From NCBI GenBank assembly GCA_017881055.1, contig JADGRF010000034.1, positions 23,049 through 87,048 of the forward strand: a DNA stretch of 64,000 nt, given 5' to 3'. The translations under genes were made by a program, and so were the position numbers. The notes beneath the pieces were generated by a model, which worked only from the letters and a program-made list of their open reading frames with translations, was not told where the DNA came from and made no database searches. Below, one piece after another: positions 1-64,000 of the stretch. The stretch's first letter is position 1, and every line of letters begins with the position of its first letter. This DNA is from Sandaracinaceae bacterium. Its GTDB lineage: Bacteria > Myxococcota_A > Polyangia > Polyangiales > JAFGIB01.

Positions 1-2559
1 GTCTGCGTCGTGATGGACGCCGACGGCAGCCACCCGGTCGACGCTCTGCCCGCGATGGTGCGGATGGTCGAACAGGACAAGGCCGACATCGTGGTCGGCA
101 GCCGGCACGTGTCCGGCGGCGGCTCGCGCGACTGGCCCGTGTTCTCGCAGCTCAAGAGCAAGCTCGCAGCGGCGCTCTCGTTCGGCGTGACCAACATGAC
201 CGACCCGACGACGGGCTTCATGGCGCTGCGTCGCAGCTTGCTCGCGAACCTGAAGCTCGATCCCGTCGGTTGGAAGATCGTGCTCGAGATCGTAGTGAAG
301 GCCGCGCCGGTGCGCGTCGCGGAAGTCCCGATCATCTTCACGGATCGCGAGCTCGGCGAGAGTAAGCAGAGCGCGCGCGTCTTCCTGGAGTACGCCTCGC
401 ACCTGACGAAGCTCTACGCGTATCGCTATCCCGCGCTCGCAGAGCTCGTGAAGTTCTGCGTGGTGGGTGTGATCGGCATGCTGGTCGATCTCACGACCGT
501 GATCTCGCTCAAGGAGTGGCTCGGCCTCGACACACGCTTGTGTGCGGTGTTCGGCTTCGCGGTCGCCGTCACGAGCAATTTCGTGCTCAACCGCAAATAC
601 ACGTTCCGGCAAGCGCGCGAGCTCCCTGTCTTGTTCTCGTACGTCACGTACGTCGGTACGAACTTGGCGGGCCTCGCCGTGCGCATGCTCGCGATCCAGG
701 CCTTCATCGCGCTCGAAGGCATCGACGCAGGGCACGGGTACGTCGTCAGCAACGTGATCGGCATCATGCTCGCGACGCTGCTCAACTTCGTCGGCGCCAA
801 GTTCTTCGCGTTCGACCCGCAGCGCCTCGATGCGACCGACGTAAACACGAGCCGCGACAGCGGACCCGACGGCGCAAGAGCGCGCAGCCTCACGCTGCCT
901 CCGCTCGTGCTCGCGTTCTTCGTGCTCAGCGCCGGCTACGCATTCGCGAGCGGCGTGCTGCGCCCGGAGCTGAGCATGCCCGACGAAGGCGTGAACGTGA
1001 CCATGGCGCAGAACATTCGGCACAGCCGCGAGCTGTTCGTGCGGCCCTCGGTATATCCCGGCGGCCGCGCCGATTGGCGCACGGAAGACCTGCCCGCGCT
1101 CGGCAACCTGCCCTGCTATCCGCTGCTGCTCTCGCTCACGCCTGCGCGCACCGGCCTGTCGGGCATGGCGCTCGTGTCGTTTGTCGCGCTGTGCGTGACG
1201 ATCGTCTTCAGCGCGCGCCTGTGCGCGTTGGTCGATCCGAGCGCCGGCGTCTACACGGCGCTGCTGATGGCCGCCTCGCCGGCGCTGCTCTCGGAGTTTC
1301 GCCGCATCGAATACGAACCGGTGCTCACGGCGTTCGGTGCCGCCGGCTTGTTCTGGTTCGTGCGCGGTGCGCTCGCGCGTGCGCGCCTGCGGTGTTTCAT
1401 CGGGGGCGCATGCCTCGGTCTGGCGTTTCTGACGAAGCTCTGGCTGATCGTGCCGTACGCGTTCGCGCTGTTTGCATTCTGCGTGGTCGAAGCGGCTGCC
1501 GTGCGAAGAGATGGCGCATCCACGGGCTTACGGCGCAGCGTAGCCTTCGGCGCGCTCGGCTTTTTGCTGCTCGCGAGCGCACACGTTTCATTCGTGGCGA
1601 TCGTCGCGCCGAGCGACCTGCCTCTTTGGCTTTCGCACGTGTACCTGGGCATCTTCAGCGGCCAAGGCGTGACGGGCGACAAGCTGAGCGCGCTCACGCG
1701 CTACGCGGAGCAAAGTCGGTCGGCGTTCTACTATCCGCTCGCGCTCTACCGCGATCACTTCTTCCTCGCACCGCTCGTGCTCTTCGGCCTCGGTGAAGCG
1801 CTGCGAGCTCCGTCACGGCGCGCCGCCCGCGTGCTCGCGTTGATTGCAGGCGCGCTGGCAGCCTTGGTGGCGCTCTCGGTGCCGGCGGTGAAGACCACCG
1901 AGTACTCGCTCGCAGTCCAACCGTTCCTGTACATGCTCGCTGGGCTCTGTCTGGCCGCGCTGGCGAACGCGCCGCAGAAGATGCAGCCAGCGGCGCGCGG
2001 GCAGGTCCGGCTCGGTATGGCGTGGTGTGTCGCGTCAGGTTTGCTGGTCCCGCTCGCGCGCCTGCTGACGCTAGCTCCGACTCTTCCGGCTTGGTACCTG
2101 CTGGCGCACCCGTTCGGCATGCTGCTCGTGGCGCTACTCGGCGTCACGTGGCTGAAACGCCGGTCGCTCGCAGCGCTGCCGGTCCTGCTCGGGGTCGGCC
2201 TGGTCGCCTTCGCGGCGGCGGAACGCCTCGTGGCCCCGGCCCCACCGTACCAAGCCATTGCAGCCGCGCTCGCCCCGCACCTTTCCGCCTCACCCGGGGC
2301 ATATCCGAGCTTCCTGGCCCGGGACCACGAGCTGCTCCAGGGCTACCTGGGCCGCAGCGGCATTGGCTTCGACCAACTCCCACTGCAGCCGGAGGAGCAG
2401 CTCACACGCGATCTCGGACTGGCGGGATTCGTGTTCACCCCGGACGACACGCTCGGCCGAGAGCCACGCTCGCAAGCCGCGCAGCGCTGGCTTCTGGCAC
2501 ACGGCCACGAGCTGTCCGGGCCGTGGTCCAAGAGCGGCTATCGGGTCCTGGTGCGGTAG
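1..2559 (+). CDS. Polyprenol-phosphate sugar GT2 fused to GtrA-like domain and polytopic membrane (GT39/ArnT-like) region; 5' truncated by window
   Basis: Reads in frame from base 1 (VCVVMDADGSHP, DPTTGFMALRR: DPM-type GT2), then GtrA-like 'ELVKFCVVGVIGMLVDL...NFVLNRKYTF', then many TM segments. Confidence 0.85.
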   Translation, partial: VCVVMDADGSHPVDALPAMVRMVEQDKADIVVGSRHVSGGGSRDWPVFSQLKSKLAAALSFGVTNMTDPTTGFMALRRSLLANLKLDPVGWKIVLEIVVKAAPVRVAEVPIIFTDRELGESKQSARVFLEYASHLTKLYAYRYPALAELVKFCVVGVIGMLVDLTTVISLKEWLGLDTRLCAVFGFAVAVTSNFVLNRKYTFRQARELPVLFSYVTYVGTNLAGLAVRMLAIQAFIALEGIDAGHGYVVSNVIGIMLATLLNFVGAKFFAFDPQRLDATDVNTSRDSGPDGARARSLTLPPLVLAFFVLSAGYAFASGVLRPELSMPDEGVNVTMAQNIRHSRELFVRPSVYPGGRADWRTEDLPALGNLPCYPLLLSLTPARTGLSGMALVSFVALCVTIVFSARLCALVDPSAGVYTALLMAASPALLSEFRRIEYEPVLTAFGAAGLFWFVRGALARARLRCFIGGACLGLAFLTKLWLIVPYAFALFAFCVVEAAAVRRDGASTGLRRSVAFGALGFLLLASAHVSFVAIVAPSDLPLWLSHVYLGIFSGQGVTGDKLSALTRYAEQSRSAFYYPLALYRDHFFLAPLVLFGLGEALRAPSRRAARVLALIAGALAALVALSVPAVKTTEYSLAVQPFLYMLAGLCLAALANAPQKMQPAARGQVRLGMAWCVASGLLVPLARLLTLAPTLPAWYLLAHPFGMLLVALLGVTWLKRRSLAALPVLLGVGLVAFAAAERLVAPAPPYQAIAAALAPHLSASPGAYPSFLARDHELLQGYLGRSGIGFDQLPLQPEEQLTRDLGLAGFVFTPDDTLGREPRSQAAQRWLLAHGHELSGPWSKSGYRVLVR

Positions 2560-2720
2560 TCGCGATGTACTAGTTGCGATCCCTGTTCTGCGCAGTTCGT
2601 GCAAATGTTTTTACAGGTGGCGGTCGGCATGCCGGCGCTTACCTGCAAGGCGAGGACGTAATCAAATGATCCCGCAGAGAAAACCCAATAGTTTCAATGC
2701 GGCAATATTTGAGCGCACCT

Positions 2721-2737
2721 TGGCATACCAGCTGCAT
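2721..2737 (+). promoter_or_regulatory. Putative sigma54 (-24/-12) promoter TGGCAT-N5-CTGCA
   Basis: tggcataccagctgca; GG/GC spacing matches the -24/-12 consensus; lies 28 bp upstream of the ATG at 2765. Confidence 0.5.
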
Positions 2738-2764
2738 TGCTGGGCTCAGGAGTTGGAGAAGACC

Positions 2765-3088
2765 ATGACCCGCACACTTTCAACCTTTGTTCTCGCTGGC
2801 GCCCTCATTCTCGGAGGAACCGCAAGCGTCTTTGCCAAAGACAAGCTGCTCTCGGAGCAGGAGTTCGAAGCGCGTGCCCACCGAGCCGAGTGCTTGGCCG
2901 AGCGCGTACACCGCATTGAGACGTACCAACAGAAGCTGAACAAGCTGCGTTTTGGTCACGCCTGGCATCCGCGCGGTCCGAGCGTGAACGTGCCGGAGCT
3001 CAATCCGAACCTCGCCGGTAGCGCCATGGCGCTCCTGCTCGGCGGTGCTCTGGTCATCACGGGTCGTCGTCGTCGCACCGTGGTCTGA
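2765..3088 (+). CDS. Small exported protein with PEP-CTERM-like C-terminal sorting tail
   Basis: Signal peptide MTRTLSTFVLAGALILGGTASVFA; C-terminus VPELNPNLAGSAMALLLGGALVITGRRRRTVV (VPE motif, TM helix, Arg cluster); upstream SD aggag. Confidence 0.75.
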   Translation: MTRTLSTFVLAGALILGGTASVFAKDKLLSEQEFEARAHRAECLAERVHRIETYQQKLNKLRFGHAWHPRGPSVNVPELNPNLAGSAMALLLGGALVITGRRRRTVV

Positions 3089-3115
3089 CTCGTAACGGGC
3101 TTCTTCCTCCTCCTG

Positions 3116-3145
3116 AAAAGGGTGGCGCGTCTGCGTCACCCTTTT
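3116..3145. terminator. Rho-independent terminator-like hairpin (bidirectional A/T tracts)
   Basis: AAAAGGGTG-gcgcgtctgcgt-CACCCTTTT perfect 9-bp arms, plus inner CGC/GCG pairing around a GTCT loop. Confidence 0.85.
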
Positions 3146-3236
3146 AGCGTTTTGACGCTCGCTGCAGGTGCGTGTCCGTCCCGCAAGCCCCGAGATTGAC
3201 GCGCACGGGCCCGCGAATGCGCTAGATTGGTGGGCC

Positions 3237-4319
3237 ATGGATATCTTCGTCACGGGCGGCGCCGGCTTCATCGGCTCCAACTTCCTGAACTTGCTCGTGC
3301 CTCGGCACCCAGAGCATCGCTTCATCAACGTCGACACGCTCACCTACGCGGCCAACCTAAAGAACTTGGTCTCGATTGCGGATCGGCCGAACTATCTGCT
3401 CGAGCGCGTAGACATCGCCGACCGTTCGGCCGTACGCGAGGTGTTTGCACGCTACAGCCCCCAGATCGTCGTGCATTTCGCGGCCGAGAGTCACGTGGAC
3501 CGCAGCATCCACGCGCCGGACTCGTTCATCGAGACGAACATCACCGGAACCTTCAACCTACTGGAAGCGTTCCGCGCGCTGCCTGCCGGCACGGGCAAGC
3601 TGTTCCACCATGTCAGCACCGACGAGGTGTACGGCTCACTGGGCGAGAAGGGGCTCTTCACCGAGCAGACGGCGTACGACCCGTCGAGCCCGTACTCGGC
3701 GTCCAAGGCTTCCAGTGACCACCTCGTGCGCGCATACCACCGCACGTATGGCTTGCCAGCCAAGATCACCAACTGCTCGAACAACTACGGGCCGTATCAG
3801 TTCCCGGAGAAGCTCATCCCGCTGATCATCCTGAACGCCGCCGAACAGAAGCCGTTGCCGGTCTACGGCCAGGGCAGCAACGTACGCGACTGGCTGTACG
3901 TGGAAGATCACTGCGAAGCGATCTGGGCGGTGATGGAGAAGGGGCGACTCGGCCATACCTACAACGTCGGCGGCCGCAACGAGAAGAAGAACTTGGACGT
4001 GGTGAAGACCATCTGCAGCTTGGTCGCGCGTGAGCAAGGCGTCGCGGAGCAGACACTGCTGGACTTGATTCGCTTCGTGCCGGATCGGCCCGGTCACGAC
4101 CAGCGCTACGCCATCGACGCGAGCAAGGTGATCGCGGAGTGCGGCTGGAAGCCGAAGCGCGACTTCGAGAGCGGTATTCGCGACACGGTGCGCTGGTATC
4201 TGCAGAACGCCTCGTGGGTGAACGACGTGCGCTCGGGCGAATACCGTCAGTGGATCGAGACGAACTACGCGGCGCGGCAGACACAGAGCACACGCGAGAC
4301 CACGGGAGGTACGCCGTGA
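3237..4319 (+). CDS. rfbB: dTDP-glucose 4,6-dehydratase
   Basis: [44 protein letters not shown]; followed by rfbA/C/D. Confidence 0.95.
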
Positions 4320-5191
4320 TCGAGAAGGGCATCATTCTCGCCGGTGGCACCGGCACGCGACTTCATCCGCTGACGCAGGCCGTGAGCAAGCAGCTCATGG
4401 CCGTGTACGACAAGCCGATGATCTACTACCCGCTCACGACGCTCATGCTCGCGGGCGTGCGGGACGTGCTGGTGATCACGACGCCGCAGGATCGCGCCAC
4501 GTTTGCGAGCTTGCTGGGCGACGGCGCAAAGTGGGGCATGAAGATCAACTACGCAGTGCAACCGAGCCCGGATGGGCTCGCGCAGGCGTTCCTGATCGGG
4601 GAGCAATTCATCGCGGGGGCGGGCTGCGCGCTCGTGCTGGGCGACAACATCTTCTATGGAGCGGGTCTCGCGGAGGCGCTGCGCGCCGCGGCGGGGCGCA
4701 CGAGCGGTGCCACGGTGTTCGGATACTGGGTCAAGAATCCAACGGCCTTCGGCGTCGTGGAATTCGACGCGAACGATCGCGCCATCAGCATCGAGGAGAA
4801 GCCTGCACAGCCTCGCTCGAACTATGCGGTGACTGGCGTGTACTTCTACGACTCGGAGGTGGTCGCGTTGGCGAAGAGCCTCAAGCCCTCGACGCGCGGC
4901 GAGCTGGAGATCACGGATCTCAACCGGCTGTATCTCGAGCGCGGTACGCTGCGCGTGGAGAAGCTCGGTCGGGGAACGGCGTGGCTGGATACCGGTACAC
5001 CCGATGCGCTGCTGCAAGCGGCGAACTTCGTGCAGACGCTGCAAGCTCGCCAGGGGCTGCAAATCGCGTGTCCGGAGGAAATTGCGTTCCGACTTGGCTG
5101 GATCGATGCGCTGCAATTGCGCAGCCTCGCGGGGCCGCTGGCCAAGACTGCGTACGGGCAGTACTTGCTCGACGTGGCACAGGGTGCCTGA
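4316..5191 (+). CDS. rfbA: Glucose-1-phosphate thymidylyltransferase
   Basis: GTG start overlapping the rfbB stop; [40 protein letters not shown]. Confidence 0.95.
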
Positions 5192-5209
5192 CATGCTCGG
5201 TGAGACACG

Positions 5210-5761
5210 ATGCGCGTACTGACCACGAGTCTGCCTGATGTGCTGTTGATCGAGCCTGCGGTCTTCGGTGACACGCGCGGTTTCTTCTTCGAGTCGTGGC
5301 ACGCGGAGCGCTACGCGAAGGCCGGTGTGCCGCACCAGTTCGTGCAGGACAACATCTCGCGTTCGCAACGCGGCATCCTGCGCGGCCTGCATCTGCAGAA
5401 TCCGTTCGCGCAGGGCAAGCTCGTGTACGTGCTCGAAGGGGAAGTGTTCGACGTCGCGGTCGACGCGCGTGTGGGCTCGCCGAGCTTCGGCCGCTGGACG
5501 GGGCACACGCTCTCGGCCGAGAACAAGCACCAGCTGTACATCCCGCCGGGCTTCGCTCACGGCTTCTGCGTGACGTCCGACGCAGCCCTGTTCGCGTACA
5601 AGTGCACGGACCTGTACCACCCCGAAACCGAGATCAGCCTCGCGTGGAACGATCCCGCGCTGGCCATCCCCTGGCCGATCGCAGAACCGGCCCTATCTAC
5701 CAAGGATCAGAAGGCGCCACGCCTCTCCGAGGTCGCTCAAGACCGCCTGCCGCGCTACTGA
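5210..5761 (+). CDS. rfbC: dTDP-4-dehydrorhamnose 3,5-epimerase
   Basis: Cupin family: GDTRGFFFESWHAERYAKAG, FVQDNISRSQRGILRGLHLQ, YIPPGFAHGFCV. Confidence 0.95.
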   Translation: MRVLTTSLPDVLLIEPAVFGDTRGFFFESWHAERYAKAGVPHQFVQDNISRSQRGILRGLHLQNPFAQGKLVYVLEGEVFDVAVDARVGSPSFGRWTGHTLSAENKHQLYIPPGFAHGFCVTSDAALFAYKCTDLYHPETEISLAWNDPALAIPWPIAEPALSTKDQKAPRLSEVAQDRLPRY

Positions 5762-5807
5762 GCCAGAACCCTCACGCTCCAGTCACGCTCCACAGCCCCA
5801 CGAGCCG

Positions 5808-6704
5808 ATGTCGACCGAACCGAAGCGCGTTGCACCTCTTTTCTTGATCAGCCCCGACGGCATGCTCGGGCGCGCATTCTCCGCGCTGTTCGAAGGAAAG
5901 GCTGGGGCTTCGCGAACGCGAATCCCAGGACAGCGATTGCCGTTCGACGCCCTGTCGTACCCGAGCCTGGATCTGCGCGACGCCAGCAGTATCGAGCGCG
6001 CCGTGCAGCCGGGCTGCTCGCTCGTGATCAACTGCGCCGCGTACACCGACGTGGATGGCGCGGAGCAGCACGAGGCGGACGCCAACGCAGTGAATGCCGA
6101 AGGCGTAGGCCTGCTCGCGGCGCGCTGCCGCGCGGTCGGCGCGTGCCTTTTGCACTTCAGCACCGACTACGTGTTCGACGGACGCGCCAGCACGCCGTAC
6201 CCGGTGGACGCTCCGCGCGCACCGCAAAATGCCTATGGACGCAGCAAGGCCAGGGGCGAGGAGCTGCTCGAAGCGTCGGGCGCCGAGTACCTGATCGTGC
6301 GCACGAGCTGGCTGTACGCCCCGTGGGGAAAGAACTTCGTGGACACGATCGCGCGTGCTGCGCGCGAGCGGCCCGCACTGCGCGTCGTGAACGACCAGCG
6401 CGGCCGACCAACGAGCGCCGAATACTTGGCCGAGCGTTCCTTCGCGCTCGCGACACAGGGCGCACGCGGCGCGTATCACGTGACGGACGGCGGCGAGTGC
6501 ACTTGGTACGACTTCGCGAGCGAGATCGTCCGGCTCGAGGGCGCGAGCGCACGCGTCGAGCCCTGCACCAGCGCCGAGTTCGTACGGCCAGCACAGCGAC
6601 CCGCGTACAGCGTGCTCGACCTCGCGCGCACCGAGTCGCTGCTCGGACCGTCGCGACCGTGGCAGGAGAATCTCGCGGACGTGCTGCGGGCCCGCAGGTC
6701 CTGA
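5808..6704 (+). CDS. rfbD: dTDP-4-dehydrorhamnose reductase
   Basis: DGMLGRAF, NCAAYTDVDGAEQHEADANAVNAEGVGLLA, FSTDYVFDG, YGRSKARGEELL. Confidence 0.93.
   Translation: MSTEPKRVAPLFLISPDGMLGRAFSALFEGKAGASRTRIPGQRLPFDALSYPSLDLRDASSIERAVQPGCSLVINCAAYTDVDGAEQHEADANAVNAEGVGLLAARCRAVGACLLHFSTDYVFDGRASTPYPVDAPRAPQNAYGRSKARGEELLEASGAEYLIVRTSWLYAPWGKNFVDTIARAARERPALRVVNDQRGRPTSAEYLAERSFALATQGARGAYHVTDGGECTWYDFASEIVRLEGASARVEPCTSAEFVRPAQRPAYSVLDLARTESLLGPSRPWQENLADVLRARRS
5902..5929. repeat. Palindromic element copy A inside rfbD
   Basis: ctggggcTTCGCGAACGCGAATCCCag; shares 18-mer TTCGCGAACGCGAATCCC with the copy at 54809-54826 (minus strand). Confidence 0.7.
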
Positions 6705-6705
6705 A

Positions 6706-9700
6706 ATGGCGAACGGCGGCGTCAAGGAGTCCGTAGAGGACACGGTAAAGGAAACCGTAGCCGCAGGCGGCTTGGACAGAGGGGCCAGCGAGGATTCCGC
6801 GCGCCAGGGATCGGTCGGCCGTGAAAGACTCGCTCTGCGCGTCGCGATCGCCGCCACGTTCACTGCGAATCCGATCGAAGCCCCCCTGCGCTTCTGGCTC
6901 GATCAGCTCGGCTTCGCGGGCGATGTCGAGCATGCGCCGTACAGCCAAGTCTTCCAAGCGCTGCTCGACCCGATGAGCGCGCTCGGGCAGAATGACGGCG
7001 GCGTGAACCTGGTGCTAGTGCGCTTCGAGGACTTCCTGCGCTTCGCGAACGCCGTCGACGCCGGCCGTGATCACGAAGCGCTGCTCTCGGCCCGGGTCGA
7101 AGAGCTGGCGTCGGCGCTGCGCAGCTACGCGAGCCGCCAAGCCACCCCGACGCTACTCTGGATCGGACCCGCCTCGACCGCGGCGCAGGCGAATCGCGAG
7201 CAGTGCGCGCTGTTCGCACGGCTCACCGAGACCTTGCTCGCGCGTGTGCAAGATCTGCCGAGTGTGCAGCTGCTCGAAGAACGAGCGCTGTCGCCGTACC
7301 CCGTACCGGTGATCTACGACGCGCGCCGCGATGAGATCGGCCACATTCCGTATGCGCCTGCATTCTTCAGCGCGCTCGGCACTGCGATCGCACGGCGCAT
7401 CTACGCGCTGAAGACACCGGCCATCAAAGTGATCGCGCTGGACTGCGACAACACGCTCTGGCGCGGCGTCGTGGGCGAAGACGGCCTGCGCGGCATCACG
7501 GTGCCGGAGGGCATGCTCGCGCTGCAACGCGCCGTGATCGAGCAGCAGACGCGCGGCGTGGTGCTTTGTCTGCTCAGCAAGAATGCGGAAGAAGACGTGC
7601 TCGAGGTGCTCGACCACCACGCAAGTATGCTGCTGACGCGAAAGCACCTCGTGGGCTATCGCATCGACTGGCAGCCGAAGGCACGGAACATCGCCGAGCT
7701 CGCGCGCGAGCTGAACCTCGGGCTCGATAGCTTCCTGTTCATCGACGACAACCCGGTCGAATGCGCGCACATGCTCGCGGCGCATCCGCAAGTGCTCACG
7801 TTCATGCTGCCCAAGGACGACACGCAGATTCCGTCGTTCTTGGAGCATTTGTGGCCGCTCGATCGGTTGCAGGTGACCGAGGAAGATCGGATGCGCACGC
7901 GCATGTACCAGGAGAACGCGCAGCGCAGCTCGCTCGAGCGCCAAGCAGGCAACATCGCCGCGTTTCTCGAAGGGCTCGAGCTCGAGGTGGACATCGCGCC
8001 ACCCGTGCCCGGCGAGATTCCGCGCATCGCACAGCTCACGGGCCGCACCAACCAGTTCAACTTCACGACCATCCGTCGCAACGAGGCCGACATGGCGCAG
8101 CTCACCAGCACAGGGCTCGAGTGCATGCGCGTGACGGTCAGCGACCGCTTCGGCGCGTACGGTCTGGTCGGCGTGATGATCTTCGGTGCACAGGGCGAGG
8201 TCCTGCGTATCGATACGCTGCTCCTCAGCTGTCGCGTGCTCGGTCGCGGCGTCGAGCACGCGATGCTGCGCGAGCTCGGCAAGCTCGCGCTCGCGCGTGG
8301 TGCTCGCAGCATCGAAGCACCGTTCTCGCCGACCAAGAAGAATCAACCGGCGCAGAACTTCCTGGAGAGCTTGGGCGTACCCGCGGAACCGATTGCGGGT
8401 GGCACCCGCTACACGATCGATGCGGAGCTCGCGGCCGGACTCGAGTATCGCCCCGGCGCGGACGCGGCGGCGCAGCTCGAGCTGGCGCGCACGGGCGGGA
8501 AGACTGGCCCTGCTGCCGCCGTCGGCAACGAAACGGCGCGCTACAGTGCCAGCGCCGTCTTGCAGCGCGTGACAAGTGAATGGCGTTCCGTCGATGCCGT
8601 GCACGCGGCCATCGAAGCCAGCGCGATCACGACGCGGCCTGAGCTCGACGTTGCGTGGACTGCGCCGCGCAACGTGCTCGAGCGAGAGCTGTGCGAGCTT
8701 TGGCAGCGCCTGTTGCACATCGATCGAGTCGGGGTAAACGACGATTTCACCGCGCTCTCGGGCACGTCGCTGGCAGCCGCGCAACTGTTCGCGGAGCTGG
8801 ACGAGCGCTACAGCGTGAAGCTACCGATGACGACTATTCTCGATGCGCCCACAGTGGCGGCGCTCGCGCTGCGCATCGCGGACAGCGAGCGCTCGGAAGC
8901 CCACAGCTCGCTCCGTACGTTGCGCAAGGGCAAGCCCGGGGGCCCCAAGCTCTTTCTGGTGCACGACGGCGATGGCGAGACGCTACTCTATTTGAACCTT
9001 GCGCGGCGCCTACCAGAGGAAGTGACGGTCTACGGGATCGAGCCGCTCGGCGATGCGCGCGTGCCCATGCGCCACACCCGCATCCCGGACATGGCCAAGC
9101 ACTATCTCGATCTCGTCACGCGCGAAGCGCCGGACGAGCCGTATTGGCTCGGCGGGATGTGCGCGGGCGGAACGATCGCGTTCGAGATGGCGTTGCAGCT
9201 CGAGGCACGCGGACGGCGTGTGCCGCTGGTCGCGCTGCTCGACTCGGCCGACCCGGAAGCCAAGCCGAAGCGCGGCATCCAGAGCAAGCGGCGCCTCACG
9301 CGCTTCGTGAACGCGCTGCGTGGGCGCTCGCAGCCGCCTCCGCCACCGGATGCGCCGAGCGCCGAGCTGATCGCCGCCAACGCCAACAAGGCGAAGGTTG
9401 CAGCTAACAGTTCCGGCGCGCATGGCGAGGAGAGCCGCCTGCAGCGCGCCGCCGCCAAGCTCAAGAACGTGATCGTGTACGAGACGCAGACACGCCTGGC
9501 GGCGCGTGACCAGCGCACGCGCTTCGCGGACTTGCGTCAGGTGCTCGAACGTGGAAAAGTCGTCCCCCCACGCCTGCAGCACCTGTCGGTGCGCACGGTC
9601 TACGATCTCGCGCAGGAAGAGTACGTGCCGAGCCGCGCGCCGAACGCCCACGTGGCGTTGTTTCGCGCGACCGGCGGTGAAGGCGGCGACGAGGCGTTCG

Positions 9701-9858
9701 TGCACCTGTACGAGGATCCGCTGCTCGGCTGGCAGCCGCGCCTGCGCCGGCCGCTCGAGGTGCTCGACATGCCGGGTGGTCACGCCAGCATGTTGCAGGA
9801 GCCGTACGTGGCGACCATGGCCGAGCGCATGGCCGCATGTATAAAGAAGACATCATGA
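6706..9858 (+). CDS. FkbH-like HAD-IIIC protein fused to acyl carrier domain and type I thioesterase
   Basis: HAD motif ALDCDNTLWRGVVGEDG; GRTNQFNFTT acyltransferase-like part; carrier motif DDFTALSGTSLAAAQ; TE motif GGMCAGG and C-terminal PGGHASML. Confidence 0.9.
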   Translation: MANGGVKESVEDTVKETVAAGGLDRGASEDSARQGSVGRERLALRVAIAATFTANPIEAPLRFWLDQLGFAGDVEHAPYSQVFQALLDPMSALGQNDGGVNLVLVRFEDFLRFANAVDAGRDHEALLSARVEELASALRSYASRQATPTLLWIGPASTAAQANREQCALFARLTETLLARVQDLPSVQLLEERALSPYPVPVIYDARRDEIGHIPYAPAFFSALGTAIARRIYALKTPAIKVIALDCDNTLWRGVVGEDGLRGITVPEGMLALQRAVIEQQTRGVVLCLLSKNAEEDVLEVLDHHASMLLTRKHLVGYRIDWQPKARNIAELARELNLGLDSFLFIDDNPVECAHMLAAHPQVLTFMLPKDDTQIPSFLEHLWPLDRLQVTEEDRMRTRMYQENAQRSSLERQAGNIAAFLEGLELEVDIAPPVPGEIPRIAQLTGRTNQFNFTTIRRNEADMAQLTSTGLECMRVTVSDRFGAYGLVGVMIFGAQGEVLRIDTLLLSCRVLGRGVEHAMLRELGKLALARGARSIEAPFSPTKKNQPAQNFLESLGVPAEPIAGGTRYTIDAELAAGLEYRPGADAAAQLELARTGGKTGPAAAVGNETARYSASAVLQRVTSEWRSVDAVHAAIEASAITTRPELDVAWTAPRNVLERELCELWQRLLHIDRVGVNDDFTALSGTSLAAAQLFAELDERYSVKLPMTTILDAPTVAALALRIADSERSEAHSSLRTLRKGKPGGPKLFLVHDGDGETLLYLNLARRLPEEVTVYGIEPLGDARVPMRHTRIPDMAKHYLDLVTREAPDEPYWLGGMCAGGTIAFEMALQLEARGRRVPLVALLDSADPEAKPKRGIQSKRRLTRFVNALRGRSQPPPPPDAPSAELIAANANKAKVAANSSGAHGEESRLQRAAAKLKNVIVYETQTRLAARDQRTRFADLRQVLERGKVVPPRLQHLSVRTVYDLAQEEYVPSRAPNAHVALFRATGGEGGDEAFVHLYEDPLLGWQPRLRRPLEVLDMPGGHASMLQEPYVATMAERMAACIKKTS

Positions 9859-10820
9859 CCACGAGCTACGAACGGGTGCTGATCGTCATCGTGAACTACA
9901 AGTCCGCGCGTTTGACTCTGGACTGCCTGGCTTCGCTCGAGCCGGAGCTGCGCGGAGTACCCGATGCGCACGTGGTCGTCGTGGAGAACGCCTCGGGCGA
10001 TGGCCCTGCGCTCGAGGAAGGCATCCGCACGCGCGGCTTCTCGGAGTGGGTCACGCTCGACTTGTCGGACAAGAACGGCGGCTTCGCGTACGGCAACAAC
10101 CGCGCGATCGCGCCTGCGCTGGCGTCAGCGAAGCCTCCCGCGTACGTGCTGCTCTTGAATCCCGATACGCGCATCTACCCTGGCGCGGTGAAAGAGCTGC
10201 TTGCCTTCATGGATCGCCGGCCCGACGTGGGCATTGCCGGCAGCAGCTTCGAAGACGACGAAGGCGAGGATTGGCCGTACGCGTTTCGCTTTCCCAGCGT
10301 GTGGAGCGAGCTCGATCGGGGCTTGCAGCTCGGTGTCGTGACGCGCCTGTTGAGCGAGCACGTGGTGGCCCAACGCATGGGCAAGACCGAAGCCCCGATC
10401 GACTGGGTGCCGGGCGCGAGCATGATGATCCGCTCGCAGGTGTTCCGCGACATCGGCCTGATGGATGACGGGTACTTTCTGTACTACGAGGAAACCGACT
10501 TCTGCTTGCGCGCGAAGCGAGCGGGCTGGCCGACCTGGTACGTGCCGCAGAGTCACGTGGTGCACATCGCCGGGCAGAGCACGGGCGTCACGCAGCGCAA
10601 CCGGCGCCCTCCGCGCACGCCCGAGTATTGGTTCGCATCGCGACGCCGCTACTTCACGAAGAACCACGGGCTCGCCTATGCGATCAGCGCCGATCTGCTC
10701 TTCGGCACGAGCTTCGGTCTGTCGCGCGCGCGCCACGTGCTGACGCGCAAGCAAGACGGCGACCCGCCGAAACATCTGCTCGATCACTGGAAGAACAGCG
10801 TGCTCTTCAAGCGCGGCTGA
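9855..10820 (+). CDS. GT2 family glycosyltransferase (rhamnosyltransferase-like)
   Basis: ATGA overlap with preceding CDS; VLIVIVNYKSARLTLDCLASL, LLNPDTRIYPGAV, FLYYEETDFCLRAKRAGW. Confidence 0.9.
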   Translation: MTTSYERVLIVIVNYKSARLTLDCLASLEPELRGVPDAHVVVVENASGDGPALEEGIRTRGFSEWVTLDLSDKNGGFAYGNNRAIAPALASAKPPAYVLLLNPDTRIYPGAVKELLAFMDRRPDVGIAGSSFEDDEGEDWPYAFRFPSVWSELDRGLQLGVVTRLLSEHVVAQRMGKTEAPIDWVPGASMMIRSQVFRDIGLMDDGYFLYYEETDFCLRAKRAGWPTWYVPQSHVVHIAGQSTGVTQRNRRPPRTPEYWFASRRRYFTKNHGLAYAISADLLFGTSFGLSRARHVLTRKQDGDPPKHLLDHWKNSVLFKRG

Positions 10821-12012
10821 CTTGCTCGAACAGCTCGCGCAGCTGCGTCGCAGAGGCGTCCACGTCGTGTAAGCTGCGCACCTTGGCTTGCCCGAGTCGA
10901 CCCATGCGCTGCAGCTCGGGCGTGGCCGTGGTCACCGCCGTTCGCAATGCGAGCGCGAGCGCTTCGACCGAACCTGCAGGCACGAGCCAACCGACCTCGC
11001 TCGTGACCAGCTCGGGTATGCCCGCGATCTGCGTCGTGACGACCGGACGACCGAGTGCGAGCGCTTCCATCACGACGATCGGCAGACCCTCGGCGAAGCT
11101 CGGCAGCACGAACAAGCGCGCGGCTTCGATTTCTGCGCGCACGCGCGCGGCATCCACCCAGCCCGTGATCGACACGCGCGCAGCGAGGCCGTGCTGCGCA
11201 ATCAGCTGCTCGAGCTCCGCGCGCAGCTCGCCGTCGCCCACCAACACCAGCTCGATGTCGAGACCGGCGCTGACCAAGCTCGCCATCGCGTCCAGCAACA
11301 GCAGCTGACCCTTCTGCTCGTGCAGGCGCGCCACGCAGGCGACGCGCACGCGCTCGGGCAGCGGCATCGCCTCGGCCGTGAGCAGCTCGGCATCGAGACC
11401 GCAGCGCACGACGTGAATCTTGGACCAGAGCGCGTGAGGCGCGTGACGATACAGCTGACTTCGACCGTAATCGCTGATCGCCACCACCAGCCGCGCGTGT
11501 TCGATCTTGGCGGCGAGGCCGAGCATCAAAGGCTTATCGAACTCTTCGGGGCCGTGCGCGGTGAAGCTGTAGCCCGGGCCGCCCAGCTCGTGGCAGAGCA
11601 TCGCGACGGTCGTGGAGTTCGTGCCGAAGTGGGCATGCACGTGAGTCGCACCGCTGGCAGCAAGCCAGGTCCGCAGCACACAAGCTTCCGCGAGATACGC
11701 GAGATGCTTCGGGGCGCCACTCTCCGAACGCCAACCGATGCGCAGCGTGAGCGCGAGCGCGCGCCAGGTCGCGGCTGGGCGAGTGATCGCGCTCGCGAAC
11801 AGCGCGCCGAGCAAGCCCGTGACGCCGACGTCCAAGATGGCGCGCGTCTTTTCGGCTTCGGCTCGGTCCGCCGCATCGACCAGCAGCGAGGTCTCCCGGC
11901 GCAGGGTGTAGCGATCGACCACCACGCCTTGCCGCTCGAGCGCGGCGATCTCACGCCGGATGAACGTATGACTGACCCGCGGGTAACAATTGACGAGGTA
12001 CGCAACCTTCAT
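10807..12012 (-). CDS. GT4 family glycosyltransferase
   Basis: MKVAYLVNCYPRVSHTFIRREI; FVLPSFAEGLPIVVMEALALGRPVVTT (GT-B donor site). Confidence 0.92.
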   Translation of the reverse strand: MKVAYLVNCYPRVSHTFIRREIAALERQGVVVDRYTLRRETSLLVDAADRAEAEKTRAILDVGVTGLLGALFASAITRPAATWRALALTLRIGWRSESGAPKHLAYLAEACVLRTWLAASGATHVHAHFGTNSTTVAMLCHELGGPGYSFTAHGPEEFDKPLMLGLAAKIEHARLVVAISDYGRSQLYRHAPHALWSKIHVVRCGLDAELLTAEAMPLPERVRVACVARLHEQKGQLLLLDAMASLVSAGLDIELVLVGDGELRAELEQLIAQHGLAARVSITGWVDAARVRAEIEAARLFVLPSFAEGLPIVVMEALALGRPVVTTQIAGIPELVTSEVGWLVPAGSVEALALALRTAVTTATPELQRMGRLGQAKVRSLHDVDASATQLRELFEQVSRA

Positions 12013-13062
12013 TCAGGTTTCGCTGCTCGCTGGCTTTGCTTTGTGCGCGAGCTTGTGCACCAGGCTCAGCATAGCGAACGTGGTCGCGCTGTAGAACAGG
12101 TGCACCTGATGAAACAAGAAGTACTGGAGCGCGAAGAACGGCCCGCGAATCGCGGCCAGACTGCGCAACATGTCGGAAAAGATCGCCGCCGAGACCAGCA
12201 CGGGTACGGACAAGGACAGGGCGATCAACCATGCGTCCTGCGCATGGCTCCCACCCAACATGCCGAAGAGCAGCGCGAGCGGGATGCCGGGCACGGCCAG
12301 GAGCACCAGAAGCGATAGCGCGGCAGCGATGCGCTGGCTGGTCCGCAGGTTGAGGTCGTTCGGCAACTTCCCAGTGTCGAGAATCAACTTGGCCCACGGG
12401 ATGGCGCGGCTCTTGATGTCGGTCTCGATCACGCCGCGCATGGTCCACAGCTTCAAGTGCGTGACGTGCAGCTGTGGGTCGAGCTTGCAACGGCCGAGCG
12501 GCGAAAGACGCAGGCCGAGGTCGATGTCCTCGATCATCGGCATTGGGAAACGCGCAGCGTCGAAGCCGTTCACTTTCACGAACGCCTCGCGACGAACCGC
12601 ACCGCAGCCGGCCCAGAAGCCGGCGTTCTCGGTGTTGGCGCGCTGGTGCGTGACGTGATGCCGCAGGTTCATGTACTGCGAGAAGAAGTTCTGCTCAGGG
12701 GGTGTGGAGTCGTACGAGCCGGTCAGGCTCACCAGCTCGGGGTCCGCGGCGAATGCGGCCCGGACGCGGTCCACGACGTCGGGGTGGGCCACGCAGTCCG
12801 AATCGATGAACAGCACGACCTCGCTCTGCACGTGGCTCACACCCACGTTGCGTGCGTGGGCGGGGCCTGCGCGCTCGGGCAGGCGCACTACCTCGGCACC
12901 AAGCGCCGCGGCCACCTCACCCGTGCGGTCGGTGGAGCCCGGGTCGACCAAAAGCACACGCCCACCGCGTGCGGCAGCGATTGCGGCGGGGATCGTACGT
13001 GTGACGAAATGAGCGGCGTTGTACGCCGGCATCACGATCGTCACTTCGGGGAGCTCCGCCAT
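12013..13062 (-). CDS. GT2 family glycosyltransferase, membrane-associated
   Basis: EVTIVMPAYNAAHFVTRTIPAAI, FIDSDCVAHPDVV; C-terminal TM helices. Confidence 0.9.
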   Translation of the reverse strand: MAELPEVTIVMPAYNAAHFVTRTIPAAIAAARGGRVLLVDPGSTDRTGEVAAALGAEVVRLPERAGPAHARNVGVSHVQSEVVLFIDSDCVAHPDVVDRVRAAFAADPELVSLTGSYDSTPPEQNFFSQYMNLRHHVTHQRANTENAGFWAGCGAVRREAFVKVNGFDAARFPMPMIEDIDLGLRLSPLGRCKLDPQLHVTHLKLWTMRGVIETDIKSRAIPWAKLILDTGKLPNDLNLRTSQRIAAALSLLVLLAVPGIPLALLFGMLGGSHAQDAWLIALSLSVPVLVSAAIFSDMLRSLAAIRGPFFALQYFLFHQVHLFYSATTFAMLSLVHKLAHKAKPASSET

Positions 13063-13172
13063 TGGATCTACGATGTGCCACCGCTCCGCGCGATGCCAAG
13101 CCCCCCCGAACGGGTTTGTGTATCACCCGAAGCCGTTGATCTCAATGAGGTTACGTACTAGAGAGCCCGAGC

Positions 13173-15038
13173 GTGCCCGACCCGGCTCAGACTGATAAGA
13201 AGTGCGTCATCATAGGTGCCGGTCCAGCAGGCCTCACGGCTGCGTGGGAGCTGTGCAAAGCCGATGTGCCCGCGATCGTGTTCGAGAAGGACAACATCGT
13301 CGGCGGCATCTCGCGCACGGTCGAGTACAAGGGCTTTCGCTACGACATCGGCGGCCATCGCTTCTTCACCAAAGTCGAGTCGGTGAACAAGTGGTGGTGG
13401 GAGATCCTGTCGAAGGAGTTCATCGAACGCCCGCGCATGTCGCGCATCTACTACGCCGATAAGTTCTTCGACTATCCGCTCAAGCCCGCCAACGCGCTGT
13501 TCGGCTTGGGCATCTTCGAAGCCATCCGTTGCGGCCTCAGCTACGTGACGGCGCAGGTTGCGCCGACCAAGCCCGAGATGAACCTCGAAGACTGGGTCAG
13601 CAACCGCTTCGGCACGCGCCTCTACCAAATCTTCTTCAAGACCTACACCGAGAAGGTGTGGGGCATGCCGTGCACCGAGATCAGCGCCGACTGGGCCGCG
13701 CAGCGCATCAAGAACTTGAACTTGATGACCGCGGTGAAGAACGCGCTGTTCGGCTCGGGCAAAGGCAAAGTCGTCACCACGCTGATCGAGTCGTTCCACT
13801 ACCCGCGCCTGGGCCCCGGCATGATGTGGGAACGCGTTGCGGAGCTGCTCACGGAGAAGGGCCTGCCGCCGCGCATGGAGCTCGACGTGGTGCGCATCAC
13901 GCACGACGGCAAGCGCGTCGTGTCGCTCACCGTGCGTGGCAAAGACGGCGTCGAGCACGTCGAGACCGGCACCGACTTCATCTCGACCATGCCCGTGCGT
14001 GAGCTGGTGCATGCGCTCGATCCGGCGCCGCCTAACGCAGTGCTCGAAGCGGCCGATCGCCTGAACTACCGCGACTTCCTGACCGTCGGTCTGATCATCG
14101 ACAAGGAGGAGATCTTCCCGGACAACTGGATCTACATCCACTCGCCGCACGTGAAAGTGGGCCGCATCCAGAACTTCCGTTCCTGGAGCCCGTTCATGAT
14201 CCCGGACGCGAAGAAGAACTCGATCGGCCTCGAGTACTTCGTGAACGAGGGCGACGAGATCTGGAACGCATCCGATCCGGATCTGATCGAGCTGGGCAAG
14301 CGCGAGTGCGAGAAGCTCGGCTTGTTCAAGGCAGCTGACGTCAGCGACGGTGTCGTGATCCGCATGCCGAAGGCCTACCCGGTCTACGACAAGATCTACA
14401 AAAACGCGCTGCAGACCATCCGCGACTACCTCACGACCTTGCCGAACATCCACCTCGTGGGTCGCAACGGCCAGCACCGTTACAACAACCAAGACCACTC
14501 CATGGTCACGGCGATGCTCGCAGCGGAGAACGTGTGCGGCGCCGACCACGACGTGTGGGCGGTGAACGTCGACGAGGAGTACCACGAGGAAGTCTCCGAA
14601 AAAGAGAAGCGCGGCCAAGAGCTCACGCACGGCAAGCGCGGCGGCGGCGACCGCTTGGTGCCGCGACGCCTCGACGAAACCGACAGGCTCATGGGCGCGC
14701 TGCGCGAGGCCTTCGCCCGCTACGACGCCGTGGCGCTCGGCGGCTCGATCGGCATCCTGCTCGGCGGAAGTCTGTTCTTGGCTACGGCGCTCTTGCTGCT
14801 GCGCGGCGGCGTCATGGTCGGCAAGAACCTGGCCCTGCTCGCGAACTACTTCCTGGGCTACGAAATCAGCTGGGCGGGCGCGTTCCTGGGTTTGCTCGAG
14901 GCCGGCGGCTTTGGCTTCATCTTCGGATTCATGTTAGCTAAGGCGATCAACGGGACGATCGCGCTGCACGAGCATGCGCTGGTGCGCCGGCTCGAAGTGA
15001 GCGCGACTCTCGACGCGATCGACGAGGAGCGCCAGTGA
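13173..15038 (+). CDS. FAD/NAD(P)-dependent oxidoreductase, UDP-galactopyranose-mutase-like, with C-terminal TM domain
   Basis: [16 protein letters not shown] dinucleotide-binding motif, [27 protein letters not shown]-term [27 protein letters not shown]. Confidence 0.88.
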
Positions 15039-15373
15039 CCGATCCGCTTACAGAACGCGTACGAGAGCCCGGCCAAGCCGAATGGGACGTCATCCAAGCG
15101 GCGATTGCGCGGCTGCGCGCCTCGGTCATGGCGGTGGTGTTCGGTCTGTGCGGCGGCGTGGGCTTGTTCGTGGCCACGGCCTGGCTGCTGCTGCGCGGCG
15201 GTCTGATGGTCGGCAGGACGCTGTCGCTGCTCGGCAACTTCTTCCCCGGCTACTCGGTGACCTGGGGCGGCGCGTTGGTCGGCTTCGTGTACGGCTCGCT
15301 GCTAGGCGCCGCAATCGGCTTCGCCTTCGCCTGGCTGTACAACATGATCGCTGATCTCCGCGATAAGGATTGA
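15035..15373 (+). CDS. Small membrane protein paralogous to the C-terminal TM domain of the preceding CDS
   Basis: [45 protein letters not shown] matches the upstream tail. Confidence 0.8.
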
Positions 15374-15389
15374 AGAGAGAGAGAAAGCC

Positions 15390-16127
15390 ATGCGCGCGGT
15401 CTTGATGCTCCACAGCATCGATGCCTCGGGCTCGGTGCTCTCGATGACGCAGAGCGAGTTGCGCTCGCTCGTGCAGGCCGTGCGTCGCTCGGGGCACGAG
15501 CTGCTGCCGCTCACCCAGCTACTCGACGACGACTCGCAGAAGCGCGCGGTCGCGCTGACGTTCGACGACGGAATGCGCACGCTCGTCACCGACGCTGCGC
15601 CCGTACTGCGCGAGCTCGGCGTGCCCGCAACGCTGTTTCTGACGACCGGCTACGTGGGCAAAGACAACGGCTGGCCGAGCCAACCGCCGCTTGCCCCGCG
15701 CTTGCCGATCATGGGCTGGGATGAGCTCGAGACGCTGAAGCAGAGCGGCTGGGACATCCAAGCGCACACGGTCACGCACCCCGACCTGCGCACGCAGAGC
15801 GACGATGCGGCGCTGCACGAGCTGACCGAGCCCGTCGAGACGATCGCTCGACGCCTCGGGCACAAGCCCAGCTTGCTCGCGTATCCGTACGGCTACTTCG
15901 ATCGACGGATCGAAGCGCTCACGTCACGGGTCTACGGGCGCGCGCTCTCGACGCGCATGGCCCTGCTCGACGGCGACACGCGCGGCCCGCTCGCCGTGCC
16001 GCGGCTCGACACGTATTACTTCCGAAGCGAGGCCGTGCACCGGCACTTCGGCAGCAAGCGCTTTCGCGCGTACCTCGAAGCACGCGCGCTGTTGCGCCGC
16101 GCGCGCAAGCACCCCGGCGAATGCTAA
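15390..16127 (+). CDS. Polysaccharide deacetylase (CE4)
   Basis: AVALTFDDG, HTVTHPDL, LLAYPYGYFD. Confidence 0.92.
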   Translation: MRAVLMLHSIDASGSVLSMTQSELRSLVQAVRRSGHELLPLTQLLDDDSQKRAVALTFDDGMRTLVTDAAPVLRELGVPATLFLTTGYVGKDNGWPSQPPLAPRLPIMGWDELETLKQSGWDIQAHTVTHPDLRTQSDDAALHELTEPVETIARRLGHKPSLLAYPYGYFDRRIEALTSRVYGRALSTRMALLDGDTRGPLAVPRLDTYYFRSEAVHRHFGSKRFRAYLEARALLRRARKHPGEC

Positions 16128-16150
16128 CAGAACGGGCATTGAGATCGGCT

Positions 16151-17092
16151 CTACGCGTTGTGACGCTCGCGGAAGAACGCGACCGTCTTGCGGATTCCAT
16201 CTGACAGCGTAGTCGCCGCACCGAGCGGCGCGGGGCTGCCCGGATCGAGCACCGAGCGCTCGACGTCGCCTTCGCGGCGCGGCCCGTGCTTGATCACGGC
16301 GGCCATGCCGGCGGCGCTCTCCATCATGCGCGCTAGCTCCATGGTGGTGGTGGCTACGCCGGTGCAGACGTTGATCGGGCTCGAGGCGAGCTTGCCTTCG
16401 ATCGCGAGTAGGTTCGCTTTGACCACGTCCGCCACGTACACGTAGTCGCGCACGCAGCCGTCGTCACCGGTTTGCTTGCGCGCGTTGATCTGAATCGCTT
16501 CGCCCTTGAGCAAGCGCTGCGCGAAGATCGCGACCACGCCGGCTTCGCCATGCGGATCCTGGCGCGGTCCGTACACGTTCGCGTAGCGCAGCACGGTGTA
16601 CGCCAGCTTGTGTTCGCTCTTGTACGCGTTCAAGTAGTTCTCGACGGCGAACTTCGAGCACGCGTACGGGCTGAGCGGATTGGGCGGCGTCGCGATGCTG
16701 GCGCGTGTGCCGTCGGGAACGTCGCCGTAGATCGCGCCGCCCGTGCTGGCGAACACGATCTTTTGCACGCGCTGCTGCACGCACTCGTTGAGGATGTTGA
16801 GGCTGCCGACCACGTTGATCTCGGCATCGCGCACCGGCTCGCGCGCGCTCACCGAGACGCTGGTCTGCGCCGCTTGATGCGTCACGACCTCGGGGCGGAA
16901 CTCGCCGAACACACGCGCCACGAAGACAGCATCGCGAATGTCCCCTTGCGCGAAGGTCGCGCGCGCCGGGACGTTCTCGCGTCGTCCGGTGCTGAGATCG
17001 TCGAGCACGAGCACTTCGTGCGACGCCGCCAGGAGCGCGTCGGCCACGTGTGAACCAATGAACCCCGCACCGCCAGTGACTAGAACTCGCAT
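16151..17092 (-). CDS. NAD-dependent epimerase/dehydratase (GalE-like)
   Basis: [35 protein letters not shown]. Confidence 0.92.
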   Translation of the reverse strand: MRVLVTGGAGFIGSHVADALLAASHEVLVLDDLSTGRRENVPARATFAQGDIRDAVFVARVFGEFRPEVVTHQAAQTSVSVSAREPVRDAEINVVGSLNILNECVQQRVQKIVFASTGGAIYGDVPDGTRASIATPPNPLSPYACSKFAVENYLNAYKSEHKLAYTVLRYANVYGPRQDPHGEAGVVAIFAQRLLKGEAIQINARKQTGDDGCVRDYVYVADVVKANLLAIEGKLASSPINVCTGVATTTMELARMMESAAGMAAVIKHGPRREGDVERSVLDPGSPAPLGAATTLSDGIRKTVAFFRERHNA

Positions 17093-17161
17093 GCCGGAGA
17101 CTTTACCACAGGGGCCTGTTTTCAAGCGATACGACCCGGCCGAGTGGCCCGGTCACGAAGA

Positions 17162-17980
17162 TCATGGGCGGTCACGGATGCGCCGGCCGGCCGCGTGGGC
17201 GAACAGCCGAAACACGAACGGAAGGTCGTTCAGCAGGTAGCGCCGCGCGAGCCGACGCGGCTCCTGCGAGAGGCGGTGCGTCCACTCGAGGCCCGTGCGC
17301 CGCATCCACGCCGGTGCGCGCGCGACGCCGCCGGAAACGAAGCTGAACGAGATGCCGACGCCCACCATCCAGGCGGCGGGGAAGTCCGCACGCAGCGCCG
17401 CGATCAGGTGTTCTTGCTTGGGCGAGCCGAGACCGACGAGCACGAGATCAGGACGGGTGCGGGTCAGCTCGGCGCGAATCTCGGCGAGCTCGGCAGCGGT
17501 GGCGGGCGTGTGAACACGGGGGGAAGAGCAGCCCGCGATGCGTAGCCCCGGAGACCGCTCGCACAGCACGCTCGCGGCGCCCTCGGCGGCGCCCAACTCG
17601 CCGCCGAGCAAGTAGAGCGAGCGGCCTTCGCGCGCGGCACGTTCGGCGAAGCGGTAGATCAAAGCCGAGCCCGCTACGCGCTCCGGCAGCGGCGAGCCGA
17701 GCACTTGCGACGCCCACACTAGAGGCATGCCGTCGGCGACGATCACGTCGGCGTCGGCGTAAAGCGTGCGTAGCGCGGGATCGTTGGCGTAGCGATGCAA
17801 GTGGTCGAGGTTGGCGGTGACGAGCCAGCCACCGCGCGCATGACTCAGCTCTCCGAACATGTGATCGAGCAGCGCGTTTTCGTCGACGTGCGCGAGCGGC
17901 ATGCCGAAGAGCGAGAGTGTGGGAAGCGCGTGCGTCATGATCTCGGAGGTGTTGCGCACCGACTCACGGAGCGCGCTCAT
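17162..17980 (-). CDS. WecG/TagA/CpsF family glycosyltransferase
   Basis: LVTANLDHLHRYANDPALRTLYADADVIVADGMPLVWAS; VLVGLGSPKQEHLIA. Confidence 0.92.
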   Translation of the reverse strand: MSALRESVRNTSEIMTHALPTLSLFGMPLAHVDENALLDHMFGELSHARGGWLVTANLDHLHRYANDPALRTLYADADVIVADGMPLVWASQVLGSPLPERVAGSALIYRFAERAAREGRSLYLLGGELGAAEGAASVLCERSPGLRIAGCSSPRVHTPATAAELAEIRAELTRTRPDLVLVGLGSPKQEHLIAALRADFPAAWMVGVGISFSFVSGGVARAPAWMRRTGLEWTHRLSQEPRRLARRYLLNDLPFVFRLFAHAAGRRIRDRP

Positions 17981-19175
17981 CGTTGCCACCGCGGTCGGTG
18001 CGCTCCCAGCGCGCATGGCGACCCCGCGTGAGGAAGCTGAAGTATAGCGGCAGCTTCCACAGCACGTAGCGCGGAATGGCAAGTAACTGACGCGCGCTCA
18101 CGACCTCGCGTCCGTACGCGAGCCAGGCCGACAGCACACCCGACACCATGAACACGACGCACAACGCTGCGAGCTGCGCGGGCAGCCAGGACGCACCGAG
18201 CCACGGCACGATCAGCGCGAAGCCGAGCGTGGCCAGCACGAGCATGAGCAAGAGCGAGAGCGGCGGCACCGCGAGATCCAGCGCCAGCGCGACCAAGCCG
18301 AAACGCGCCTGCGTGAGGCCCTGCAGGAACAAGCTCGGGCCGTGCTCGAGCAGCGTGGCGAGATGACCGTGCTCCCAGCGCCGACGCTGCGTGTGCGCCG
18401 CTTCGGCGCGCTCCGGCAGCTCGCTCGTCACGTAGGCATCGGGACACAAGAGCGGCGCGTGGCCGAGGCGCGCGAGATCGAGACCCATCACCATGTCCTC
18501 GACCAGATGCCCTTCCGTCGGCGGCGCCATGCGAATCACGCGCCACGGAAACGCCATGCCGGTACCCGTGAGCAGGCATGGCAGCCCGAGCGCATGAAGT
18601 CCTCGTGGTCGCGCACGATTCTTCACCACGAACGCCAGCGCCGAGACGACCGACAGCCCCTTCGGATCCTTCGGCGCATCGAGCACGTAGTCCGCTTGCA
18701 CCGGCCGATCAGTGCGCGCCGCCAAGCGTGCGATCCGATCGATCGAACCCGCTGCCACGGTGCAGTCCGCATCCACGATCACGACGACATCCGGCGGATC
18801 TGCCGCGAGATGATCGAGCCCAAACACGAGCGCATAGCCCTTGCCGCGCCGCTCGAAATCGCTGCGCTCGATCGCCGTCGCCCCCGACGCACGCGCAATC
18901 GCCGCCGTGTCGTCGCTGCAGTTGTCCGCGACGACGAGCAACACATCGTTCGCCTTCAGCTGCGCCCGTAACCCCGAAAGCGTGCGAGCAATGATCCCCC
19001 GCTCATCATGCGCCGGCACAAGGATCGCAACCCGCGGCGCCCCCCCGCCATCATCCCCGCCCCGCGTCCCCCCCCGCGCCAGCGCCCCAATCAAACACTC
19101 CGCAAAGAACACAAAACAAGGCACGAGCAACCCGCCCACCCAAACCAACAACCCAAGCTCAAGAACAAAACCCAT
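17964..19175 (-). CDS. GT2 glycosyltransferase, polytopic (cellulose-synthase-like)
   Basis: VAILVPAHDERGIIARTLSGL, VIVDADCTVA, QRRRWEHGH; start ATG at 19175. Confidence 0.9.
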   Translation of the reverse strand: MGFVLELGLLVWVGGLLVPCFVFFAECLIGALARGGTRGGDDGGGAPRVAILVPAHDERGIIARTLSGLRAQLKANDVLLVVADNCSDDTAAIARASGATAIERSDFERRGKGYALVFGLDHLAADPPDVVVIVDADCTVAAGSIDRIARLAARTDRPVQADYVLDAPKDPKGLSVVSALAFVVKNRARPRGLHALGLPCLLTGTGMAFPWRVIRMAPPTEGHLVEDMVMGLDLARLGHAPLLCPDAYVTSELPERAEAAHTQRRRWEHGHLATLLEHGPSLFLQGLTQARFGLVALALDLAVPPLSLLLMLVLATLGFALIVPWLGASWLPAQLAALCVVFMVSGVLSAWLAYGREVVSARQLLAIPRYVLWKLPLYFSFLTRGRHARWERTDRGGNDERAP

Positions 19176-19230
19176 CGCCCCAATCCTACACGCACTCGAA
19201 GCCCCGCGCTTCGCAGGGCCGCGCGCTCTT

Positions 19231-19306
19231 CCCCACGCTGAGCGCGCCCAAAGGGCCGCGCGTCCCACCTCACCCCCACGCTGAGCGCGCCCAAAGGGCC
19301 GCGCGT
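19231..19306. repeat. 33-bp direct repeat x2, internally palindromic
   Basis: CCCCACGCTGAGCGCGCCCAAAGGGCCGCGCGT at 19231-19263 and 19274-19306, identical; GCGCG-CCC-AAA-GGG-CGCGC hairpin core. Confidence 0.85.
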
Positions 19307-19336
19307 GCAAGCCTCTTCCCGCCACGAGCGTCGCGA

Positions 19337-19468
19337 TTTGGCTCTGAGAGCGAGCGCGCCCGCAGCGAGGCAAGGGAGCGTACTTCCTGTACGTGACCGC
19401 GCCGAGCCGGTCCTCGGGTTCGCGAGACGCGAACCCGCAACCCAACGTAAGCCGCTCTCAGAGCCAAA
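19337..19468. mobile_element. 132-bp MITE/REP-like element with perfect 16-bp terminal inverted repeats
   Basis: TTTGGCTCTGAGAGCG (19337-19352) / CGCTCTCAGAGCCAAA (19453-19468). Confidence 0.55.
19416..19443. repeat. Palindromic element copy B (intergenic)
   Basis: GGGTTCGCG-AGA-CGCGAACCC plus GCAACCC; shares 16-mer CGCGAACCCGCAACCC with copy D. Confidence 0.75.
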
Positions 19469-19781
19469 GCGCGGCGCGATCATTAAAATGATCCGTACCG
19501 TCGTGACCGAATGCTGAAAGTAAGAATCTCCTCATCACTAGGTGGGAGCTGGTATCGATCACATTAGGCTTCCCGATGATGCTCGTCGGGCCGGCACACC
19601 GCGATCGAGGGTGACCCCCGTAGTAAATCAGATTACGAAGATTCTTTACGTCGCAGCACTTGCTCGAATCTCGACAGAGGGATCTCCTCAAACCTAACGA
19701 TCACGACCGGGTCGGTCAAGTCGGAAGGCGGACGGAACACGAGCCGATGCGCAGGCAGAACCCGAATCCGCATGCGGCACG

Positions 19782-20354
19782 CTATTTCTTTTCGCCGCCG
19801 CGCATGGCGCCCTGCCACGGCACGTCCGCGACGCCGAGTGTGTGGTTTGCGTGACGCGCCATGACGAACAGCAGATCGCTCAAGCGATTCAAATACCTGA
19901 CGAGCTCCATGCGCAGGGTCTCCTGCCCACCCAGACGCACCACCGCGCGCTCCGCACGCCGACACGTCGTGCGCGAAACATGCAGGAAAGCGGCCACCGG
20001 GCTGCCTCCCGGTAGGATGAACGTCTTGAGCGGGGCGAGATCGCGCTCCAGCAAATCGATGGCGTCTTCCAGGCGCTCGACATCCGCGTCCGACACGAGC
20101 GGCACGCCGATGTCGAGATCCTTCTTGTCGGGATTGGTCGCGAGCTCCGCGCCGACGTTGAACAAGTCGATCTGAATCGCGTGCAAGAGCGCGTCGAGCG
20201 CGGCTGGAGCCGCGTGGGCGCGCACGACACCGAGCGTCGAGTTCAGCTCGTCCACGTCGCCGTACGCCGTCACGCGCTCGCTCGCCTTCGAAGCGCGCGC
20301 GCCGCCGAACAAACCCGTGTCGCCCTGGTCGCCCGTCTTCGTGTAGATCTTCAT
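19782..20354 (-). CDS. Cob(I)alamin adenosyltransferase, PduO type
   Basis: MKIYTKTGDQGDTGLFGGARASK, YGDVDELNSTLG, YLNRLSDLLFVMAR. Confidence 0.95.
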   Translation of the reverse strand: MKIYTKTGDQGDTGLFGGARASKASERVTAYGDVDELNSTLGVVRAHAAPAALDALLHAIQIDLFNVGAELATNPDKKDLDIGVPLVSDADVERLEDAIDLLERDLAPLKTFILPGGSPVAAFLHVSRTTCRRAERAVVRLGGQETLRMELVRYLNRLSDLLFVMARHANHTLGVADVPWQGAMRGGEKK

Positions 20355-21316
20355 GCGCTCGTGCTCCCCGAGAAACGTGTTTCTGTGGTGACGCGCTGAC
20401 CGGCTGCAAACGCTGCAGCCGGCATGCGGTTCCTGCCTTCGGGCTGCAGCTCGAGCAGCGCGAGTGTGCCGCGACCGCACGCGACCTCGATCGCATCTGC
20501 AGTCACGCGCAGAACCGTGCCTGGCTCGGCGAGCACACCGTCCTCGGCAACCACGCGCACGCGCTGCACCTTGACGCGACGCTCCGCGAAGAACGTGTAC
20601 GCGCCGGGCCAGGAGTAAAAGCCGCGCACCAGGTCATGCAGCTGACGCGCGCTCTTGCTCCAATCGATGGCGCCGTGATCTTTACGCAGCACCGGTGCCG
20701 ACGTAGCGCGCGCGTGATCTTGGGGCACCGCACTCAGCTCACCGCGTAGATACCGCGGCAGCTCGCGACGCAGCAGCTCGGCGCCGAGCTGCGACAGACG
20801 CACGGCAAGCTCGTCGCCGGTTTCTTCGGCGCCGATCGCGAGGGCTTCCCTCGCCAGCACAGGGCCCGTATCCATGCCTTCGTCCATCTGCATGAGACAC
20901 ACGCCGGTCTCGGGCTCGCCGTTTACGATCGACCACTGCACCGGCGCAGCCCCGCGCAACTTGGGTAACAGCGAGGCGTGTACGTTCACGCAGCCGAGGC
21001 GCGGCGCGTTCAATAGAGCCGGTGGCAGAATGCGCCCGTACGCGACTACCACGGCGACGTCTGCGCGCAGCGCCGTGAGCTGGGCAGCGAACTCCGGTGT
21101 GCGCACTTTCGTCGGCTGCTGCACTGCGATGCCCAGCTCCTGCGCCGCGACCTTCACGGCAGGCGGCGCCAGCTTCATGCCCCGACCCGCGGGCCGGTCG
21201 GGCTGCGTGATCACCTGGACCACGTCTGCCAGCTCGGCGAGCACGCGCAGGCACGGCACGGCGAAGTCAGGCGTGCCGAAAAACAGCGCGCGCGGCTTGT
21301 TCGGGGTAGGGCTCAC
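20351..21316 (-). CDS. fmt: Methionyl-tRNA formyltransferase
   Basis: ALFFGTPDFAVPCLRVL, NVHASLLPKLRGAAPVQWSI; adjacent def. Confidence 0.96.
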   Translation of the reverse strand: MSPTPNKPRALFFGTPDFAVPCLRVLAELADVVQVITQPDRPAGRGMKLAPPAVKVAAQELGIAVQQPTKVRTPEFAAQLTALRADVAVVVAYGRILPPALLNAPRLGCVNVHASLLPKLRGAAPVQWSIVNGEPETGVCLMQMDEGMDTGPVLAREALAIGAEETGDELAVRLSQLGAELLRRELPRYLRGELSAVPQDHARATSAPVLRKDHGAIDWSKSARQLHDLVRGFYSWPGAYTFFAERRVKVQRVRVVAEDGVLAEPGTVLRVTADAIEVACGRGTLALLELQPEGRNRMPAAAFAAGQRVTTETRFSGSTSA

Positions 21317-21398
21317 GGCGCGTGTTGTACCGCGCTAGCTCCTGGACTGAAACGGGTAGACTAAACGGGTGGACTGAGACGCGGCGACTACGAGCGGC

Positions 21399-21917
21399 TC
21401 ATAGACTGGCTTCCGCCGCGGCGCGCTTCTGCATTGCGCGATTCACCAGCCTGCGGCGCAAGAGGCTCAGGTGGTCGACCATGAGCTTGCCTTCGAGGTG
21501 GTCGTGTTCGTGCTGGATCGCGATCGCGAGCAGGCCATCGGCTTCGAGCTCGAACGGTTTTCCGGCGCCGTCCAACGCGCGCACCTTGACGCGCTCGGCG
21601 CGCCGGATCTCTTCGTGCACGCCGGGAAACGACAGGCAGCCCTCTTCGTAGTCGACCTGGCCGAGGCGATCGATCAGCTCCGGGTTGACGAACACGCGCA
21701 GATCGCTCGGCTGGTTCTCGCCGACCGCGACGTCGATCAAGAACAGCCGGAGCGCCACACCGATCTGCGGCGCAGCAAGCCCCACACCGGGGGCTGCGTA
21801 CATGGTCTCCGCCATGTCGTCGATCAAGCGCGCGAGCTCCGCGTCGAAGCGCGAGACGGGCTGCGCTACGCCGCGCAGGCGCTTGTCCGGGTAGTGGAGG
21901 ATCGTGCGGATCGCCAT
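21399..21917 (-). CDS. def: Peptide deformylase
   Basis: GVGLAAPQIG, EGCLSFPG, QHEHDHLEG. Confidence 0.96.
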   Translation of the reverse strand: MAIRTILHYPDKRLRGVAQPVSRFDAELARLIDDMAETMYAAPGVGLAAPQIGVALRLFLIDVAVGENQPSDLRVFVNPELIDRLGQVDYEEGCLSFPGVHEEIRRAERVKVRALDGAGKPFELEADGLLAIAIQHEHDHLEGKLMVDHLSLLRRRLVNRAMQKRAAAEASL

Positions 21918-21979
21918 GACGCTCCATTCTATTTAACACCGGTGGAAAGGTGCGGCAAGCGCGCGCGTCGCTGCGTCCG

Positions 21980-24268
21980 TCACAGCATGGAGACCGGGTC
22001 GATGTCGAGCGTGGCGTGAGCGGGAGAAATCCCTTCTTCGAGCCGGGAAAGTACGGCGAGCGCGGCCGCGCGCAGGGCTTTGCGATCGCGCGCACGCAAC
22101 ATGAAACGGTGGCGATAACGCCCGCGCAGCCGCTCGATCGGGGCGGGCGCCGGGCCCAGCACGACGACGGACCCGTCACGCACCGGCGCCGACTGCTTGG
22201 CAGCGTGGGCCAGCTCCTGCGCGACGCGGCGCGCCTGCGCGTCTTCGCCGGCATCGATGCGAATCATCGCCAGTCGCGAGAACGGCGGGTAGTCCAGGTC
22301 GCGACGCTCTTTCAGCTCGCTCTTGCAGAAGCTCGCGTAGTCGTGCGTGCTGGCATGCACGAGCGAGGGGTGCGTGGGCTGATACGTCTGCAACACCACC
22401 TTACCCGCACGCGCACCGCGGCCGGCGCGACCCGCGACCTGCGTGAGCAGCTGGAACGTGCGCTCCTGCGCGCGGAAATCCGGGAACGCCAGCGACTGGT
22501 CCGCTAGGATCACGCCGACCAGCGTGACACCGGGCAAGTCGTGACCCTTGGTGACCATCTGCGTACCGACCAAGATGTCGATCTCGCCGCGGCGCATGCG
22601 CTCCATCACGGCGCCGACACCTTCGGCGGCGGCGGTGTCGCGATCGAGGCGCGCCACGCGTGCGCTGGGGAACAGCGTGCCGAGCGACTCCTCGAGCTTC
22701 TCGGTGCCGACGCCCAGCTCACTTGCGCCGCGCGTCTTGCAGTGCGGACAGGGCGAGTCGACCGGCACGCTGAAGTCGCAGTAGTGACAGCGCAGAAGGC
22801 CGGCGCGCTTGTGCCGGGTGAGACTCACGCTGCAGGCCGGGCACTCGCGCAGCTCCGAGCAGCCATCGCAGCGCATGCTGGGCGAGAAGCCGCGCCGGTT
22901 CAGAAACAGGATGGCTTGTTCCTTTGCATCGAGCGTCGCCTTCAGCGCGTGCACGAGCGGTCCGCTCAAATATTGCAGCCCGCCGGGCCCGCTGCGATGG
23001 CGCGTGAGGTCAACGATCTCGACCGGCGGCAACGCGTGCGCCGTGGCGCGGGCCGGCAGCTCGAGCAGCGTGAGCTTGCCCGCTTTCGCCAGCTGGAAAC
23101 TCTCGAGCGAGGGCGTCGCGCTGCCGAGCACGCATACCGCCCCGGCGCGATGCGCACGCAAGAGGGCCATGTCCCGCGCCTGGTAACGAAAGCCCTCTTC
23201 CTGCTTGAACGAGCCGTCGTGCTCCTCGTCGACGATCAAGACGCCGAGCTTCGGTACCGGCGCGAACAGCGCAGAACGCGCGCCGATCGCGAGGTTCACG
23301 CGCCCCTCGCGCAGCGCCTGCCACGACGCATGCCGCTCGTTCTCGCCGAGCTCGCTGTGCAGGACCGCGATGTCGTCGCCGAAGCGCGCGCGAAAGCGCG
23401 ACACGAGCTGCGGTGTTAGCGCGATCTCCGGCACCAGCATCAGCGCACCGAGGCCCTGCTCGCGCGCCTGCGTGATCACGCGCAGGTACACCTCGGTCTT
23501 GCCGCTGCCCGTGATGCCGTGCAGCAGAAAGCCGCCGCCCTGCCCGACGCGACCGAGGATCTGCTCGATCGCCTTGGCCTGCGCGGGATTGGGCGTAGGA
23601 CCGGCCTCGCGCTCCACGGCATTCGCGAAGAAACGATCGGCGGGGACCTCGCGCTCTTCGCTGCTGACCCAGCCCTTCACTTCCAACGTACGCAGCACGC
23701 CGCGCGGGCTCTTCACGTCCGCGCGCAGCTCGTCGAGAAACAGCTCGCGGCGCTCGATCACGCGCGAGAGAGCGCGACGCTGACTGACACCGAGGCGTGC
23801 GTCCGGCATGTCGGTGATCAGCGCGCGCACGATCGTGACTCGCTTGGTGGCGACGCGCCGACCCGGCAGAGTTTCGTCGCGCTCGAGAAAGCCCTCGGCA
23901 CGCAGCTCGCTCAGCGCTTTGGTCGCGAGCGCCGGCGCTGCCGCGCGCAGCACATCCCCGAGCGGATGAAGGTAGTAATCGGCCCCCGCGACCAGGAAGC
24001 TGAATAGCTCCGCCGGGAACACGGGCTCGCGGTCGAGCACGGACGCGATCGCCTTGAGCTTGGCGCCGGGCGGCGGTGCGACGTCGCCGTTCACCACGTA
24101 GCCTGCGAGCTTGCGCGGGCCGAACGGCACGGCCACACGGGCACCGGGGACGATCCGCGCTGCCAAATGTTCCGGCACGCGGTACGTGAACAACCGGCGC
24201 AGCGGGACCGGCACCGCGACCTCGGCGTAACGCTGGTGCTCGGGAGTCAACGACTGCTGCGTGCTCAT
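21980..24268 (-). CDS. priA: Primosomal protein N' (PriA helicase)
   Basis: LLHGITGSGKTEVYLRVI, VDEEHDGSFKQEEGFRYQARDMA, paired-Cys zinc region CDGCSELRECPACS...CHYC...CPHC. Confidence 0.95.
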   Translation of the reverse strand: MSTQQSLTPEHQRYAEVAVPVPLRRLFTYRVPEHLAARIVPGARVAVPFGPRKLAGYVVNGDVAPPPGAKLKAIASVLDREPVFPAELFSFLVAGADYYLHPLGDVLRAAAPALATKALSELRAEGFLERDETLPGRRVATKRVTIVRALITDMPDARLGVSQRRALSRVIERRELFLDELRADVKSPRGVLRTLEVKGWVSSEEREVPADRFFANAVEREAGPTPNPAQAKAIEQILGRVGQGGGFLLHGITGSGKTEVYLRVITQAREQGLGALMLVPEIALTPQLVSRFRARFGDDIAVLHSELGENERHASWQALREGRVNLAIGARSALFAPVPKLGVLIVDEEHDGSFKQEEGFRYQARDMALLRAHRAGAVCVLGSATPSLESFQLAKAGKLTLLELPARATAHALPPVEIVDLTRHRSGPGGLQYLSGPLVHALKATLDAKEQAILFLNRRGFSPSMRCDGCSELRECPACSVSLTRHKRAGLLRCHYCDFSVPVDSPCPHCKTRGASELGVGTEKLEESLGTLFPSARVARLDRDTAAAEGVGAVMERMRRGEIDILVGTQMVTKGHDLPGVTLVGVILADQSLAFPDFRAQERTFQLLTQVAGRAGRGARAGKVVLQTYQPTHPSLVHASTHDYASFCKSELKERRDLDYPPFSRLAMIRIDAGEDAQARRVAQELAHAAKQSAPVRDGSVVVLGPAPAPIERLRGRYRHRFMLRARDRKALRAAALAVLSRLEEGISPAHATLDIDPVSML

Positions 24269-25281
24269 CGCGCGCCTGCCGCCATCAGCTGCGCGACGCG
24301 AGCGTACGATTCCGCGGGAACGGGCTCCGTGATCTCCAGGCGCACGAGCCGCGTCACCAGCTCGGGCTCGCAGTGAACGGGAACGCCCAGGTGGTTCGCG
24401 TGCTCGAGCATGCGCGTCGCGCTCGCGCCTCGGCCTTTGCTCCACACCACGGGCGCCGGGTGCTTGCCGGGCTCGAAACACAGCGCCACGGCAAGCCCGC
24501 TGGCGTCGTGCAGCACGAGCGTGGCGCGTGCCAGCTCGGCCAGCGTGGCTTCGTCCGCGAGCGCGCGTGCGCGACGCTGGCGCTCGCTGCGCAGCTGGGG
24601 ATCACCCTCTGTGGCGCGACGCTCGTCGTCGAGCTCACGACGGGTCATGCGCAGGCGCTGCTTGTGCCGGAGCCGTCGGTAGACGAGATCAGCGAAGCCG
24701 ACGAACGACAACACGGCCGCCGCGCGCAGCAGCATGAACCGGGCAAGCTTCGCGCTCGCGACTCCAGCCCATGCAGGCGCGCTTTCCGCGAGGTCGAGCA
24801 ACCCAGGCAGCGAAGGCGCTAGCGCAGCGCCGAGCGCGCAGGCGAGCACCAGCACCTTGACCGCGAGCCACGCGTGCTCACGCCCATGCTCTGCGGTTGC
24901 GAACGGAAAGGCCTGCGCACGCAGCGACGGACGTTCACGTCCGTGTATCTGCGACCACGCGAACCCGGTCTGCAGCAACGAACCGAGCAGCGCGCCGCAT
25001 GCGATCGCTAGGAGCACCAGGAACGCAGCACTGCCTCCCGCCTGAACCGCCGACCATGCAGCTTCCGTGGGCAACGCGGAGCCGGCTCGCGCTGCAGCGA
25101 GAGCGACGCTCCAGAGCGCTTCGCAGGCCTGCGCGATCCGCGGCCCGAGCAGCCCGAGCGCGACCACGCACGCCGCAAGCGACGCCGCGCACGCGAGGTC
25201 GCGGCTATGCGGCAGGTCGCCCGCACGGCGTGCGTCGTCCAACCTGCGCGGTGTCGCATCGTGGGTTTTCGAGGAGGTCAC
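24265..25281 (-). CDS. FlhB/SctU (YscU)-like protein lacking the NPTH autocleavage motif
   Basis: N-term ATPRRLDDARRAGDLPHSRDL; C-term LVLHDASGLAVALCFEPGKHPAPVVWSKGRGASATRMLEHANHLGVPVHCEPELVTRLV aligns with the FlhB cytoplasmic domain. Confidence 0.82.
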   Translation of the reverse strand: MTSSKTHDATPRRLDDARRAGDLPHSRDLACAASLAACVVALGLLGPRIAQACEALWSVALAAARAGSALPTEAAWSAVQAGGSAAFLVLLAIACGALLGSLLQTGFAWSQIHGRERPSLRAQAFPFATAEHGREHAWLAVKVLVLACALGAALAPSLPGLLDLAESAPAWAGVASAKLARFMLLRAAAVLSFVGFADLVYRRLRHKQRLRMTRRELDDERRATEGDPQLRSERQRRARALADEATLAELARATLVLHDASGLAVALCFEPGKHPAPVVWSKGRGASATRMLEHANHLGVPVHCEPELVTRLVRLEITEPVPAESYARVAQLMAAGAR

Positions 25282-25326
25282 GGGGCGTCGAACAATAGCC
25301 TACGGCGCTCGCGGCCGCGCGCTACG

Positions 25327-26547
25327 ATGGCCCAAGCGAGCCACGATTCGCTGCGCATTGCCAAGCGCGGGAGCGCACGCGATGCTCGGCCCGTGTTTTC
25401 GCAGCGAAGCGCCTACGACGCGCGCAAGAACTCGCTCGCGCTGGCGCTCGAAGCGACGCCGGCGCAGCTCGACTTGACGCTCTCGAACCCCACCCACGCC
25501 GGCTTCGAGTATCCGGTGCCCGAGCTGCTGTCGGCCCTCCACAACCCTGCCGCGCACCGCTACGACCCGGACCCGCGCGGCCTGCCCGCAACGCGTCGTG
25601 CGATCGCACAGCGCCTTCTGCAGCAGGCGCTGCGTGTCGACCCTGACCACGTCTTTCTCACGGCGGGCACGAGCGAGGCGTACGCGCACTTGTTCACGCT
25701 GCTGTGCGATCCCGGCGACGAGCTGCTGGTGCCCGCGCCGAGCTACCCACTGTTCGAACACCTAGCGCGTCTCACCGACGTGAACGCCGTCCCCTATCCG
25801 CTGGTGTACGACGGCCAATGGCATATCGACCTCGCGCAGCTGCGCGCGGCGGTTTCTCCGCGCACGCGCGGCGTGTTGCTCGTGAGCCCGAACAATCCGA
25901 CCGGCTCGTATCTGAAGCAGCATGAGCTTGCCGCGCTCGAGCAGCTGAACCTGCCGCTGATCTCGGACGAGGTATTCGCGGACTACCCGCTGCGCGCGGA
26001 TGCGACGCGCGTCATGAGCGCCTTGCAATCCGAGCGCGCGCTGGTGTTCTCGCTGTTCGGGCTGAGCAAGCAAGCCGCTCTTCCGCAGTGGAAGCTGGCG
26101 TGGCTGTGCATGCGCGGACCGCGCGAGCTCACGACCGAAGCCGCGCAGCGCCTCGACTTGATCTGCGACACCTATTTGTCAGTTGCCACCCCGACGCAGC
26201 ACGCATTGCCACGCATGCTCGAGCTGATGCAGCCGATCACGCAGGCGATTCGCGCACGACTCGAGCGCAACTCGAGAGCGCTGCGCGCACGCATCGGCAG
26301 CAGCTCGCCCGTGTCGCTGCTGGATGCAGAAGGCGGCTTCTACGCTACGCTGCGCCTGCCCCGCACGCAGACGGAAGAGCGCTGGGTGCTGGATTTCCTG
26401 CAGCTCGACGGCGTGCACGTGCAGCCAGGCTACTTCTTCGATTTTGCCGAAGAAGCTTACGTAGTGCTGAGCCTGCTCACGCCCGAGGCCACGTTCGACG
26501 AAGGCGTCACCCGCCTGCTGGCACGCGTCGAGCAACGGGTAAGCTGA
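25327..26547 (+). CDS. PLP-dependent aminotransferase class I/II
   Basis: VFLTAGTSEAYAHLFTLL, LLVSPNNPTGSYL, LFGLSKQAALPQWKLAW. Confidence 0.93.
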   Translation: MAQASHDSLRIAKRGSARDARPVFSQRSAYDARKNSLALALEATPAQLDLTLSNPTHAGFEYPVPELLSALHNPAAHRYDPDPRGLPATRRAIAQRLLQQALRVDPDHVFLTAGTSEAYAHLFTLLCDPGDELLVPAPSYPLFEHLARLTDVNAVPYPLVYDGQWHIDLAQLRAAVSPRTRGVLLVSPNNPTGSYLKQHELAALEQLNLPLISDEVFADYPLRADATRVMSALQSERALVFSLFGLSKQAALPQWKLAWLCMRGPRELTTEAAQRLDLICDTYLSVATPTQHALPRMLELMQPITQAIRARLERNSRALRARIGSSSPVSLLDAEGGFYATLRLPRTQTEERWVLDFLQLDGVHVQPGYFFDFAEEAYVVLSLLTPEATFDEGVTRLLARVEQRVS

Positions 26548-26574
26548 GCCAGTCGCACGGCGATCACGCCGCGG

Positions 26575-27981
26575 TCACTTCGGCGGCGACTTCGACGTCC
26601 GCGACGGAGCGCCGTATTTCTTCGCGAGGTATTCGATCAAGTCGATCTTGGTCACGACGCCCACCAGCTCGCCCTTGTCGAGCACGAGCGCGATGCGCGC
26701 GTCGACCAAGAGCCCCTGCACGAGCTCCACGCGCGTCTCGGGCGTGACCGTGGCGTAGTCGCCTTCCGCGAGCGCGGCCACGGTGCTGGACAGCGAGTGA
26801 TCGCCGCTGGCGAGATAGCGCAAGAGCGCCACCTCGGTCACCAGCCCGAGCAGCTCGTTGCCTTGGAGCACGGGCATCTGCGAGATCCCGTGATCCTTCA
26901 TCATGCCGATCACGTCACGCACACGATCGGTGGCGCGCGCGCTGATCACGGGTCGCTGCCGCAGCTCGAGCACGTCCGAGACGAAGCCGAGGCCATGCAC
27001 GTCGCCGAGAAAGCCGTTCTCGCGCAGCCACTCGTCGTTGAACACTTTCGACAGGTACTTGGCGGCGCCATCGGGCAACAGCACCACGATGTTCTCGGCC
27101 TTGCCACTCTGACGCGCGTACTTGATCGCACCCGCCACTGCAGCACCCGACGAGCCGCCCGCGTACAAGCCCTCCATGCGCACGAGATCGCGCGCCGTGA
27201 GGAAGCACTCCTCGTCGTTCACGCGCACGATGTCGTCGAGCAGCTTCGGATCGAACGTCGACGGCAAGAAGTCTTCGCCGATGCCCTCCACCTTGTACGT
27301 GAACGGCTTGGTCAGCCGCGCGCTCTTCACGTAGTCGTAATACAGCGAGCCGACCGGATCGACACCGACCAGCTTCACGCTCGGCTTGCGCTCTTTCAAG
27401 TAGCGCCCGACGCCCGCCATCGTGCCACCGGTGCCCATGCCCGCGACGAACACGTCGATCTCGCCGTTCGTGTCTTCCCAGATCTCGGGGCCCGTCGAGC
27501 GGTAGTGACCACCCGGGTTATCTTGGTTGTGATACTGGTTGGCGTAGAACGAGTTCGATGTTTGCTCCGCGAGCCGCTTCGCCACCGAGTAGTAGCTGCG
27601 CGGATCCTCGGGCTCGACCGCAGTTGGACACACCACCACGCGCGCACCCCAGGCGCGCAGGGATGCAATCTTCTCAGTCGACATCTTGTCCGGCATCACG
27701 AACACGCAGTGATAGCCGCGCACGGCCGCGATCATGGCGAGGCCCGCGCCGGTGTTGCCGCTGGTGGCTTCGATGATGGTGCCACCGGGCGAGAGCTCGC
27801 CGCGCGCTTCGGCTTGGTTCACCAAGTGCAGCGTCATGCGGTCCTTCATGGAACCGCCGGGATTCAGGTATTCGCACTTGACGTAGATCGCGGCCGGAAG
27901 GCCGTGACCCAAGCGATTGAGCTTCACCAGAGGCGTGTGCCCGATCGCTTCCAAGATGTTCGCGCGCGCGCCCTTCAGCAT
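26575..27981 (-). CDS. Cystathionine beta-synthase (PLP domain + C-terminal CBS pair)
   Basis: IGHTPLVKLNRL, NPGGSMKDRM, EATSGNTGAGLAM; C-term CBS motifs. Confidence 0.93.
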   Translation of the reverse strand: MLKGARANILEAIGHTPLVKLNRLGHGLPAAIYVKCEYLNPGGSMKDRMTLHLVNQAEARGELSPGGTIIEATSGNTGAGLAMIAAVRGYHCVFVMPDKMSTEKIASLRAWGARVVVCPTAVEPEDPRSYYSVAKRLAEQTSNSFYANQYHNQDNPGGHYRSTGPEIWEDTNGEIDVFVAGMGTGGTMAGVGRYLKERKPSVKLVGVDPVGSLYYDYVKSARLTKPFTYKVEGIGEDFLPSTFDPKLLDDIVRVNDEECFLTARDLVRMEGLYAGGSSGAAVAGAIKYARQSGKAENIVVLLPDGAAKYLSKVFNDEWLRENGFLGDVHGLGFVSDVLELRQRPVISARATDRVRDVIGMMKDHGISQMPVLQGNELLGLVTEVALLRYLASGDHSLSSTVAALAEGDYATVTPETRVELVQGLLVDARIALVLDKGELVGVVTKIDLIEYLAKKYGAPSRTSKSPPK

Positions 27982-28065
27982 GTCGTGCTCCTTCGCGTGA
28001 CCGCCCAGCCCTCATGAGTATGGGTTCGCGCGAGCGCGGCGAGCAAGCTTTGTGCGCGTCAGCGC

Positions 28066-29148
28066 TCAGGCGCGAGGCAAGCGCGAGGATTTGTAGCGTT
28101 TCGAAGCGGGCGAATCGCCCGTGACACCGAGCAGCGGCGAGCGTGAGAACACTTCCAGGGCAGGGCCATCGTCTTCCCCGCGCAGCAGGCGCTGCGCGCC
28201 GGCGTAGGCAATCATTGCGGCGTTGTCGGTGCACGAGGCAAACGGCGGTACGAACACGGCGACGCCCGCAGCGGCTCCCGCCTCCTGCGCTCGCGCGCGC
28301 AAGCCGCGGTTGGCCGCGACGCCGCCCGTGATCACCAAGCGCGGCACGCCTCGCAGCGCGCAGGCCGCGAGTGACTTCTGCACGAGCACCTCGACCACGT
28401 TGCGCTGAAACGACGCGCAGATGTCGGCGATGCAGCTGTCGTCGAGCTGGCCAGGTTCGAGCTCGGCGACACGATGTGCGACCGCTGTCTTGAGGCCCGA
28501 GAACGAGAACTCCAGGTTCTTCTTGCTCGCCATGGGCTTCGGCAGCGGGAAGCGCTTGGGGTTGCCCTGCGCAGCCAGGCGATCGACGCGTGGCCCACCG
28601 GGATAGCCGAGCCCGAGCAGCTTCGCGACTTTGTCGAACGCTTCGCCGGCCGCGTCGTCACGCGTCTGCCCAAGCTGCTCGATCTCGAACGGCGAGCGCA
28701 CTTCGTAGAGCGCGCTGTGGCCTCCGCTCACGAGCAACGCGATGAACGGATATTCCGGCGACGCATCGCTGGCGTCGCCGCGCTTCAAGTGCACGGCCAA
28801 GAGATGGCCCACCAGGTGGTTCACGCCGACCAGCGGCAAGCCCCGCGCGAGGGCGAATGCCTTGCCCGCCTGCACGCCCACCAGCAAAGCGCCCACGAGG
28901 CCCGGCCCCTGCGTGACGGCCACACCATCGAGCGCAGCCATGCCGCCCGGCAGCTCTGCGAGCGCGCGCGTCACGACCGGCACGATGTTCTCCATGTGTG
29001 CGCGCGCCGCGAGCTCCGGCACGACGCCCCCGTACGGCGCGTGCAGCTCGATCTGGCTCGCCACGACGTCGGCGAGCACCCGTCCATCGCTGACGACCAC
29101 GGCCGCCGCGGTTTCGTCGCACGACGATTCGATCCCGAGGACGATCAC
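28066..29148 (-). CDS. tsaD: tRNA N6-adenosine threonylcarbamoyltransferase
   Basis: MIVLGIESSCDETAAAVV, VNHLVGHLLA, LVSGGHSALYEV, VTGGVAANRGLR. Confidence 0.96.
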   Translation of the reverse strand: MIVLGIESSCDETAAAVVVSDGRVLADVVASQIELHAPYGGVVPELAARAHMENIVPVVTRALAELPGGMAALDGVAVTQGPGLVGALLVGVQAGKAFALARGLPLVGVNHLVGHLLAVHLKRGDASDASPEYPFIALLVSGGHSALYEVRSPFEIEQLGQTRDDAAGEAFDKVAKLLGLGYPGGPRVDRLAAQGNPKRFPLPKPMASKKNLEFSFSGLKTAVAHRVAELEPGQLDDSCIADICASFQRNVVEVLVQKSLAACALRGVPRLVITGGVAANRGLRARAQEAGAAAGVAVFVPPFASCTDNAAMIAYAGAQRLLRGEDDGPALEVFSRSPLLGVTGDSPASKRYKSSRLPRA

Positions 29149-29789
29149 GACCTGCGCCGCTCCAGCGCGAACACGCCGAATAGCGCGGGCAGGACCTCGG
29201 TCTGTCCGTCAGCTGCCACGACGTTCGGAGCGATGATGCGCACTTCGATCACGCCGCTCTCAATGAGCGAGAGAAAGACCATCGCGTAGCGCTGCACGGG
29301 TCCCGTCGGCAGCGCGCTCTTGAAGCGCGCGCCAAAGATGTAGTTGCGGATGCGCCCACCACCGGGGAACGTGTACTCACTGAGCGAGTCGTGAGCCAGG
29401 TTCTCGATCGGCAAAAGCGGCGCCGACTCGAACAGCACCGGCATGCGCGCCGACGGTGCACAGCGACTCGAGCCGCCCGGGCACGTGTACGTCGCGAGCA
29501 TGCCCGGGCCGTCGATGGCTCCGGCGCCCGCATCCCGCACGGCCGAGAGCGTGGCGCGACCCGGATCGAAGGTCAGATCCAGCTGCGTGTGGGAGCTGAA
29601 GCCCTGGCGAATGAACGAGGAATCGCCCTGCTCGCTGGCGCTGCCGAGCACCTCGCCGCGAAAGATCTCGCCTGGGCTGGTCTTGAACTCGGACAGGCTG
29701 TCGCACGCGACGAGCCACGGAGCGCAGCACAGGGCAGCCAGAAAGACGACCGTCGAACACGGTCTATGGACGCACGGCGGACACGGCAT
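29145..29789 (-). CDS. Predicted lipoprotein, unknown function
   Basis: Signal VFLAALCCAPWLVAC lipobox; start overlaps neighbouring tsaD. Confidence 0.65.
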   Translation of the reverse strand: MPCPPCVHRPCSTVVFLAALCCAPWLVACDSLSEFKTSPGEIFRGEVLGSASEQGDSSFIRQGFSSHTQLDLTFDPGRATLSAVRDAGAGAIDGPGMLATYTCPGGSSRCAPSARMPVLFESAPLLPIENLAHDSLSEYTFPGGGRIRNYIFGARFKSALPTGPVQRYAMVFLSLIESGVIEVRIIAPNVVAADGQTEVLPALFGVFALERRRS

Positions 29790-29799
29790 AGAGGGGTCT

Positions 29800-32700
29800 T
29801 CAGGGCGAGGAGTCTCGCAGACCGTTGTCGCTCGCGCCAGCCGGGGGCTCGGACAGGGATCGGCTGGCAGCCTGCTCGAGCCGCTGCGCGTAGTCGGCCG
29901 CACCCGCGGTCTGCGACAGCCGCACCGCGCTCATGTAGTGCGTGAGCCCGTGCTCCCGATCGCCCATGGCGGAGACGGACAGGCGCGCGTGCAGCGCGGC
30001 GGCGCGTGCCTGCAAGAACGGCAGACGAACCTCGGCGGCGAGCGTGTCCACCTCCTCTAGCACCGCGCGAGCTTCGACGGGCTCACCGGCATCGAGTAGC
30101 GTCTCGACCAAGAGCAACGAGAGCCGGAGTCGACGCGGGCCGTCGAACCCGGCCTGGCTCGCGAGGCGACCCGCTGCCCGCAGCGCCGAGACGGCTTCTT
30201 TCATGCTGTGCTCGGCGCGCCGCAGCTCCGCCAGTGTCAGCTGCACCTCGGCTTGTACGCCGAGCAGGTCGTCTTGATACGTGGCTTCGAGCGCCTGGCC
30301 CAGCAAGCGATACGCCTCGCGCGCACGACTGCGCTGCATCACGACGCGCGCGAGCTCGATCAAGATTTGCGCGCGCTGCAGCGCGGATTGACTCGTGTAC
30401 TCGAGCGCTTCACGCAGCACACCTTCAGCGCCCGTGATGTCCCCGCGCCGTGCCAGCACCGAGCCAAGACGCCGGCTCATGCTGGCGAGCGCGTCATCGA
30501 GCGACGTATCGCCTGACTCGAGCAGCTCTCGGCGACCGAGCTCGATGCCGCGCTGGTAGCCGAGCACGGCCGTGTCCAGGTCGCCGCGCGAAGTAGACAC
30601 ATCGCCCAGGCGCTCCAGCAGCACCAACGCCGAGAGCGCCTCGCCTGCGCCGTGCGCGTGGTGCGCTCTCACTTCGAGCGGCGCGTCCGTCTCCGAGGCG
30701 AGATCGAGCGCACGCAGATGCAATGCTTTGCGCGCCTCCGCCGGTGTGGAGGCTTCGATCAAGTCACGCACGAACGGATGAATGATCTGCAGCGAGCCAT
30801 CCGCCTCCACCACGAAGCCGCGTGCCAACAGCAGCGAAAGGCCGCTCATGTCGTCGCGCTCTGCCATGCGCTGCACGTTCTCTTTGGTGGCGCTGCGCCC
30901 GAGCACGGCAATCGTCTGCAAGAGGCGACGCGCGCTCACGTTGAGGCGCTGAATGCGCTGGGCAACCGCGTCCGCCAAGCGCGACGGCAGTGTGGCATTG
31001 CGCGCGCTGTCTCCGAGACCGAGGCCCAGGCCTTGCAGCTGCTCGATGTACAGCGGCGTGAGCAAGCGATCCTCGGGCTCGGGCTCGGCCATGTCCGAGA
31101 GGCTCCGACCGGCCATGAACGCCTTGGCTTCGCGCATCGTGAAACCGCGCAGCGTGATCACCGTGGTCTCGCGGGGCAGCGGGATGGGCTTGGCCTTGCC
31201 GCTGGCCGTGAGCAGAAACAGCGACGAGTCGGCCGCATAGCGTGGCAGCTCGGCAAGCGCACGTGGCGAGAGCCCGTCGCAGCGATGCAGGTCGTCGACC
31301 ATGAGCACGATGCGCTTGCCGGGAGCGTCCGCGGCAGCTCTACGCACGGCGAAACCCAGCGCACACGCGACCGACCCGATCTTCGATTCGCGGGGATCGC
31401 CGAGCACGCCCGACGGGAACAGCACTTCGCGGATACCCGCCGCTACCAGCGGCTGATTCATGGCCTCGCGATCGGCAAGCGCCGCGAGCGCGTCGTCCTC
31501 GAGCGTGAGCAGACCGCGCAGCAACATACGAATCGGGTGGTACGCCACGGGCGCGCCACTCTCGTGCGGGCCGGCGCCGATCACGATGTCGCCGGCGCGA
31601 TCCGCACGCTCGGCGATCTCGGCGAGCAAGCGCGTACGCCCTACGCCGGACTCGCCGATCACGTTCACGGACACGACGCGGCCCTGTGCGGACTTGCGCT
31701 CGCTCTCGATCGCCTCCAGCTCGCGCTGCCGGCCCACCAAGAACGGGTGCTGCGTGCGCGCGATCGTCATGCGCGGCGGCAGCGACATGCGCGCGCTGGG
31801 CGGGGTGACGTGAACCGCGAGCGGCGCGCCGCACTCCGCGCAGAAGCGCTTGGGGAACGGCGAGCGCGCACCGCACGCGGCGCACGTGACCTCGGCGCTG
31901 CGCGGCGACAGCTCGCGACCGACGCGCCGCAGCTCGCTCGCCATTTCGTCGGCACGCGCGTAGCGATCCGCCGTGCTCTTCGCGAGGGCGTGCATCACCA
32001 CATCCACCAAGAGCGCTGGAATGTCGCGCTCCGGTGCGACCTCACGCGGGTCGGGCACGGGCTCCTGAATGTGCTTGAGCACGACGTTGGTCGGCGTGTC
32101 CGCCATGAACGGCAGACGCTCGGTCAAGAGCTCATAGAGCATCACGCCCACCGAATAGATATCGCCGCGCGCGTCGACCTCTTCGCCACGTCCCTGCTCG
32201 GGCGACATGTAGTCGGGCGTGCCGCACACCAGGCCCGGCAGCGTGATCGACCTCGCGCCCTGCGTCCCGCGCAGCAACTTGGCGAGCCCGAAGTCGACCA
32301 CCTTCACCAAGTCACCGCCCGCTTTCAGGCGCTCGATGATCACGTTCTCGGGCTTCAGATCGCGATGCACGACATCGAGCGCGTGCGCTTCGCCGAGCGC
32401 ATCGAGCACCGCGCTCACGATGTCGCAGATGCGAGGCAACGGCAGCGGGCCGTCTTCACGCATCATGCGCGCGAGATCCTTGCCCTGCAGGAACTCCATG
32501 ACGAGATAGAGGATCCCGTCGTCGGTGCGACCGAAGTCGATGATGCTGACGCTGTTCGGGTGATTGAGCCGGCTGGCCGCGCGCGCCTCCGTGTAGAAGC
32601 GCGCGACCGACTGCTCGTCCGAGAGCAGGTGCGGGTGGATGACCTTGATCGCGACCGTGCGGCCCAGCATGCTCTGCTCGGCTCGATACACGCGACCCAT

Positions 32701-32865
32701 GCCGCCGACACCAACCAGATCGAGCATTACGTACGAGCCACCGATCGTGCGACCGATCAACGGATCGTTGCTCGCGGCCTCGTTCGCTTTCGCGCCAGCC
32801 CCGCACGACGGACAGAAACGATCCACCTCGCCGTGGGGCGTCCCGCACTGATGGCACAGGATCAC
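29800..32865 (-). CDS. Ser/Thr protein kinase fused to AAA/NTPase and TPR-like repeats, with two zinc ribbons
   Basis: CHQCGTPHGEVDRFCPSCG; GVGGMGRVYRAEQ, HRDLKPENV, VDFGLAKL; second ribbon CAACGARSPFPKRFCAECG; degenerate Walker A GESGVGRTRLL. Confidence 0.92.
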   Translation of the reverse strand: MILCHQCGTPHGEVDRFCPSCGAGAKANEAASNDPLIGRTIGGSYVMLDLVGVGGMGRVYRAEQSMLGRTVAIKVIHPHLLSDEQSVARFYTEARAASRLNHPNSVSIIDFGRTDDGILYLVMEFLQGKDLARMMREDGPLPLPRICDIVSAVLDALGEAHALDVVHRDLKPENVIIERLKAGGDLVKVVDFGLAKLLRGTQGARSITLPGLVCGTPDYMSPEQGRGEEVDARGDIYSVGVMLYELLTERLPFMADTPTNVVLKHIQEPVPDPREVAPERDIPALLVDVVMHALAKSTADRYARADEMASELRRVGRELSPRSAEVTCAACGARSPFPKRFCAECGAPLAVHVTPPSARMSLPPRMTIARTQHPFLVGRQRELEAIESERKSAQGRVVSVNVIGESGVGRTRLLAEIAERADRAGDIVIGAGPHESGAPVAYHPIRMLLRGLLTLEDDALAALADREAMNQPLVAAGIREVLFPSGVLGDPRESKIGSVACALGFAVRRAAADAPGKRIVLMVDDLHRCDGLSPRALAELPRYAADSSLFLLTASGKAKPIPLPRETTVITLRGFTMREAKAFMAGRSLSDMAEPEPEDRLLTPLYIEQLQGLGLGLGDSARNATLPSRLADAVAQRIQRLNVSARRLLQTIAVLGRSATKENVQRMAERDDMSGLSLLLARGFVVEADGSLQIIHPFVRDLIEASTPAEARKALHLRALDLASETDAPLEVRAHHAHGAGEALSALVLLERLGDVSTSRGDLDTAVLGYQRGIELGRRELLESGDTSLDDALASMSRRLGSVLARRGDITGAEGVLREALEYTSQSALQRAQILIELARVVMQRSRAREAYRLLGQALEATYQDDLLGVQAEVQLTLAELRRAEHSMKEAVSALRAAGRLASQAGFDGPRRLRLSLLLVETLLDAGEPVEARAVLEEVDTLAAEVRLPFLQARAAALHARLSVSAMGDREHGLTHYMSAVRLSQTAGAADYAQRLEQAASRSLSEPPAGASDNGLRDSSP

Positions 32866-33699
32866 ATGTCCGAGGATACTCTAAGCGCGCCAAGCCCCAA
32901 AGCACCGACCGACACGTCGAGCTTTCACCCGCCGACGCCGAACCGGTGGGCCACTTCACTCGTAGTGGCGGGCCTCGGCGTGAACGCGCTGCTGGTGTGC
33001 GTCGGCTGGCCAGCTCTCGTCTCTGACGCGGCAGCCGGAAACACGAGCCTCGGACTCACGCTGGTGGCGCTTCTTGCGCTGGCCGTCGGTGTTGCCACGC
33101 TGCTCCGCGACTCACAAGCCACCGCCCGCTGGTCGCTGCTGTGCGCGTTCCCTGCCGCTATTGGCTGCAGTCTGGCCGTCGTCCCCGAAGCCGCGCTCGA
33201 GCGGGCGCACGGCCCGTCGTCACTGTCTCTCGCCGTGCTCGCGCTTTTGGCCCATTGCGCGGGTAGCATCGCGGCCTGTCGTCCGAACGCCACCAGCCTG
33301 CCGCTGGCGTCACGCCCACTCGCGCAGACCGGCTCGGCCACGGCAAGCGCGCCCAACCCGCCCGACCCACAACCGGCCGCGCTCGCAACCACGCTGCTCC
33401 GGGGCCTGGTCGTGTCCCTCCTGCTGGCCGGTGCGTTCGCCATCGCGGTACTCGCGCCCACCCTCCCAAGCTACGGGCAGGTCGAGGCCGCCTGGGGTGA
33501 CTCAGCCAGGGCGGGCGCCGTGCTCGCCGCGGTGGTCGCCGGGGCACTCGCGACCTCGCTGCTCGCGCTGCACCTGGGCACGCTGCTGCGCCTCTCCGAC
33601 ACGCCACCCACCCCGAGCGCGCCCGAACGTCGCATGCGCGTCGCGCTGGCGTTGTTCGTGTCCGTGCTCGGCGCGGTCGTCTACTACACGATCAGCTAA
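32866..33699 (+). CDS. Polytopic membrane protein, unknown function
   Basis: In-frame ATG at 32866; several TM segments; only this 3' part of the 30652-33699 ORF looks protein-like. Confidence 0.65.
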   Translation: MSEDTLSAPSPKAPTDTSSFHPPTPNRWATSLVVAGLGVNALLVCVGWPALVSDAAAGNTSLGLTLVALLALAVGVATLLRDSQATARWSLLCAFPAAIGCSLAVVPEAALERAHGPSSLSLAVLALLAHCAGSIAACRPNATSLPLASRPLAQTGSATASAPNPPDPQPAALATTLLRGLVVSLLLAGAFAIAVLAPTLPSYGQVEAAWGDSARAGAVLAAVVAGALATSLLALHLGTLLRLSDTPPTPSAPERRMRVALALFVSVLGAVVYYTIS

Positions 33700-33701
33700 A
33701 C

Positions 33702-35921
33702 TCAGCGGCCGCTCTCATCGAGCCTGCGCATCCCTTCGAGCAACAAGCTCTCCGGGCCCAGCTCGATCTTGCGCTCGCTGGTGCGGAAATTCGGGTCGAG
33801 CTCGAAGTCGCCGCCGGTCAGGCTGAGCATCTCGTAGAACGCTTCTTCTTTGCGCAAGTCGCCAAAGTTCGCGTCGAAGATCTGGCCTTCGGAGAAGCTG
33901 ATGTCGCCGCGCTTGCCCTCGGACGAGATCGCGAGCTTGCCGCTCTTGCGACCGTGGAAGAGGATCTGCACGACGTCGGGCAGGGCCATCTCGGTGAGCG
34001 AGCCGCTGACACCGCCCGTCTTGCGCTTGCGCCCTGCTCCGTCGAGCACGCGGTTCACCTTGAGCGCGACCACGTCCGGCGATGCCGGCTTGTTGATGAA
34101 GTCGTCCGCGCCCAGCTCGAAGCCACGCTGCACGATCTCGCTCTCGTCCTTGTTGCTGAGGAAGATGAACGGCACTTCGTTGCCCGACTCGCGCACCTTC
34201 TGCAAGAGCGCGAACCCGTCGAGCGGTCGCAGCTCGACCTCGCTGATCACGATGTCGAATTCGTTGGTGAGCTCGTTCTCGGCGTCAGTCGACGTGCGGG
34301 CGATCGTGACTTCGTAGCCGTGCTCGGCGAGCCGCAGCTCGAGCACCGTGGTCTCTTCGGCGTCGCTGTCGATGATCAGTGCGCGCCTCCGATCGGCCAG
34401 CAGCTTGGCGCGCAGGTCGTCGCCGAGCACGACCAGCTTGAGCACGTCGACCAAGTTGCCATCGAACAGCTTGGCCTTGCACTTGGCCAGCACGTCCCAC
34501 GCTTCCTGCGGCGTGAGCTTCTTGCGAAACGCGTTGCCCGCGTGACCGGTGAGATCGACGTACGTCTCCGTGATCGCGAGCACGCGCGAGCCGAGCGGGA
34601 TTTCCTTGCCCGACTGCCGATCCGGAAAGCCCTGCCCATCCACACGCTCATAGAGATGCGTGAGGATCATCGAAACCTTGTCGGGCAAGCGCACCGACTC
34701 GAAGATGCGCACCGGCGTGAGGTAGCTCTTCTTCGCCTGCTGACGATGCGCATCGTACTGCGCGACGTTGAGCGCGGTGAGGTGATGCGCGGACGACTTG
34801 CCGATGTCGTGCAGGTACGCCGCCGCGATGATCGCGTCCGACTCCGGACTCGCGAGGCCGAGCCGCTCGCACATGCGGCGCGTGACGCGTGCGACCGTCA
34901 TCGAGTGGCCACGCAGATCGCCGCGCTCCTGCTCGAGCAGCGCCACGAGCACGTTGAGCGACTCGAGGAAATCGTGCATCGCCACGCTCGAGGGCGGCGG
35001 CGGCTGTTCGATCGGCAGCTCGGCCGTGGCACGCAGATCGACGTGCTGCTGCCCAGCCGGCAGCTGCATCGCCGAGCCGAACGGTTGCAGACCTGGCATC
35101 GGCATCGCGACAATAGTCGCGGCGTGGCCGAAGCTGCCACCAGCCGCCATCGGAAAACCGCTGGTCGCGGGCGGCATCGGCGCGGGCATCTGCGGCGGGG
35201 GCGGAGGAGGGGGTGGTGGTGGTGGCGCGTGCCGACCGACGATCTCCACCGTGGACGTGCGCCGGCGCGCTTCCTGCGGCTCGACTGGCGCGACCGAGTC
35301 CGGTGGCGGCGGCGCCATCGACGACTGGTCGTACGTCTGCGTGGTGCGACGCGGACGATCTTCGTTGAGCGTGCCGGTGCGCTCGCTGGTGCCGCCATTG
35401 CGCACCGATCCGAAAGCAGCTGCTTCACCCAAGAAATGCAAGCGAATTGCCGCTTGGATCGCTGCGGGACGCGCAATCAGCGCGCGAACCTTCGACGCAC
35501 GCGTCGCGAACTGCACGCTCTTCAACACGTCCGGGTCGTCGGGCTCGACCGTGAGGATCGAAAGCTCTCCGGTGCGCGGCTCGTACTTCACCGGGAACAC
35601 GCACAGCTTCTGGGCGAGCTTCTGCGTGACCAACTTGAGCAGCGATTCGTTGATCGGCGCGCTCGAAAGTTTCTTCGTCGAAACGAAGTACGTCTTGTAG
35701 AGCGCCGCTTGGAACTTGAGCAGCTGCGCTTCGTCGAGTGGGCCGATCTCGATCAGCGCCTCTTCCACGTGCAAACGACGGCGCTTCGCATAAAGCTCGG
35801 CCTGCTCAGCATCGCTCGGCGTGATCGCCCCCTCGGCGAGAAGCGCCTTCAGCAGCTTCTGATTGATCCGCGGGGCGGGGCCTTCTTGTGGATGTAATGA
35901 CGCCACCACTGAGATAGGCAT
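33702..35921 (-). CDS. Multidomain signalling protein: MshEN-like domain, polyproline linker, HD/HD-GYP-like domain, degenerate receiver, PATAN (DUF4388)
   Basis: LLKALLAEGAITPSDAEQAELYAKRRRL; PPPPPPPPPPPP; YLHDIGK...GQGFPDR; ALIIDSDAEETTVLELRLAEHGYEV; GVSGSLTEMALPDVVQILFHGRKSGKL. Confidence 0.85.
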   Translation of the reverse strand: MPISVVASLHPQEGPAPRINQKLLKALLAEGAITPSDAEQAELYAKRRRLHVEEALIEIGPLDEAQLLKFQAALYKTYFVSTKKLSSAPINESLLKLVTQKLAQKLCVFPVKYEPRTGELSILTVEPDDPDVLKSVQFATRASKVRALIARPAAIQAAIRLHFLGEAAAFGSVRNGGTSERTGTLNEDRPRRTTQTYDQSSMAPPPPDSVAPVEPQEARRRTSTVEIVGRHAPPPPPPPPPPPQMPAPMPPATSGFPMAAGGSFGHAATIVAMPMPGLQPFGSAMQLPAGQQHVDLRATAELPIEQPPPPSSVAMHDFLESLNVLVALLEQERGDLRGHSMTVARVTRRMCERLGLASPESDAIIAAAYLHDIGKSSAHHLTALNVAQYDAHRQQAKKSYLTPVRIFESVRLPDKVSMILTHLYERVDGQGFPDRQSGKEIPLGSRVLAITETYVDLTGHAGNAFRKKLTPQEAWDVLAKCKAKLFDGNLVDVLKLVVLGDDLRAKLLADRRRALIIDSDAEETTVLELRLAEHGYEVTIARTSTDAENELTNEFDIVISEVELRPLDGFALLQKVRESGNEVPFIFLSNKDESEIVQRGFELGADDFINKPASPDVVALKVNRVLDGAGRKRKTGGVSGSLTEMALPDVVQILFHGRKSGKLAISSEGKRGDISFSEGQIFDANFGDLRKEEAFYEMLSLTGGDFELDPNFRTSERKIELGPESLLLEGMRRLDESGR

Positions 35922-36118
35922 TGTAACTCATGGGGAGGCAGGAAGAAGGGGCAAGAACGCTTCGTGCGCCGCATCGGGTCCGGCGGGCGTCCGCAGCGGT
36001 TGGCTGCATGTGGGCGCGCGGGAGCTTCGGTGATCCCGAGCGGCATGCTCCCCCACAGCTGCGTGCGCTGGCGCTCGAAACGACGCGTGGCCTGCTACGT
36101 TTCCGCGGGGGCACTACC

Positions 36119-37348
36119 ATGCGCCACGCCGCGATCGCGATTTCCGTCCTGTGTCTGGCCCCGACCGCCGTGTTTCCGGCCCAGGCGCAGCCGAAGCCGG
36201 CGCCGGCGCCGCAACGATACAGCGCGCACTTCTATCGCTTGGCGGCCGATCCCGGCAGCGTGCAAGCCTCGGCGCGGCTGCTGCAGGCGCTCACTCTCCT
36301 GCAGCAAGCGGCGCAGGTGCTGCCAACCGATTGGCGATCTCTGTGCGAGCGCACACTCGCGCTGCAACTGTCGCCGGAGCACGGAGACGAGGCGGCCCAG
36401 CGCGCGGGCAAGGAACAGGCGCTGCAGCTGGTCGCACGACAGGCCGAGGCGCGCCGCAGCATGATCGACGCCGCGCTTGCGACGCTCGACAGCGCGCTCG
36501 CGCTCGCGCCACAGAATGTCGATCTACTTTACGTGCGCGCGCGCGCACTGGCGGCGTGGGAGCAACCGGTTGCGCCGCCTCCGCGTGCTCGGTCCGGGCC
36601 CGTGGCCCCGCCTCGAGGCTGCGACGTGCAGCGACGCGACACCGAAGCCAGCGCTGCGCTCGAGCTCGTGATGCAGGTCGACCCGGGCTACGCCGCCAAC
36701 CAAGTCGCGTTCGAGCTCGGCATCGAGCGAACGCGCCTGCACGACTTCGCGGGCGCGGCCGAGGCGTACGCGCGCGCCATCGAGCTCACCTGGCGGGCGC
36801 ACGACGCAGCCATCAGCGAAGCGAACTTGGCCGAGGTCACGATGCTCGCGGGTGATCCGGCCGGCGCGCTTCCGCACTACCAGCAGGCGCTGGGCTTGTC
36901 CGGTGGACCGGGCGGGACGCGCGACTACGCGCTCGCACGCTTCGGGATCGCGGTGGCCGAGGATCGCCTGGGCGAGCACGAGAAAGCGCTGACGAGCGCG
37001 GCCCAGGCCACGGAGAGCGCCGGCCGCACGCTCTCGGCGCTCGAAGCAGACGGCGTGTTCTTCGAGCCAGCCTACGAACGGCACTACTACCTCGCGCTCG
37101 GCCACGAGTCGCTCGCGCAGCTGGCACCCGAAGCGCGTGCAGCACACCTGGCAGCCGCACGGCTGGAGTATCAGGCCTTCGTCACGGCCGCCCCGGAAAG
37201 CGACCCTTACCGGGAAGCGGCGCAGACAGACTTGGGGGCCATCGTGCGCGAGCTCGCAGCCCTACCTCACCCAGTCGCGCCGAAGCCAGATCGTCAGCTG
37301 GAACGACTCAAGCCACGACGGCAGTCGCCGTCCGGCGCTGCAAAATGA
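36119..37348 (+). CDS. Exported TPR-containing protein
   Basis: Signal peptide MRHAAIAISVLCLAPTAVFPAQA; repeated TPR-like helices (AYARAIELTW..., HYQQALGL...). Confidence 0.7.
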   Translation: MRHAAIAISVLCLAPTAVFPAQAQPKPAPAPQRYSAHFYRLAADPGSVQASARLLQALTLLQQAAQVLPTDWRSLCERTLALQLSPEHGDEAAQRAGKEQALQLVARQAEARRSMIDAALATLDSALALAPQNVDLLYVRARALAAWEQPVAPPPRARSGPVAPPRGCDVQRRDTEASAALELVMQVDPGYAANQVAFELGIERTRLHDFAGAAEAYARAIELTWRAHDAAISEANLAEVTMLAGDPAGALPHYQQALGLSGGPGGTRDYALARFGIAVAEDRLGEHEKALTSAAQATESAGRTLSALEADGVFFEPAYERHYYLALGHESLAQLAPEARAAHLAAARLEYQAFVTAAPESDPYREAAQTDLGAIVRELAALPHPVAPKPDRQLERLKPRRQSPSGAAK

Positions 37349-38522
37349 CCGCGGACGCATTGCCGTAGTAGCCCACGGCGAGCACCAGCACGTGCTCGAT
37401 GTGCTCGGGCCGCTTGCCCTGCACGACCGGGCCGATCTCGACGCCATCGAACCAGCTGAGCACGCAGGCCATCGCCAGGGCACCGGCGGCACCGAACGTC
37501 TCGCCGAACAACGCCTTCGGCGCGATCACGCACGGCCGCGCGCCCAGCACGGCTTCGATACCCGACAGCTCCGCGGCATCGAAATGCGGGATGCCGCTCG
37601 CCGCGCTCGCCACGACGTCGATGTCGGCCGCCGTCAGCTGCGCATCCGAGAGCGCCATGCGGATCGCGCGCTGCACCGCGAGCGGCGAGACGTGCACGAG
37701 TAGCGCCTGCGACTCCGGCGGCTCGAACGCATTGCCATAGCCCACGATGTCGGCGAGCACATGCGCACCGCGGCTCTTCGCGAACTCCTGCGTCTCGAGG
37801 CATAGGTACGCAGCCCCCTCGCCCAGGCGCATGCCCTGGCTTTCACGGCGACCCGGCGCGAACACGCGCTCGCCCTCCGCCAACACATCGAGCTTGCGGA
37901 ACGCCAAGTACAGCGGCTCGCTCAGCGATTCACCGCCGCCGACCAGAAACGCGTCAGCGCGCCCGTTGCGCAAATGAGTCTCGCTGCTGAGCACGGCGTC
38001 GAGCGAGCCGCAGTTGCCGTCGACCACGGTCACGTTCGGAGCGCGCAGGTCTTCCCAGATGCTCACGTAACCAGCCGCCGCGTTGATCACGGTGTTCGGA
38101 AAGCGGTTGGGATTCAGAAAGCGCGGGTCCTCGAGCTCGGAGACCTGCACCGCTTCGGTGATCGCTTCGAGCGAGCCGTACGCCGTCGCGGAGCACAGGC
38201 CAATGCGATGCGGCGAGAACTTGTGCACACCGTCCTGCTTGAGCCCGCTGTCCTCGAGCGCGAGCTTGGCCGCGACGATCAAGAGCTTGGTCAAACGATC
38301 GAAGTTACGCAGGCCCTTGTCGCCCAGGTAGTGCTTGGCGTCGAAGTCGAAGCACTCGGCCGCTGTCGGCTGCGGAATGATCTTCGGATCGAGGCACGAA
38401 GGATGATCGTGGAACACGTCGGGGCCGCCGCGCGAGTGCGCGACCAGCGCCCGCCGGAAGGCTTCGGCGCCAATGCCGATCGGGCTGACCAGCCCGTAGC
38501 CGGTGATCGCGTACGGGTTCAC
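37308..38522 (-). CDS. Beta-ketoacyl synthase-like, catalytic His residues replaced (CLF-like)
   Basis: KS fold motifs VVDGNCGSLDAVLSS, DIDVVASAASGIPHFDAAE, APKALFGETFGAAGALA; GTGA overlap with upstream KS. Confidence 0.88.
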   Translation of the reverse strand: MNPYAITGYGLVSPIGIGAEAFRRALVAHSRGGPDVFHDHPSCLDPKIIPQPTAAECFDFDAKHYLGDKGLRNFDRLTKLLIVAAKLALEDSGLKQDGVHKFSPHRIGLCSATAYGSLEAITEAVQVSELEDPRFLNPNRFPNTVINAAAGYVSIWEDLRAPNVTVVDGNCGSLDAVLSSETHLRNGRADAFLVGGGESLSEPLYLAFRKLDVLAEGERVFAPGRRESQGMRLGEGAAYLCLETQEFAKSRGAHVLADIVGYGNAFEPPESQALLVHVSPLAVQRAIRMALSDAQLTAADIDVVASAASGIPHFDAAELSGIEAVLGARPCVIAPKALFGETFGAAGALAMACVLSWFDGVEIGPVVQGKRPEHIEHVLVLAVGYYGNASAVILQRRTATAVVA

Positions 38523-39805
38523 GGGGCGACGGCTGCAGCGGCCGCAGCCGCGTTGTCGGAGAGAGCCGCCCTGTAGGCCTCGTTCGGATCCGGCAAGCGA
38601 CCCGGCTTGGCAAACGCGACCACGGCATCGTACCCGCCGAACGCGAGCGCGTTGTTGAGCACGATGTCGGCGCGACCGCTGGCCGCGCGGTTCGCGACCA
38701 AGTTGAGATCGCACTCGGGGTCGGGCGTCTCGTAGCTCACGGTGGGCGGATAGATGCCCGTCTGCACGGTGAGCACGCAAGCCACGGCTTCGAGCGCGCT
38801 GGCCGCACCCATGCAGTGCCCGAGCATGCCCTTCATGCTGCTGACCGCGACCGGACGCGAGCCGAACACCTCGCGGATCACGAGCGCCTCGACCTTGTCG
38901 TTGGCGTGCGTGCCGGTGCCGTGCGCGTTGATGAAGTCGATGTCGTCGGCGGTCACGCCGCTGCGCGCGATCGCTTCGCGCATGGCAACCAAGCTGCCGA
39001 TGCCCTCGGGATGCGGACGTGTGATGTGATGCGCGTCGCACGCCAGGCCCGTGCCGCCGATCTCGGCCATCGGCGTTGCGCCACGGCGCACCGCGTGCGC
39101 TTCCGACTCGAGCACGAGCACGCCCGCACCTTCACCGACGATCAAGCCCTTGCGGTTCTTGTCGAACGGCTGACAGCGCTCCGGCGCCACCGCACCCAAG
39201 CGCACGAAGCCCGCGAACTGCAGCTTCTGCAGGAGCTCGCTCGCACCGGTGATCACGACATCCGCGCGCCCTGCGCGGATCAAGTCCGCTGCAAACGCGA
39301 TCGAGTAGTTGCCAGCTGCACACGCGGCCGGCAGCGTCTGCACCATGCCGCGCGCACCGAACGCACGCGCCAAGTGGATGGGCAGGAGCGTGGAGCCGTA
39401 GAGCGGAAGCTTGTTCGGCAGCACGGCATCGTTGCCGCCGTGAATCCACGATTCCTCGAGCTCACCGATCACGTCGGCCTCACCCATCGTCGTGCCCAAG
39501 ATCACAGAGGTGCGATCACCCGCCAGGTGCTTCGGTAGCAGCCCCGCGTCGGTGACGGCCATGCGTGCTGCGGCGAGCGCGAACGCGGAGCAACGACCCA
39601 TGCGGCGCGCTTCGGCGGCCGTGAGAAAGTCGCGCGGGCTGAAGCCTTTGACCTCGGCGGCGACGGTGCGATCCAGCGTCTTGGTGTCGAAGCTCTCGAT
39701 CGTCGAGAAGCCCGAGCGCCCCTCGACGACGGCCTTCCAATACGCGTCGCGGCCAAACCCGAGTGAGCTGACGACGCCGAGACCCGTGACATAGACGCGT
39801 GACAT
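38519..39805 (-). CDS. Beta-ketoacyl-ACP synthase (FabF-like), complete catalytic triad
   Basis: PAACAAGNYSI (Cys), NAHGTGTHANDKVE (His), SMKGMLGHCMGAASALEA (Lys/His). Confidence 0.93.
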   Translation of the reverse strand: MSRVYVTGLGVVSSLGFGRDAYWKAVVEGRSGFSTIESFDTKTLDRTVAAEVKGFSPRDFLTAAEARRMGRCSAFALAAARMAVTDAGLLPKHLAGDRTSVILGTTMGEADVIGELEESWIHGGNDAVLPNKLPLYGSTLLPIHLARAFGARGMVQTLPAACAAGNYSIAFAADLIRAGRADVVITGASELLQKLQFAGFVRLGAVAPERCQPFDKNRKGLIVGEGAGVLVLESEAHAVRRGATPMAEIGGTGLACDAHHITRPHPEGIGSLVAMREAIARSGVTADDIDFINAHGTGTHANDKVEALVIREVFGSRPVAVSSMKGMLGHCMGAASALEAVACVLTVQTGIYPPTVSYETPDPECDLNLVANRAASGRADIVLNNALAFGGYDAVVAFAKPGRLPDPNEAYRAALSDNAAAAAAAVAP

Positions 39806-39814
39806 TCGTGCGAA

Positions 39815-39843
39815 GCTATAGCGTCCGCGATCCGCCACCGCAA
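39815..39843 (-). promoter_or_regulatory. Putative sigma70-like promoter for the KS operon
   Basis: Minus strand TTGCGG-N17-TATAGC; predicted start a few nt from ATG 39805. Confidence 0.4.
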
Positions 39844-39911
39844 GGTTGCGACACGCACACGACACGTGTTCCGGCCGGCCGACTGGCCTAATTTCCTCGG
39901 GGAATTGTCGC

Positions 39912-39941
39912 TTGACACGGTGTCGCTGCGGCCCGTAGATA
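39912..39941 (+). promoter_or_regulatory. Putative sigma70-like promoter for the FAAL operon
   Basis: TTGACA (6/6) -N18- TAGATA; predicted start at about the ATG (39950). Confidence 0.45.
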
Positions 39942-39949
39942 GGCGCGCC

Positions 39950-41647
39950 ATGGCGCCCTCCGACCAGGACACGCTCGTGTCTTGCCTAGCGAATCTACCG
40001 CGCGGCGAAGCGCGTGGCTTTCGTTTCCGCAATCTTCTTGGCGGCGAGGACGGCAACGAGCGCTACTTCCCGTTTCAAGAGCTGGAGCGCGAAGCCAAGG
40101 TGCGCGCGGCCCGCCTGCACGCTCTCGGGTTGCGCAAGGGCGATCGCATCGCGCTCGTGATCGCCGACCCGGCCGAGTTCGTGCTGAGCTTCCTGGGTGC
40201 CGCTGTTGGCGGCATCGTGCCGGTGCCGATCTACCCGCGCGCCAGCTTCAAGGCCAAGAACGCCTACGTCGAGACGGTCAGCCACATCGTGAAGGCGGCC
40301 GGCGCGAAGGTCTTGCTGCTCACGGAGTCCAGTAAGCCCGTGGTCGAAGAAGTGCTGCAGCACGACACGGGGCTCTCCGAGCTGGTCGTGCTGGAAGAGT
40401 GGCTCACGCGTCCGGTCGTGCCGACCACGCTGCCGACCATCGCGCCCGAAGACCTGTGCTTTCTGCAGTTCACCTCGGGCAGCACGTCGTTGCCCAAGGG
40501 CGTGATGGTCACGCATCGCAACCTCGTGGCGAATGCGCGCGCGTTTCTCGGTGAGCGCGGCATCGCTCGCACCGACGACGACGTCGCGGTGACGTGGCTT
40601 CCGCTCTATCACGACATGGGCTTGATCGGCTTCGTGCTCGGCACGCTGGTCTGCAACATCAACACCGTGCTCTTGCCGACCGAAGCGTTCGGGCGTCGTC
40701 CGAATGTGTGGATCGACTGCATGCACAAGTACGGCGGCACGATCACCTTCGCGCCGAACTTCGCCTACGGCCTCGCCACCAAGCGCGCGCGCGACAAAGA
40801 TCTCGAAGGCCTCGACCTCAGCAAGTGGCGCATCGCCGGCTGCGGCGCAGAGCCCATCAACCCCAAGGTGATGCGCGAATTCGCCGAGCGCTTCGCACGC
40901 TGCGGCTTCAACGCCAACGCGCTCATGCCCGCGTACGGCATGGCGGAAGCCACGCTCGCGATCACGTTCCACACGCGCGGCACACCGATCATCACCGATC
41001 GCGTGGATGCGGATCGTATGCAGCAGGGCAAAGCCGTGCCGACGGATGCTCCCGCGGAAGGCGTGGGTGGTGTGCTCGAGCTGATCAACTGCGGGCACCC
41101 GTTCCCCGGCCACGCGGTGAAGATCGTGAACGAGCTGGGTGAGACGCTCGCGGATCGCGAAGTCGGCGAGATCTGGGCGAACGGCGCCAGCATCACGGCC
41201 GGCTACTACGGCAACCCCGAAGCCACCGCAGCCACGTATACCGACGGTTGGCTGCACACCGGCGACCTCGGCTACATGGTGAACGGCGACGTCTACGTGT
41301 GCGGGCGCTTGAAGGATCTAATCATCATCCGCGGCGCGAACTTCTACCCGCAGGACATCGAGTGGGCCGTCGCCGAAGTCGAAGGCGTGCGGCGCGACAA
41401 CGTGGTCGCGTTCAGCGTGATGCGTGAGGGCGAAGAAACGCTGATCGTGTCCGCGGAAGGTAACTCGACCGACGCAGCCACACTGCGCAGGACCATCGCC
41501 ACCAAAGTCATGGAGACCACGGGCCTCGCCGTCGGCCACGTCGCGGTCGTGAAAGTCGGCTCACTGCCGAAGACCTCGAGCGGCAAGGTTCAACGCCGCC
41601 GCACCAAAGCGCTGTTCGAGAGCGGGCAGCTGGAAGAACACAGTTAA
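39950..41647 (+). CDS. Fatty acyl-AMP ligase (FAAL-type adenylating enzyme)
   Basis: FTSGSTSLPKGVMVTHRNL, WLPLYHDMGLIG, GRLKDLIIIRGANFYPQDIEWAV. Confidence 0.93.
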   Translation: MAPSDQDTLVSCLANLPRGEARGFRFRNLLGGEDGNERYFPFQELEREAKVRAARLHALGLRKGDRIALVIADPAEFVLSFLGAAVGGIVPVPIYPRASFKAKNAYVETVSHIVKAAGAKVLLLTESSKPVVEEVLQHDTGLSELVVLEEWLTRPVVPTTLPTIAPEDLCFLQFTSGSTSLPKGVMVTHRNLVANARAFLGERGIARTDDDVAVTWLPLYHDMGLIGFVLGTLVCNINTVLLPTEAFGRRPNVWIDCMHKYGGTITFAPNFAYGLATKRARDKDLEGLDLSKWRIAGCGAEPINPKVMREFAERFARCGFNANALMPAYGMAEATLAITFHTRGTPIITDRVDADRMQQGKAVPTDAPAEGVGGVLELINCGHPFPGHAVKIVNELGETLADREVGEIWANGASITAGYYGNPEATAATYTDGWLHTGDLGYMVNGDVYVCGRLKDLIIIRGANFYPQDIEWAVAEVEGVRRDNVVAFSVMREGEETLIVSAEGNSTDAATLRRTIATKVMETTGLAVGHVAVVKVGSLPKTSSGKVQRRRTKALFESGQLEEHS

Positions 41648-41722
41648 TCACCTTGAAGCTCGCACGTGGACGGAACGTCCGTTTGCGCGTATTAAGGGCC
41701 ACCGATAACCTTGGAGAACTCT

Positions 41723-41971
41723 ATGACCCGGGCTGAGCTGTTGCAGATTTTTCGGTCGACCGCCTCTGAAATTGCCGAAAAGGACCTGCAAAACGTGGAG
41801 GAAACCCGCGTGATCGCCGAGCTCGGCATCGACTCGCTCGAGCTGCTCGAAGTGATCGGCAGCCTGGAGCGCGATCTCAACATCCGCGTCCCGGACGACC
41901 AGCTCGTCGGCATCCAGACGGTGGGTCAGCTGATCTCGCTGGTGGCCGACAAGATGCCGATGAACGGTTGA
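41723..41971 (+). CDS. Acyl carrier protein (ACP1)
   Basis: ELGIDSLELLEVIGSLERDLNIRVPDDQL; phosphopantetheine Ser in GIDSLEL. Confidence 0.92.
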   Translation: MTRAELLQIFRSTASEIAEKDLQNVEETRVIAELGIDSLELLEVIGSLERDLNIRVPDDQLVGIQTVGQLISLVADKMPMNG

Positions 41972-41976
41972 TTCGG

Positions 41977-42216
41977 ATGGCCCTAAGCACCGAAGAGCTG
42001 CGCGAGAAGATCCGTGCCGTCGTGGCGGAGATCGCCGAAATCGACGAGGTCCCGGACGATGCCCCGTTCAAGGACCTCGGCATCGATTCCATGATGGCGA
42101 TCGAGATCGTTGCCGAGATCGAGCGCAGCTACGGCATCAAGATTCCCGAAGCCGAGCTCGAGAAGGTTCGCGATCTGAGCTCGGTCGTGGCGCTCGTGCA
42201 GTCGAAGCTCGGCTGA
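41977..42216 (+). CDS. Acyl carrier protein (ACP2)
   Basis: DLGIDSMMAIEIVAEIERSYGIKIPEAEL. Confidence 0.92.
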   Translation: MALSTEELREKIRAVVAEIAEIDEVPDDAPFKDLGIDSMMAIEIVAEIERSYGIKIPEAELEKVRDLSSVVALVQSKLG

Positions 42217-42231
42217 CGGGTCCGCCAGCGC

Positions 42232-42678
42232 ATGGCAGCTCTCGCACCGGTTCCGGGCGTCACGATCACGACGCATCGCCTGCGCGTGGCCTACGCCGAC
42301 ACCGATCAGGGCGGCGTCGTGCACCACGGCACGTACCTGCGCTACCTGGAGTGCGCTCGGGTCGAGCACATGCGCGAACGCGGGTTCGACTACCGAAGGC
42401 TCGAGCTGCAAGACCGCTTGGGCCTCCTCGTGGTCGAAGCCAACCTCCGCTACAAGCTGCCCGCCCGCTTCGACGACGAGCTCTCGCTGCGTACCTGGAT
42501 CGGCTTCGCCAACCGGGCAAAAATACGCTTCGACACGTTGATCATGCACGGCGACCACGTGCTCACGGAGGCGCAGCTGACGCTGGCCTGCGTGAATATG
42601 GTCAAGGCCAAGATCACCAGCATGCCGGCGAGCGTGCTCGCGCTGGCCGACGCCACCGTGGGCGCCTCCGTGCGCTGA
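42232..42678 (+). CDS. Hotdog thioesterase, YbgC/4-hydroxybenzoyl-CoA thioesterase-like
   Basis: LRVAYADTDQGGVVHHGTYLRYLE. Confidence 0.9.
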   Translation: MAALAPVPGVTITTHRLRVAYADTDQGGVVHHGTYLRYLECARVEHMRERGFDYRRLELQDRLGLLVVEANLRYKLPARFDDELSLRTWIGFANRAKIRFDTLIMHGDHVLTEAQLTLACVNMVKAKITSMPASVLALADATVGASVR

Positions 42679-42695
42679 CGCGCTACGCTACCGTG

Positions 42696-44420
42696 ATGCC
42701 GAGTCCGCCCGTCACGCCTTCCGCCATACCTACCGCAGCTCGGGTCGCCTGGGGCTTCCGCTTGGGCCTGGTCGTCTCGGTCGTGCTCGCGCTGGGCCTG
42801 TATGCGGTCTGGATGATCGGCCCGGGGCGCCCGGCCGATCTATTTCTCAGCTGGGCGGTGAACGCGTGCGCGTGCGCGTGGCTGTGGGCGCTCTGTGAAG
42901 TCGTCGCCGGTCGCGGCGGGAAGCTGCGAAACGCGCTCGCGACGCTCGTGTTCTACCCGGTGATCTACTTCCTGTTCGCCAGCTGCTTCGTGCACACGTT
43001 CTTCTTCGACGCGGCAGCCGAACGGCGCGTCTCGCTGCTCGATCTGAACCTCGGCGCGGTGGCATTCTTTTTCTTCCGCGTGCTGCCGCCGAAGGGCTGG
43101 GCGGCGCTGACGCTGCTGACCACGGCCATTCACGCAGGTGCGCAGCTGACGCGCCGGAATACGCGCAGCGCGTCGTCGCCGCAGTTCCTCGGAGCTCTGC
43201 TTGGATTCACGCTGCTCACGTCCACCGTGGCCGCAAACGCGGCCCGCATCCCCTCGCCGCTCGTCGACATCGCCCACGATTTCTGGGAGCTCGGCACGCT
43301 GCCGCGCATCGTGCCGGCCGCACGCGCTGCGTACCCGCTCGACACGCTCGACAAGAGCGCGGCGGCTCCCACTCTCCGCAGCACACCGTTCAAGAAGGTG
43401 CTGGTCTTCGTGATGGAGACCATGACGCAGCAGAAGCTGACTGCGGAAATCGCCGGGCTCTCGCCGAATTCGTTCTTGGTGCGCGAGCGTGCGCATCTTC
43501 ATCACTACACGCGCTACACCACGAACAACCAAGACAGCCGCACGGGCATGCTCGACATGCTCAGCTCGCGCTTGATCCCGTACGAGGCCTACACCGAAGC
43601 TGGCCGTGACCACTACGCGTTCCTGGCCGACAAGCCCTCGCTCGTGGATCGCTTTCACGATCTAGGCTTTCAAACGGCCTACGGGCTCTCACAAGTCGAT
43701 GTGGAGATCGTGGTTGGCGACATGCCGTGGACGAAGGTGCTGCATCTCGAAGAACAGCAGGTACGCAGCGATCCGCGCAACCTGTGCTTCGTGACGTTCC
43801 AGTTCGAGCACGGCTGTGAAGATCGCGCGCTCTTGCCGCAGGTGTTCGACTTCATCGACAGCAGCGAGCGCGCGTTCCTGTACCAGGAGTTCATCTGGGG
43901 CCACGCGATCGAATACAACCAAGCTTCAGGCAAGACCAACACGCAGTACTACTCGTCGTATCTCGACGCCGTCGTAGCGCACTTGAAAGAGAAGGGCCTG
44001 CTGGACGACACGTTGATCGTGCTCACCTCCGATCACGGCTTTCGCGACAAGGGCAAGCAGAGCGACCCTGATGTCTTTCACATTCCCTTGTTGTTCTTCT
44101 CGACGCGCTTCACGGAGCAGAGCGACGAGCGCCTGTTCTCGCATTCCGACCTGAAGGATCTATTGTTTCACGAACTAGGCGCGGACGACATGCTGGTCGA
44201 GGATCCGTTCGTGATGGTGGTCGGTCCGACCAGCTCCGCGATGACTGCCGTGCTGACGAAGAACGACGACTTCATGCTCTGGAAGCAGCGCGGCAACGCT
44301 CATTTTCTCGTGCGCTACCAGAACGTGCGCGCGCCGAGCACGCGCGTCGATCCCGCGCAGCCAGGCGCGTTCCTGAAGCTGTTCGACGACTATCGGCGTC
44401 ACTTCGACGCGTCGCGCTGA
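42696..44420 (+). CDS. Membrane-anchored sulfatase/LtaS-like alkaline-phosphatase-superfamily protein
   Basis: N-terminal TM helices; VLVFVMETMTQQ, TNNQDSRTGMLDML, TLIVLTSDHGFRDKG, VFHIPLLFF. Confidence 0.82.
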   Translation: MPSPPVTPSAIPTAARVAWGFRLGLVVSVVLALGLYAVWMIGPGRPADLFLSWAVNACACAWLWALCEVVAGRGGKLRNALATLVFYPVIYFLFASCFVHTFFFDAAAERRVSLLDLNLGAVAFFFFRVLPPKGWAALTLLTTAIHAGAQLTRRNTRSASSPQFLGALLGFTLLTSTVAANAARIPSPLVDIAHDFWELGTLPRIVPAARAAYPLDTLDKSAAAPTLRSTPFKKVLVFVMETMTQQKLTAEIAGLSPNSFLVRERAHLHHYTRYTTNNQDSRTGMLDMLSSRLIPYEAYTEAGRDHYAFLADKPSLVDRFHDLGFQTAYGLSQVDVEIVVGDMPWTKVLHLEEQQVRSDPRNLCFVTFQFEHGCEDRALLPQVFDFIDSSERAFLYQEFIWGHAIEYNQASGKTNTQYYSSYLDAVVAHLKEKGLLDDTLIVLTSDHGFRDKGKQSDPDVFHIPLLFFSTRFTEQSDERLFSHSDLKDLLFHELGADDMLVEDPFVMVVGPTSSAMTAVLTKNDDFMLWKQRGNAHFLVRYQNVRAPSTRVDPAQPGAFLKLFDDYRRHFDASR

Positions 44421-44563
44421 ACAGCAACGCCTGGACCGCGATCCACGTCGCGATCCGCCTTCACTTTCTGCGGTGCGTGCTCAGCGACAGGAGTCGCCTG
44501 CGCGCGCTCCTCGAAACTGAAGACGCCTCGCTCGTGTCTCGCGGCCCATGCGTTGCTGTTCTA

Positions 44564-44641
44564 CTCGCCACGCTGGGCGTGGCTTTCAATTGCTCGCCAC
44601 GCTCGGCGTGGCTCTAGTTACTCGCCACGCTCGGCGTGGCT
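44564..44641. repeat. Three tandem palindromic hairpin repeats, ~28-29 bp spacing
   Basis: CTCGCCACGCTSGGCGTGGCT at 44564-44584, 44593-44613, 44621-44641; stem GCCACGC/GCGTGGC. Confidence 0.85.
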
Positions 44642-45474
44642 TCTATGTACCGCGCGTTGCGCGCCTGCCAGCGCCGGATCAGGGAGGAGTCGTCCTTGTC
44701 CCAGGGGTGGTAGCTCGGGCGGAAGTACGCGAAGAACGCGGGCGTCATGCGCGAGATCAGACCCTGACGGCCGAGCAGGTACGCAAGGCCGCGAGCCAAG
44801 TCGCGCGGGTCGAGGGGCGGGCCGTCCTGAGCGAGCAGGTCCCGCGTGTTGCGCAGCGTGATGGCGATCAAGAGCAGCCACGCTGCAGGCATCACCATCA
44901 CGCGCCGGACGTAGCCACCACCCAGCTTCTGATACAGGTCGAAGCACGTCGCCTTGTGTTCGGCTTCCTCGGCGGCATGCCACGCCCAGAGCGCGACCAC
45001 GTTCGGATCCGCGCCCTCGGTGACGTGCGGGTTGTCGAGATACTGTTCGGCGAAGCCAGCCGTGAGGTGCTCCAGCGCCACCGTGATCGCCAGCATGTCG
45101 AGCGGCTCGGCATGAGCGCGGACGCGATCGAGCACGGCGGAAAAGCGCGCCTGCAGGCGCATCACGTCGAAGCCCTGCTTCTCGACCATGCGGTTGAACT
45201 TCACGTGCTGTGCGGTGTGATGGCCTTCCTGACGGCAGAACTCCGCTATCTCCTCGCGCAGCTGCGGGTCGTCGGCGAGGTCGCGCAGCGCTCGGGCCGA
45301 GTCGATGAAGAACTTCTCGCCCGGGGGGAACGCGGTGGACAGCGCATCCCAGAAGAACGAGATGCTCGGGCTACCGGCGTGCCAGTGCTTGACGAAGCCC
45401 TTTTCCTCGAACTCGAAGCGCATGCGCCGGTAGGTCACGTGGACGCTTTTCGGTCGAGCTGACAGTTTCGACAT
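44614..45474 (-). CDS. Predicted metal-dependent hydrolase, PF10118/COG3687-like
   Basis: VTYRRMRFEFEEKGFVKHWHAGSPSISFFWDALSTAFPPGEKFFIDSAR, FCRQEGHHTAQH, WAWHAAEEAEHKATCFDLY. Confidence 0.82.
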   Translation of the reverse strand: MSKLSARPKSVHVTYRRMRFEFEEKGFVKHWHAGSPSISFFWDALSTAFPPGEKFFIDSARALRDLADDPQLREEIAEFCRQEGHHTAQHVKFNRMVEKQGFDVMRLQARFSAVLDRVRAHAEPLDMLAITVALEHLTAGFAEQYLDNPHVTEGADPNVVALWAWHAAEEAEHKATCFDLYQKLGGGYVRRVMVMPAAWLLLIAITLRNTRDLLAQDGPPLDPRDLARGLAYLLGRQGLISRMTPAFFAYFRPSYHPWDKDDSSLIRRWQARNARYIEATPSVASN

Positions 45475-45595
45475 CCAGCTACCTCCTTCGTCCAAGACTG
45501 GCCGAGGACGAGATCGAGCGCAAGCTGCGCCGCCTCGTGCACGTACGCACGCGGCGCACGCGATCAAGTCGAGTACGACGCCAGACGCGACCCGA

Positions 45596-46612
45596 TCAGA
45601 CGACTGCGATCGGCAGGCGCACGGTGCGCGGGGCCTTTTGCGCGTGCACGTGGCCCTGCTCGGGCTCTGCCGCGATCGGCGAGAGGCCGGCGTCGCGCAG
45701 CAGCTTCATGTCGTCGTCGCCGTCGGGGTTGGCAGTGGTCAACAGCTTGTCGCCGAAGAAGATCGAGTTCGCGCCGGCCAGAAAGCACAGCACCTGCGCC
45801 TCGCGGCTGAGTGCCGTCCGGCCCGCCGACAAGCGCACGCGCGCGTTCGGCATGAGGATGCGCGCCGTCGCGCACATGCGCACCAACTCGAACGGATCGA
45901 TCGGCGGCTGCGCTTCGAGCGGCGTACCCGGCACGGCCACGAGCGCGTTGACCGGCACGCTCTCCGGCTGCGGCGAGAAGCTCGCGAGCGTGAGCAGCAT
46001 GTTGCAGCGATCATCGATCGATTCGCCCATGCCGATGATCCCGCCGCAACACACACTGATGCCGGCATGGCTCACGTGCTCGAGCGTGCGCAGGCGATCG
46101 TCGTACGTGCGCGTGCTGATGATCTCGCTGTAGAACTCGCGCGACGTGTCCAGGTTGTGGTTGTACGCCGTGAGGCCGGCCTCTTTCAGCGCGAGCGCTT
46201 GCTCGCCGTCGAGCATGCCCAGCGTGACGCACGCCTCCATGCCCAGCGCGCGCACGCCGCGCACCATGCGCAGCACGCGCTCGAACTGCTCACCGCCCTT
46301 GGCGTTGCGCCAGGCCGCACCCATGCAGAAGCGCGTCGCGCCGCTGTCGCGGGCCGCGCGGGCTTGGCTCAGCACGTGGCGCTCGTCCAGCAACGGCTCG
46401 GCGTCCATGGTCTTGTCGTGACGCGAGCTCTGCGGGCAGTAGCCGCAGTCCTCGGGGCAGCCGCCGGTCTTGATCGAGAGCAACGTGCAGAGCTGCACGC
46501 TGTCGGGCTGCTGGTGTTCGCGATGCACGCCTTGGGCGCGGAACACGAGCTGCGTGAGGGGCAAATCGTGGATGGCACGCACGTCTTCGAGCGTCAGAAC
46601 GGTCATGTCCAC
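45596..46612 (-). CDS. bioB: Biotin synthase
   Basis: [16 protein letters not shown] radical-SAM CxxxCxx[33 protein letters not shown]. Confidence 0.96.
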
Positions 46613-46718
46613 CGTTTATCTCGGGGCGGTCACGGTGACAAGGCGGACAAGCCGGCGACCCCCGCCAGCGGCCCGGTTCTCCTTGACGCGGGTCCGGGTC
46701 CGGCTGACTCTCGCAGCG

Positions 46719-47768
46719 GTGAGTGAGGACGTTTCGGGCAGGGACCCTGTGCGCGCGCCGGAGCCCCAGGGCACCGTGTCTCGCGCAGTCGCGGTCGCCC
46801 CTCGCACCGGCTTCGAGGTGGCGCCCCCGCTGGTCGGCCTGTGCGCGCTTGCGGCCACCTGCTCGATGGCGCTGAACCAAGTGGCGTTGCCGGTGCTCGG
46901 TACGCACGCGGCGGCCCTGGTCACGATGCGCGTGGCGCGCGCCGGGGCGTTCTTCGAGAACCTAGCGGTGATCGCCGGAACCATCGCGCTCTTGGCGGGC
47001 GTGCTCAGCGTGGTGCGCGCCGGTGCCGGAGTCTCGTTGCCGCGGCGCGCCTTCGGGCTCGTCTTGCTCGTGTTGCTGTTGCGAGCCGTGGCGATCGCGA
47101 CGCTGCGCGAGCGGCAAGATACGACGAGCGAGAATGTGTATCTGGCGGTCGGCGCCGCGGATTTTCTGTGCGTGCTGTGCGGCATGGCGGCGATCGACAT
47201 CGCGCGCACGTACCTGGCACGCGTGCTCGCCATCCTGGCCACGAGCGTGCCGCTGCTCAGCATGCTCGCGACCACGCTCTCGGTCGCGCCGGACGTGCAC
47301 CTCGATCCGTGGAAGCGGCACTCGTACGACATCCTGGCCGCGCTCGGCGAGCTCTCCTATCTGGCACTGCTGCTCGCCTCGCCGCTGGCGTTCATGCCGC
47401 GCGAGCGCACACCGCGCGCGTTGTTCGCGCGCAGCGCAGGTTTTGCCACGCTCGGCGCGGTGCTCGCGCTCATGCACGCCGCGCGTTCCACACTGCAGGC
47501 GGACTTCGGCTTGCTCGTCTACCATGCGCAGCGTGTGAGCCTCTTGCTCGATCGCTGGCCGTTCGGCTACGCGCTCCCGTTTGCAGCTGCGCTCGCAGCG
47601 GCGAGCTCGGCGATGATCGCGGGTGGCCGACGTTATCAAGCGGGCGCAGGCGTACTGCTCGTGTTCGTCTCCGGCTACGCCCCCGAGACACCCGGCCGCC
47701 TGCTCACGATGACGCTCGGCTTCGTGCTCTTGGCGCGCGCCCAAACGCTGTTCTTCGAAGAACGGTAA
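46719..47768 (+). CDS. Polytopic membrane protein, unknown function
   Basis: Long ORF with many TM segments; GTG start 46719 tentative. Confidence 0.65.
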   Translation: MSEDVSGRDPVRAPEPQGTVSRAVAVAPRTGFEVAPPLVGLCALAATCSMALNQVALPVLGTHAAALVTMRVARAGAFFENLAVIAGTIALLAGVLSVVRAGAGVSLPRRAFGLVLLVLLLRAVAIATLRERQDTTSENVYLAVGAADFLCVLCGMAAIDIARTYLARVLAILATSVPLLSMLATTLSVAPDVHLDPWKRHSYDILAALGELSYLALLLASPLAFMPRERTPRALFARSAGFATLGAVLALMHAARSTLQADFGLLVYHAQRVSLLLDRWPFGYALPFAAALAAASSAMIAGGRRYQAGAGVLLVFVSGYAPETPGRLLTMTLGFVLLARAQTLFFEER

Positions 47769-47769
47769 A

Positions 47770-48972
47770 TCAAAAGAGCGTCGCAACGAACGCCGCGATG
47801 CGGGCGAGCGCGCTATCGATGTCCGCGAGCGACGCGGCGTACGACAGGCGCAGATAGCCCGGTCCATGGAACGCGCTACCCGGCACGACGGCCACGCGCG
47901 CGCGCTCGAGCAGCACGCGCGCGAAATCCAGATCGTTTGCGATGAGCTGCTCGCCCTCGCGCCGCCCGAGCAGCGCACACACGTCCGCGAACGCGTAGAA
48001 CGCGCCGCTGGGCATGCCACAGCGGATGCCGGGAATCGCGGCAAGGCCGTCCACGATGCGCGTGCGACGAGCACGGTAGGTCTCGCGCATCTCGCGCACG
48101 CAGGCCTGATCGCCATGCAGCGCCGCGATCGTTGCCAGCTGTGCAACCGTCGCGATGCTGGTCGTGGCCTGGCTCTGCACCGTCTCGCACGCGCGTGCGA
48201 GCGTGGGCGGCGCCATCAACCAACCCACGCGAAAGCCCGTCATCGCGTAGCTCTTGCTCACACCGTCCACGATCACGAGCCGCTCGCGCAGCTCGGGCGC
48301 CACGCTTGCAAGGGACGGCGCGCACTCGCCGTCGTAGTACAACTCGGCGTAGATCTCGTCGACGATCGTCCAGATCGGATGCAGACCGAGCACGTCCGCG
48401 AGCGCGCGCAGCTGCTCGGCGTCGTACGTGGCGCCGGTCGGATTGCTGGGCGAGCACAGAATCAGCGCTTTGGTGCGCGGCGTGATCGCGGCTGCGAGCG
48501 CAGCGGGCGTGAGCAAGAAGCCCTGCTCCTCGCGGCACGGTACGAGCACGGGTGTCGCGCCACACAGCGTCACCTGCTCGGCGTAGCTGACCCAGCTCGG
48601 CGTCGGGATCAACACCTCGTCACCGGGCTCGTAGAGCACCTGCGCGAGGTTGAACAGCGCATGCTTGGCGCCCGCAGACACCACGACCTCGTTCGGCGCG
48701 TGCGTGACACCGCGTCGCAGGCGTGAGCGCTCGCAGATTGCTTCCCGCAGCGGAGCAAGGCCTGCCACGGTCGTGTAGCCGAACGGCCCGTGGTCGAGCG
48801 CGCGCTTGGCCGCCTCGCGCACGTGCAGCGGCGGCTCGAAGTCCGGCTCGCCCACCGACAGGGACACGATCGAGACGCCCTGCGCTCGCAGCTCGGCGAC
48901 ACGCTTGAAGACCTCGGTAGTGGCAGAGGGAGCGACACTCTGCATGCGGCCGGCGAACGATCGCGGTTTCAT
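47770..48972 (-). CDS. Aspartate/aromatic aminotransferase class I
   Basis: VSLSVGEPDFEPPLHVREA, LILCSPSNPTGATY, IVDGVSKSYAMTGFRVGW. Confidence 0.95.
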   Translation of the reverse strand: MKPRSFAGRMQSVAPSATTEVFKRVAELRAQGVSIVSLSVGEPDFEPPLHVREAAKRALDHGPFGYTTVAGLAPLREAICERSRLRRGVTHAPNEVVVSAGAKHALFNLAQVLYEPGDEVLIPTPSWVSYAEQVTLCGATPVLVPCREEQGFLLTPAALAAAITPRTKALILCSPSNPTGATYDAEQLRALADVLGLHPIWTIVDEIYAELYYDGECAPSLASVAPELRERLVIVDGVSKSYAMTGFRVGWLMAPPTLARACETVQSQATTSIATVAQLATIAALHGDQACVREMRETYRARRTRIVDGLAAIPGIRCGMPSGAFYAFADVCALLGRREGEQLIANDLDFARVLLERARVAVVPGSAFHGPGYLRLSYAASLADIDSALARIAAFVATLF

Positions 48973-48991
48973 GAGGCGTCCCCCGACCAAC

Positions 48992-50401
48992 CTAGATATC
49001 GATGGTCTTCCAGCTGCCCTGACGGAATTTCCACGCCATGATCGTGGTCAGCATGACCGCGTACACGGCCGCCGCGGACCACACGCCCAGAAGCCCGCCG
49101 TGCAGCACCACGCCGCACACGTACGCGACCGGCAAGAGCACGCAGAAGTGCAGGAGCAGCTCGACGATCATCACGAAGCGCGTGTTGCCCGCCCCGAACA
49201 GCGCCTGCGTCAAGATCATGCCGCAGGCGATCACGGGCCCGGTCGCACCCATCAAGCGCATCGACGACGAACCGACCGCGATCACGTGGGGCGACTTGTT
49301 GAAGATCGCGATCCAGAACTCCGGGAACATCAGCTCGTGCGTGCCCAGCACGCCGAACAGCATCGCGGCGATCTTCACGCTGCTCCACGCGTAGCGCTCG
49401 GCGCTGTCGGCATCTTTGGCACCCAGGCTCTGCGACACCAACGTGGCGGTGGAGACACCGAACGCCATGCACGAGAAGAACGTCAAGCTGAGCACGTTGA
49501 TGATGATCGTGGTCGCCGCGCCGTAGATGGATTCGGTGCCGCCTTCCTTCGCGAGCTGTGTGTCGAATAGATTCACGATCCGAATGAACAGAATGAAGCC
49601 CGTCATGACCACGGTGGTGGCAACACCCGACGGGATCGACAGGCGTGCCAGCTGCTTCATGAGCGTGGCCGAGAGCACTCCCCGCCGATACGGCTTGTAC
49701 TTGTCGCGATCGACGGGTCGCATCGAGAACGCGATCATCGCGAACAGGCCCACCCAGGACGAGATCGCCGCGGCGAGCCCCGCACCCGCAACGCCCATGT
49801 GCGGCGCGCCCGCTTCGCCGAAGATCAGCAGCCAACACAGCAGCACGTTCACGAGGTTCATGAACAGCGCCGCCCAGAAGTGCACGTACGTGCGACCGGT
49901 GCCGTCGTAGAACGATTTGTACGCGGCGGTGACGACCATCGAGACCAGGCCGACGAAGCGCCACTGGGTGTAGGCCACGCCGATCTTGATGTAGTCGGGA
50001 TCGTGCGACGTGAGACGAAACACCGCGGGAATCAGCAGGAAGCCGACGATGCTTACGACCACGCTTGCACACAGGGACAGCACCACGGCGTTCGTGAGCA
50101 CCGCGCCGCTGTCGTGCGGGTGGCTCTGGCCCTCGCGGCGACCCACCATGGCCTGCGTTCCGACCGAGATCGCGGACAGAAACCCGCCCACGGCCCACAG
50201 CAGGATCAGGGCGAAAGAGAGCATGGCTTGGCCATCGCTACGCTCGGGCTCCGGTAAAAAGCCCATGAAATACGTATCGACGAGGTTGATCGCAGTCTGC
50301 GTCAGCAGGGCCAGCATCGCTGGCACCGCCAAATACAAAATGCGCTTTACGTCTGCCAGCGCAAGAAATGTGCCTGGCTTGCCATCTGCTGCAAGCGCCA
50401 T
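48992..50401 (-). CDS. MATE family efflux transporter
   Basis: LYLAVPAMLALLTQTAINLVDTYFMGFL; twelve-TM-like pattern. Confidence 0.93.
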   Translation of the reverse strand: MALAADGKPGTFLALADVKRILYLAVPAMLALLTQTAINLVDTYFMGFLPEPERSDGQAMLSFALILLWAVGGFLSAISVGTQAMVGRREGQSHPHDSGAVLTNAVVLSLCASVVVSIVGFLLIPAVFRLTSHDPDYIKIGVAYTQWRFVGLVSMVVTAAYKSFYDGTGRTYVHFWAALFMNLVNVLLCWLLIFGEAGAPHMGVAGAGLAAAISSWVGLFAMIAFSMRPVDRDKYKPYRRGVLSATLMKQLARLSIPSGVATTVVMTGFILFIRIVNLFDTQLAKEGGTESIYGAATTIIINVLSLTFFSCMAFGVSTATLVSQSLGAKDADSAERYAWSSVKIAAMLFGVLGTHELMFPEFWIAIFNKSPHVIAVGSSSMRLMGATGPVIACGMILTQALFGAGNTRFVMIVELLLHFCVLLPVAYVCGVVLHGGLLGVWSAAAVYAVMLTTIMAWKFRQGSWKTIDI

Positions 50402-50510
50402 TGAAGGCCCGGAATGTACGGGACGGCCCGGTGTGTTGACAAGCCGTACCTCGTGGACTACGCACGCCTTCAAAATCAAGGCTCGGTACTAGACTAAAAA
50501 GGGAATCCCC

Positions 50511-51188
50511 ATGCGCCGCACGTCATTCACTGCCCTCCATACTGGCTCGCTCGCGCTCAGCGTGGTGTTTGGTCTTTTCGTATCCCTCGCAGCAGGCTGC
50601 AGCTCGCCGACGTACCCCAAGTGCGATCACGATGAGGACTGCCATAAAGGCGAGTTCTGCGTGAACAACATGTGCCAGCAGTGCCGCGGCAACAACGACT
50701 GCCCCGCCGGCCAGCAGTGCGCATCGGGTGCCTGCAACGCGATCCCCGGCTACTGCACCACCGCCAGCCAGTGCGGTCCCGGCATGGATTGCCAGAACAA
50801 CACGTGCGTCACGCAGACCCAGAGCAACCTCACGCCTCCGCCCGCGGCAGCGCCGACCGGCGGCCAGTGCGAGCTCAGCGCGGTCTACTTCGACTACGAC
50901 TCGGACTCGCTCGCCGACAGCGCACGTGATCAGCTCTCGAAGGACGCCAGCTGCGTCAAAGAGCGCAGCATCAAGGGCGTTCACCTCACGGGCATGACCG
51001 ATCCGCGCGGCACCGAAGAGTACAACCTCGCGCTCGGCGACCGTCGTGCGAAGAGCGCGCAGCAGTACTTGAAGTCGCTCGGCCTCGACGCCGACGTCAG
51101 CTACTCGTCCACGGGCGAAGAGATGGCCTCCGGCACCGACGAAGGCTCCTGGGCGAAGGATCGCCGCGTCGACTTCAAAGCCAAGTGA
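50511..51188 (+). CDS. OmpA/Pal-family lipoprotein with Cys-rich N-terminal domain
   Basis: Lipobox VSLAAGC; CDHDEDCHKGEFCVNNMCQQC repeats; OmpA motif LTGMTDPRGTEEYNLALGDRRAKSAQQYL. Confidence 0.9.
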   Translation: MRRTSFTALHTGSLALSVVFGLFVSLAAGCSSPTYPKCDHDEDCHKGEFCVNNMCQQCRGNNDCPAGQQCASGACNAIPGYCTTASQCGPGMDCQNNTCVTQTQSNLTPPPAAAPTGGQCELSAVYFDYDSDSLADSARDQLSKDASCVKERSIKGVHLTGMTDPRGTEEYNLALGDRRAKSAQQYLKSLGLDADVSYSSTGEEMASGTDEGSWAKDRRVDFKAK

Positions 51189-51232
51189 CACGAGTGACGC
51201 GAGTGACCGACCGGACGATCGCCAAGAGCGGT

Positions 51233-52075
51233 ATGTTGATTCGCACCTTCCGTGCGGTGTCACTCTGCGCCTGCGTCCTCGCAGCGTCCGGCTGCTTGAT
51301 GCTGAAGAAGGACGGCGACGAGCTACGCACGTCGATCGACGCGCAGGACAAGCGCCTCGCGCAGCTCGAAGCCGAAGTGCGCGCCAAGAACCTGGAGCTC
51401 GACGCCAAGCTCACCGAGCTGTCGAGCGGCATGGAGCGCGCGAAGAGCCTGCTCACGCGCGACAGCGCCGACGTCGGCGCCCAAGTTCAGACGCAGGCCC
51501 AGGCCATGGCCGAGCTGCAGGGCAAGATCGACGAGCTGCAGCACGCGCTCTCGGATCTCACGCAGGGCAGCGCCAAGACCATCGCCGAGCTCGACGACAA
51601 GATCGCCAAGCTCTCGACCACGAAGCCGGCTGCCGGCGGTACCGCGCCCGCCATCGACGCGAGCGAAGTGCCCGCCGATAAGATCGCGCACTTCACTGCG
51701 GCGTACGAAGCGTACCGCGGCGGTGAGCACGAAAAGGCTCGCGCGCTGTTCAACGAGTACATCACGCGCTACCCGGACGACGACAAGGCCGGCGAAGCTC
51801 AATACTGGATCGGCGCGAGCTTCCTCGTGCAGAACAAGCCCGGCACTGCGCTCGGCGAGTACCGCAAAGTCATCGCGAGCTACCCGAAGAGCCCCGCGGT
51901 CGACACCGCGCTCTACGGCATGGCCGACGCGTTCTTCCGCCTGCACGCCTGCAGCGACGCCAAAGGCGCGGTCCTCACGCTGCAGAAGCGCAAGCCGAGC
52001 AAAGCGCTCGAGCAACGCGCCGGCGAGCTACTGAAGGCGATCACCGCCGGCGGCAGCGGCTACTGCACGTCGTGA
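51233..52075 (+). CDS. CpoB/YbgF-like coiled-coil TPR protein
   Basis: Lipobox LAASGC; coiled-coil; AQYWIGASFLVQNKPGTALGEYRKVIASYPKSPAVDTALYGMA. Confidence 0.88.
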   Translation: MLIRTFRAVSLCACVLAASGCLMLKKDGDELRTSIDAQDKRLAQLEAEVRAKNLELDAKLTELSSGMERAKSLLTRDSADVGAQVQTQAQAMAELQGKIDELQHALSDLTQGSAKTIAELDDKIAKLSTTKPAAGGTAPAIDASEVPADKIAHFTAAYEAYRGGEHEKARALFNEYITRYPDDDKAGEAQYWIGASFLVQNKPGTALGEYRKVIASYPKSPAVDTALYGMADAFFRLHACSDAKGAVLTLQKRKPSKALEQRAGELLKAITAGGSGYCTS

Positions 52076-52088
52076 GCGCGACTCGCCG

Positions 52089-52511
52089 CTAACGCGCGAA
52101 GTGGTACAGCACGAGGTACACGAGCACGCCGGTGGCGAGCACGTACATCCACACCGGCAGCACCTTCGGCGCGATCTTGCGATGACGCTCGCGCTGATCG
52201 CGTAGGCCGAGAACCACCAGGTAGATCACGGCAGGTGCGATCACGAGCGCGAGGCCCACGTGCGAGATCAGCAGCGCAAAGTACGCGCTGCGCGCGAGGC
52301 CTGTGCCGGGAAACGGCGTGTTGCCGAACAGCGCGATGCGCGTCAGGTACGAGGTGAGGAAGATGGCCGACAGCGTGAACGCCGTGAGCATGAAGCGTTT
52401 GTGCGTCTGAAAGTCGCGCGCTCGGATCGCCCGGTAGCCGAGAAACACGCACGTGAACGCCGCGGCGTTGAGCAACGCGTTGAGCGTGGCCAGGTTGTAG
52501 CTGGTGATCAT
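52089..52511 (-). CDS. DUF420 membrane protein
   Basis: LNAAAFTCVFLGYRAIRARDFQTHKRFMLTAFTLSAIFLTSYL. Confidence 0.88.
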   Translation of the reverse strand: MITSYNLATLNALLNAAAFTCVFLGYRAIRARDFQTHKRFMLTAFTLSAIFLTSYLTRIALFGNTPFPGTGLARSAYFALLISHVGLALVIAPAVIYLVVLGLRDQRERHRKIAPKVLPVWMYVLATGVLVYLVLYHFAR

Positions 52512-53101
52512 GACTGGGTTTCCTGTCGCAAGAGCTGCGCGGTCGCATGCTCCAAGTCGCGAATGCCATCGCTGTCGGAGCGAAAGAAGCCTCGAATCGT
52601 GCCAGTGCCGTCGACCAACACGTAGTGCGTGCCGTGCAGCACGTTGGCCGGAGCGTTCGGCGCCGTGGGCTGCGCGTCGATCGCTTGCTTGAAGCCTTGG
52701 ACGACTACGCGCTTCACGTCGTCGAGGCCGCCGGTGAGAAACCGCCAGTTGGCTGCCGTTGCGCCGTGGTGTGCCGCGAACTCGCGCAGCTTCTCCGGCG
52801 TGTCGTGCTCCGGATCCACGCTGAACGACACGTACACGAGCCGCGGATCGTCCGGAAGACGCTTCTTCACACCCGCGAGCTGCTCGGTCAGCAGCGGACA
52901 CACGTCGGGGCACGACGTGAAGATGAAGTCGACGACCCAGACCTTCTTGGTCAGCGAGTCGCGCGTGACGGTCGCGCCCGTCTGATCGCGCAGTGAGAAC
53001 TGAGGGACCGCGCCGAAGCTCGGCAGCGGCTCGTCGCGTGTGCAGGCCGTGATGGCCAGCAGCAACAAGCCGAAGCAGAACGTGGCAGCTCGCGGCAGCA
53101 C
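52508..53101 (-). CDS. SCO1/SenC family copper chaperone
   Basis: VVDFIFTSCPDVCPLLTEQ (CxxxC), VYVSFSVDPEHDTPEKL. Confidence 0.94.
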   Translation of the reverse strand: MLPRAATFCFGLLLLAITACTRDEPLPSFGAVPQFSLRDQTGATVTRDSLTKKVWVVDFIFTSCPDVCPLLTEQLAGVKKRLPDDPRLVYVSFSVDPEHDTPEKLREFAAHHGATAANWRFLTGGLDDVKRVVVQGFKQAIDAQPTAPNAPANVLHGTHYVLVDGTGTIRGFFRSDSDGIRDLEHATAQLLRQETQS

Positions 53102-53108
53102 GGCGCCC

Positions 53109-53897
53109 TCACCTCTTACGAAAACACACGCGCACAGCCAAGAGCGTCGAGGCCAGCGCGAACGAGATCAGCACGAGCACTTCGCTCCAGACACTGTGAT
53201 CGGCGGCGAGCATACCGGCTGGCAACACGGCGCCGTAGAGGCCTCGACGCACCGCCGCCACGGCGTAGCTCATCGGGTTGACGCGTGCGATCAAGGCGAA
53301 CGCGCTGCCCGCCGGTGCAGGAAACATCGCGCCGGAGAGAATCCAGAGCGGCAACAGCACGAGGCTCATCACCACGTGATAGCCGCCGGTGGAGTCGAGC
53401 CACCACGCCACCGCAAAGCCGAGCGCACACAGCGAAAGACACGTAAAACACAGGCCCGCGCACAGCGGCAGCCACTGCATCTGACCGAAATGAAAACCCG
53501 CGAACGGCGCGAGCAGAAGGAACATGCCGCCCTGCACGAGGGCGACGGTGGATGAGCCCAGGCACTTGCCGAGCACGACGGATACGCGCGAGCCCGGCGC
53601 CACCAACACGGCCTGCAAGAAGCCGCTGTGACGATCTTCGATCACCGACATGGTCGTGAAGATCGCCGTGAAGAGCACGACCATCACGATCACGCCCGGG
53701 AAGAAGTACTCGAGGTAGCCCACCTGACTCTGACCCGGCAGACGAAACGTCGACGACATGCCGGAGCCGATCACCAGCCAGAAGATCAGCGGCTGCAGGA
53801 GCGCGCCGATCACGCGTGAACGTTCGCGCGCGAAGCGCACCAGATCGCGACGTACGAGCACGCCGATCGTAGCCAGCTCTTGCCCAAGCACCGACAT
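53109..53897 (-). CDS. ABC-2 type transporter permease
   Basis: RERSRVIGALLQPLIFWLVIGSGMSSTF; FPGVIVMVVLFTAIFTTMSVIEDR. Confidence 0.9.
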   Translation of the reverse strand: MSVLGQELATIGVLVRRDLVRFARERSRVIGALLQPLIFWLVIGSGMSSTFRLPGQSQVGYLEYFFPGVIVMVVLFTAIFTTMSVIEDRHSGFLQAVLVAPGSRVSVVLGKCLGSSTVALVQGGMFLLLAPFAGFHFGQMQWLPLCAGLCFTCLSLCALGFAVAWWLDSTGGYHVVMSLVLLPLWILSGAMFPAPAGSAFALIARVNPMSYAVAAVRRGLYGAVLPAGMLAADHSVWSEVLVLISFALASTLLAVRVCFRKR

Positions 53898-53898
53898 C

Positions 53899-54873
53899 TC
53901 AGCTCGGCTCCCCGCCGCGACCGAGCGAGCGGCCGGTCAGCTTCACGAACACGTCGGCCAGCGTCGGCCGGTGCATCGACAGCGACGCGATGCTGCCCCT
54001 CGGCAGCGCCTCGACCAAGCGCGGAATCAGCTCGTGGCCGCGCTCGCGCTCCAGCACGAGCTTGCCCTCGACCACGCGCGCTTCGAGGCCGAACTCAGCA
54101 CGAATCTGCGCCGCGACGGCGTCGGTGTCGTGCGCTTCGAGCGTGAGCACGTCGCCCGACACGCTCTGCGCGAGCTCGGCCGGTGTTCCGAGCGCGACGA
54201 TCTTGCCTTGGTCGAGCACCGCGACGCGATCACAGCGCGCGGCTTCGTCGGCGCGGTGCGTGGTCAGGAGCACGCTCACGGCGCGCCGGCTGCGCAGCTC
54301 ATCCAAACGTTGCCAGGTTCGCTGAAACGACAGCTCGTCGAGCCCCGTCGTAGGCTCATCCATGAGTAACAGCGACGGCTCGTGCAAGAGCGCGCGTGCC
54401 AGCTCGAGACGCCGCTTCATGCCGCCCGACAGCTTGCTCACAAGGTCACCCGCACGCTCGCGCAGCTGTGCGAGCTCGAGCGCGTCGTCGATGCGCGCCG
54501 CAACCTTGCTACGATCGACCTGCTGCAGCGCGGCGCTCAACGCCAAGTTCTCGCGCACGGTCAGGCGCCCGTCGAGGCTCGGCGCTTGAAACACCACGCC
54601 CATGCAGGAGCGCAGCGCACGCCCGCCTGGGGCCACTGCCACGCCGTTCCAACGCAGCTCCACCGCGTCGGGCTCGAGCAAGCCAAGCAGCACGCGCAGC
54701 GCCGTGGACTTGCCGCAGCCGTTCGGACCGAGCAGACCGAACACTTCGCCTTCACGCACCTCGAACGAGACATCGTCGAGCACGCGCGACGCGTCGCGTC
54801 CCGGCGCGGGGATTCGCGTTCGCGAATCTCGGACCCAGGAGTGTCGCAGCCCCCTAACTTCGAGGCTAGGCAT
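53899..54873 (-). CDS. ABC transporter ATP-binding protein
   Basis: GLLGPNGCGKSTALRVLLGL, LSGGMKRRLELARALL, LLLMDEPTTGLD. Confidence 0.95.
   Translation of the reverse strand: MPSLEVRGLRHSWVRDSRTRIPAPGRDASRVLDDVSFEVREGEVFGLLGPNGCGKSTALRVLLGLLEPDAVELRWNGVAVAPGGRALRSCMGVVFQAPSLDGRLTVRENLALSAALQQVDRSKVAARIDDALELAQLRERAGDLVSKLSGGMKRRLELARALLHEPSLLLMDEPTTGLDELSFQRTWQRLDELRSRRAVSVLLTTHRADEAARCDRVAVLDQGKIVALGTPAELAQSVSGDVLTLEAHDTDAVAAQIRAEFGLEARVVEGKLVLERERGHELIPRLVEALPRGSIASLSMHRPTLADVFVKLTGRSLGRGGEPS
54809..54828. repeat. Palindromic element copy C inside ABC ATPase CDS
   Basis: GGGATTCGCG-TT-CGCGAATC; encodes DSRTRIP on the minus strand. Confidence 0.75.
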
Positions 54874-54876
54874 GAC

Positions 54877-55761
54877 TCAGCCGCGCCCAGTCCAGAGCAG
54901 AGCGAGAAATAGCAGCGGCAAATAGAAGAGCGACGTGACGAACACGCCGCGGCCCCAGCGCGCGAGCGGCGCAGTCGAGAAGCCGCGCAGCGTGGCTGCG
55001 AGATAGCCACCGCCGAGCACGATCGCGACCACGAGATAGCTTGGCGAGGTCCAGTGCAGGACGCTCGGGATCACACTCACCGCGAACAGCACGATCGTCC
55101 AGAGCACGGCGTGAAGCTTCACGGCGCGCTCGCCGTACACGGCCGGCAGCACGCGGATGCCTGCCGCCACGTAGTCGTCGCGGCGAAATGACGCAAGGCC
55201 GATCACGTGCGGGATCTGCCAGAGAAACAGAATGCTGAAGAGCAGCACGCCAGGAGCGCCGATCTGTCCGGTCACCGCCGTGTAGCCCATCAGCGGCGGC
55301 AGCGCGCCCGGGATGGCGCCGACGATCAGCGCCGCGGGGCTCTGCGTCTTCATGGGGGTGTACACGGCGACGTAGCTCGTGAGCGCGAGCAAGCCGAGCA
55401 AGCCCGTGACGAAGTTCACACCAAGCGCGAGCAGCGGCACCGACACCGCGCCGAGCAAGAGGCCGAACGAGAGCGCGAGGTTGGCGTCGAGGCGACCTGC
55501 GGGCAGCGCGCGGTTGCGCGTGCGCGCCATGAGCTTATCGCTCTCGCGCTCCATGAAGCAGTTGAGCGCGTTGGCCGAAGCCACGCACAGCAGCGTGCCG
55601 AACATCATGATCGACGCGCGACCGCCCGAGATCTCACCGTGCGCGAGGCCCATGCCCGCAGCGGACGTCGCCAACACGAGCGAGGTCACGCGCGGCTTGG
55701 TCAGTGAGACCAGGTCGCGGAACGTCGGCAAAAAGCCTGATGTGGCAAGTACAGTGCTCAT
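54877..55761 (-). CDS. ctaB: Protoheme IX farnesyltransferase
   Basis: SLTKPRVTSLVLATSAAGM, NALNCFMERESDKLMARTRNRALPAGRL. Confidence 0.94.
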   Translation of the reverse strand: MSTVLATSGFLPTFRDLVSLTKPRVTSLVLATSAAGMGLAHGEISGGRASIMMFGTLLCVASANALNCFMERESDKLMARTRNRALPAGRLDANLALSFGLLLGAVSVPLLALGVNFVTGLLGLLALTSYVAVYTPMKTQSPAALIVGAIPGALPPLMGYTAVTGQIGAPGVLLFSILFLWQIPHVIGLASFRRDDYVAAGIRVLPAVYGERAVKLHAVLWTIVLFAVSVIPSVLHWTSPSYLVVAIVLGGGYLAATLRGFSTAPLARWGRGVFVTSLFYLPLLFLALLWTGRG

Positions 55762-55953
55762 GCGGTGCAACCACCCGACCGGAACCCGACAGCCGTCACT
55801 AGGTTCGCGCCGCGTGCAGCGCAAGCGTCAGGACGGCGCGCATGTTGTAGGAAAGGTCTGGCAGCGTCAAGGCGCAGCGACGTCTCCCGATACCGCGGCG
55901 AAAACCGTGCGATTTCAGGACGATGACGAGCCGCGACCGGCCGCCCGCACGCG

Positions 55954-57066
55954 CTACTTCGCGAACATCTGCAGCAGGAAGTAACCCACGATGGCGACGC
56001 CCACGCCGATCGCCAAACCCAGCATGAGCGTGGGGGTGTTCGACGTCGGGACGGTGGGCGGATCCGCCTCGTTCTGCACGACGCCGGTCTGCGCTCCAGC
56101 ACCGCCCGAGGCCGGCCGCTGCGATAGCGCTTTGGCCGCAGGCGAAGGCCGGTTCGACGCAGGCACCGCGCGCCGAGCCGCAGTATTGAGCAAGCTGTCC
56201 GCCAGGCAGCCCTTGAGCGCCTCGGCAAACTCGACCGCGCTGTCGTAGCGATTGTCAGGCTTCTTGGCGAGGGCCTTCTCGATGACCGCTTCGAGCTCCG
56301 GCGAGAACGTCTTGCCCGGGATCCTCTTGCTCAGCGGGATCGGCGGGTCCTTCACGTGCGCCTTCATGATGTCGAGCGGCGACTTGGCGTCGAACGGCAG
56401 CTTGCTCGTCAGCAGCTCGTACAGGATCAACGCCAGCGAATAGATGTCGCTGCGACGATCGATCGTCTCGCCCTGCGCTTGCTCGGGGCTCATGAACTCC
56501 GGCGTGCCGAAGACCATGCCCTGCTGCGTGAACATCATCGAGCCGCGACCCATCTGCTTCTCGCTCATCTTGGCGAGACCGAAGTCGAGCACCTTCGGAA
56601 AGTCCTTCGTGCCGCCCTGATTGGTGAGGAACACGTTCTCGGGCTTCAGATCGCGGTGCACGATGCCAGCCTTGTGCGCCTCTTCGAGCGCGCCGCAGAC
56701 CTGCACCATGATGTTGATCGCGCGATCGGCTTCCATCGGGCCGTTCTCGCGCACTTCGTGCGCCAGGTTGCGGCCCTCCAAGTAGTCCATCACGAAGTAC
56801 ACGGCGCCGTCGTCCAGCTCGCCGTATTTGTAGACGCGTGCGGTGTTCGGATGCGCGAGCTGGCTCATCGCGCGCGCTTCGCGCCGGAAGCGCGCCACCA
56901 AGTCGTCGCGCGTAGCGAAGCGCGAGTGCAGCACCTTGATCGCCACCATGCGATTCATGCTCGGCTGCTCGGCGCGATAGACCGAGCCCATGCCACCCGA
57001 ACCGATCCGGTCGACGATCACGTACTCACCGTTGTCGACCTGCTTCCCGATCAGCGGATCTGCCAC
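55954..57066 (-). CDS. Ser/Thr protein kinase, C-terminal TM anchor
   Basis: RIGSGGMGSVYRAEQ, VHRDLKPENVFL, LDFGLAKM, GTPEFMSPEQ; C-term TLMLGLAIGVGVAIVGYFLLQ. Confidence 0.94.
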   Translation of the reverse strand: MADPLIGKQVDNGEYVIVDRIGSGGMGSVYRAEQPSMNRMVAIKVLHSRFATRDDLVARFRREARAMSQLAHPNTARVYKYGELDDGAVYFVMDYLEGRNLAHEVRENGPMEADRAINIMVQVCGALEEAHKAGIVHRDLKPENVFLTNQGGTKDFPKVLDFGLAKMSEKQMGRGSMMFTQQGMVFGTPEFMSPEQAQGETIDRRSDIYSLALILYELLTSKLPFDAKSPLDIMKAHVKDPPIPLSKRIPGKTFSPELEAVIEKALAKKPDNRYDSAVEFAEALKGCLADSLLNTAARRAVPASNRPSPAAKALSQRPASGGAGAQTGVVQNEADPPTVPTSNTPTLMLGLAIGVGVAIVGYFLLQMFAK

Positions 57067-57190
57067 GTCGCGATAGTACCAAAGCAGCGACGGGCTGGCT
57101 CACTCTTCCGGTGCACCCGATCATTTTCCACGCCGAGAGGCGCTGCCGGGCGCTGCCGCCTGGAAAGTCCTGCGCTATACGTCGGCCGTC

Positions 57191-58393
57191 ATGGACGTGC
57201 GTGCCTACCCGTTCCAGCGTCTGCCGAGACTCGCCCGCAGCGATCTGCGCAGCCTGGTCTTGTTGCGGCCCTACTTGACCCAGCGCGCAATGGAACGCTG
57301 GTGCGAGGCGGCGCGACCGCTGCTCGGTCTGGGGTTCGCAAACGCGAACCCGCAACCCGAGGGCGTGGACCTACGCTGCACGATCGAGCCCCCCGAACGC
57401 CTCTCGGACGAAGAACTGCGTGCACGCCTGCGCGCACCGCTGTGCGCCTTCCTGTTCGAGGGCGGCGGCGGCGGACCACGCGACTGTCTCGTGGTCGAGG
57501 CCGATCCGGGCAGTGCAGCCCTGCTGGTCGACCGCGTGCTCGGCGGGGACGGAAGCCGCGCATTCGCGTACGCGGGCAGCTCACTCGACGACATGTCGCT
57601 CGGCGTGCTCGCGTACTTTGCCGCGCGCATGGCAGCGGCCCTCGAGGCGCGCCTTCTGCTCCGCTGTGCGCTCGCGCAACCGGATGAGCTGGTTCGCGCA
57701 CTGGGCGGCGAGGTGATGCTGGTACCGCTCCGCTGCCACGTGGCAGGACAGCTCGTGCAGCTGCGGGTAATCATCCCGAGCGCACTGCTGCTCGGCGCCC
57801 CCACGACCGCGACCACGAGCCCGACCGAAGCAGCCATCGCGCCGCCCGCATGGTTGAGCGCCGTGGCCGTCAGCTTGTGGGCCAACGCAGGTCGTTCCAC
57901 GCTGCCGCTGATGGCGGCACGAACGCTCGCGCTGGGCGACGTGGTCGTGCTCGATCACACGCACCTGGTGCGCGACGGGCTGGCCTTTCACGGCGGTGTC
58001 ACGCTGCACGTGGGCCACGGCACGGCACGTTTTCGCGCCACGGCGCGCGACCGCGAGCTCATGATCGACGACATCGAATCGGGGACAGATCGAACCATGA
58101 CCACAGGACGAACCATCCACGCACAAGAGCCCGACACCACGCAGGCGCTGGGTGGTGACACCCCCATCGAGCTCTCGGTAGAGCTCGCGCGCTTCACTGT
58201 CACGCTCGCCGAGCTGTCGCAGCTGCGCGCCGGCGATGTGCTCACGACCGGACGACGCATCGGCGAAGCCGTCACGCTGCGCGCAGGCGGGGCTCCAATC
58301 GCACACGGCGAGCTCGTCGATGTAGATGGCGAGCTCGGCGTGCGTGTGCTTGCCGTACTGCGAGGCGAGCCCGATCAGTCCGAGATCGTGTAA
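57191..58393 (+). CDS. SctQ/FliN-like SpoA-domain protein
   Basis: C-terminal PIELSVELARFTVTLAELSQLRAGDVLTTGRRIGEAVTLRAGGAPIAHGELVDVDGELGVRVL typical of SpoA. Confidence 0.8.
   Translation: MDVRAYPFQRLPRLARSDLRSLVLLRPYLTQRAMERWCEAARPLLGLGFANANPQPEGVDLRCTIEPPERLSDEELRARLRAPLCAFLFEGGGGGPRDCLVVEADPGSAALLVDRVLGGDGSRAFAYAGSSLDDMSLGVLAYFAARMAAALEARLLLRCALAQPDELVRALGGEVMLVPLRCHVAGQLVQLRVIIPSALLLGAPTTATTSPTEAAIAPPAWLSAVAVSLWANAGRSTLPLMAARTLALGDVVVLDHTHLVRDGLAFHGGVTLHVGHGTARFRATARDRELMIDDIESGTDRTMTTGRTIHAQEPDTTQALGGDTPIELSVELARFTVTLAELSQLRAGDVLTTGRRIGEAVTLRAGGAPIAHGELVDVDGELGVRVLAVLRGEPDQSEIV
57332..57358. repeat. Palindromic element copy D inside SctQ-like CDS
   Basis: GGGTTCGC-AAAC-GCGAACCC then GCAACCC; 16-mer shared with copy B. 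Confidence 0.75.
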
Positions 58394-58968
58394 CGCAGCT
58401 TGGCAGGATGACCGCCGCGCTCGATCTCGAGCACCAGCTCTTTCGCAGTCGCCATGCCGTTCCAGACGGATTGAAACGCTTCCGGTCGCTCGATCGACTG
58501 ACCGTTGGCACGCAACACCGTGTCGCCCGGACGCAGGACCGCCACGCGCACGCCCGGCTGGTCGGCGAATAAGCCGAGGATGCGAAAGCCACCGAAGCGC
58601 CCCTTCACCACCAGAGGCTCGGTCGGAACATCCTGGAGGAAGTGCCCGATGCCACGCGCGAGCACGGCCTTCAGCTCGCGCCGAGAAATCACGCCGGCGT
58701 TCACCTCGGGAGCGAGTGGCGGCTCCACGGGCAACTTCGCGGGATCGCCTGACGTGGTGGGCAACGCGGGCAAGGTCTGTTGCGACGAGCCAGCAGCTGA
58801 AGCTTCGGGCTCGGGCGGCGACGCGGGGGGCGCCCCTTCCCCGTCGCTATCCGTCATCGGCGTGGGCGGCTGCGCGAGCTCGCGCTTGGCCGCGGCGCTG
58901 CTGCCCGCGCATGCTCCTATACCGACCGTAAGCAAACCCAGAGACGCCCAGCGGCGAACGACGCGCAT
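58375..58968 (-). CDS. GspC-like PDZ lipoprotein
   Basis: Lipobox TVGIGAC; GFRILGLFADQPGVRVAVLRPGDTVLRANGQSIERPEAFQSVWNGM. Confidence 0.78.
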   Translation of the reverse strand: MRVVRRWASLGLLTVGIGACAGSSAAAKRELAQPPTPMTDSDGEGAPPASPPEPEASAAGSSQQTLPALPTTSGDPAKLPVEPPLAPEVNAGVISRRELKAVLARGIGHFLQDVPTEPLVVKGRFGGFRILGLFADQPGVRVAVLRPGDTVLRANGQSIERPEAFQSVWNGMATAKELVLEIERGGHPAKLRYTISD

Positions 58969-59034
58969 GCGTTGTTATGCGGGGGGTCGCCGTGCAGGTC
59001 CAGTTTTCAGGTGCCGTTTTGGGGGACGCGCGCG

Positions 59035-59691
59035 CTACGCGGGCTTGGCGGACCGAAGCCTGTGCTCGGCGTGAGCGAGGATATCGGCGCTGACTGCCTC
59101 GACCGCGCGGTTCGAATCGACGTGCACGATGTTCTGATCGGGAAAGTGCCGCTCCAGCTCGCGATAGAATTCGCAGAGCTGCGCCTGCAGCGGATCGTCG
59201 TCGAAGATCTCGACCCCTGGGCGTCTGCGCCGGCGCTCGGCGGCGACTGGAGCCGGAATGTCCAAGACGATCGTCAGATCGGGTGCGATCGCATGGCGAT
59301 TGATCTCGCGGATCCACTGGACGGTAGCCGCGGAATCCGAGCCCGAGGTCAGCGACTGATAGGCGATCGACGAGTGATAGTAGCGGTCGCAGACCACGCT
59401 GATGCGCGCGTGTAACAACGGCAAGATCTCGGCCTCGAGATGATCGAGCCGATCCGCCGCGAACATCAGCGCCAACGTGTTCCAGGCAGGCGGCCGCACG
59501 CCGAGCGCACCCGGCGTGACGAGCCGACCCGTGAGCGCCTGCCGAAGCAGCGCTCCGACCGGGCCCGCCGTGGGCTCGCGCGTCTCGTGCACGGCGATCT
59601 TCTTACCCAGCGCATCGCACAGCCGACGCGAATGTGTCGTCGTGCCGGCGCCGTCGACGCCCTCGAGCACGATGAAATGCCCCTGCCTCAT
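59035..59691 (-). CDS. tmk: Thymidylate kinase with variant P-loop
   Basis: FIVLEGVDGAGTTTHSRRL, TREPTAGPVGALLR, VVCDRYYHSSIAYQ. Confidence 0.88.
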   Translation of the reverse strand: MRQGHFIVLEGVDGAGTTTHSRRLCDALGKKIAVHETREPTAGPVGALLRQALTGRLVTPGALGVRPPAWNTLALMFAADRLDHLEAEILPLLHARISVVCDRYYHSSIAYQSLTSGSDSAATVQWIREINRHAIAPDLTIVLDIPAPVAAERRRRRPGVEIFDDDPLQAQLCEFYRELERHFPDQNIVHVDSNRAVEAVSADILAHAEHRLRSAKPA

Positions 59692-59760
59692 GCACACCCC
59701 TCTCGAATGCGGGCAGCCTAGCACGAGTGGTCACGCAGGTCGTGACTGCTGTCGTGACTG

Positions 59761-61071
59761 CTACTTGCACGAGCTCGCGTCGCCGAGACGGCACAACGCT
59801 TCACGCGCCTGCGGCGCTAGCGCACCCGAGGGCGCGCGCGCGAGGTACTCGCGATAGGCCGTGCCCGCCGAGCTCTTGTCCTCGCTGTGGCGCTCGAGCA
59901 AGCGAGCCAGCGCGAACAGCGCGTTGTAACCCGCAGGGTGATGCGGCGCGATCCGGACGGCCTCGCGATACGCATCGGTCGCGCGCGGGATCTGCCCCTG
60001 CGCTGTATACGACTCGGCGATCAGCGTCAGCGCTTCGACGCGCCCGCCCGTAGGCAGAGCGCTCTTCGCCAGCTTCTGCAGGCGCTCGCGAGCCGCAGCG
60101 TGCTTGCCCTGCATCAACAGGTTGCGAGCCGCTTCCAGGCGACGTTGCAACGACGCTTCGTGGACGTGCTGCTCGCGCTCGGCACTCGCGGCATCGACAT
60201 GGTCGCCCCCGGTTCCCGCCGCACCGCGCGCTTCGCCCGTGCCTTCGTCCGCGTCTTCCTGCGCCAGGCGCGCCTTGATGCCTTCACGCACCGCTCGCTC
60301 GCGATCGATCGGCGCTTCCACCGGAACGTCCAGGCGCTCGCCCGCGCGCACGAAGCGCGTCTCGCCGCCGCTACGCGGCACGACCTGCACGACGCCTTCG
60401 CTCACGATCACGGTCGTGTCGCCCGACGCGTTCGCCACGACCTCGAAGCGCGTGCCGACCACGAGCACCCGTGCCGCGCGGGTCTCGACCGACATGCGGT
60501 CCTTGCCCTTGTGCTCCGGATGAAACGCGACCTCGACGTGGCCGATCACCAGCGACAACCGTAGCTCGTCCTGTGCGAGACGCTCGAAGCGCACGCGGCT
60601 GTCCGGCGCGATGTCGACGCGACTCTGCGCGAGGCCCACTTCGATCCGACCGTGCTTGCCGCTCTCCAGCATCTGGCCTTCGGTCAGGTAGCCGCTCTGC
60701 ACCGCGCCATCGTCGATCACGAGCTCGAAGTGCGCGATCACGTTGCCGGAGTTGCTCGCGCGCCCGTCGTACCCCTCGTGGTACCCATCTTGGTACCTAT
60801 CGTGGCTGCGCAGCATCGCGAGGCCGAGCAGCACGCCCGCCGCTGCCGAGAGCGCCACCGAGAGCACCCATGCGCCACGCGTAGGACCACGACCGCTCGC
60901 CGGCAACGCCACGGCACGCGCACCGCGCACACGCCAGGCGTCGACCAAGTTGCGCTCCATGCGCGCACGCGCGAACTCGTCGAGCGCGAGCGGCGCATCG
61001 CGCAGCGAGGCTGCGAGCTGTTCCGACGGCGTCTGCGGATGCGTGTGCGGATCGTTGATGATCTCACGCAT
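59761..61071 (-). CDS. FecR-domain protein with TPR-like C-terminus
   Basis: MSVETRAARVLVVGTRFEVVANASGDTTVIVSEGVVQVVPRSG; C-term helical repeats. Confidence 0.85.
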   Translation of the reverse strand: MREIINDPHTHPQTPSEQLAASLRDAPLALDEFARARMERNLVDAWRVRGARAVALPASGRGPTRGAWVLSVALSAAAGVLLGLAMLRSHDRYQDGYHEGYDGRASNSGNVIAHFELVIDDGAVQSGYLTEGQMLESGKHGRIEVGLAQSRVDIAPDSRVRFERLAQDELRLSLVIGHVEVAFHPEHKGKDRMSVETRAARVLVVGTRFEVVANASGDTTVIVSEGVVQVVPRSGGETRFVRAGERLDVPVEAPIDRERAVREGIKARLAQEDADEGTGEARGAAGTGGDHVDAASAEREQHVHEASLQRRLEAARNLLMQGKHAAARERLQKLAKSALPTGGRVEALTLIAESYTAQGQIPRATDAYREAVRIAPHHPAGYNALFALARLLERHSEDKSSAGTAYREYLARAPSGALAPQAREALCRLGDASSCK

Positions 61072-61678
61072 CGTCGCCTCGCGTTCTGATGCCGATGCGG
61101 GCACCCGAGACAGCTGACAGATCGTCGACGCGCTTACGCGCCGCGAGCAGACGACCATGCAAGGTGGAGATGCCGACGTCGGTCAAGCCCGAGATCTCGG
61201 CGAACGTGTAGCCTTCGACGTCGTGCAGCACGAACACCACGCGCTGCATCGGCGCGAGCTGCGCGAGCACCTCTTCGGCCTCCGACGCAGCCAAGTACGA
61301 GCACTCGGCCGTGGGCGCCGTGCCGCCGCCGAAGCCCACGAGCTCGGCGATCCGCGAGAAGCGCTGGCGACGCCAGCGAGCACGTGCGGCGTCGAGCGCA
61401 CGGCGCGTCACGATTCCGAAGAGCCACGTCTGCACGCTCGAGCGACCGTCGAACTTGGACGCGCCGTCGAGGGCGGCCAGGAACGCCTGCTGGACGACGT
61501 CTTCGACGTCCGGGTCGCTGGGGCCGAGCACGCGCGCGGCGTGCCTGTGGAGCTTGGCGGCGTGCGCGCGGTAAAGATGACGCACGGCCGCTTCGTCCCC
61601 GGACGCCGCACGCGCCAACAGCTCGCGCTCGTCGGGCACGGCTTTGGGCAGGGTCGGGTCGGAGATCCGGGTCATCAA
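61064..61678 (-). CDS. RNA polymerase ECF sigma factor
   Basis: LYRAHAAKLHRHAARVLGPSDPDVEDVVQQAFLAAL; PMQRVVFVLHDVEGYTFAEISGLTDVGISTLHGRL. Confidence 0.92.
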   Translation of the reverse strand: MMTRISDPTLPKAVPDERELLARAASGDEAAVRHLYRAHAAKLHRHAARVLGPSDPDVEDVVQQAFLAALDGASKFDGRSSVQTWLFGIVTRRALDAARARWRRQRFSRIAELVGFGGGTAPTAECSYLAASEAEEVLAQLAPMQRVVFVLHDVEGYTFAEISGLTDVGISTLHGRLLAARKRVDDLSAVSGARIGIRTRGDDA

Positions 61679-61773
61679 CGTGCAGTTCCTCTAAGCTTGG
61701 TCGTCCGACGGGCTCCGAATTTCCGGCCATTGCTCCGCGACCATGTCGGGCGCGGGAAAGAACGCGAAGTGGG

Positions 61774-62919
61774 TCAGAGCCGAACGCGGATCGCCGCCTG
61801 AAACCAGGGCGTTTCCCGCTGTCCGCGATAGGCGACCACGTCGCCGTGGCCGATCCGATAGCGGTCCAGCGCGTAGTCGAGCCCAAGCTCGCCGACCGCA
61901 TCGACCGCGTGCATCACCTCATAGGCCGCCTCGAGCGTGCCGCGCACCCCGAGGTCGGTGTCGAGCCCGCCGTTCTGAGGCAAGCCCATGTCGCGCTCGA
62001 AGTTCCCGATGCGGGATAGAAGCCCGATGCTCGCGCCGGGCGTGAAGCGCCCGAAGCTGATCGGACGAGCATGGAATGTGGACGTGAACGTGGTGTAGCG
62101 ATAGCGAATGTCCTGCGCGCGCGCCTGCAGGGCGAACGGGATCGGGTACTCGACCGCCAACACGAAGCAGTACCCGAGGACGCACAGCCCGCCGCCGCTG
62201 CCGATGCCCATGCGCGGTCCCGTGCTCTGCGCCGAGGCGCCACCATAAGCCTGCAGAAAGAAGTACGGCTGAACGGGCTTGAGCCGATGGTCGGGGAACG
62301 GCGGCACGACCAAGCCGGCGCCGTCGTCGCGCGGGGCATCGTGCAGACCGGTGGGCACGAAGCTCGAGTCGTGCGTGTCGTGCGTGTCGTTCCCATCGTG
62401 CGCGTCGTGACCGGCTCCATCGTCAGCTGCAACAACGGCGGAATTTTGAGTCGCTTCGAGCTGTGCACGCGCTTCGATTGCGCGATCGCGCAGCGTTTCC
62501 ACCGCAAGCGCGACCGAGCGCACGTCGCTCTCGCCCTGGCCGTCGGCCAGCTGCACCACCGACTCGAACGAGCGGCCGAACGCGGCGCCGAGCACCAGAC
62601 GCACCTGGCCTTCTTCGCGTGCTAGCGCGATGTGCCCGGCAGGCACCGCCTCGAGCAGGCCCGGCGGGGGCGCGGAACCAACCTCGACGACCGTGCCGGT
62701 GCGCAGCGCAAGCACGCGCGCAACCTTGGCCGCCAACGCCTCGAGGCCTTGCTCCGGCCGCAGCGTGAGCTGCGATTCGGGCGGCAGGCGATGCACGTCG
62801 ACGGCAGTCGCGGCGAGCGCCGCGGATTGCGCACGCGCGTTGTCGGCTCCGAGTGCGAACGACAGGCACGCCGTCAGGCACGCAAGCGTAAACGCTAGAC
62901 GTCGGGCCCCATCCCACAC
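61774..62919 (-). CDS. Exported, possibly outer-membrane-associated protein, unknown function
   Basis: Signal peptide; His/Asp-rich linker HDAHDGNDTHDTHD; C-term beta-rich with terminal aromatic/charged pattern. Confidence 0.65.
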   Translation of the reverse strand: MWDGARRLAFTLACLTACLSFALGADNARAQSAALAATAVDVHRLPPESQLTLRPEQGLEALAAKVARVLALRTGTVVEVGSAPPPGLLEAVPAGHIALAREEGQVRLVLGAAFGRSFESVVQLADGQGESDVRSVALAVETLRDRAIEARAQLEATQNSAVVAADDGAGHDAHDGNDTHDTHDSSFVPTGLHDAPRDDGAGLVVPPFPDHRLKPVQPYFFLQAYGGASAQSTGPRMGIGSGGGLCVLGYCFVLAVEYPIPFALQARAQDIRYRYTTFTSTFHARPISFGRFTPGASIGLLSRIGNFERDMGLPQNGGLDTDLGVRGTLEAAYEVMHAVDAVGELGLDYALDRYRIGHGDVVAYRGQRETPWFQAAIRVRL

Positions 62920-63050
62920 GCTCCGAAGCTAACAGCCAGGTGTGTACGAAGCAAGCACAGTCGCGACGGAAAGCCGGCAAAAACCGGGGGAATTCCGGGC
63001 CGGGGCCAAAAGTCGCAGGGGCACCACAGGGCACCACGCTGCTCGTACGT

Positions 63051-63572
63051 TTAGTCCGAGAACAGCGCGCGGGTGACCTCGGCAGCGGTCGTTCCGTGGC
63101 GCTTGGCGACCTCCGCAAACACCCATGGATTGAGGCGCCCTGCTGGCGGCTTTTCGATCGCCCGCAGCGTTACTTCGTCGAACCAGGCACGCTCAGGCTC
63201 GTCAGCTGCGCCGACGTAACTGAGCATGGCGAGGTCAACCCGCATCAAGCTGGCGCCGGCGCGCTCACGCAGCGCCCGCCGCAGACGCAACGCGGCACGC
63301 ATGTAGCCGTGGTAGCTCGCCTGTAGCAGCATCCAGCGCGCGGGCGGAGCACCGTGCTCGACCACGCCGCGCAGGGCCGAGAGCCGCTCTTCCAGCAGCG
63401 CATCGGGCAACCGATCCAGCTCGCGCAGCGCCCCAGGAAACCGGCTGGCAAGCGCGAGCATGTCGCTGCGGGCTTCGGCCTCGCTCTGCGCGCCGGCCGA
63501 CGCGCGCAGCCGAGCGATCGCACCGTACTTGTCGAGGAGGCCCCGCATGACGCCGTGCAGTGACTCATCCAT
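63051..63572 (-). CDS. Hypothetical protein
   Basis: 173-aa ORF with plausible helical composition, followed divergently by acsA. Confidence 0.6.
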   Translation of the reverse strand: MDESLHGVMRGLLDKYGAIARLRASAGAQSEAEARSDMLALASRFPGALRELDRLPDALLEERLSALRGVVEHGAPPARWMLLQASYHGYMRAALRLRRALRERAGASLMRVDLAMLSYVGAADEPERAWFDEVTLRAIEKPPAGRLNPWVFAEVAKRHGTTAAEVTRALFSD

Positions 63573-63631
63573 GCGCGCGTAAGCGTGGTATGCAGCCGTT
63601 CGGTCGCGCGGGCGCGAACTGCAGGAAGACC

Positions 63632-64000
63632 ATGTCCGAAACCCAGACCAAGGCTGTCACGTCCGCCACCTCGATCGAGAGTGTATCGCAGGAACAGCGC
63701 GTGTTCCCGCCGCCGGAAGACTTCGCGAAGAGCGCGCGCGTCGGCACCCGCGCAGCCTACGACGCGCTGTACAAGCGCAGCATCGACGACCCGGCGGGCT
63801 TCTTCGCGGAGCAAGCGCGCGAGCTGCGCTGGCAAGTCCCGCCGCAGCAGACGCTCGAGTGGCGAGCGCCGCACGCCAGATGGTTCCAAGGCGGCAAGCT
63901 CAATCTGAGCGACAATTGCCTCGACCGGCACACCGAGACCTGGCGTGCGAACAAGGCGGCGATCATCTGGGAAGGCGAGCCCGGCGAAGTCCGCGTGTTC
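63632..64000 (+). CDS. acsA: Acetyl-CoA synthetase N-terminus; 3' truncated by window
   Basis: ATG 63632, open to window end: FFAEQARELRWQVPPQQTLEWRAPHARWFQGGKLNLSDNCLDRH (ACAS N-terminal domain); not in the supplied ORF list because there is no stop in the window. Confidence 0.88.
   Translation, partial: MSETQTKAVTSATSIESVSQEQRVFPPPEDFAKSARVGTRAAYDALYKRSIDDPAGFFAEQARELRWQVPPQQTLEWRAPHARWFQGGKLNLSDNCLDRHTETWRANKAAIIWEGEPGEVRVF

Follow-up and report, generated by a model that had tools for sequence, protein, structure and literature searches.

Two described systems are the closest precedents for the locus studied here, the Rhodobacterial AasR-AcpR-SPT system and SgaAB, in which a type I PKS is paired with an alpha-oxoamine synthase (AOS). 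In the former (Caulobacter CC_1165/1163/1162; E. coli BL21 ECD_RS14830-14845, the latter locus read directly), acyl-ACP is delivered as the SPT substrate via AasR/AcpR (PMC9386255). In SgaAB of Pseudomonas fluorescens MYb115, the PKS is iterative and hands its chain to the AOS, and sphingolipids of the sphinganine type result (PMC12134224). Myxobacteria of the genera Sorangium, Myxococcus and Stigmatella have an SPT of the Bacteroidetes subgroup and a separate acpR-aasR operon (PMC9386255). Type II PKS and the KS-CLF systems of Gram-negative bacteria, among them those for actinorhodin and aryl polyenes, combine a KS with a catalytically impaired partner, the chain length factor (CLF), and free-standing ACPs. 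In a classical CLF, the active-site Cys is replaced by Gln.

We analysed a 64,000-nt stretch of a Sandaracinaceae genome (the window), which comes from a draft assembly that is 94% complete and 4.3% contaminated. A sequence-only reading had described six genes, with a KS pair on the minus strand diverging from FAAL, ACP and thioesterase genes on the plus strand. ORF and profile checks recovered all six with the same coordinates, strands and families. They are listed below together with a seventh gene of the same genome.

37308..38522, minus strand: pseudo-KS, CLF-like partner (KS beta); start GTG; nearest solved structure 9s5h chain C
38519..39805, minus strand: KS (KS alpha), FabF-like; intact Cys162-His295-His330 triad; nearest solved structure 9s5h chain B
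39866..41647, plus strand: FAAL of the PRK09192/AasR-like group; alternative start ATG 39950
41711..41971, plus strand: ACP1, LGIDSLELLEV; in many, not all, relatives
41968..42216, plus strand: ACP2, LGIDSMMAIEI; the most constant ACP
42232..42678, plus strand: YbgC/FadM-type hotdog thioesterase; TIGR00051 above cut-off; optional member
Contig C46:4-1227, outside the window: AOS-I, a PLP-dependent alpha-oxoamine synthase

The KS was fabF-like in the family profile search (390 bits, against an equivalog cut-off of 494 bits), and the pseudo-KS scored 172 bits. Alignment showed that the KS triad (C162, H295, H330) was invariant in 14/14 sequences. In the partner, both catalytic His residues were replaced in 14/14, with Lys and Glu kept, so the label pseudo-KS from the sequence-only reading was apt, though the active-site Cys was retained in most (10/14; other residues in 4, Gln in none). 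Phylogenetic analysis placed KS and CLF in clades distinct from each other and from the genome's own FabF. The two genes overlap by 4 bp, and the closest solved homologues of their products are two chains of a single PDB entry, 9s5h; from the overlap and the chain matches we infer that KS and CLF form a heterodimer. It is the nearest solved entry among the type II PKS and KS-CLF systems. With these the present module shares a KS paired with an impaired partner and discrete ACPs; it differs from them in having no cyclase, KR or DH, in its link to an AOS and in the Cys that most CLF orthologs retain.

The end of the FAAL gene at 41647 is firm, and translation starts at either GTG 39866 or ATG 39950. 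Its best NCBIfam match was NF006624, the AasR group (538 bits vs a cut-off of 600), and a control search for the FAAL family was positive in Caulobacter and E. coli. The FAAL-specific insertion is present, as judged from sequence alignment: the protein aligned unbroken to FAALs (3pbk, residues 66-585), whereas CoA ligases aligned to it in two pieces, the first ending at ~345-370 and the second beginning near 410. Both ACPs carry an LGIDS phosphopantetheine site, and their genes overlap by 4 bp. Compared with the E. coli BL21 proteins, FAAL was 36% identical (to AasR) and AOS-I 34%, while the ACP2 match was marginal (E 0.001) and that of ACP1 undetectable.

To examine the distribution of the module, we searched 116 sampled genomes of the order with the pseudo-KS profile, and two weak CLF matches (G205, G233; E ~1e-61) were excluded before counting as probably another KS type. 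The KS-CLF pair was found in 64 of the 116 genomes. It occurs on 74 named contigs, nearly all from Myxococcota (Sandaracinaceae, Polyangiaceae, Labilithrix). The divergent layout of KS-pseudo-KS and FAAL-ACP is conserved across many genera, and the genes are a conserved module rather than a chance grouping. It is true that FAAL and thioesterase are sometimes absent and that the KS resembles FabF, as would be expected if ordinary duplicated FAS genes without joint function had come to lie side by side. This explanation is very improbable: it is already contradicted by the conserved synteny, and the 4-bp overlaps, the layout kept across genera and the joint occurrence of KS and CLF, each in a clade of its own, all speak against it.

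Within the module, KS-CLF with ACP2 is nearly universal, and FAAL and thioesterase are optional. Among loci with enough upstream sequence, FAAL lay beside the cluster in 29/50 and the thioesterase in 13/50. The proposal of a conserved acyl-chain system is thus borne out by the KS-CLF pair and ACPs, often with FAAL, that recur in relatives, but the expected co-conservation of the KS pair with FAAL and both ACPs was found only in part, strong for KS-CLF and ACP2 and looser for the optional FAAL. Release by the thioesterase, also proposed then, is unlikely to be central, since this gene adjoins the cluster in so few loci.

The sequence-only reading had seen no KR, DH, ER or AT gene here, and neighbour genes across relatives showed none conserved within the cluster either. 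It was also right in setting the locus apart from the standard clusters for PUFA, aryl polyenes and resorcinols; the aryl polyene cluster has a dedicated KR and DH beside its KS-CLF, and none is conserved with the core here. Neighbour clustering of ~80 loci revealed no tailoring, export or regulator gene conserved with the core, and the context beyond it was only lineage-specific (thiamine genes, IleS, a TPR gene). On this basis, the sulfatase-like gene at 42681-44420, the PF10118 gene at 44614-45567 and the upstream kinase/response-regulator genes were left out of the module.

The partner list of the sequence-only reading was incomplete, as it missed a near-obligatory AOS that adjoins CLF in most relatives and is unlinked here. 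AOS-I followed CLF directly and on the same strand in 48/61 loci with enough downstream sequence; in one further locus (L104) it overlapped CLF by a few bases, and in another (L064) it was nearby but divergent. In order genomes with both genes on one contig, the gap between them was <300 bp in 41/50. AOS-I was present in 63/64 CLF-positive genomes, and a second type, AOS-II, in 0/64. Across the 116 genomes, AOS-I occurred in 80, AOS-II in 27 and both in 0, an exclusion that partly follows clades, so that 116 genomes do not amount to 116 independent tests.

In the genus and family of the window, AOS-I lies away from KS-CLF (G000, G153, G167, G148, G161, G165), and the link suggested between AOS-I and the window genes is drawn from relatives. 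Although the AOS-I genes of G000, G153 and G148 sit at the end of a contig, an assembly accident does not account for its absence from the locus: G161 carries AOS-I well within a contig of 169 kb that is not the CLF contig, and a TPR gene directly follows CLF in the window, L050, L051 and L117. The separation is therefore real at least there. It would fit a system in which KS-CLF, FAAL and ACPs modify or elongate fatty acids (e.g. very long or unusual chains for other lipids) and the linkage to AOS-I is only historical; FAAL, ACPs and thioesterase could by themselves suffice to load a fatty acid, lengthen it and set it free. We consider this improbable, because AOS-I is retained in all but one of the CLF genomes even when unlinked, and because the thioesterase needed for release is optional.

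Genomes of genus g3 have kept AOS-I in the absence of CLF, and both g3 genomes whose loci were read have it beside and divergent from an ACP of the ACP2 type. This arrangement points to AOS-I and ACP2 as a minimal pair, but the occurrence of AOS-I without KS-CLF speaks against the pathway favoured below.

AOS-I retains the PLP Lys, the PLP-stacking His, the Asn and the DDAH motif, but has STFSKT in place of the SPT motif GTFSKS, which AOS-II contains. In the tree, AOS-I formed a separate clade outside SPT, and AOS-II grouped with Sphingobacterium SPT, with few references and long branches. Sorangium SPT likewise groups with the Bacteroidetes type (PMC9386255). AOS-II is of the usual myxobacterial SPT type, for which the same role in long-chain base formation is proposed, and among the 116 genomes it is absent wherever AOS-I or CLF occurs. 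Given its STFSKT motif and its position apart from the SPT enzymes, AOS-I may use an amino acid other than serine.

The absent SPT motif would also suit a secondary metabolite, with KS-CLF building a short or polyunsaturated chain and AOS-I freeing an aminoketone signal, pigment or defensive compound. The sister group of AOS-I in the tree consists of other AOSs, of which two come from clusters that resemble biosynthetic ones, one with KR, DH, FAD oxidoreductase, ACS and an MMPL-like exporter (L045), the other with SDRs and an ACP (L147). We regard this as a real but unlikely alternative, given the lack of conserved tailoring, export or regulator genes, the strict AOS-I/AOS-II exclusion and a broad distribution that includes small ~3-4 Mb genomes and is more like that of core lipid metabolism.

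Building on the observed synteny and co-occurrence, we favour, with somewhat better than even confidence, a pathway in which the module feeds AOS-I, KS-CLF and ACPs (FAAL optional) supplying an acyl-ACP that would be joined to an amino acid to give a sphingoid-like long-chain base. FAAL, by analogy with its family, would adenylate a free fatty acid and load it onto ACP1 or ACP2 without CoA; lineages with no adjacent FAAL may draw acyl groups from FAS II. KS-CLF, judging from its residues and gene pairing, would condense acyl groups with malonyl-ACP, and CLF may set the starter or chain length. Since the module encodes no reductive genes and housekeeping FabF, FabG and FabZ were found elsewhere in the genome, keto reduction, dehydration and enoyl reduction would be borrowed from housekeeping FAS II. 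AOS-I, whose catalytic residues and co-occurrence suggest this role, would then offload acyl-ACP2 by PLP-dependent decarboxylative condensation with an amino acid, and the predicted long-chain alpha-aminoketone would be a sphingoid-base-like precursor. The thioesterase could be an optional editing or release factor. This precursor would probably serve as the backbone for a membrane lipid of an unusual, sphingolipid-like kind. More tentatively, and slightly short of an even chance in our view, AOS-I would replace the usual SPT in most Polyangiales-type lineages, as a distinct AOS fed acyl-ACP by its own KS-CLF, ACPs and optional FAAL.

The favoured pathway resembles AasR-AcpR-SPT in combining a ligase of the FAAL type with an ACP of its own and an alpha-oxoamine synthase, but that system has no KS-CLF, has a CerR-like gene linked to it, as the present locus does not, and uses an SPT, the clade outside which AOS-I falls. 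It shares with SgaAB a dedicated polyketide/fatty-acyl machine that feeds an AOS; SgaA, however, is one multidomain type I protein, whereas KS, CLF and ACPs are discrete here, FAAL is optional and KR, DH and ER are lacking. Among the open-access papers searched, none names SPT together with a chain length factor or myxobacteria together with an oxoamine synthase, so the gene set appears undescribed there. If the proposal is true, this would be a third acyl supply route for bacterial sphingoid bases, after SPT fed by acyl-CoA/acyl-ACP and SPT fed by a type I PKS. It would also hint at the lipids produced by the many Sandaracinaceae and Polyangiaceae that are uncultured, and CLF with AOS-I would be a marker for producers that SPT-based surveys may miss.

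An HpnA-like SDR adjoining AOS-I in genus g3 was considered as the missing ketoreductase and rejected, as this genome has no ortholog (best match 27%). A search with the CerR-like protein of E. coli gave no clear CerR here, the best match being a generic SDR (30%, E 1.8e-15), which counts against the favoured pathway. In its favour, a more distant relative (G019) has KR, DH, KS, CLF, AOS and ACP genes following one another in a single run.

The sequence-only reading had named six genes as a candidate uncharacterised acyl-chain system: a ketosynthase (KS) pair, a fatty acyl-AMP ligase (FAAL), two acyl carrier proteins (ACPs) and a hotdog thioesterase. All six were located where it had placed them, and its family assignments agreed with family searches.

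38519-39805, minus strand, KS with an intact Cys-His-His triad
37308-38522, minus strand, pseudo-KS (chain-length-factor-like, CLF), GTG start, 4-bp overlap with the KS
from 39866 (GTG) or 39950 (ATG), two candidate starts, plus strand, FAAL
41711-41971, plus strand, ACP1, LGIDS site
41968-42216, plus strand, ACP2, LGIDS site
plus strand, thioesterase, YbgC/FadM-like

The KS triad was invariant across 14 aligned orthologs. The residue pattern of the pseudo-KS is, by alignment, that of a CLF-like partner, because both catalytic His were gone in 14/14 aligned sequences, Lys336 and Glu341 were invariant, and the active-site Cys was present in 10/14; in classical CLFs this Cys is replaced, whereas here it is mostly kept. 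The FAAL aligned unbroken to solved FAALs, whereas CoA ligases aligned as two pieces flanking the FAAL-specific insertion.

The pseudo-KS was used as a query against 144 genomes of the class. Orthologs (45-58% identity) were all within the same order, and below them came only other KSs (~27-36%), a sharp break. The layout was repeated around the orthologs, with KS and CLF on one strand and the ACPs, often a FAAL and sometimes a thioesterase on the other. A genome-collection scan gave 79 loci with the same layout, nearly all in Myxococcota draft genomes named Sandaracinaceae, Polyangiaceae, Labilithrix or Myxococcales. Counted over the 50 loci whose sequence extends beyond 3 kb upstream of the KS, ACP2 was found in 47, FAAL in 29, thioesterase in 13, and ACP1 in at most 39, an upper figure as the two ACP queries can cross-match. 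The earlier interpretation, loading by the FAAL, extension by the KS pair and release by the thioesterase, was supported in part and is extended by a partner encoded outside the window.

In nearly all of the first set of relatives, a gene for an alpha-oxoamine synthase (AOS-I, ~409 aa) lay immediately downstream of CLF. The ortholog in the window's genome is on another contig (C46:4-1227; 73% identity to the AOS of a relative, G141), and it had been missed because only a single window was visible to that reader. A TPR gene directly follows CLF in the window and follows the AOS in G141; in 11 loci the TPR gene (36119-37348 in the window) is conserved next to the module, in convergent orientation to CLF or to the AOS gene. 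Within the window's family, AOS-I and CLF were likewise apart in five genomes (G153, G167, G148, G161 and G165) and adjacent in G157.

Among 116 genomes of the order, which are not phylogenetically independent, AOS-I was present in 80, the ordinary myxobacterial serine palmitoyltransferase (SPT) type, AOS-II, in 27, and both in none; one family (f2) contains both types. CLF was present in 64, of which 63 had AOS-I and none AOS-II; the sole exception (G154) is 82% complete. AOS-I without CLF was confined to genus g3 and one further genome (G221, 89% complete). AOS-I was divergent from an ACP2-type ACP in both g3 genomes read. These two loci (L140 and L141), AOS-I and ACP2 without CLF, adjoin genes for a serine O-acetyltransferase-like protein and an HpnA-like SDR; BioB-like and aminotransferase genes are close by, and the window has such genes too.

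AOS-I fell under all NCBIfam cut-offs and was about equidistant (34-36%) from KBL, SPT and BioF of E. coli and from the cysteate acyltransferase; its best-scoring solved match was Sphingobacterium SPT (32%). Catalytic residues were retained, with STFSKT where the SPT motif has GTFSKS. In the tree, the AOS-I clade was sister to the AOSs of loci L045, L147 and L151, of which two belong to biosynthesis-like clusters. AOS-II grouped with SPT, which fits the published placement of Sorangium, Myxococcus and Stigmatella SPTs with those of Bacteroidetes (PMC9386255). Since the two types never occur in one genome, AOS-I may serve in the role of AOS-II, a reading drawn from this mutual exclusion, on which the tree itself is silent. 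The sole other AOS-superfamily match in the window's genome (C41:4168-5211) is likely BioF or KBL.

We infer every catalytic step of the most likely pathway by analogy with two systems: AasR-AcpR-SPT, whose E. coli locus we read directly and in which a ligase charges a dedicated ACP that supplies SPT (PMC9386255), and SgaAB, in which a PKS supplies an AOS having SPT activity (PMC12134224). FAAL or FAS II would provide acyl-ACP, KS-CLF would elongate the chain, with the reductive steps carried out by FAS II enzymes, and a long-chain aminoketone would be released by AOS-I. FabF, FabG and FabZ, each over its family cut-off, are encoded elsewhere in the window's genome; no convincing CerR candidate was found there. 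The module would work like a hybrid of both systems. It is a variant and not a member of either, because AOS-I lies outside the SPT clade and lacks the SPT motif, and the module has no type I PKS, which defines SgaAB. No prior description of the gene set was found among the mostly open-access papers searched.

G019, a genome of the window's class outside its order, has a distant and more complete relative of the module, equipped with reductive enzymes of its own: locus L045 (G019:C44:3001-23000, 7276-18565) holds KR-DH-KS-CLF-AOS-ACP-FAD oxidoreductase-acyl-CoA synthetase-MMPL-like exporter in a single run. That KR, DH, KS, CLF, AOS and ACP sit together there lends support to KS-CLF-AOS acting as one functional unit. 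Locus L147 (G174:C139:18001-37000, 8956-15700) carries a different AOS (46% to AOS-I), several SDRs and an ACP, and resembles a biosynthetic cluster; the main module is also present in that genome, apart from this cluster. Distantly related KS-CLF pairs, accompanied by ACP genes and by KR or DH, occur in Omnitrophota (L119, L121 and L125). The two groups into which their KSs and CLFs divide also contain the PDB 9s5h pair and the window module.

Two genes adjoin the module in the window and are not conserved with it, encoding a membrane sulfatase-superfamily protein (42681-44420) and a PF10118 'predicted metal-dependent hydrolase' (44614-45567). No further biotin genes were recognised beside BioB (45596-46612). 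Two Ser/Thr protein kinases (29800-32865 and 55954-57066) have relatives near several related loci.

Follow-up and report, generated by a model that had tools for sequence, protein, structure and literature searches.

A ketosynthase-like protein without its catalytic triad as a probable chain-length-factor-like subunit in an order of Myxococcota

What does a full-length ketosynthase-fold protein do once its catalytic triad has gone? The question is raised by two overlapping genes in a stretch of 64,000 nucleotides from a Sandaracinaceae bacterium (hereafter the window). This stretch belongs to contig C51 of a draft genome of 5.88 Mb, G000, whose relatives, where named, belong to Sandaracinaceae and other Myxococcota. 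Dead ketosynthase subunits outside actinomycetes are poorly understood, and a non-actinobacterial clade of chain-length factors (CLFs) has been described as largely unexplored (PMC10132072). A first-pass annotation, made from the DNA letters, had read the second ketosynthase (KS2) as a CLF-like partner of the first (KS1). The genes of the locus are as follows.

37308 to 38522, minus strand: KS2, full-length ketosynthase-fold protein of 404 aa without catalytic triad, the proposed CLF-like subunit
38519 to 39805, minus strand: KS1, intact FabF-type ketosynthase (Cys162, His295, Lys325, His330), overlapping KS2 by GTGA
39866 to 41647, plus strand: fatty acyl-AMP ligase (FAAL)-type enzyme, divergent from KS1
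41711 to 41971, plus strand: acyl carrier protein ACP1 with a DSL serine motif, overlapping ACP2
41968 to 42216, plus strand: acyl carrier protein ACP2 with a DSM serine motif, matching PDB 9s5i chain E
42232 to 42678, plus strand: YbgC/FadM-type hot-dog thioesterase, in the conserved cluster of several relatives

The reported GTGA overlap consists of the KS2 GTG start (38522-38520) and the KS1 TGA stop (38521-38519). Large open reading frames also run antisense to the two ketosynthase genes; we interpreted them as shadow frames of high-GC DNA. The gene that immediately follows the thioesterase (42690-44420) encodes a sulfatase-superfamily protein, weakly YejM-like, which was not recovered as conserved in the other loci compared.

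Residue columns were read from an alignment of E. coli FabF with 37 KS1 and 41 KS2 orthologues, which held 42 KS2 rows. The peptides quoted in the first-pass annotation, DIDFINAHGTGT and KGMLGHCMGAA for KS1 and DIDVVASAASGI, KALFGETFGAA and GNCGSLDA for KS2, were all found in place. The upstream ketosynthase is indeed intact, since KS1 retains its four catalytic residues in every row covering them. The relevant positions of KS2 are the following.

38010 to 38015, minus strand: Asn170-Cys171, with Asn in the column of the nucleophile and Cys one residue off
37602 to 37604, minus strand: Ala307, in the column of the first catalytic His
37515 to 37517, minus strand: Lys336, the sole triad-associated residue retained
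37500 to 37502, minus strand: Glu341, in the column of the second catalytic His, near-invariant
38034 to 38183, minus strand: residues 114-163, a conservation hotspot with 24 of the 54 invariant residues and low pLDDT in the monomer model

The replacements of His by Ala and of His by Glu, as well as the cysteine one residue out of register, were thus borne out by the alignment, and the loss of the full triad extends to the whole family. The nucleophile column holds Asn in 40 of 42 rows and Pro in the other two, the first His column Ser, Gly or Ala and never His, and the second His column 40 Glu and one Asp, with one row truncated. Lys336 is retained in 40 of 42 rows (one Thr, one truncated). 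The Asn in the nucleophile column, together with the displacement of Cys171 by one residue, implies that the nucleophile was lost along with both histidines. Against 9s5h_C, a PDB chain discussed below, a one-residue shift of the alignment is possible in the first His region, which would bring Ser306 into the place of Ala307; neither is a histidine. Pfam N- and C-terminal ketosynthase domains were both found in KS2, and the FabF model TIGR03150 scored it at 171.8 bits, below the cut-off of 493.75, with the triad gone.

The first-pass annotation had allowed that other histidines might occupy the catalytic positions of KS2. This objection falls away at the level of sequence, as no His conserved across the family takes those positions. 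Since none of the 42 aligned rows revealed an invariant His or Cys column, KS2 has no conserved substitute for a catalytic residue. His313, considered as a displaced catalytic His, occurs in only two of the 42 rows, and there is no column with His in more than 24 of them.

A malonyl decarboxylase role was once proposed for Gln-bearing CLFs. KS2 might likewise act as an enzyme through Cys171 or Glu341, for instance as a malonyl decarboxylase giving starter acetyl-ACP, or provide an acyl-transfer site. The retained Lys336 and the near-invariant Glu341 speak for this proposal and imply that the vestigial pocket is still constrained. However, the column of Cys171 holds Pro, Ala or Thr in six of 42 rows, so that Cys171 is dispensable to the family, no His is conserved, and both histidines required for decarboxylation by FabF are lost (PMC2649909). 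We therefore regard an enzymatic KS2 as very improbable.

The monomer model of KS2 retained the ketosynthase fold (pLDDT 86.6, pTM 0.89), with its weakest confidence around residues 111-170. Its best fold matches were the ishigamide ketosynthase (6kxd_A, Z 49.8), FabF enzymes and the actinorhodin CLF (1tqy_B, Z 48.2). The predicted fold by itself does not tell a ketosynthase from a CLF. By sequence, the best PDB matches were 9s5h_C for KS2 (3e-48) and 9s5h_B for KS1 (1e-116), and the third-best PDB match of ACP2 was chain E of 9s5i (E 2e-10). Both entries contain the two ketosynthase-type chains, and 9s5i adds an ACP as chain E. Neither entry was among the matches listed by the KS2 fold search.

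In a maximum-likelihood tree, KS1 grouped with 9s5h_B (support 100/99) and KS2 with 9s5h_C (90/99), the latter node sitting just under the support mark of the tool and involving a 361-residue fragment as chain C. Because KS1 and KS2 are each sister to one 9s5h chain, the members of the pair must have split before the two lineages did, and the tree places the split of KS2 from KS1 before the order. The placement of ApeO and ApeR was not interpreted because their long branches meet in the tree.

The loci of the 41 KS2 orthologues, all from Myxococcota, came from a single scan that covered 84,980 species genomes. A profile search at E ≤ 1e-60 over 282 Myxococcota genomes gave 26 positives, all in one order. 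KS2 is full length in nearly all 41 relatives, and the dN/dS against the copy from the same genus was 0.16 for KS2 and 0.11 for KS1. Invariant residues of KS2 are concentrated in the 114-163 segment to a degree that none of 2000 random placements equalled; KS1 has no comparable focus (170 of 2000 random draws were as dense). We take this segment to be the dimer-interface and acyl-tunnel segment of ketosynthase enzymes. A retained interface with a lost active site is the pattern that should be expected of a CLF.

The complete loss of the triad might instead mark KS2 as a functionless, decaying duplicate of KS1. Its preserved length, its dN/dS, the sharply conserved segment and the age of the split, which exceeds that of the order, all stand against such decay, and we consider it extremely improbable. 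Judged from the alignments, KS2 is under purifying selection, and the loss of its triad is neither chance nor decay.

The pair is also kept together on the chromosome. In 36 of 38 loci, KS1 is the gene immediately before KS2, often with an overlap of 1-4 bases; in L047, L050, L104 and L105 it lies away from KS2. In L104 and L105 (genomes G017 and G032), the two genes point away from each other across about 4-5 kb, and the oxoamine synthase lies 2-5 kb from KS2; this is a rearranged version of the locus. Upstream of KS1, three other loci (L066, L067, L071) gave no FAAL match. In its stead they encode a conserved protein in which a lipoyl-ligase-type domain (LplA-B_cat) was weakly recognised, and their ACPs and thioesterase are accompanied by large proteins that matched nothing in Pfam or NCBIfam.

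The family-wide loss of the triad, the overlapping intact ketosynthase and the sister relationship of each ketosynthase to one 9s5h chain thus support, as far as sequences can, the reading of KS2 as a CLF-like partner. We consider it very likely that KS2 is a catalytically dead, CLF-like partner of KS1. From homology to KS/CLF systems, the two would form a putative obligate heterodimer with KS2 in the tunnel role.

The closest relatives found lead to anammox bacteria. In Kuenenia stuttgartiensis, the ladderane candidate cluster contains a "non-canonical FabF", Kuste3606 (PMC2649909), within kuste3603-3608, which encode ACP, FabZ, FabF, non-canonical FabF, phytoene desaturase and radical SAM proteins (PMC4790861). 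The active-site signature of Kuste3606 is given in Table 2 of Rattray et al. 2009 (PMC2649909), and chain C of 9s5h (V163, N298, Y300, G302, K328, E333, Q342) agrees with it at all seven readable positions. By this residue signature, and not by the title of the entry, 9s5h and 9s5i very probably represent the anammox Kuste3605/3606 assembly with an ACP, or the equivalent assembly from a close relative; KS1, KS2 and ACP2 would be its myxobacterial counterparts.

Both systems place an intact FabF beside a non-canonical one that lacks the catalytic Cys and His, retains Lys and has Glu where the second His would be. The two solved chains are the sisters of KS1 and KS2, and ACP2 matches the ACP of 9s5i, very probably Kuste3603 or its equivalent in a close relative. 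The Glu shared by KS2 and 9s5h_C marks the clade. The systems differ in the Cys column, which holds Val in the non-canonical FabF and Asn in KS2, and in gene content: the cluster of KS1 and KS2 has a FAAL, two ACPs and a thioesterase, with an oxoamine synthase in most of the order, and no FabZ, phytoene desaturase or radical SAM protein was recognised among the cluster genes identified. Rattray et al. read such non-canonical proteins as enzymes with altered substrate (PMC2649909). The 9s5h/9s5i assembly suggests a CLF role for the non-canonical FabF instead.

Known CLF systems resemble the pair to different degrees. Like the actinorhodin KS/CLF (ActI-ORF1/ORF2, 1tqy), it has a dead full-length ketosynthase-like subunit directly behind an overlapping ketosynthase, with the same columns altered and Lys retained. 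In annotated Streptomyces CLFs, these columns hold Gln or Gly for Cys, Asp for the first His and Arg for the second, and one CLF examined also has no Gln in the Cys column. Unlike KS2 with its Asn170, Ala307 and Glu341, these CLFs lie beside cyclases and aromatases; none was recognised among the genes of the KS1/KS2 cluster. In the phylogenetic comparison with CLFs proposed in the first-pass annotation, KS2 joined 9s5h_C and lay on a branch separate from the aromatic Streptomyces CLFs, though a single clade of all CLFs was not rejected (p-AU 0.46).

The ishigamide (Iga11/Iga12, 6kxd) and aryl polyene (ApeO/ApeC) systems are likewise reducing type II systems with a ketosynthase and a ketosynthase-like partner, and aryl polyene clusters also have two ACPs and a thioesterase. 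Unlike in these systems, no KR, DH, glycosyltransferase or exporter was recognised in the KS1/KS2 cluster. The ApeC-like type, against which the first-pass annotation had also wished to place KS2, does not fit, since ApeC is half-length with one thiolase domain (240 aa in E. coli) as opposed to the 404 aa of KS2. KS2 is best described as a known kind of protein, CLF-like, from a distinctive clade and in a new context.

This context is an alpha-oxoamine synthase, found directly downstream of KS2 in 29 of the 38 loci with room for it. Among 56 genomes of the order, it was present in 41 of 42 with KS2 and in five of 14 without (Fisher p 2e-6, a statistic that ignores phylogeny); all five belong to one genus, g8. 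In the family of the window itself, the gene has usually moved away from KS2. The copy of the window's genome (G000:C46:4-1239, L087) begins 4 bases from a contig end and is 73% identical to that of L045. Because of these moves and its retention alone in g8, the functional link between KS2 and the oxoamine synthase is not absolute. In Labilithrix-type loci, the oxoamine synthase is followed by conserved genes for ThiG, ThiE, a third ACP, a lipid A acyltransferase and ABC proteins. We regard these genes as an adjacent block outside the system, since they are missing at this place in the window.

The best PDB match of the oxoamine synthase was the serine palmitoyltransferase (SPT) of Sphingobacterium (3a2b, E 3e-67); the NCBIfam SPT model gave 311.7 for the enzymes of relatives against a cut-off of 640. 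The BioF model gave about 316 bits for the enzyme of the window's genome against a cut-off of 426.45. This score, a biotin synthase gene, bioB, 7 kb away in the window (45596-46612), and the proximity of oxoamine synthase, ACP and bioB in G010 (L106) could indicate that KS1 and KS2 feed the pimeloyl chain of biotin. However, bioB stands apart in the window, a better bioF lies beside bioD on contig C41 (415.8 bits, itself just below the cut-off), a clear bioA lies on another contig, and the PDB kinship is with SPT. Because bioF/bioD and bioA lie elsewhere, we reject the biotin pathway as a highly improbable destination.

L106 (G010:C8) comes from a genus without KS2. Close to its oxoamine synthase are genes for an ACP, for a protein like serine O-acetyltransferase and for an HpnA-type NAD epimerase, a set resembling Caulobacter-type sphingolipid gene sets. 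The epimerase, considered as a possible ketosphinganine reductase, has no match in the window's genome.

Two described systems come close to the gene set. Rhodobacteria have SPT together with an ACP and an acyl-ACP synthetase dedicated to it (spt-acpR-aasR; PMC9386255), a combination like that of the SPT-like enzyme here, and in Pseudomonas a type I PKS and an oxoamine synthase (PfSgaAB) make sphingolipids (PMC12134224), which likewise ties a PKS to these lipids. A type II KS/CLF pair is not described in either, and our literature search found no paper describing a KS/CLF combined with an oxoamine synthase.

The same genes can be read otherwise: KS2 may be a ketosynthase-like partner in a pathway devoted to elongating long-chain or polyunsaturated fatty acids, with the product going to membrane lipids or lipid A and not to the oxoamine synthase. 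Such a role was suggested for Kuste3605/3606 and the Desulfotalea cluster. It would agree with the Kuste3606 signature borne by the closest relatives (9s5h_B/C), with the FAAL and thioesterase, and with the lack of any recognised aromatase or cyclase. The position and co-occurrence of the oxoamine synthase argue against it, as does the lack of a recognised radical SAM protein or phytoene desaturase of the anammox kind. We regard dedicated elongation as a tentative alternative.

We slightly doubt, yet consider quite possible, that the KS1/KS2 pathway leads to an oxoamine, sphingoid-like product. In such a pathway, the FAAL would adenylate a fatty or other carboxylic acid and load it onto one of the two dedicated ACPs, and KS1/KS2 would elongate the loaded acyl chain with malonyl-ACP. 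KS1 would perform the condensations, and KS2, without catalysis, would supply the other half of the acyl tunnel and, by homology to KS/CLF systems, fix starter and chain length. Since no KR or DH was recognised among its genes, the cluster would rely on the general fatty acid synthase for the reductase and dehydratase steps. The alpha-oxoamine synthase would then condense the acyl-ACP with an amino acid, most likely serine, to an aminoketone, a sphingoid-like lipid, and the thioesterase may clear or release stalled chains.

More speculatively, Polyangia may have rewired a type II KS/CLF from the anammox-ladderane clade so that it builds the acyl chain for an SPT-like oxoamine synthase, with the dead subunit setting chain length. 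If true, sphingoid or aminoketone membrane lipids would be made by a route resembling that of type II polyketides. Three things set the locus apart from the routine: it is conserved across an order, it is akin to the anammox pair, and it is unexpectedly linked to an oxoamine synthase. Through the pair, a gene set conserved in a myxobacterial order is connected with the solved 9s5h/9s5i assembly and, by signature, with the non-canonical FabF that was pointed out in 2009 in the ladderane candidate cluster. The oxoamine synthase link makes a direct, testable prediction on bacterial sphingoid-like lipids, and Myxococcota may be the more tractable organisms in which to learn the role of such dead subunits.
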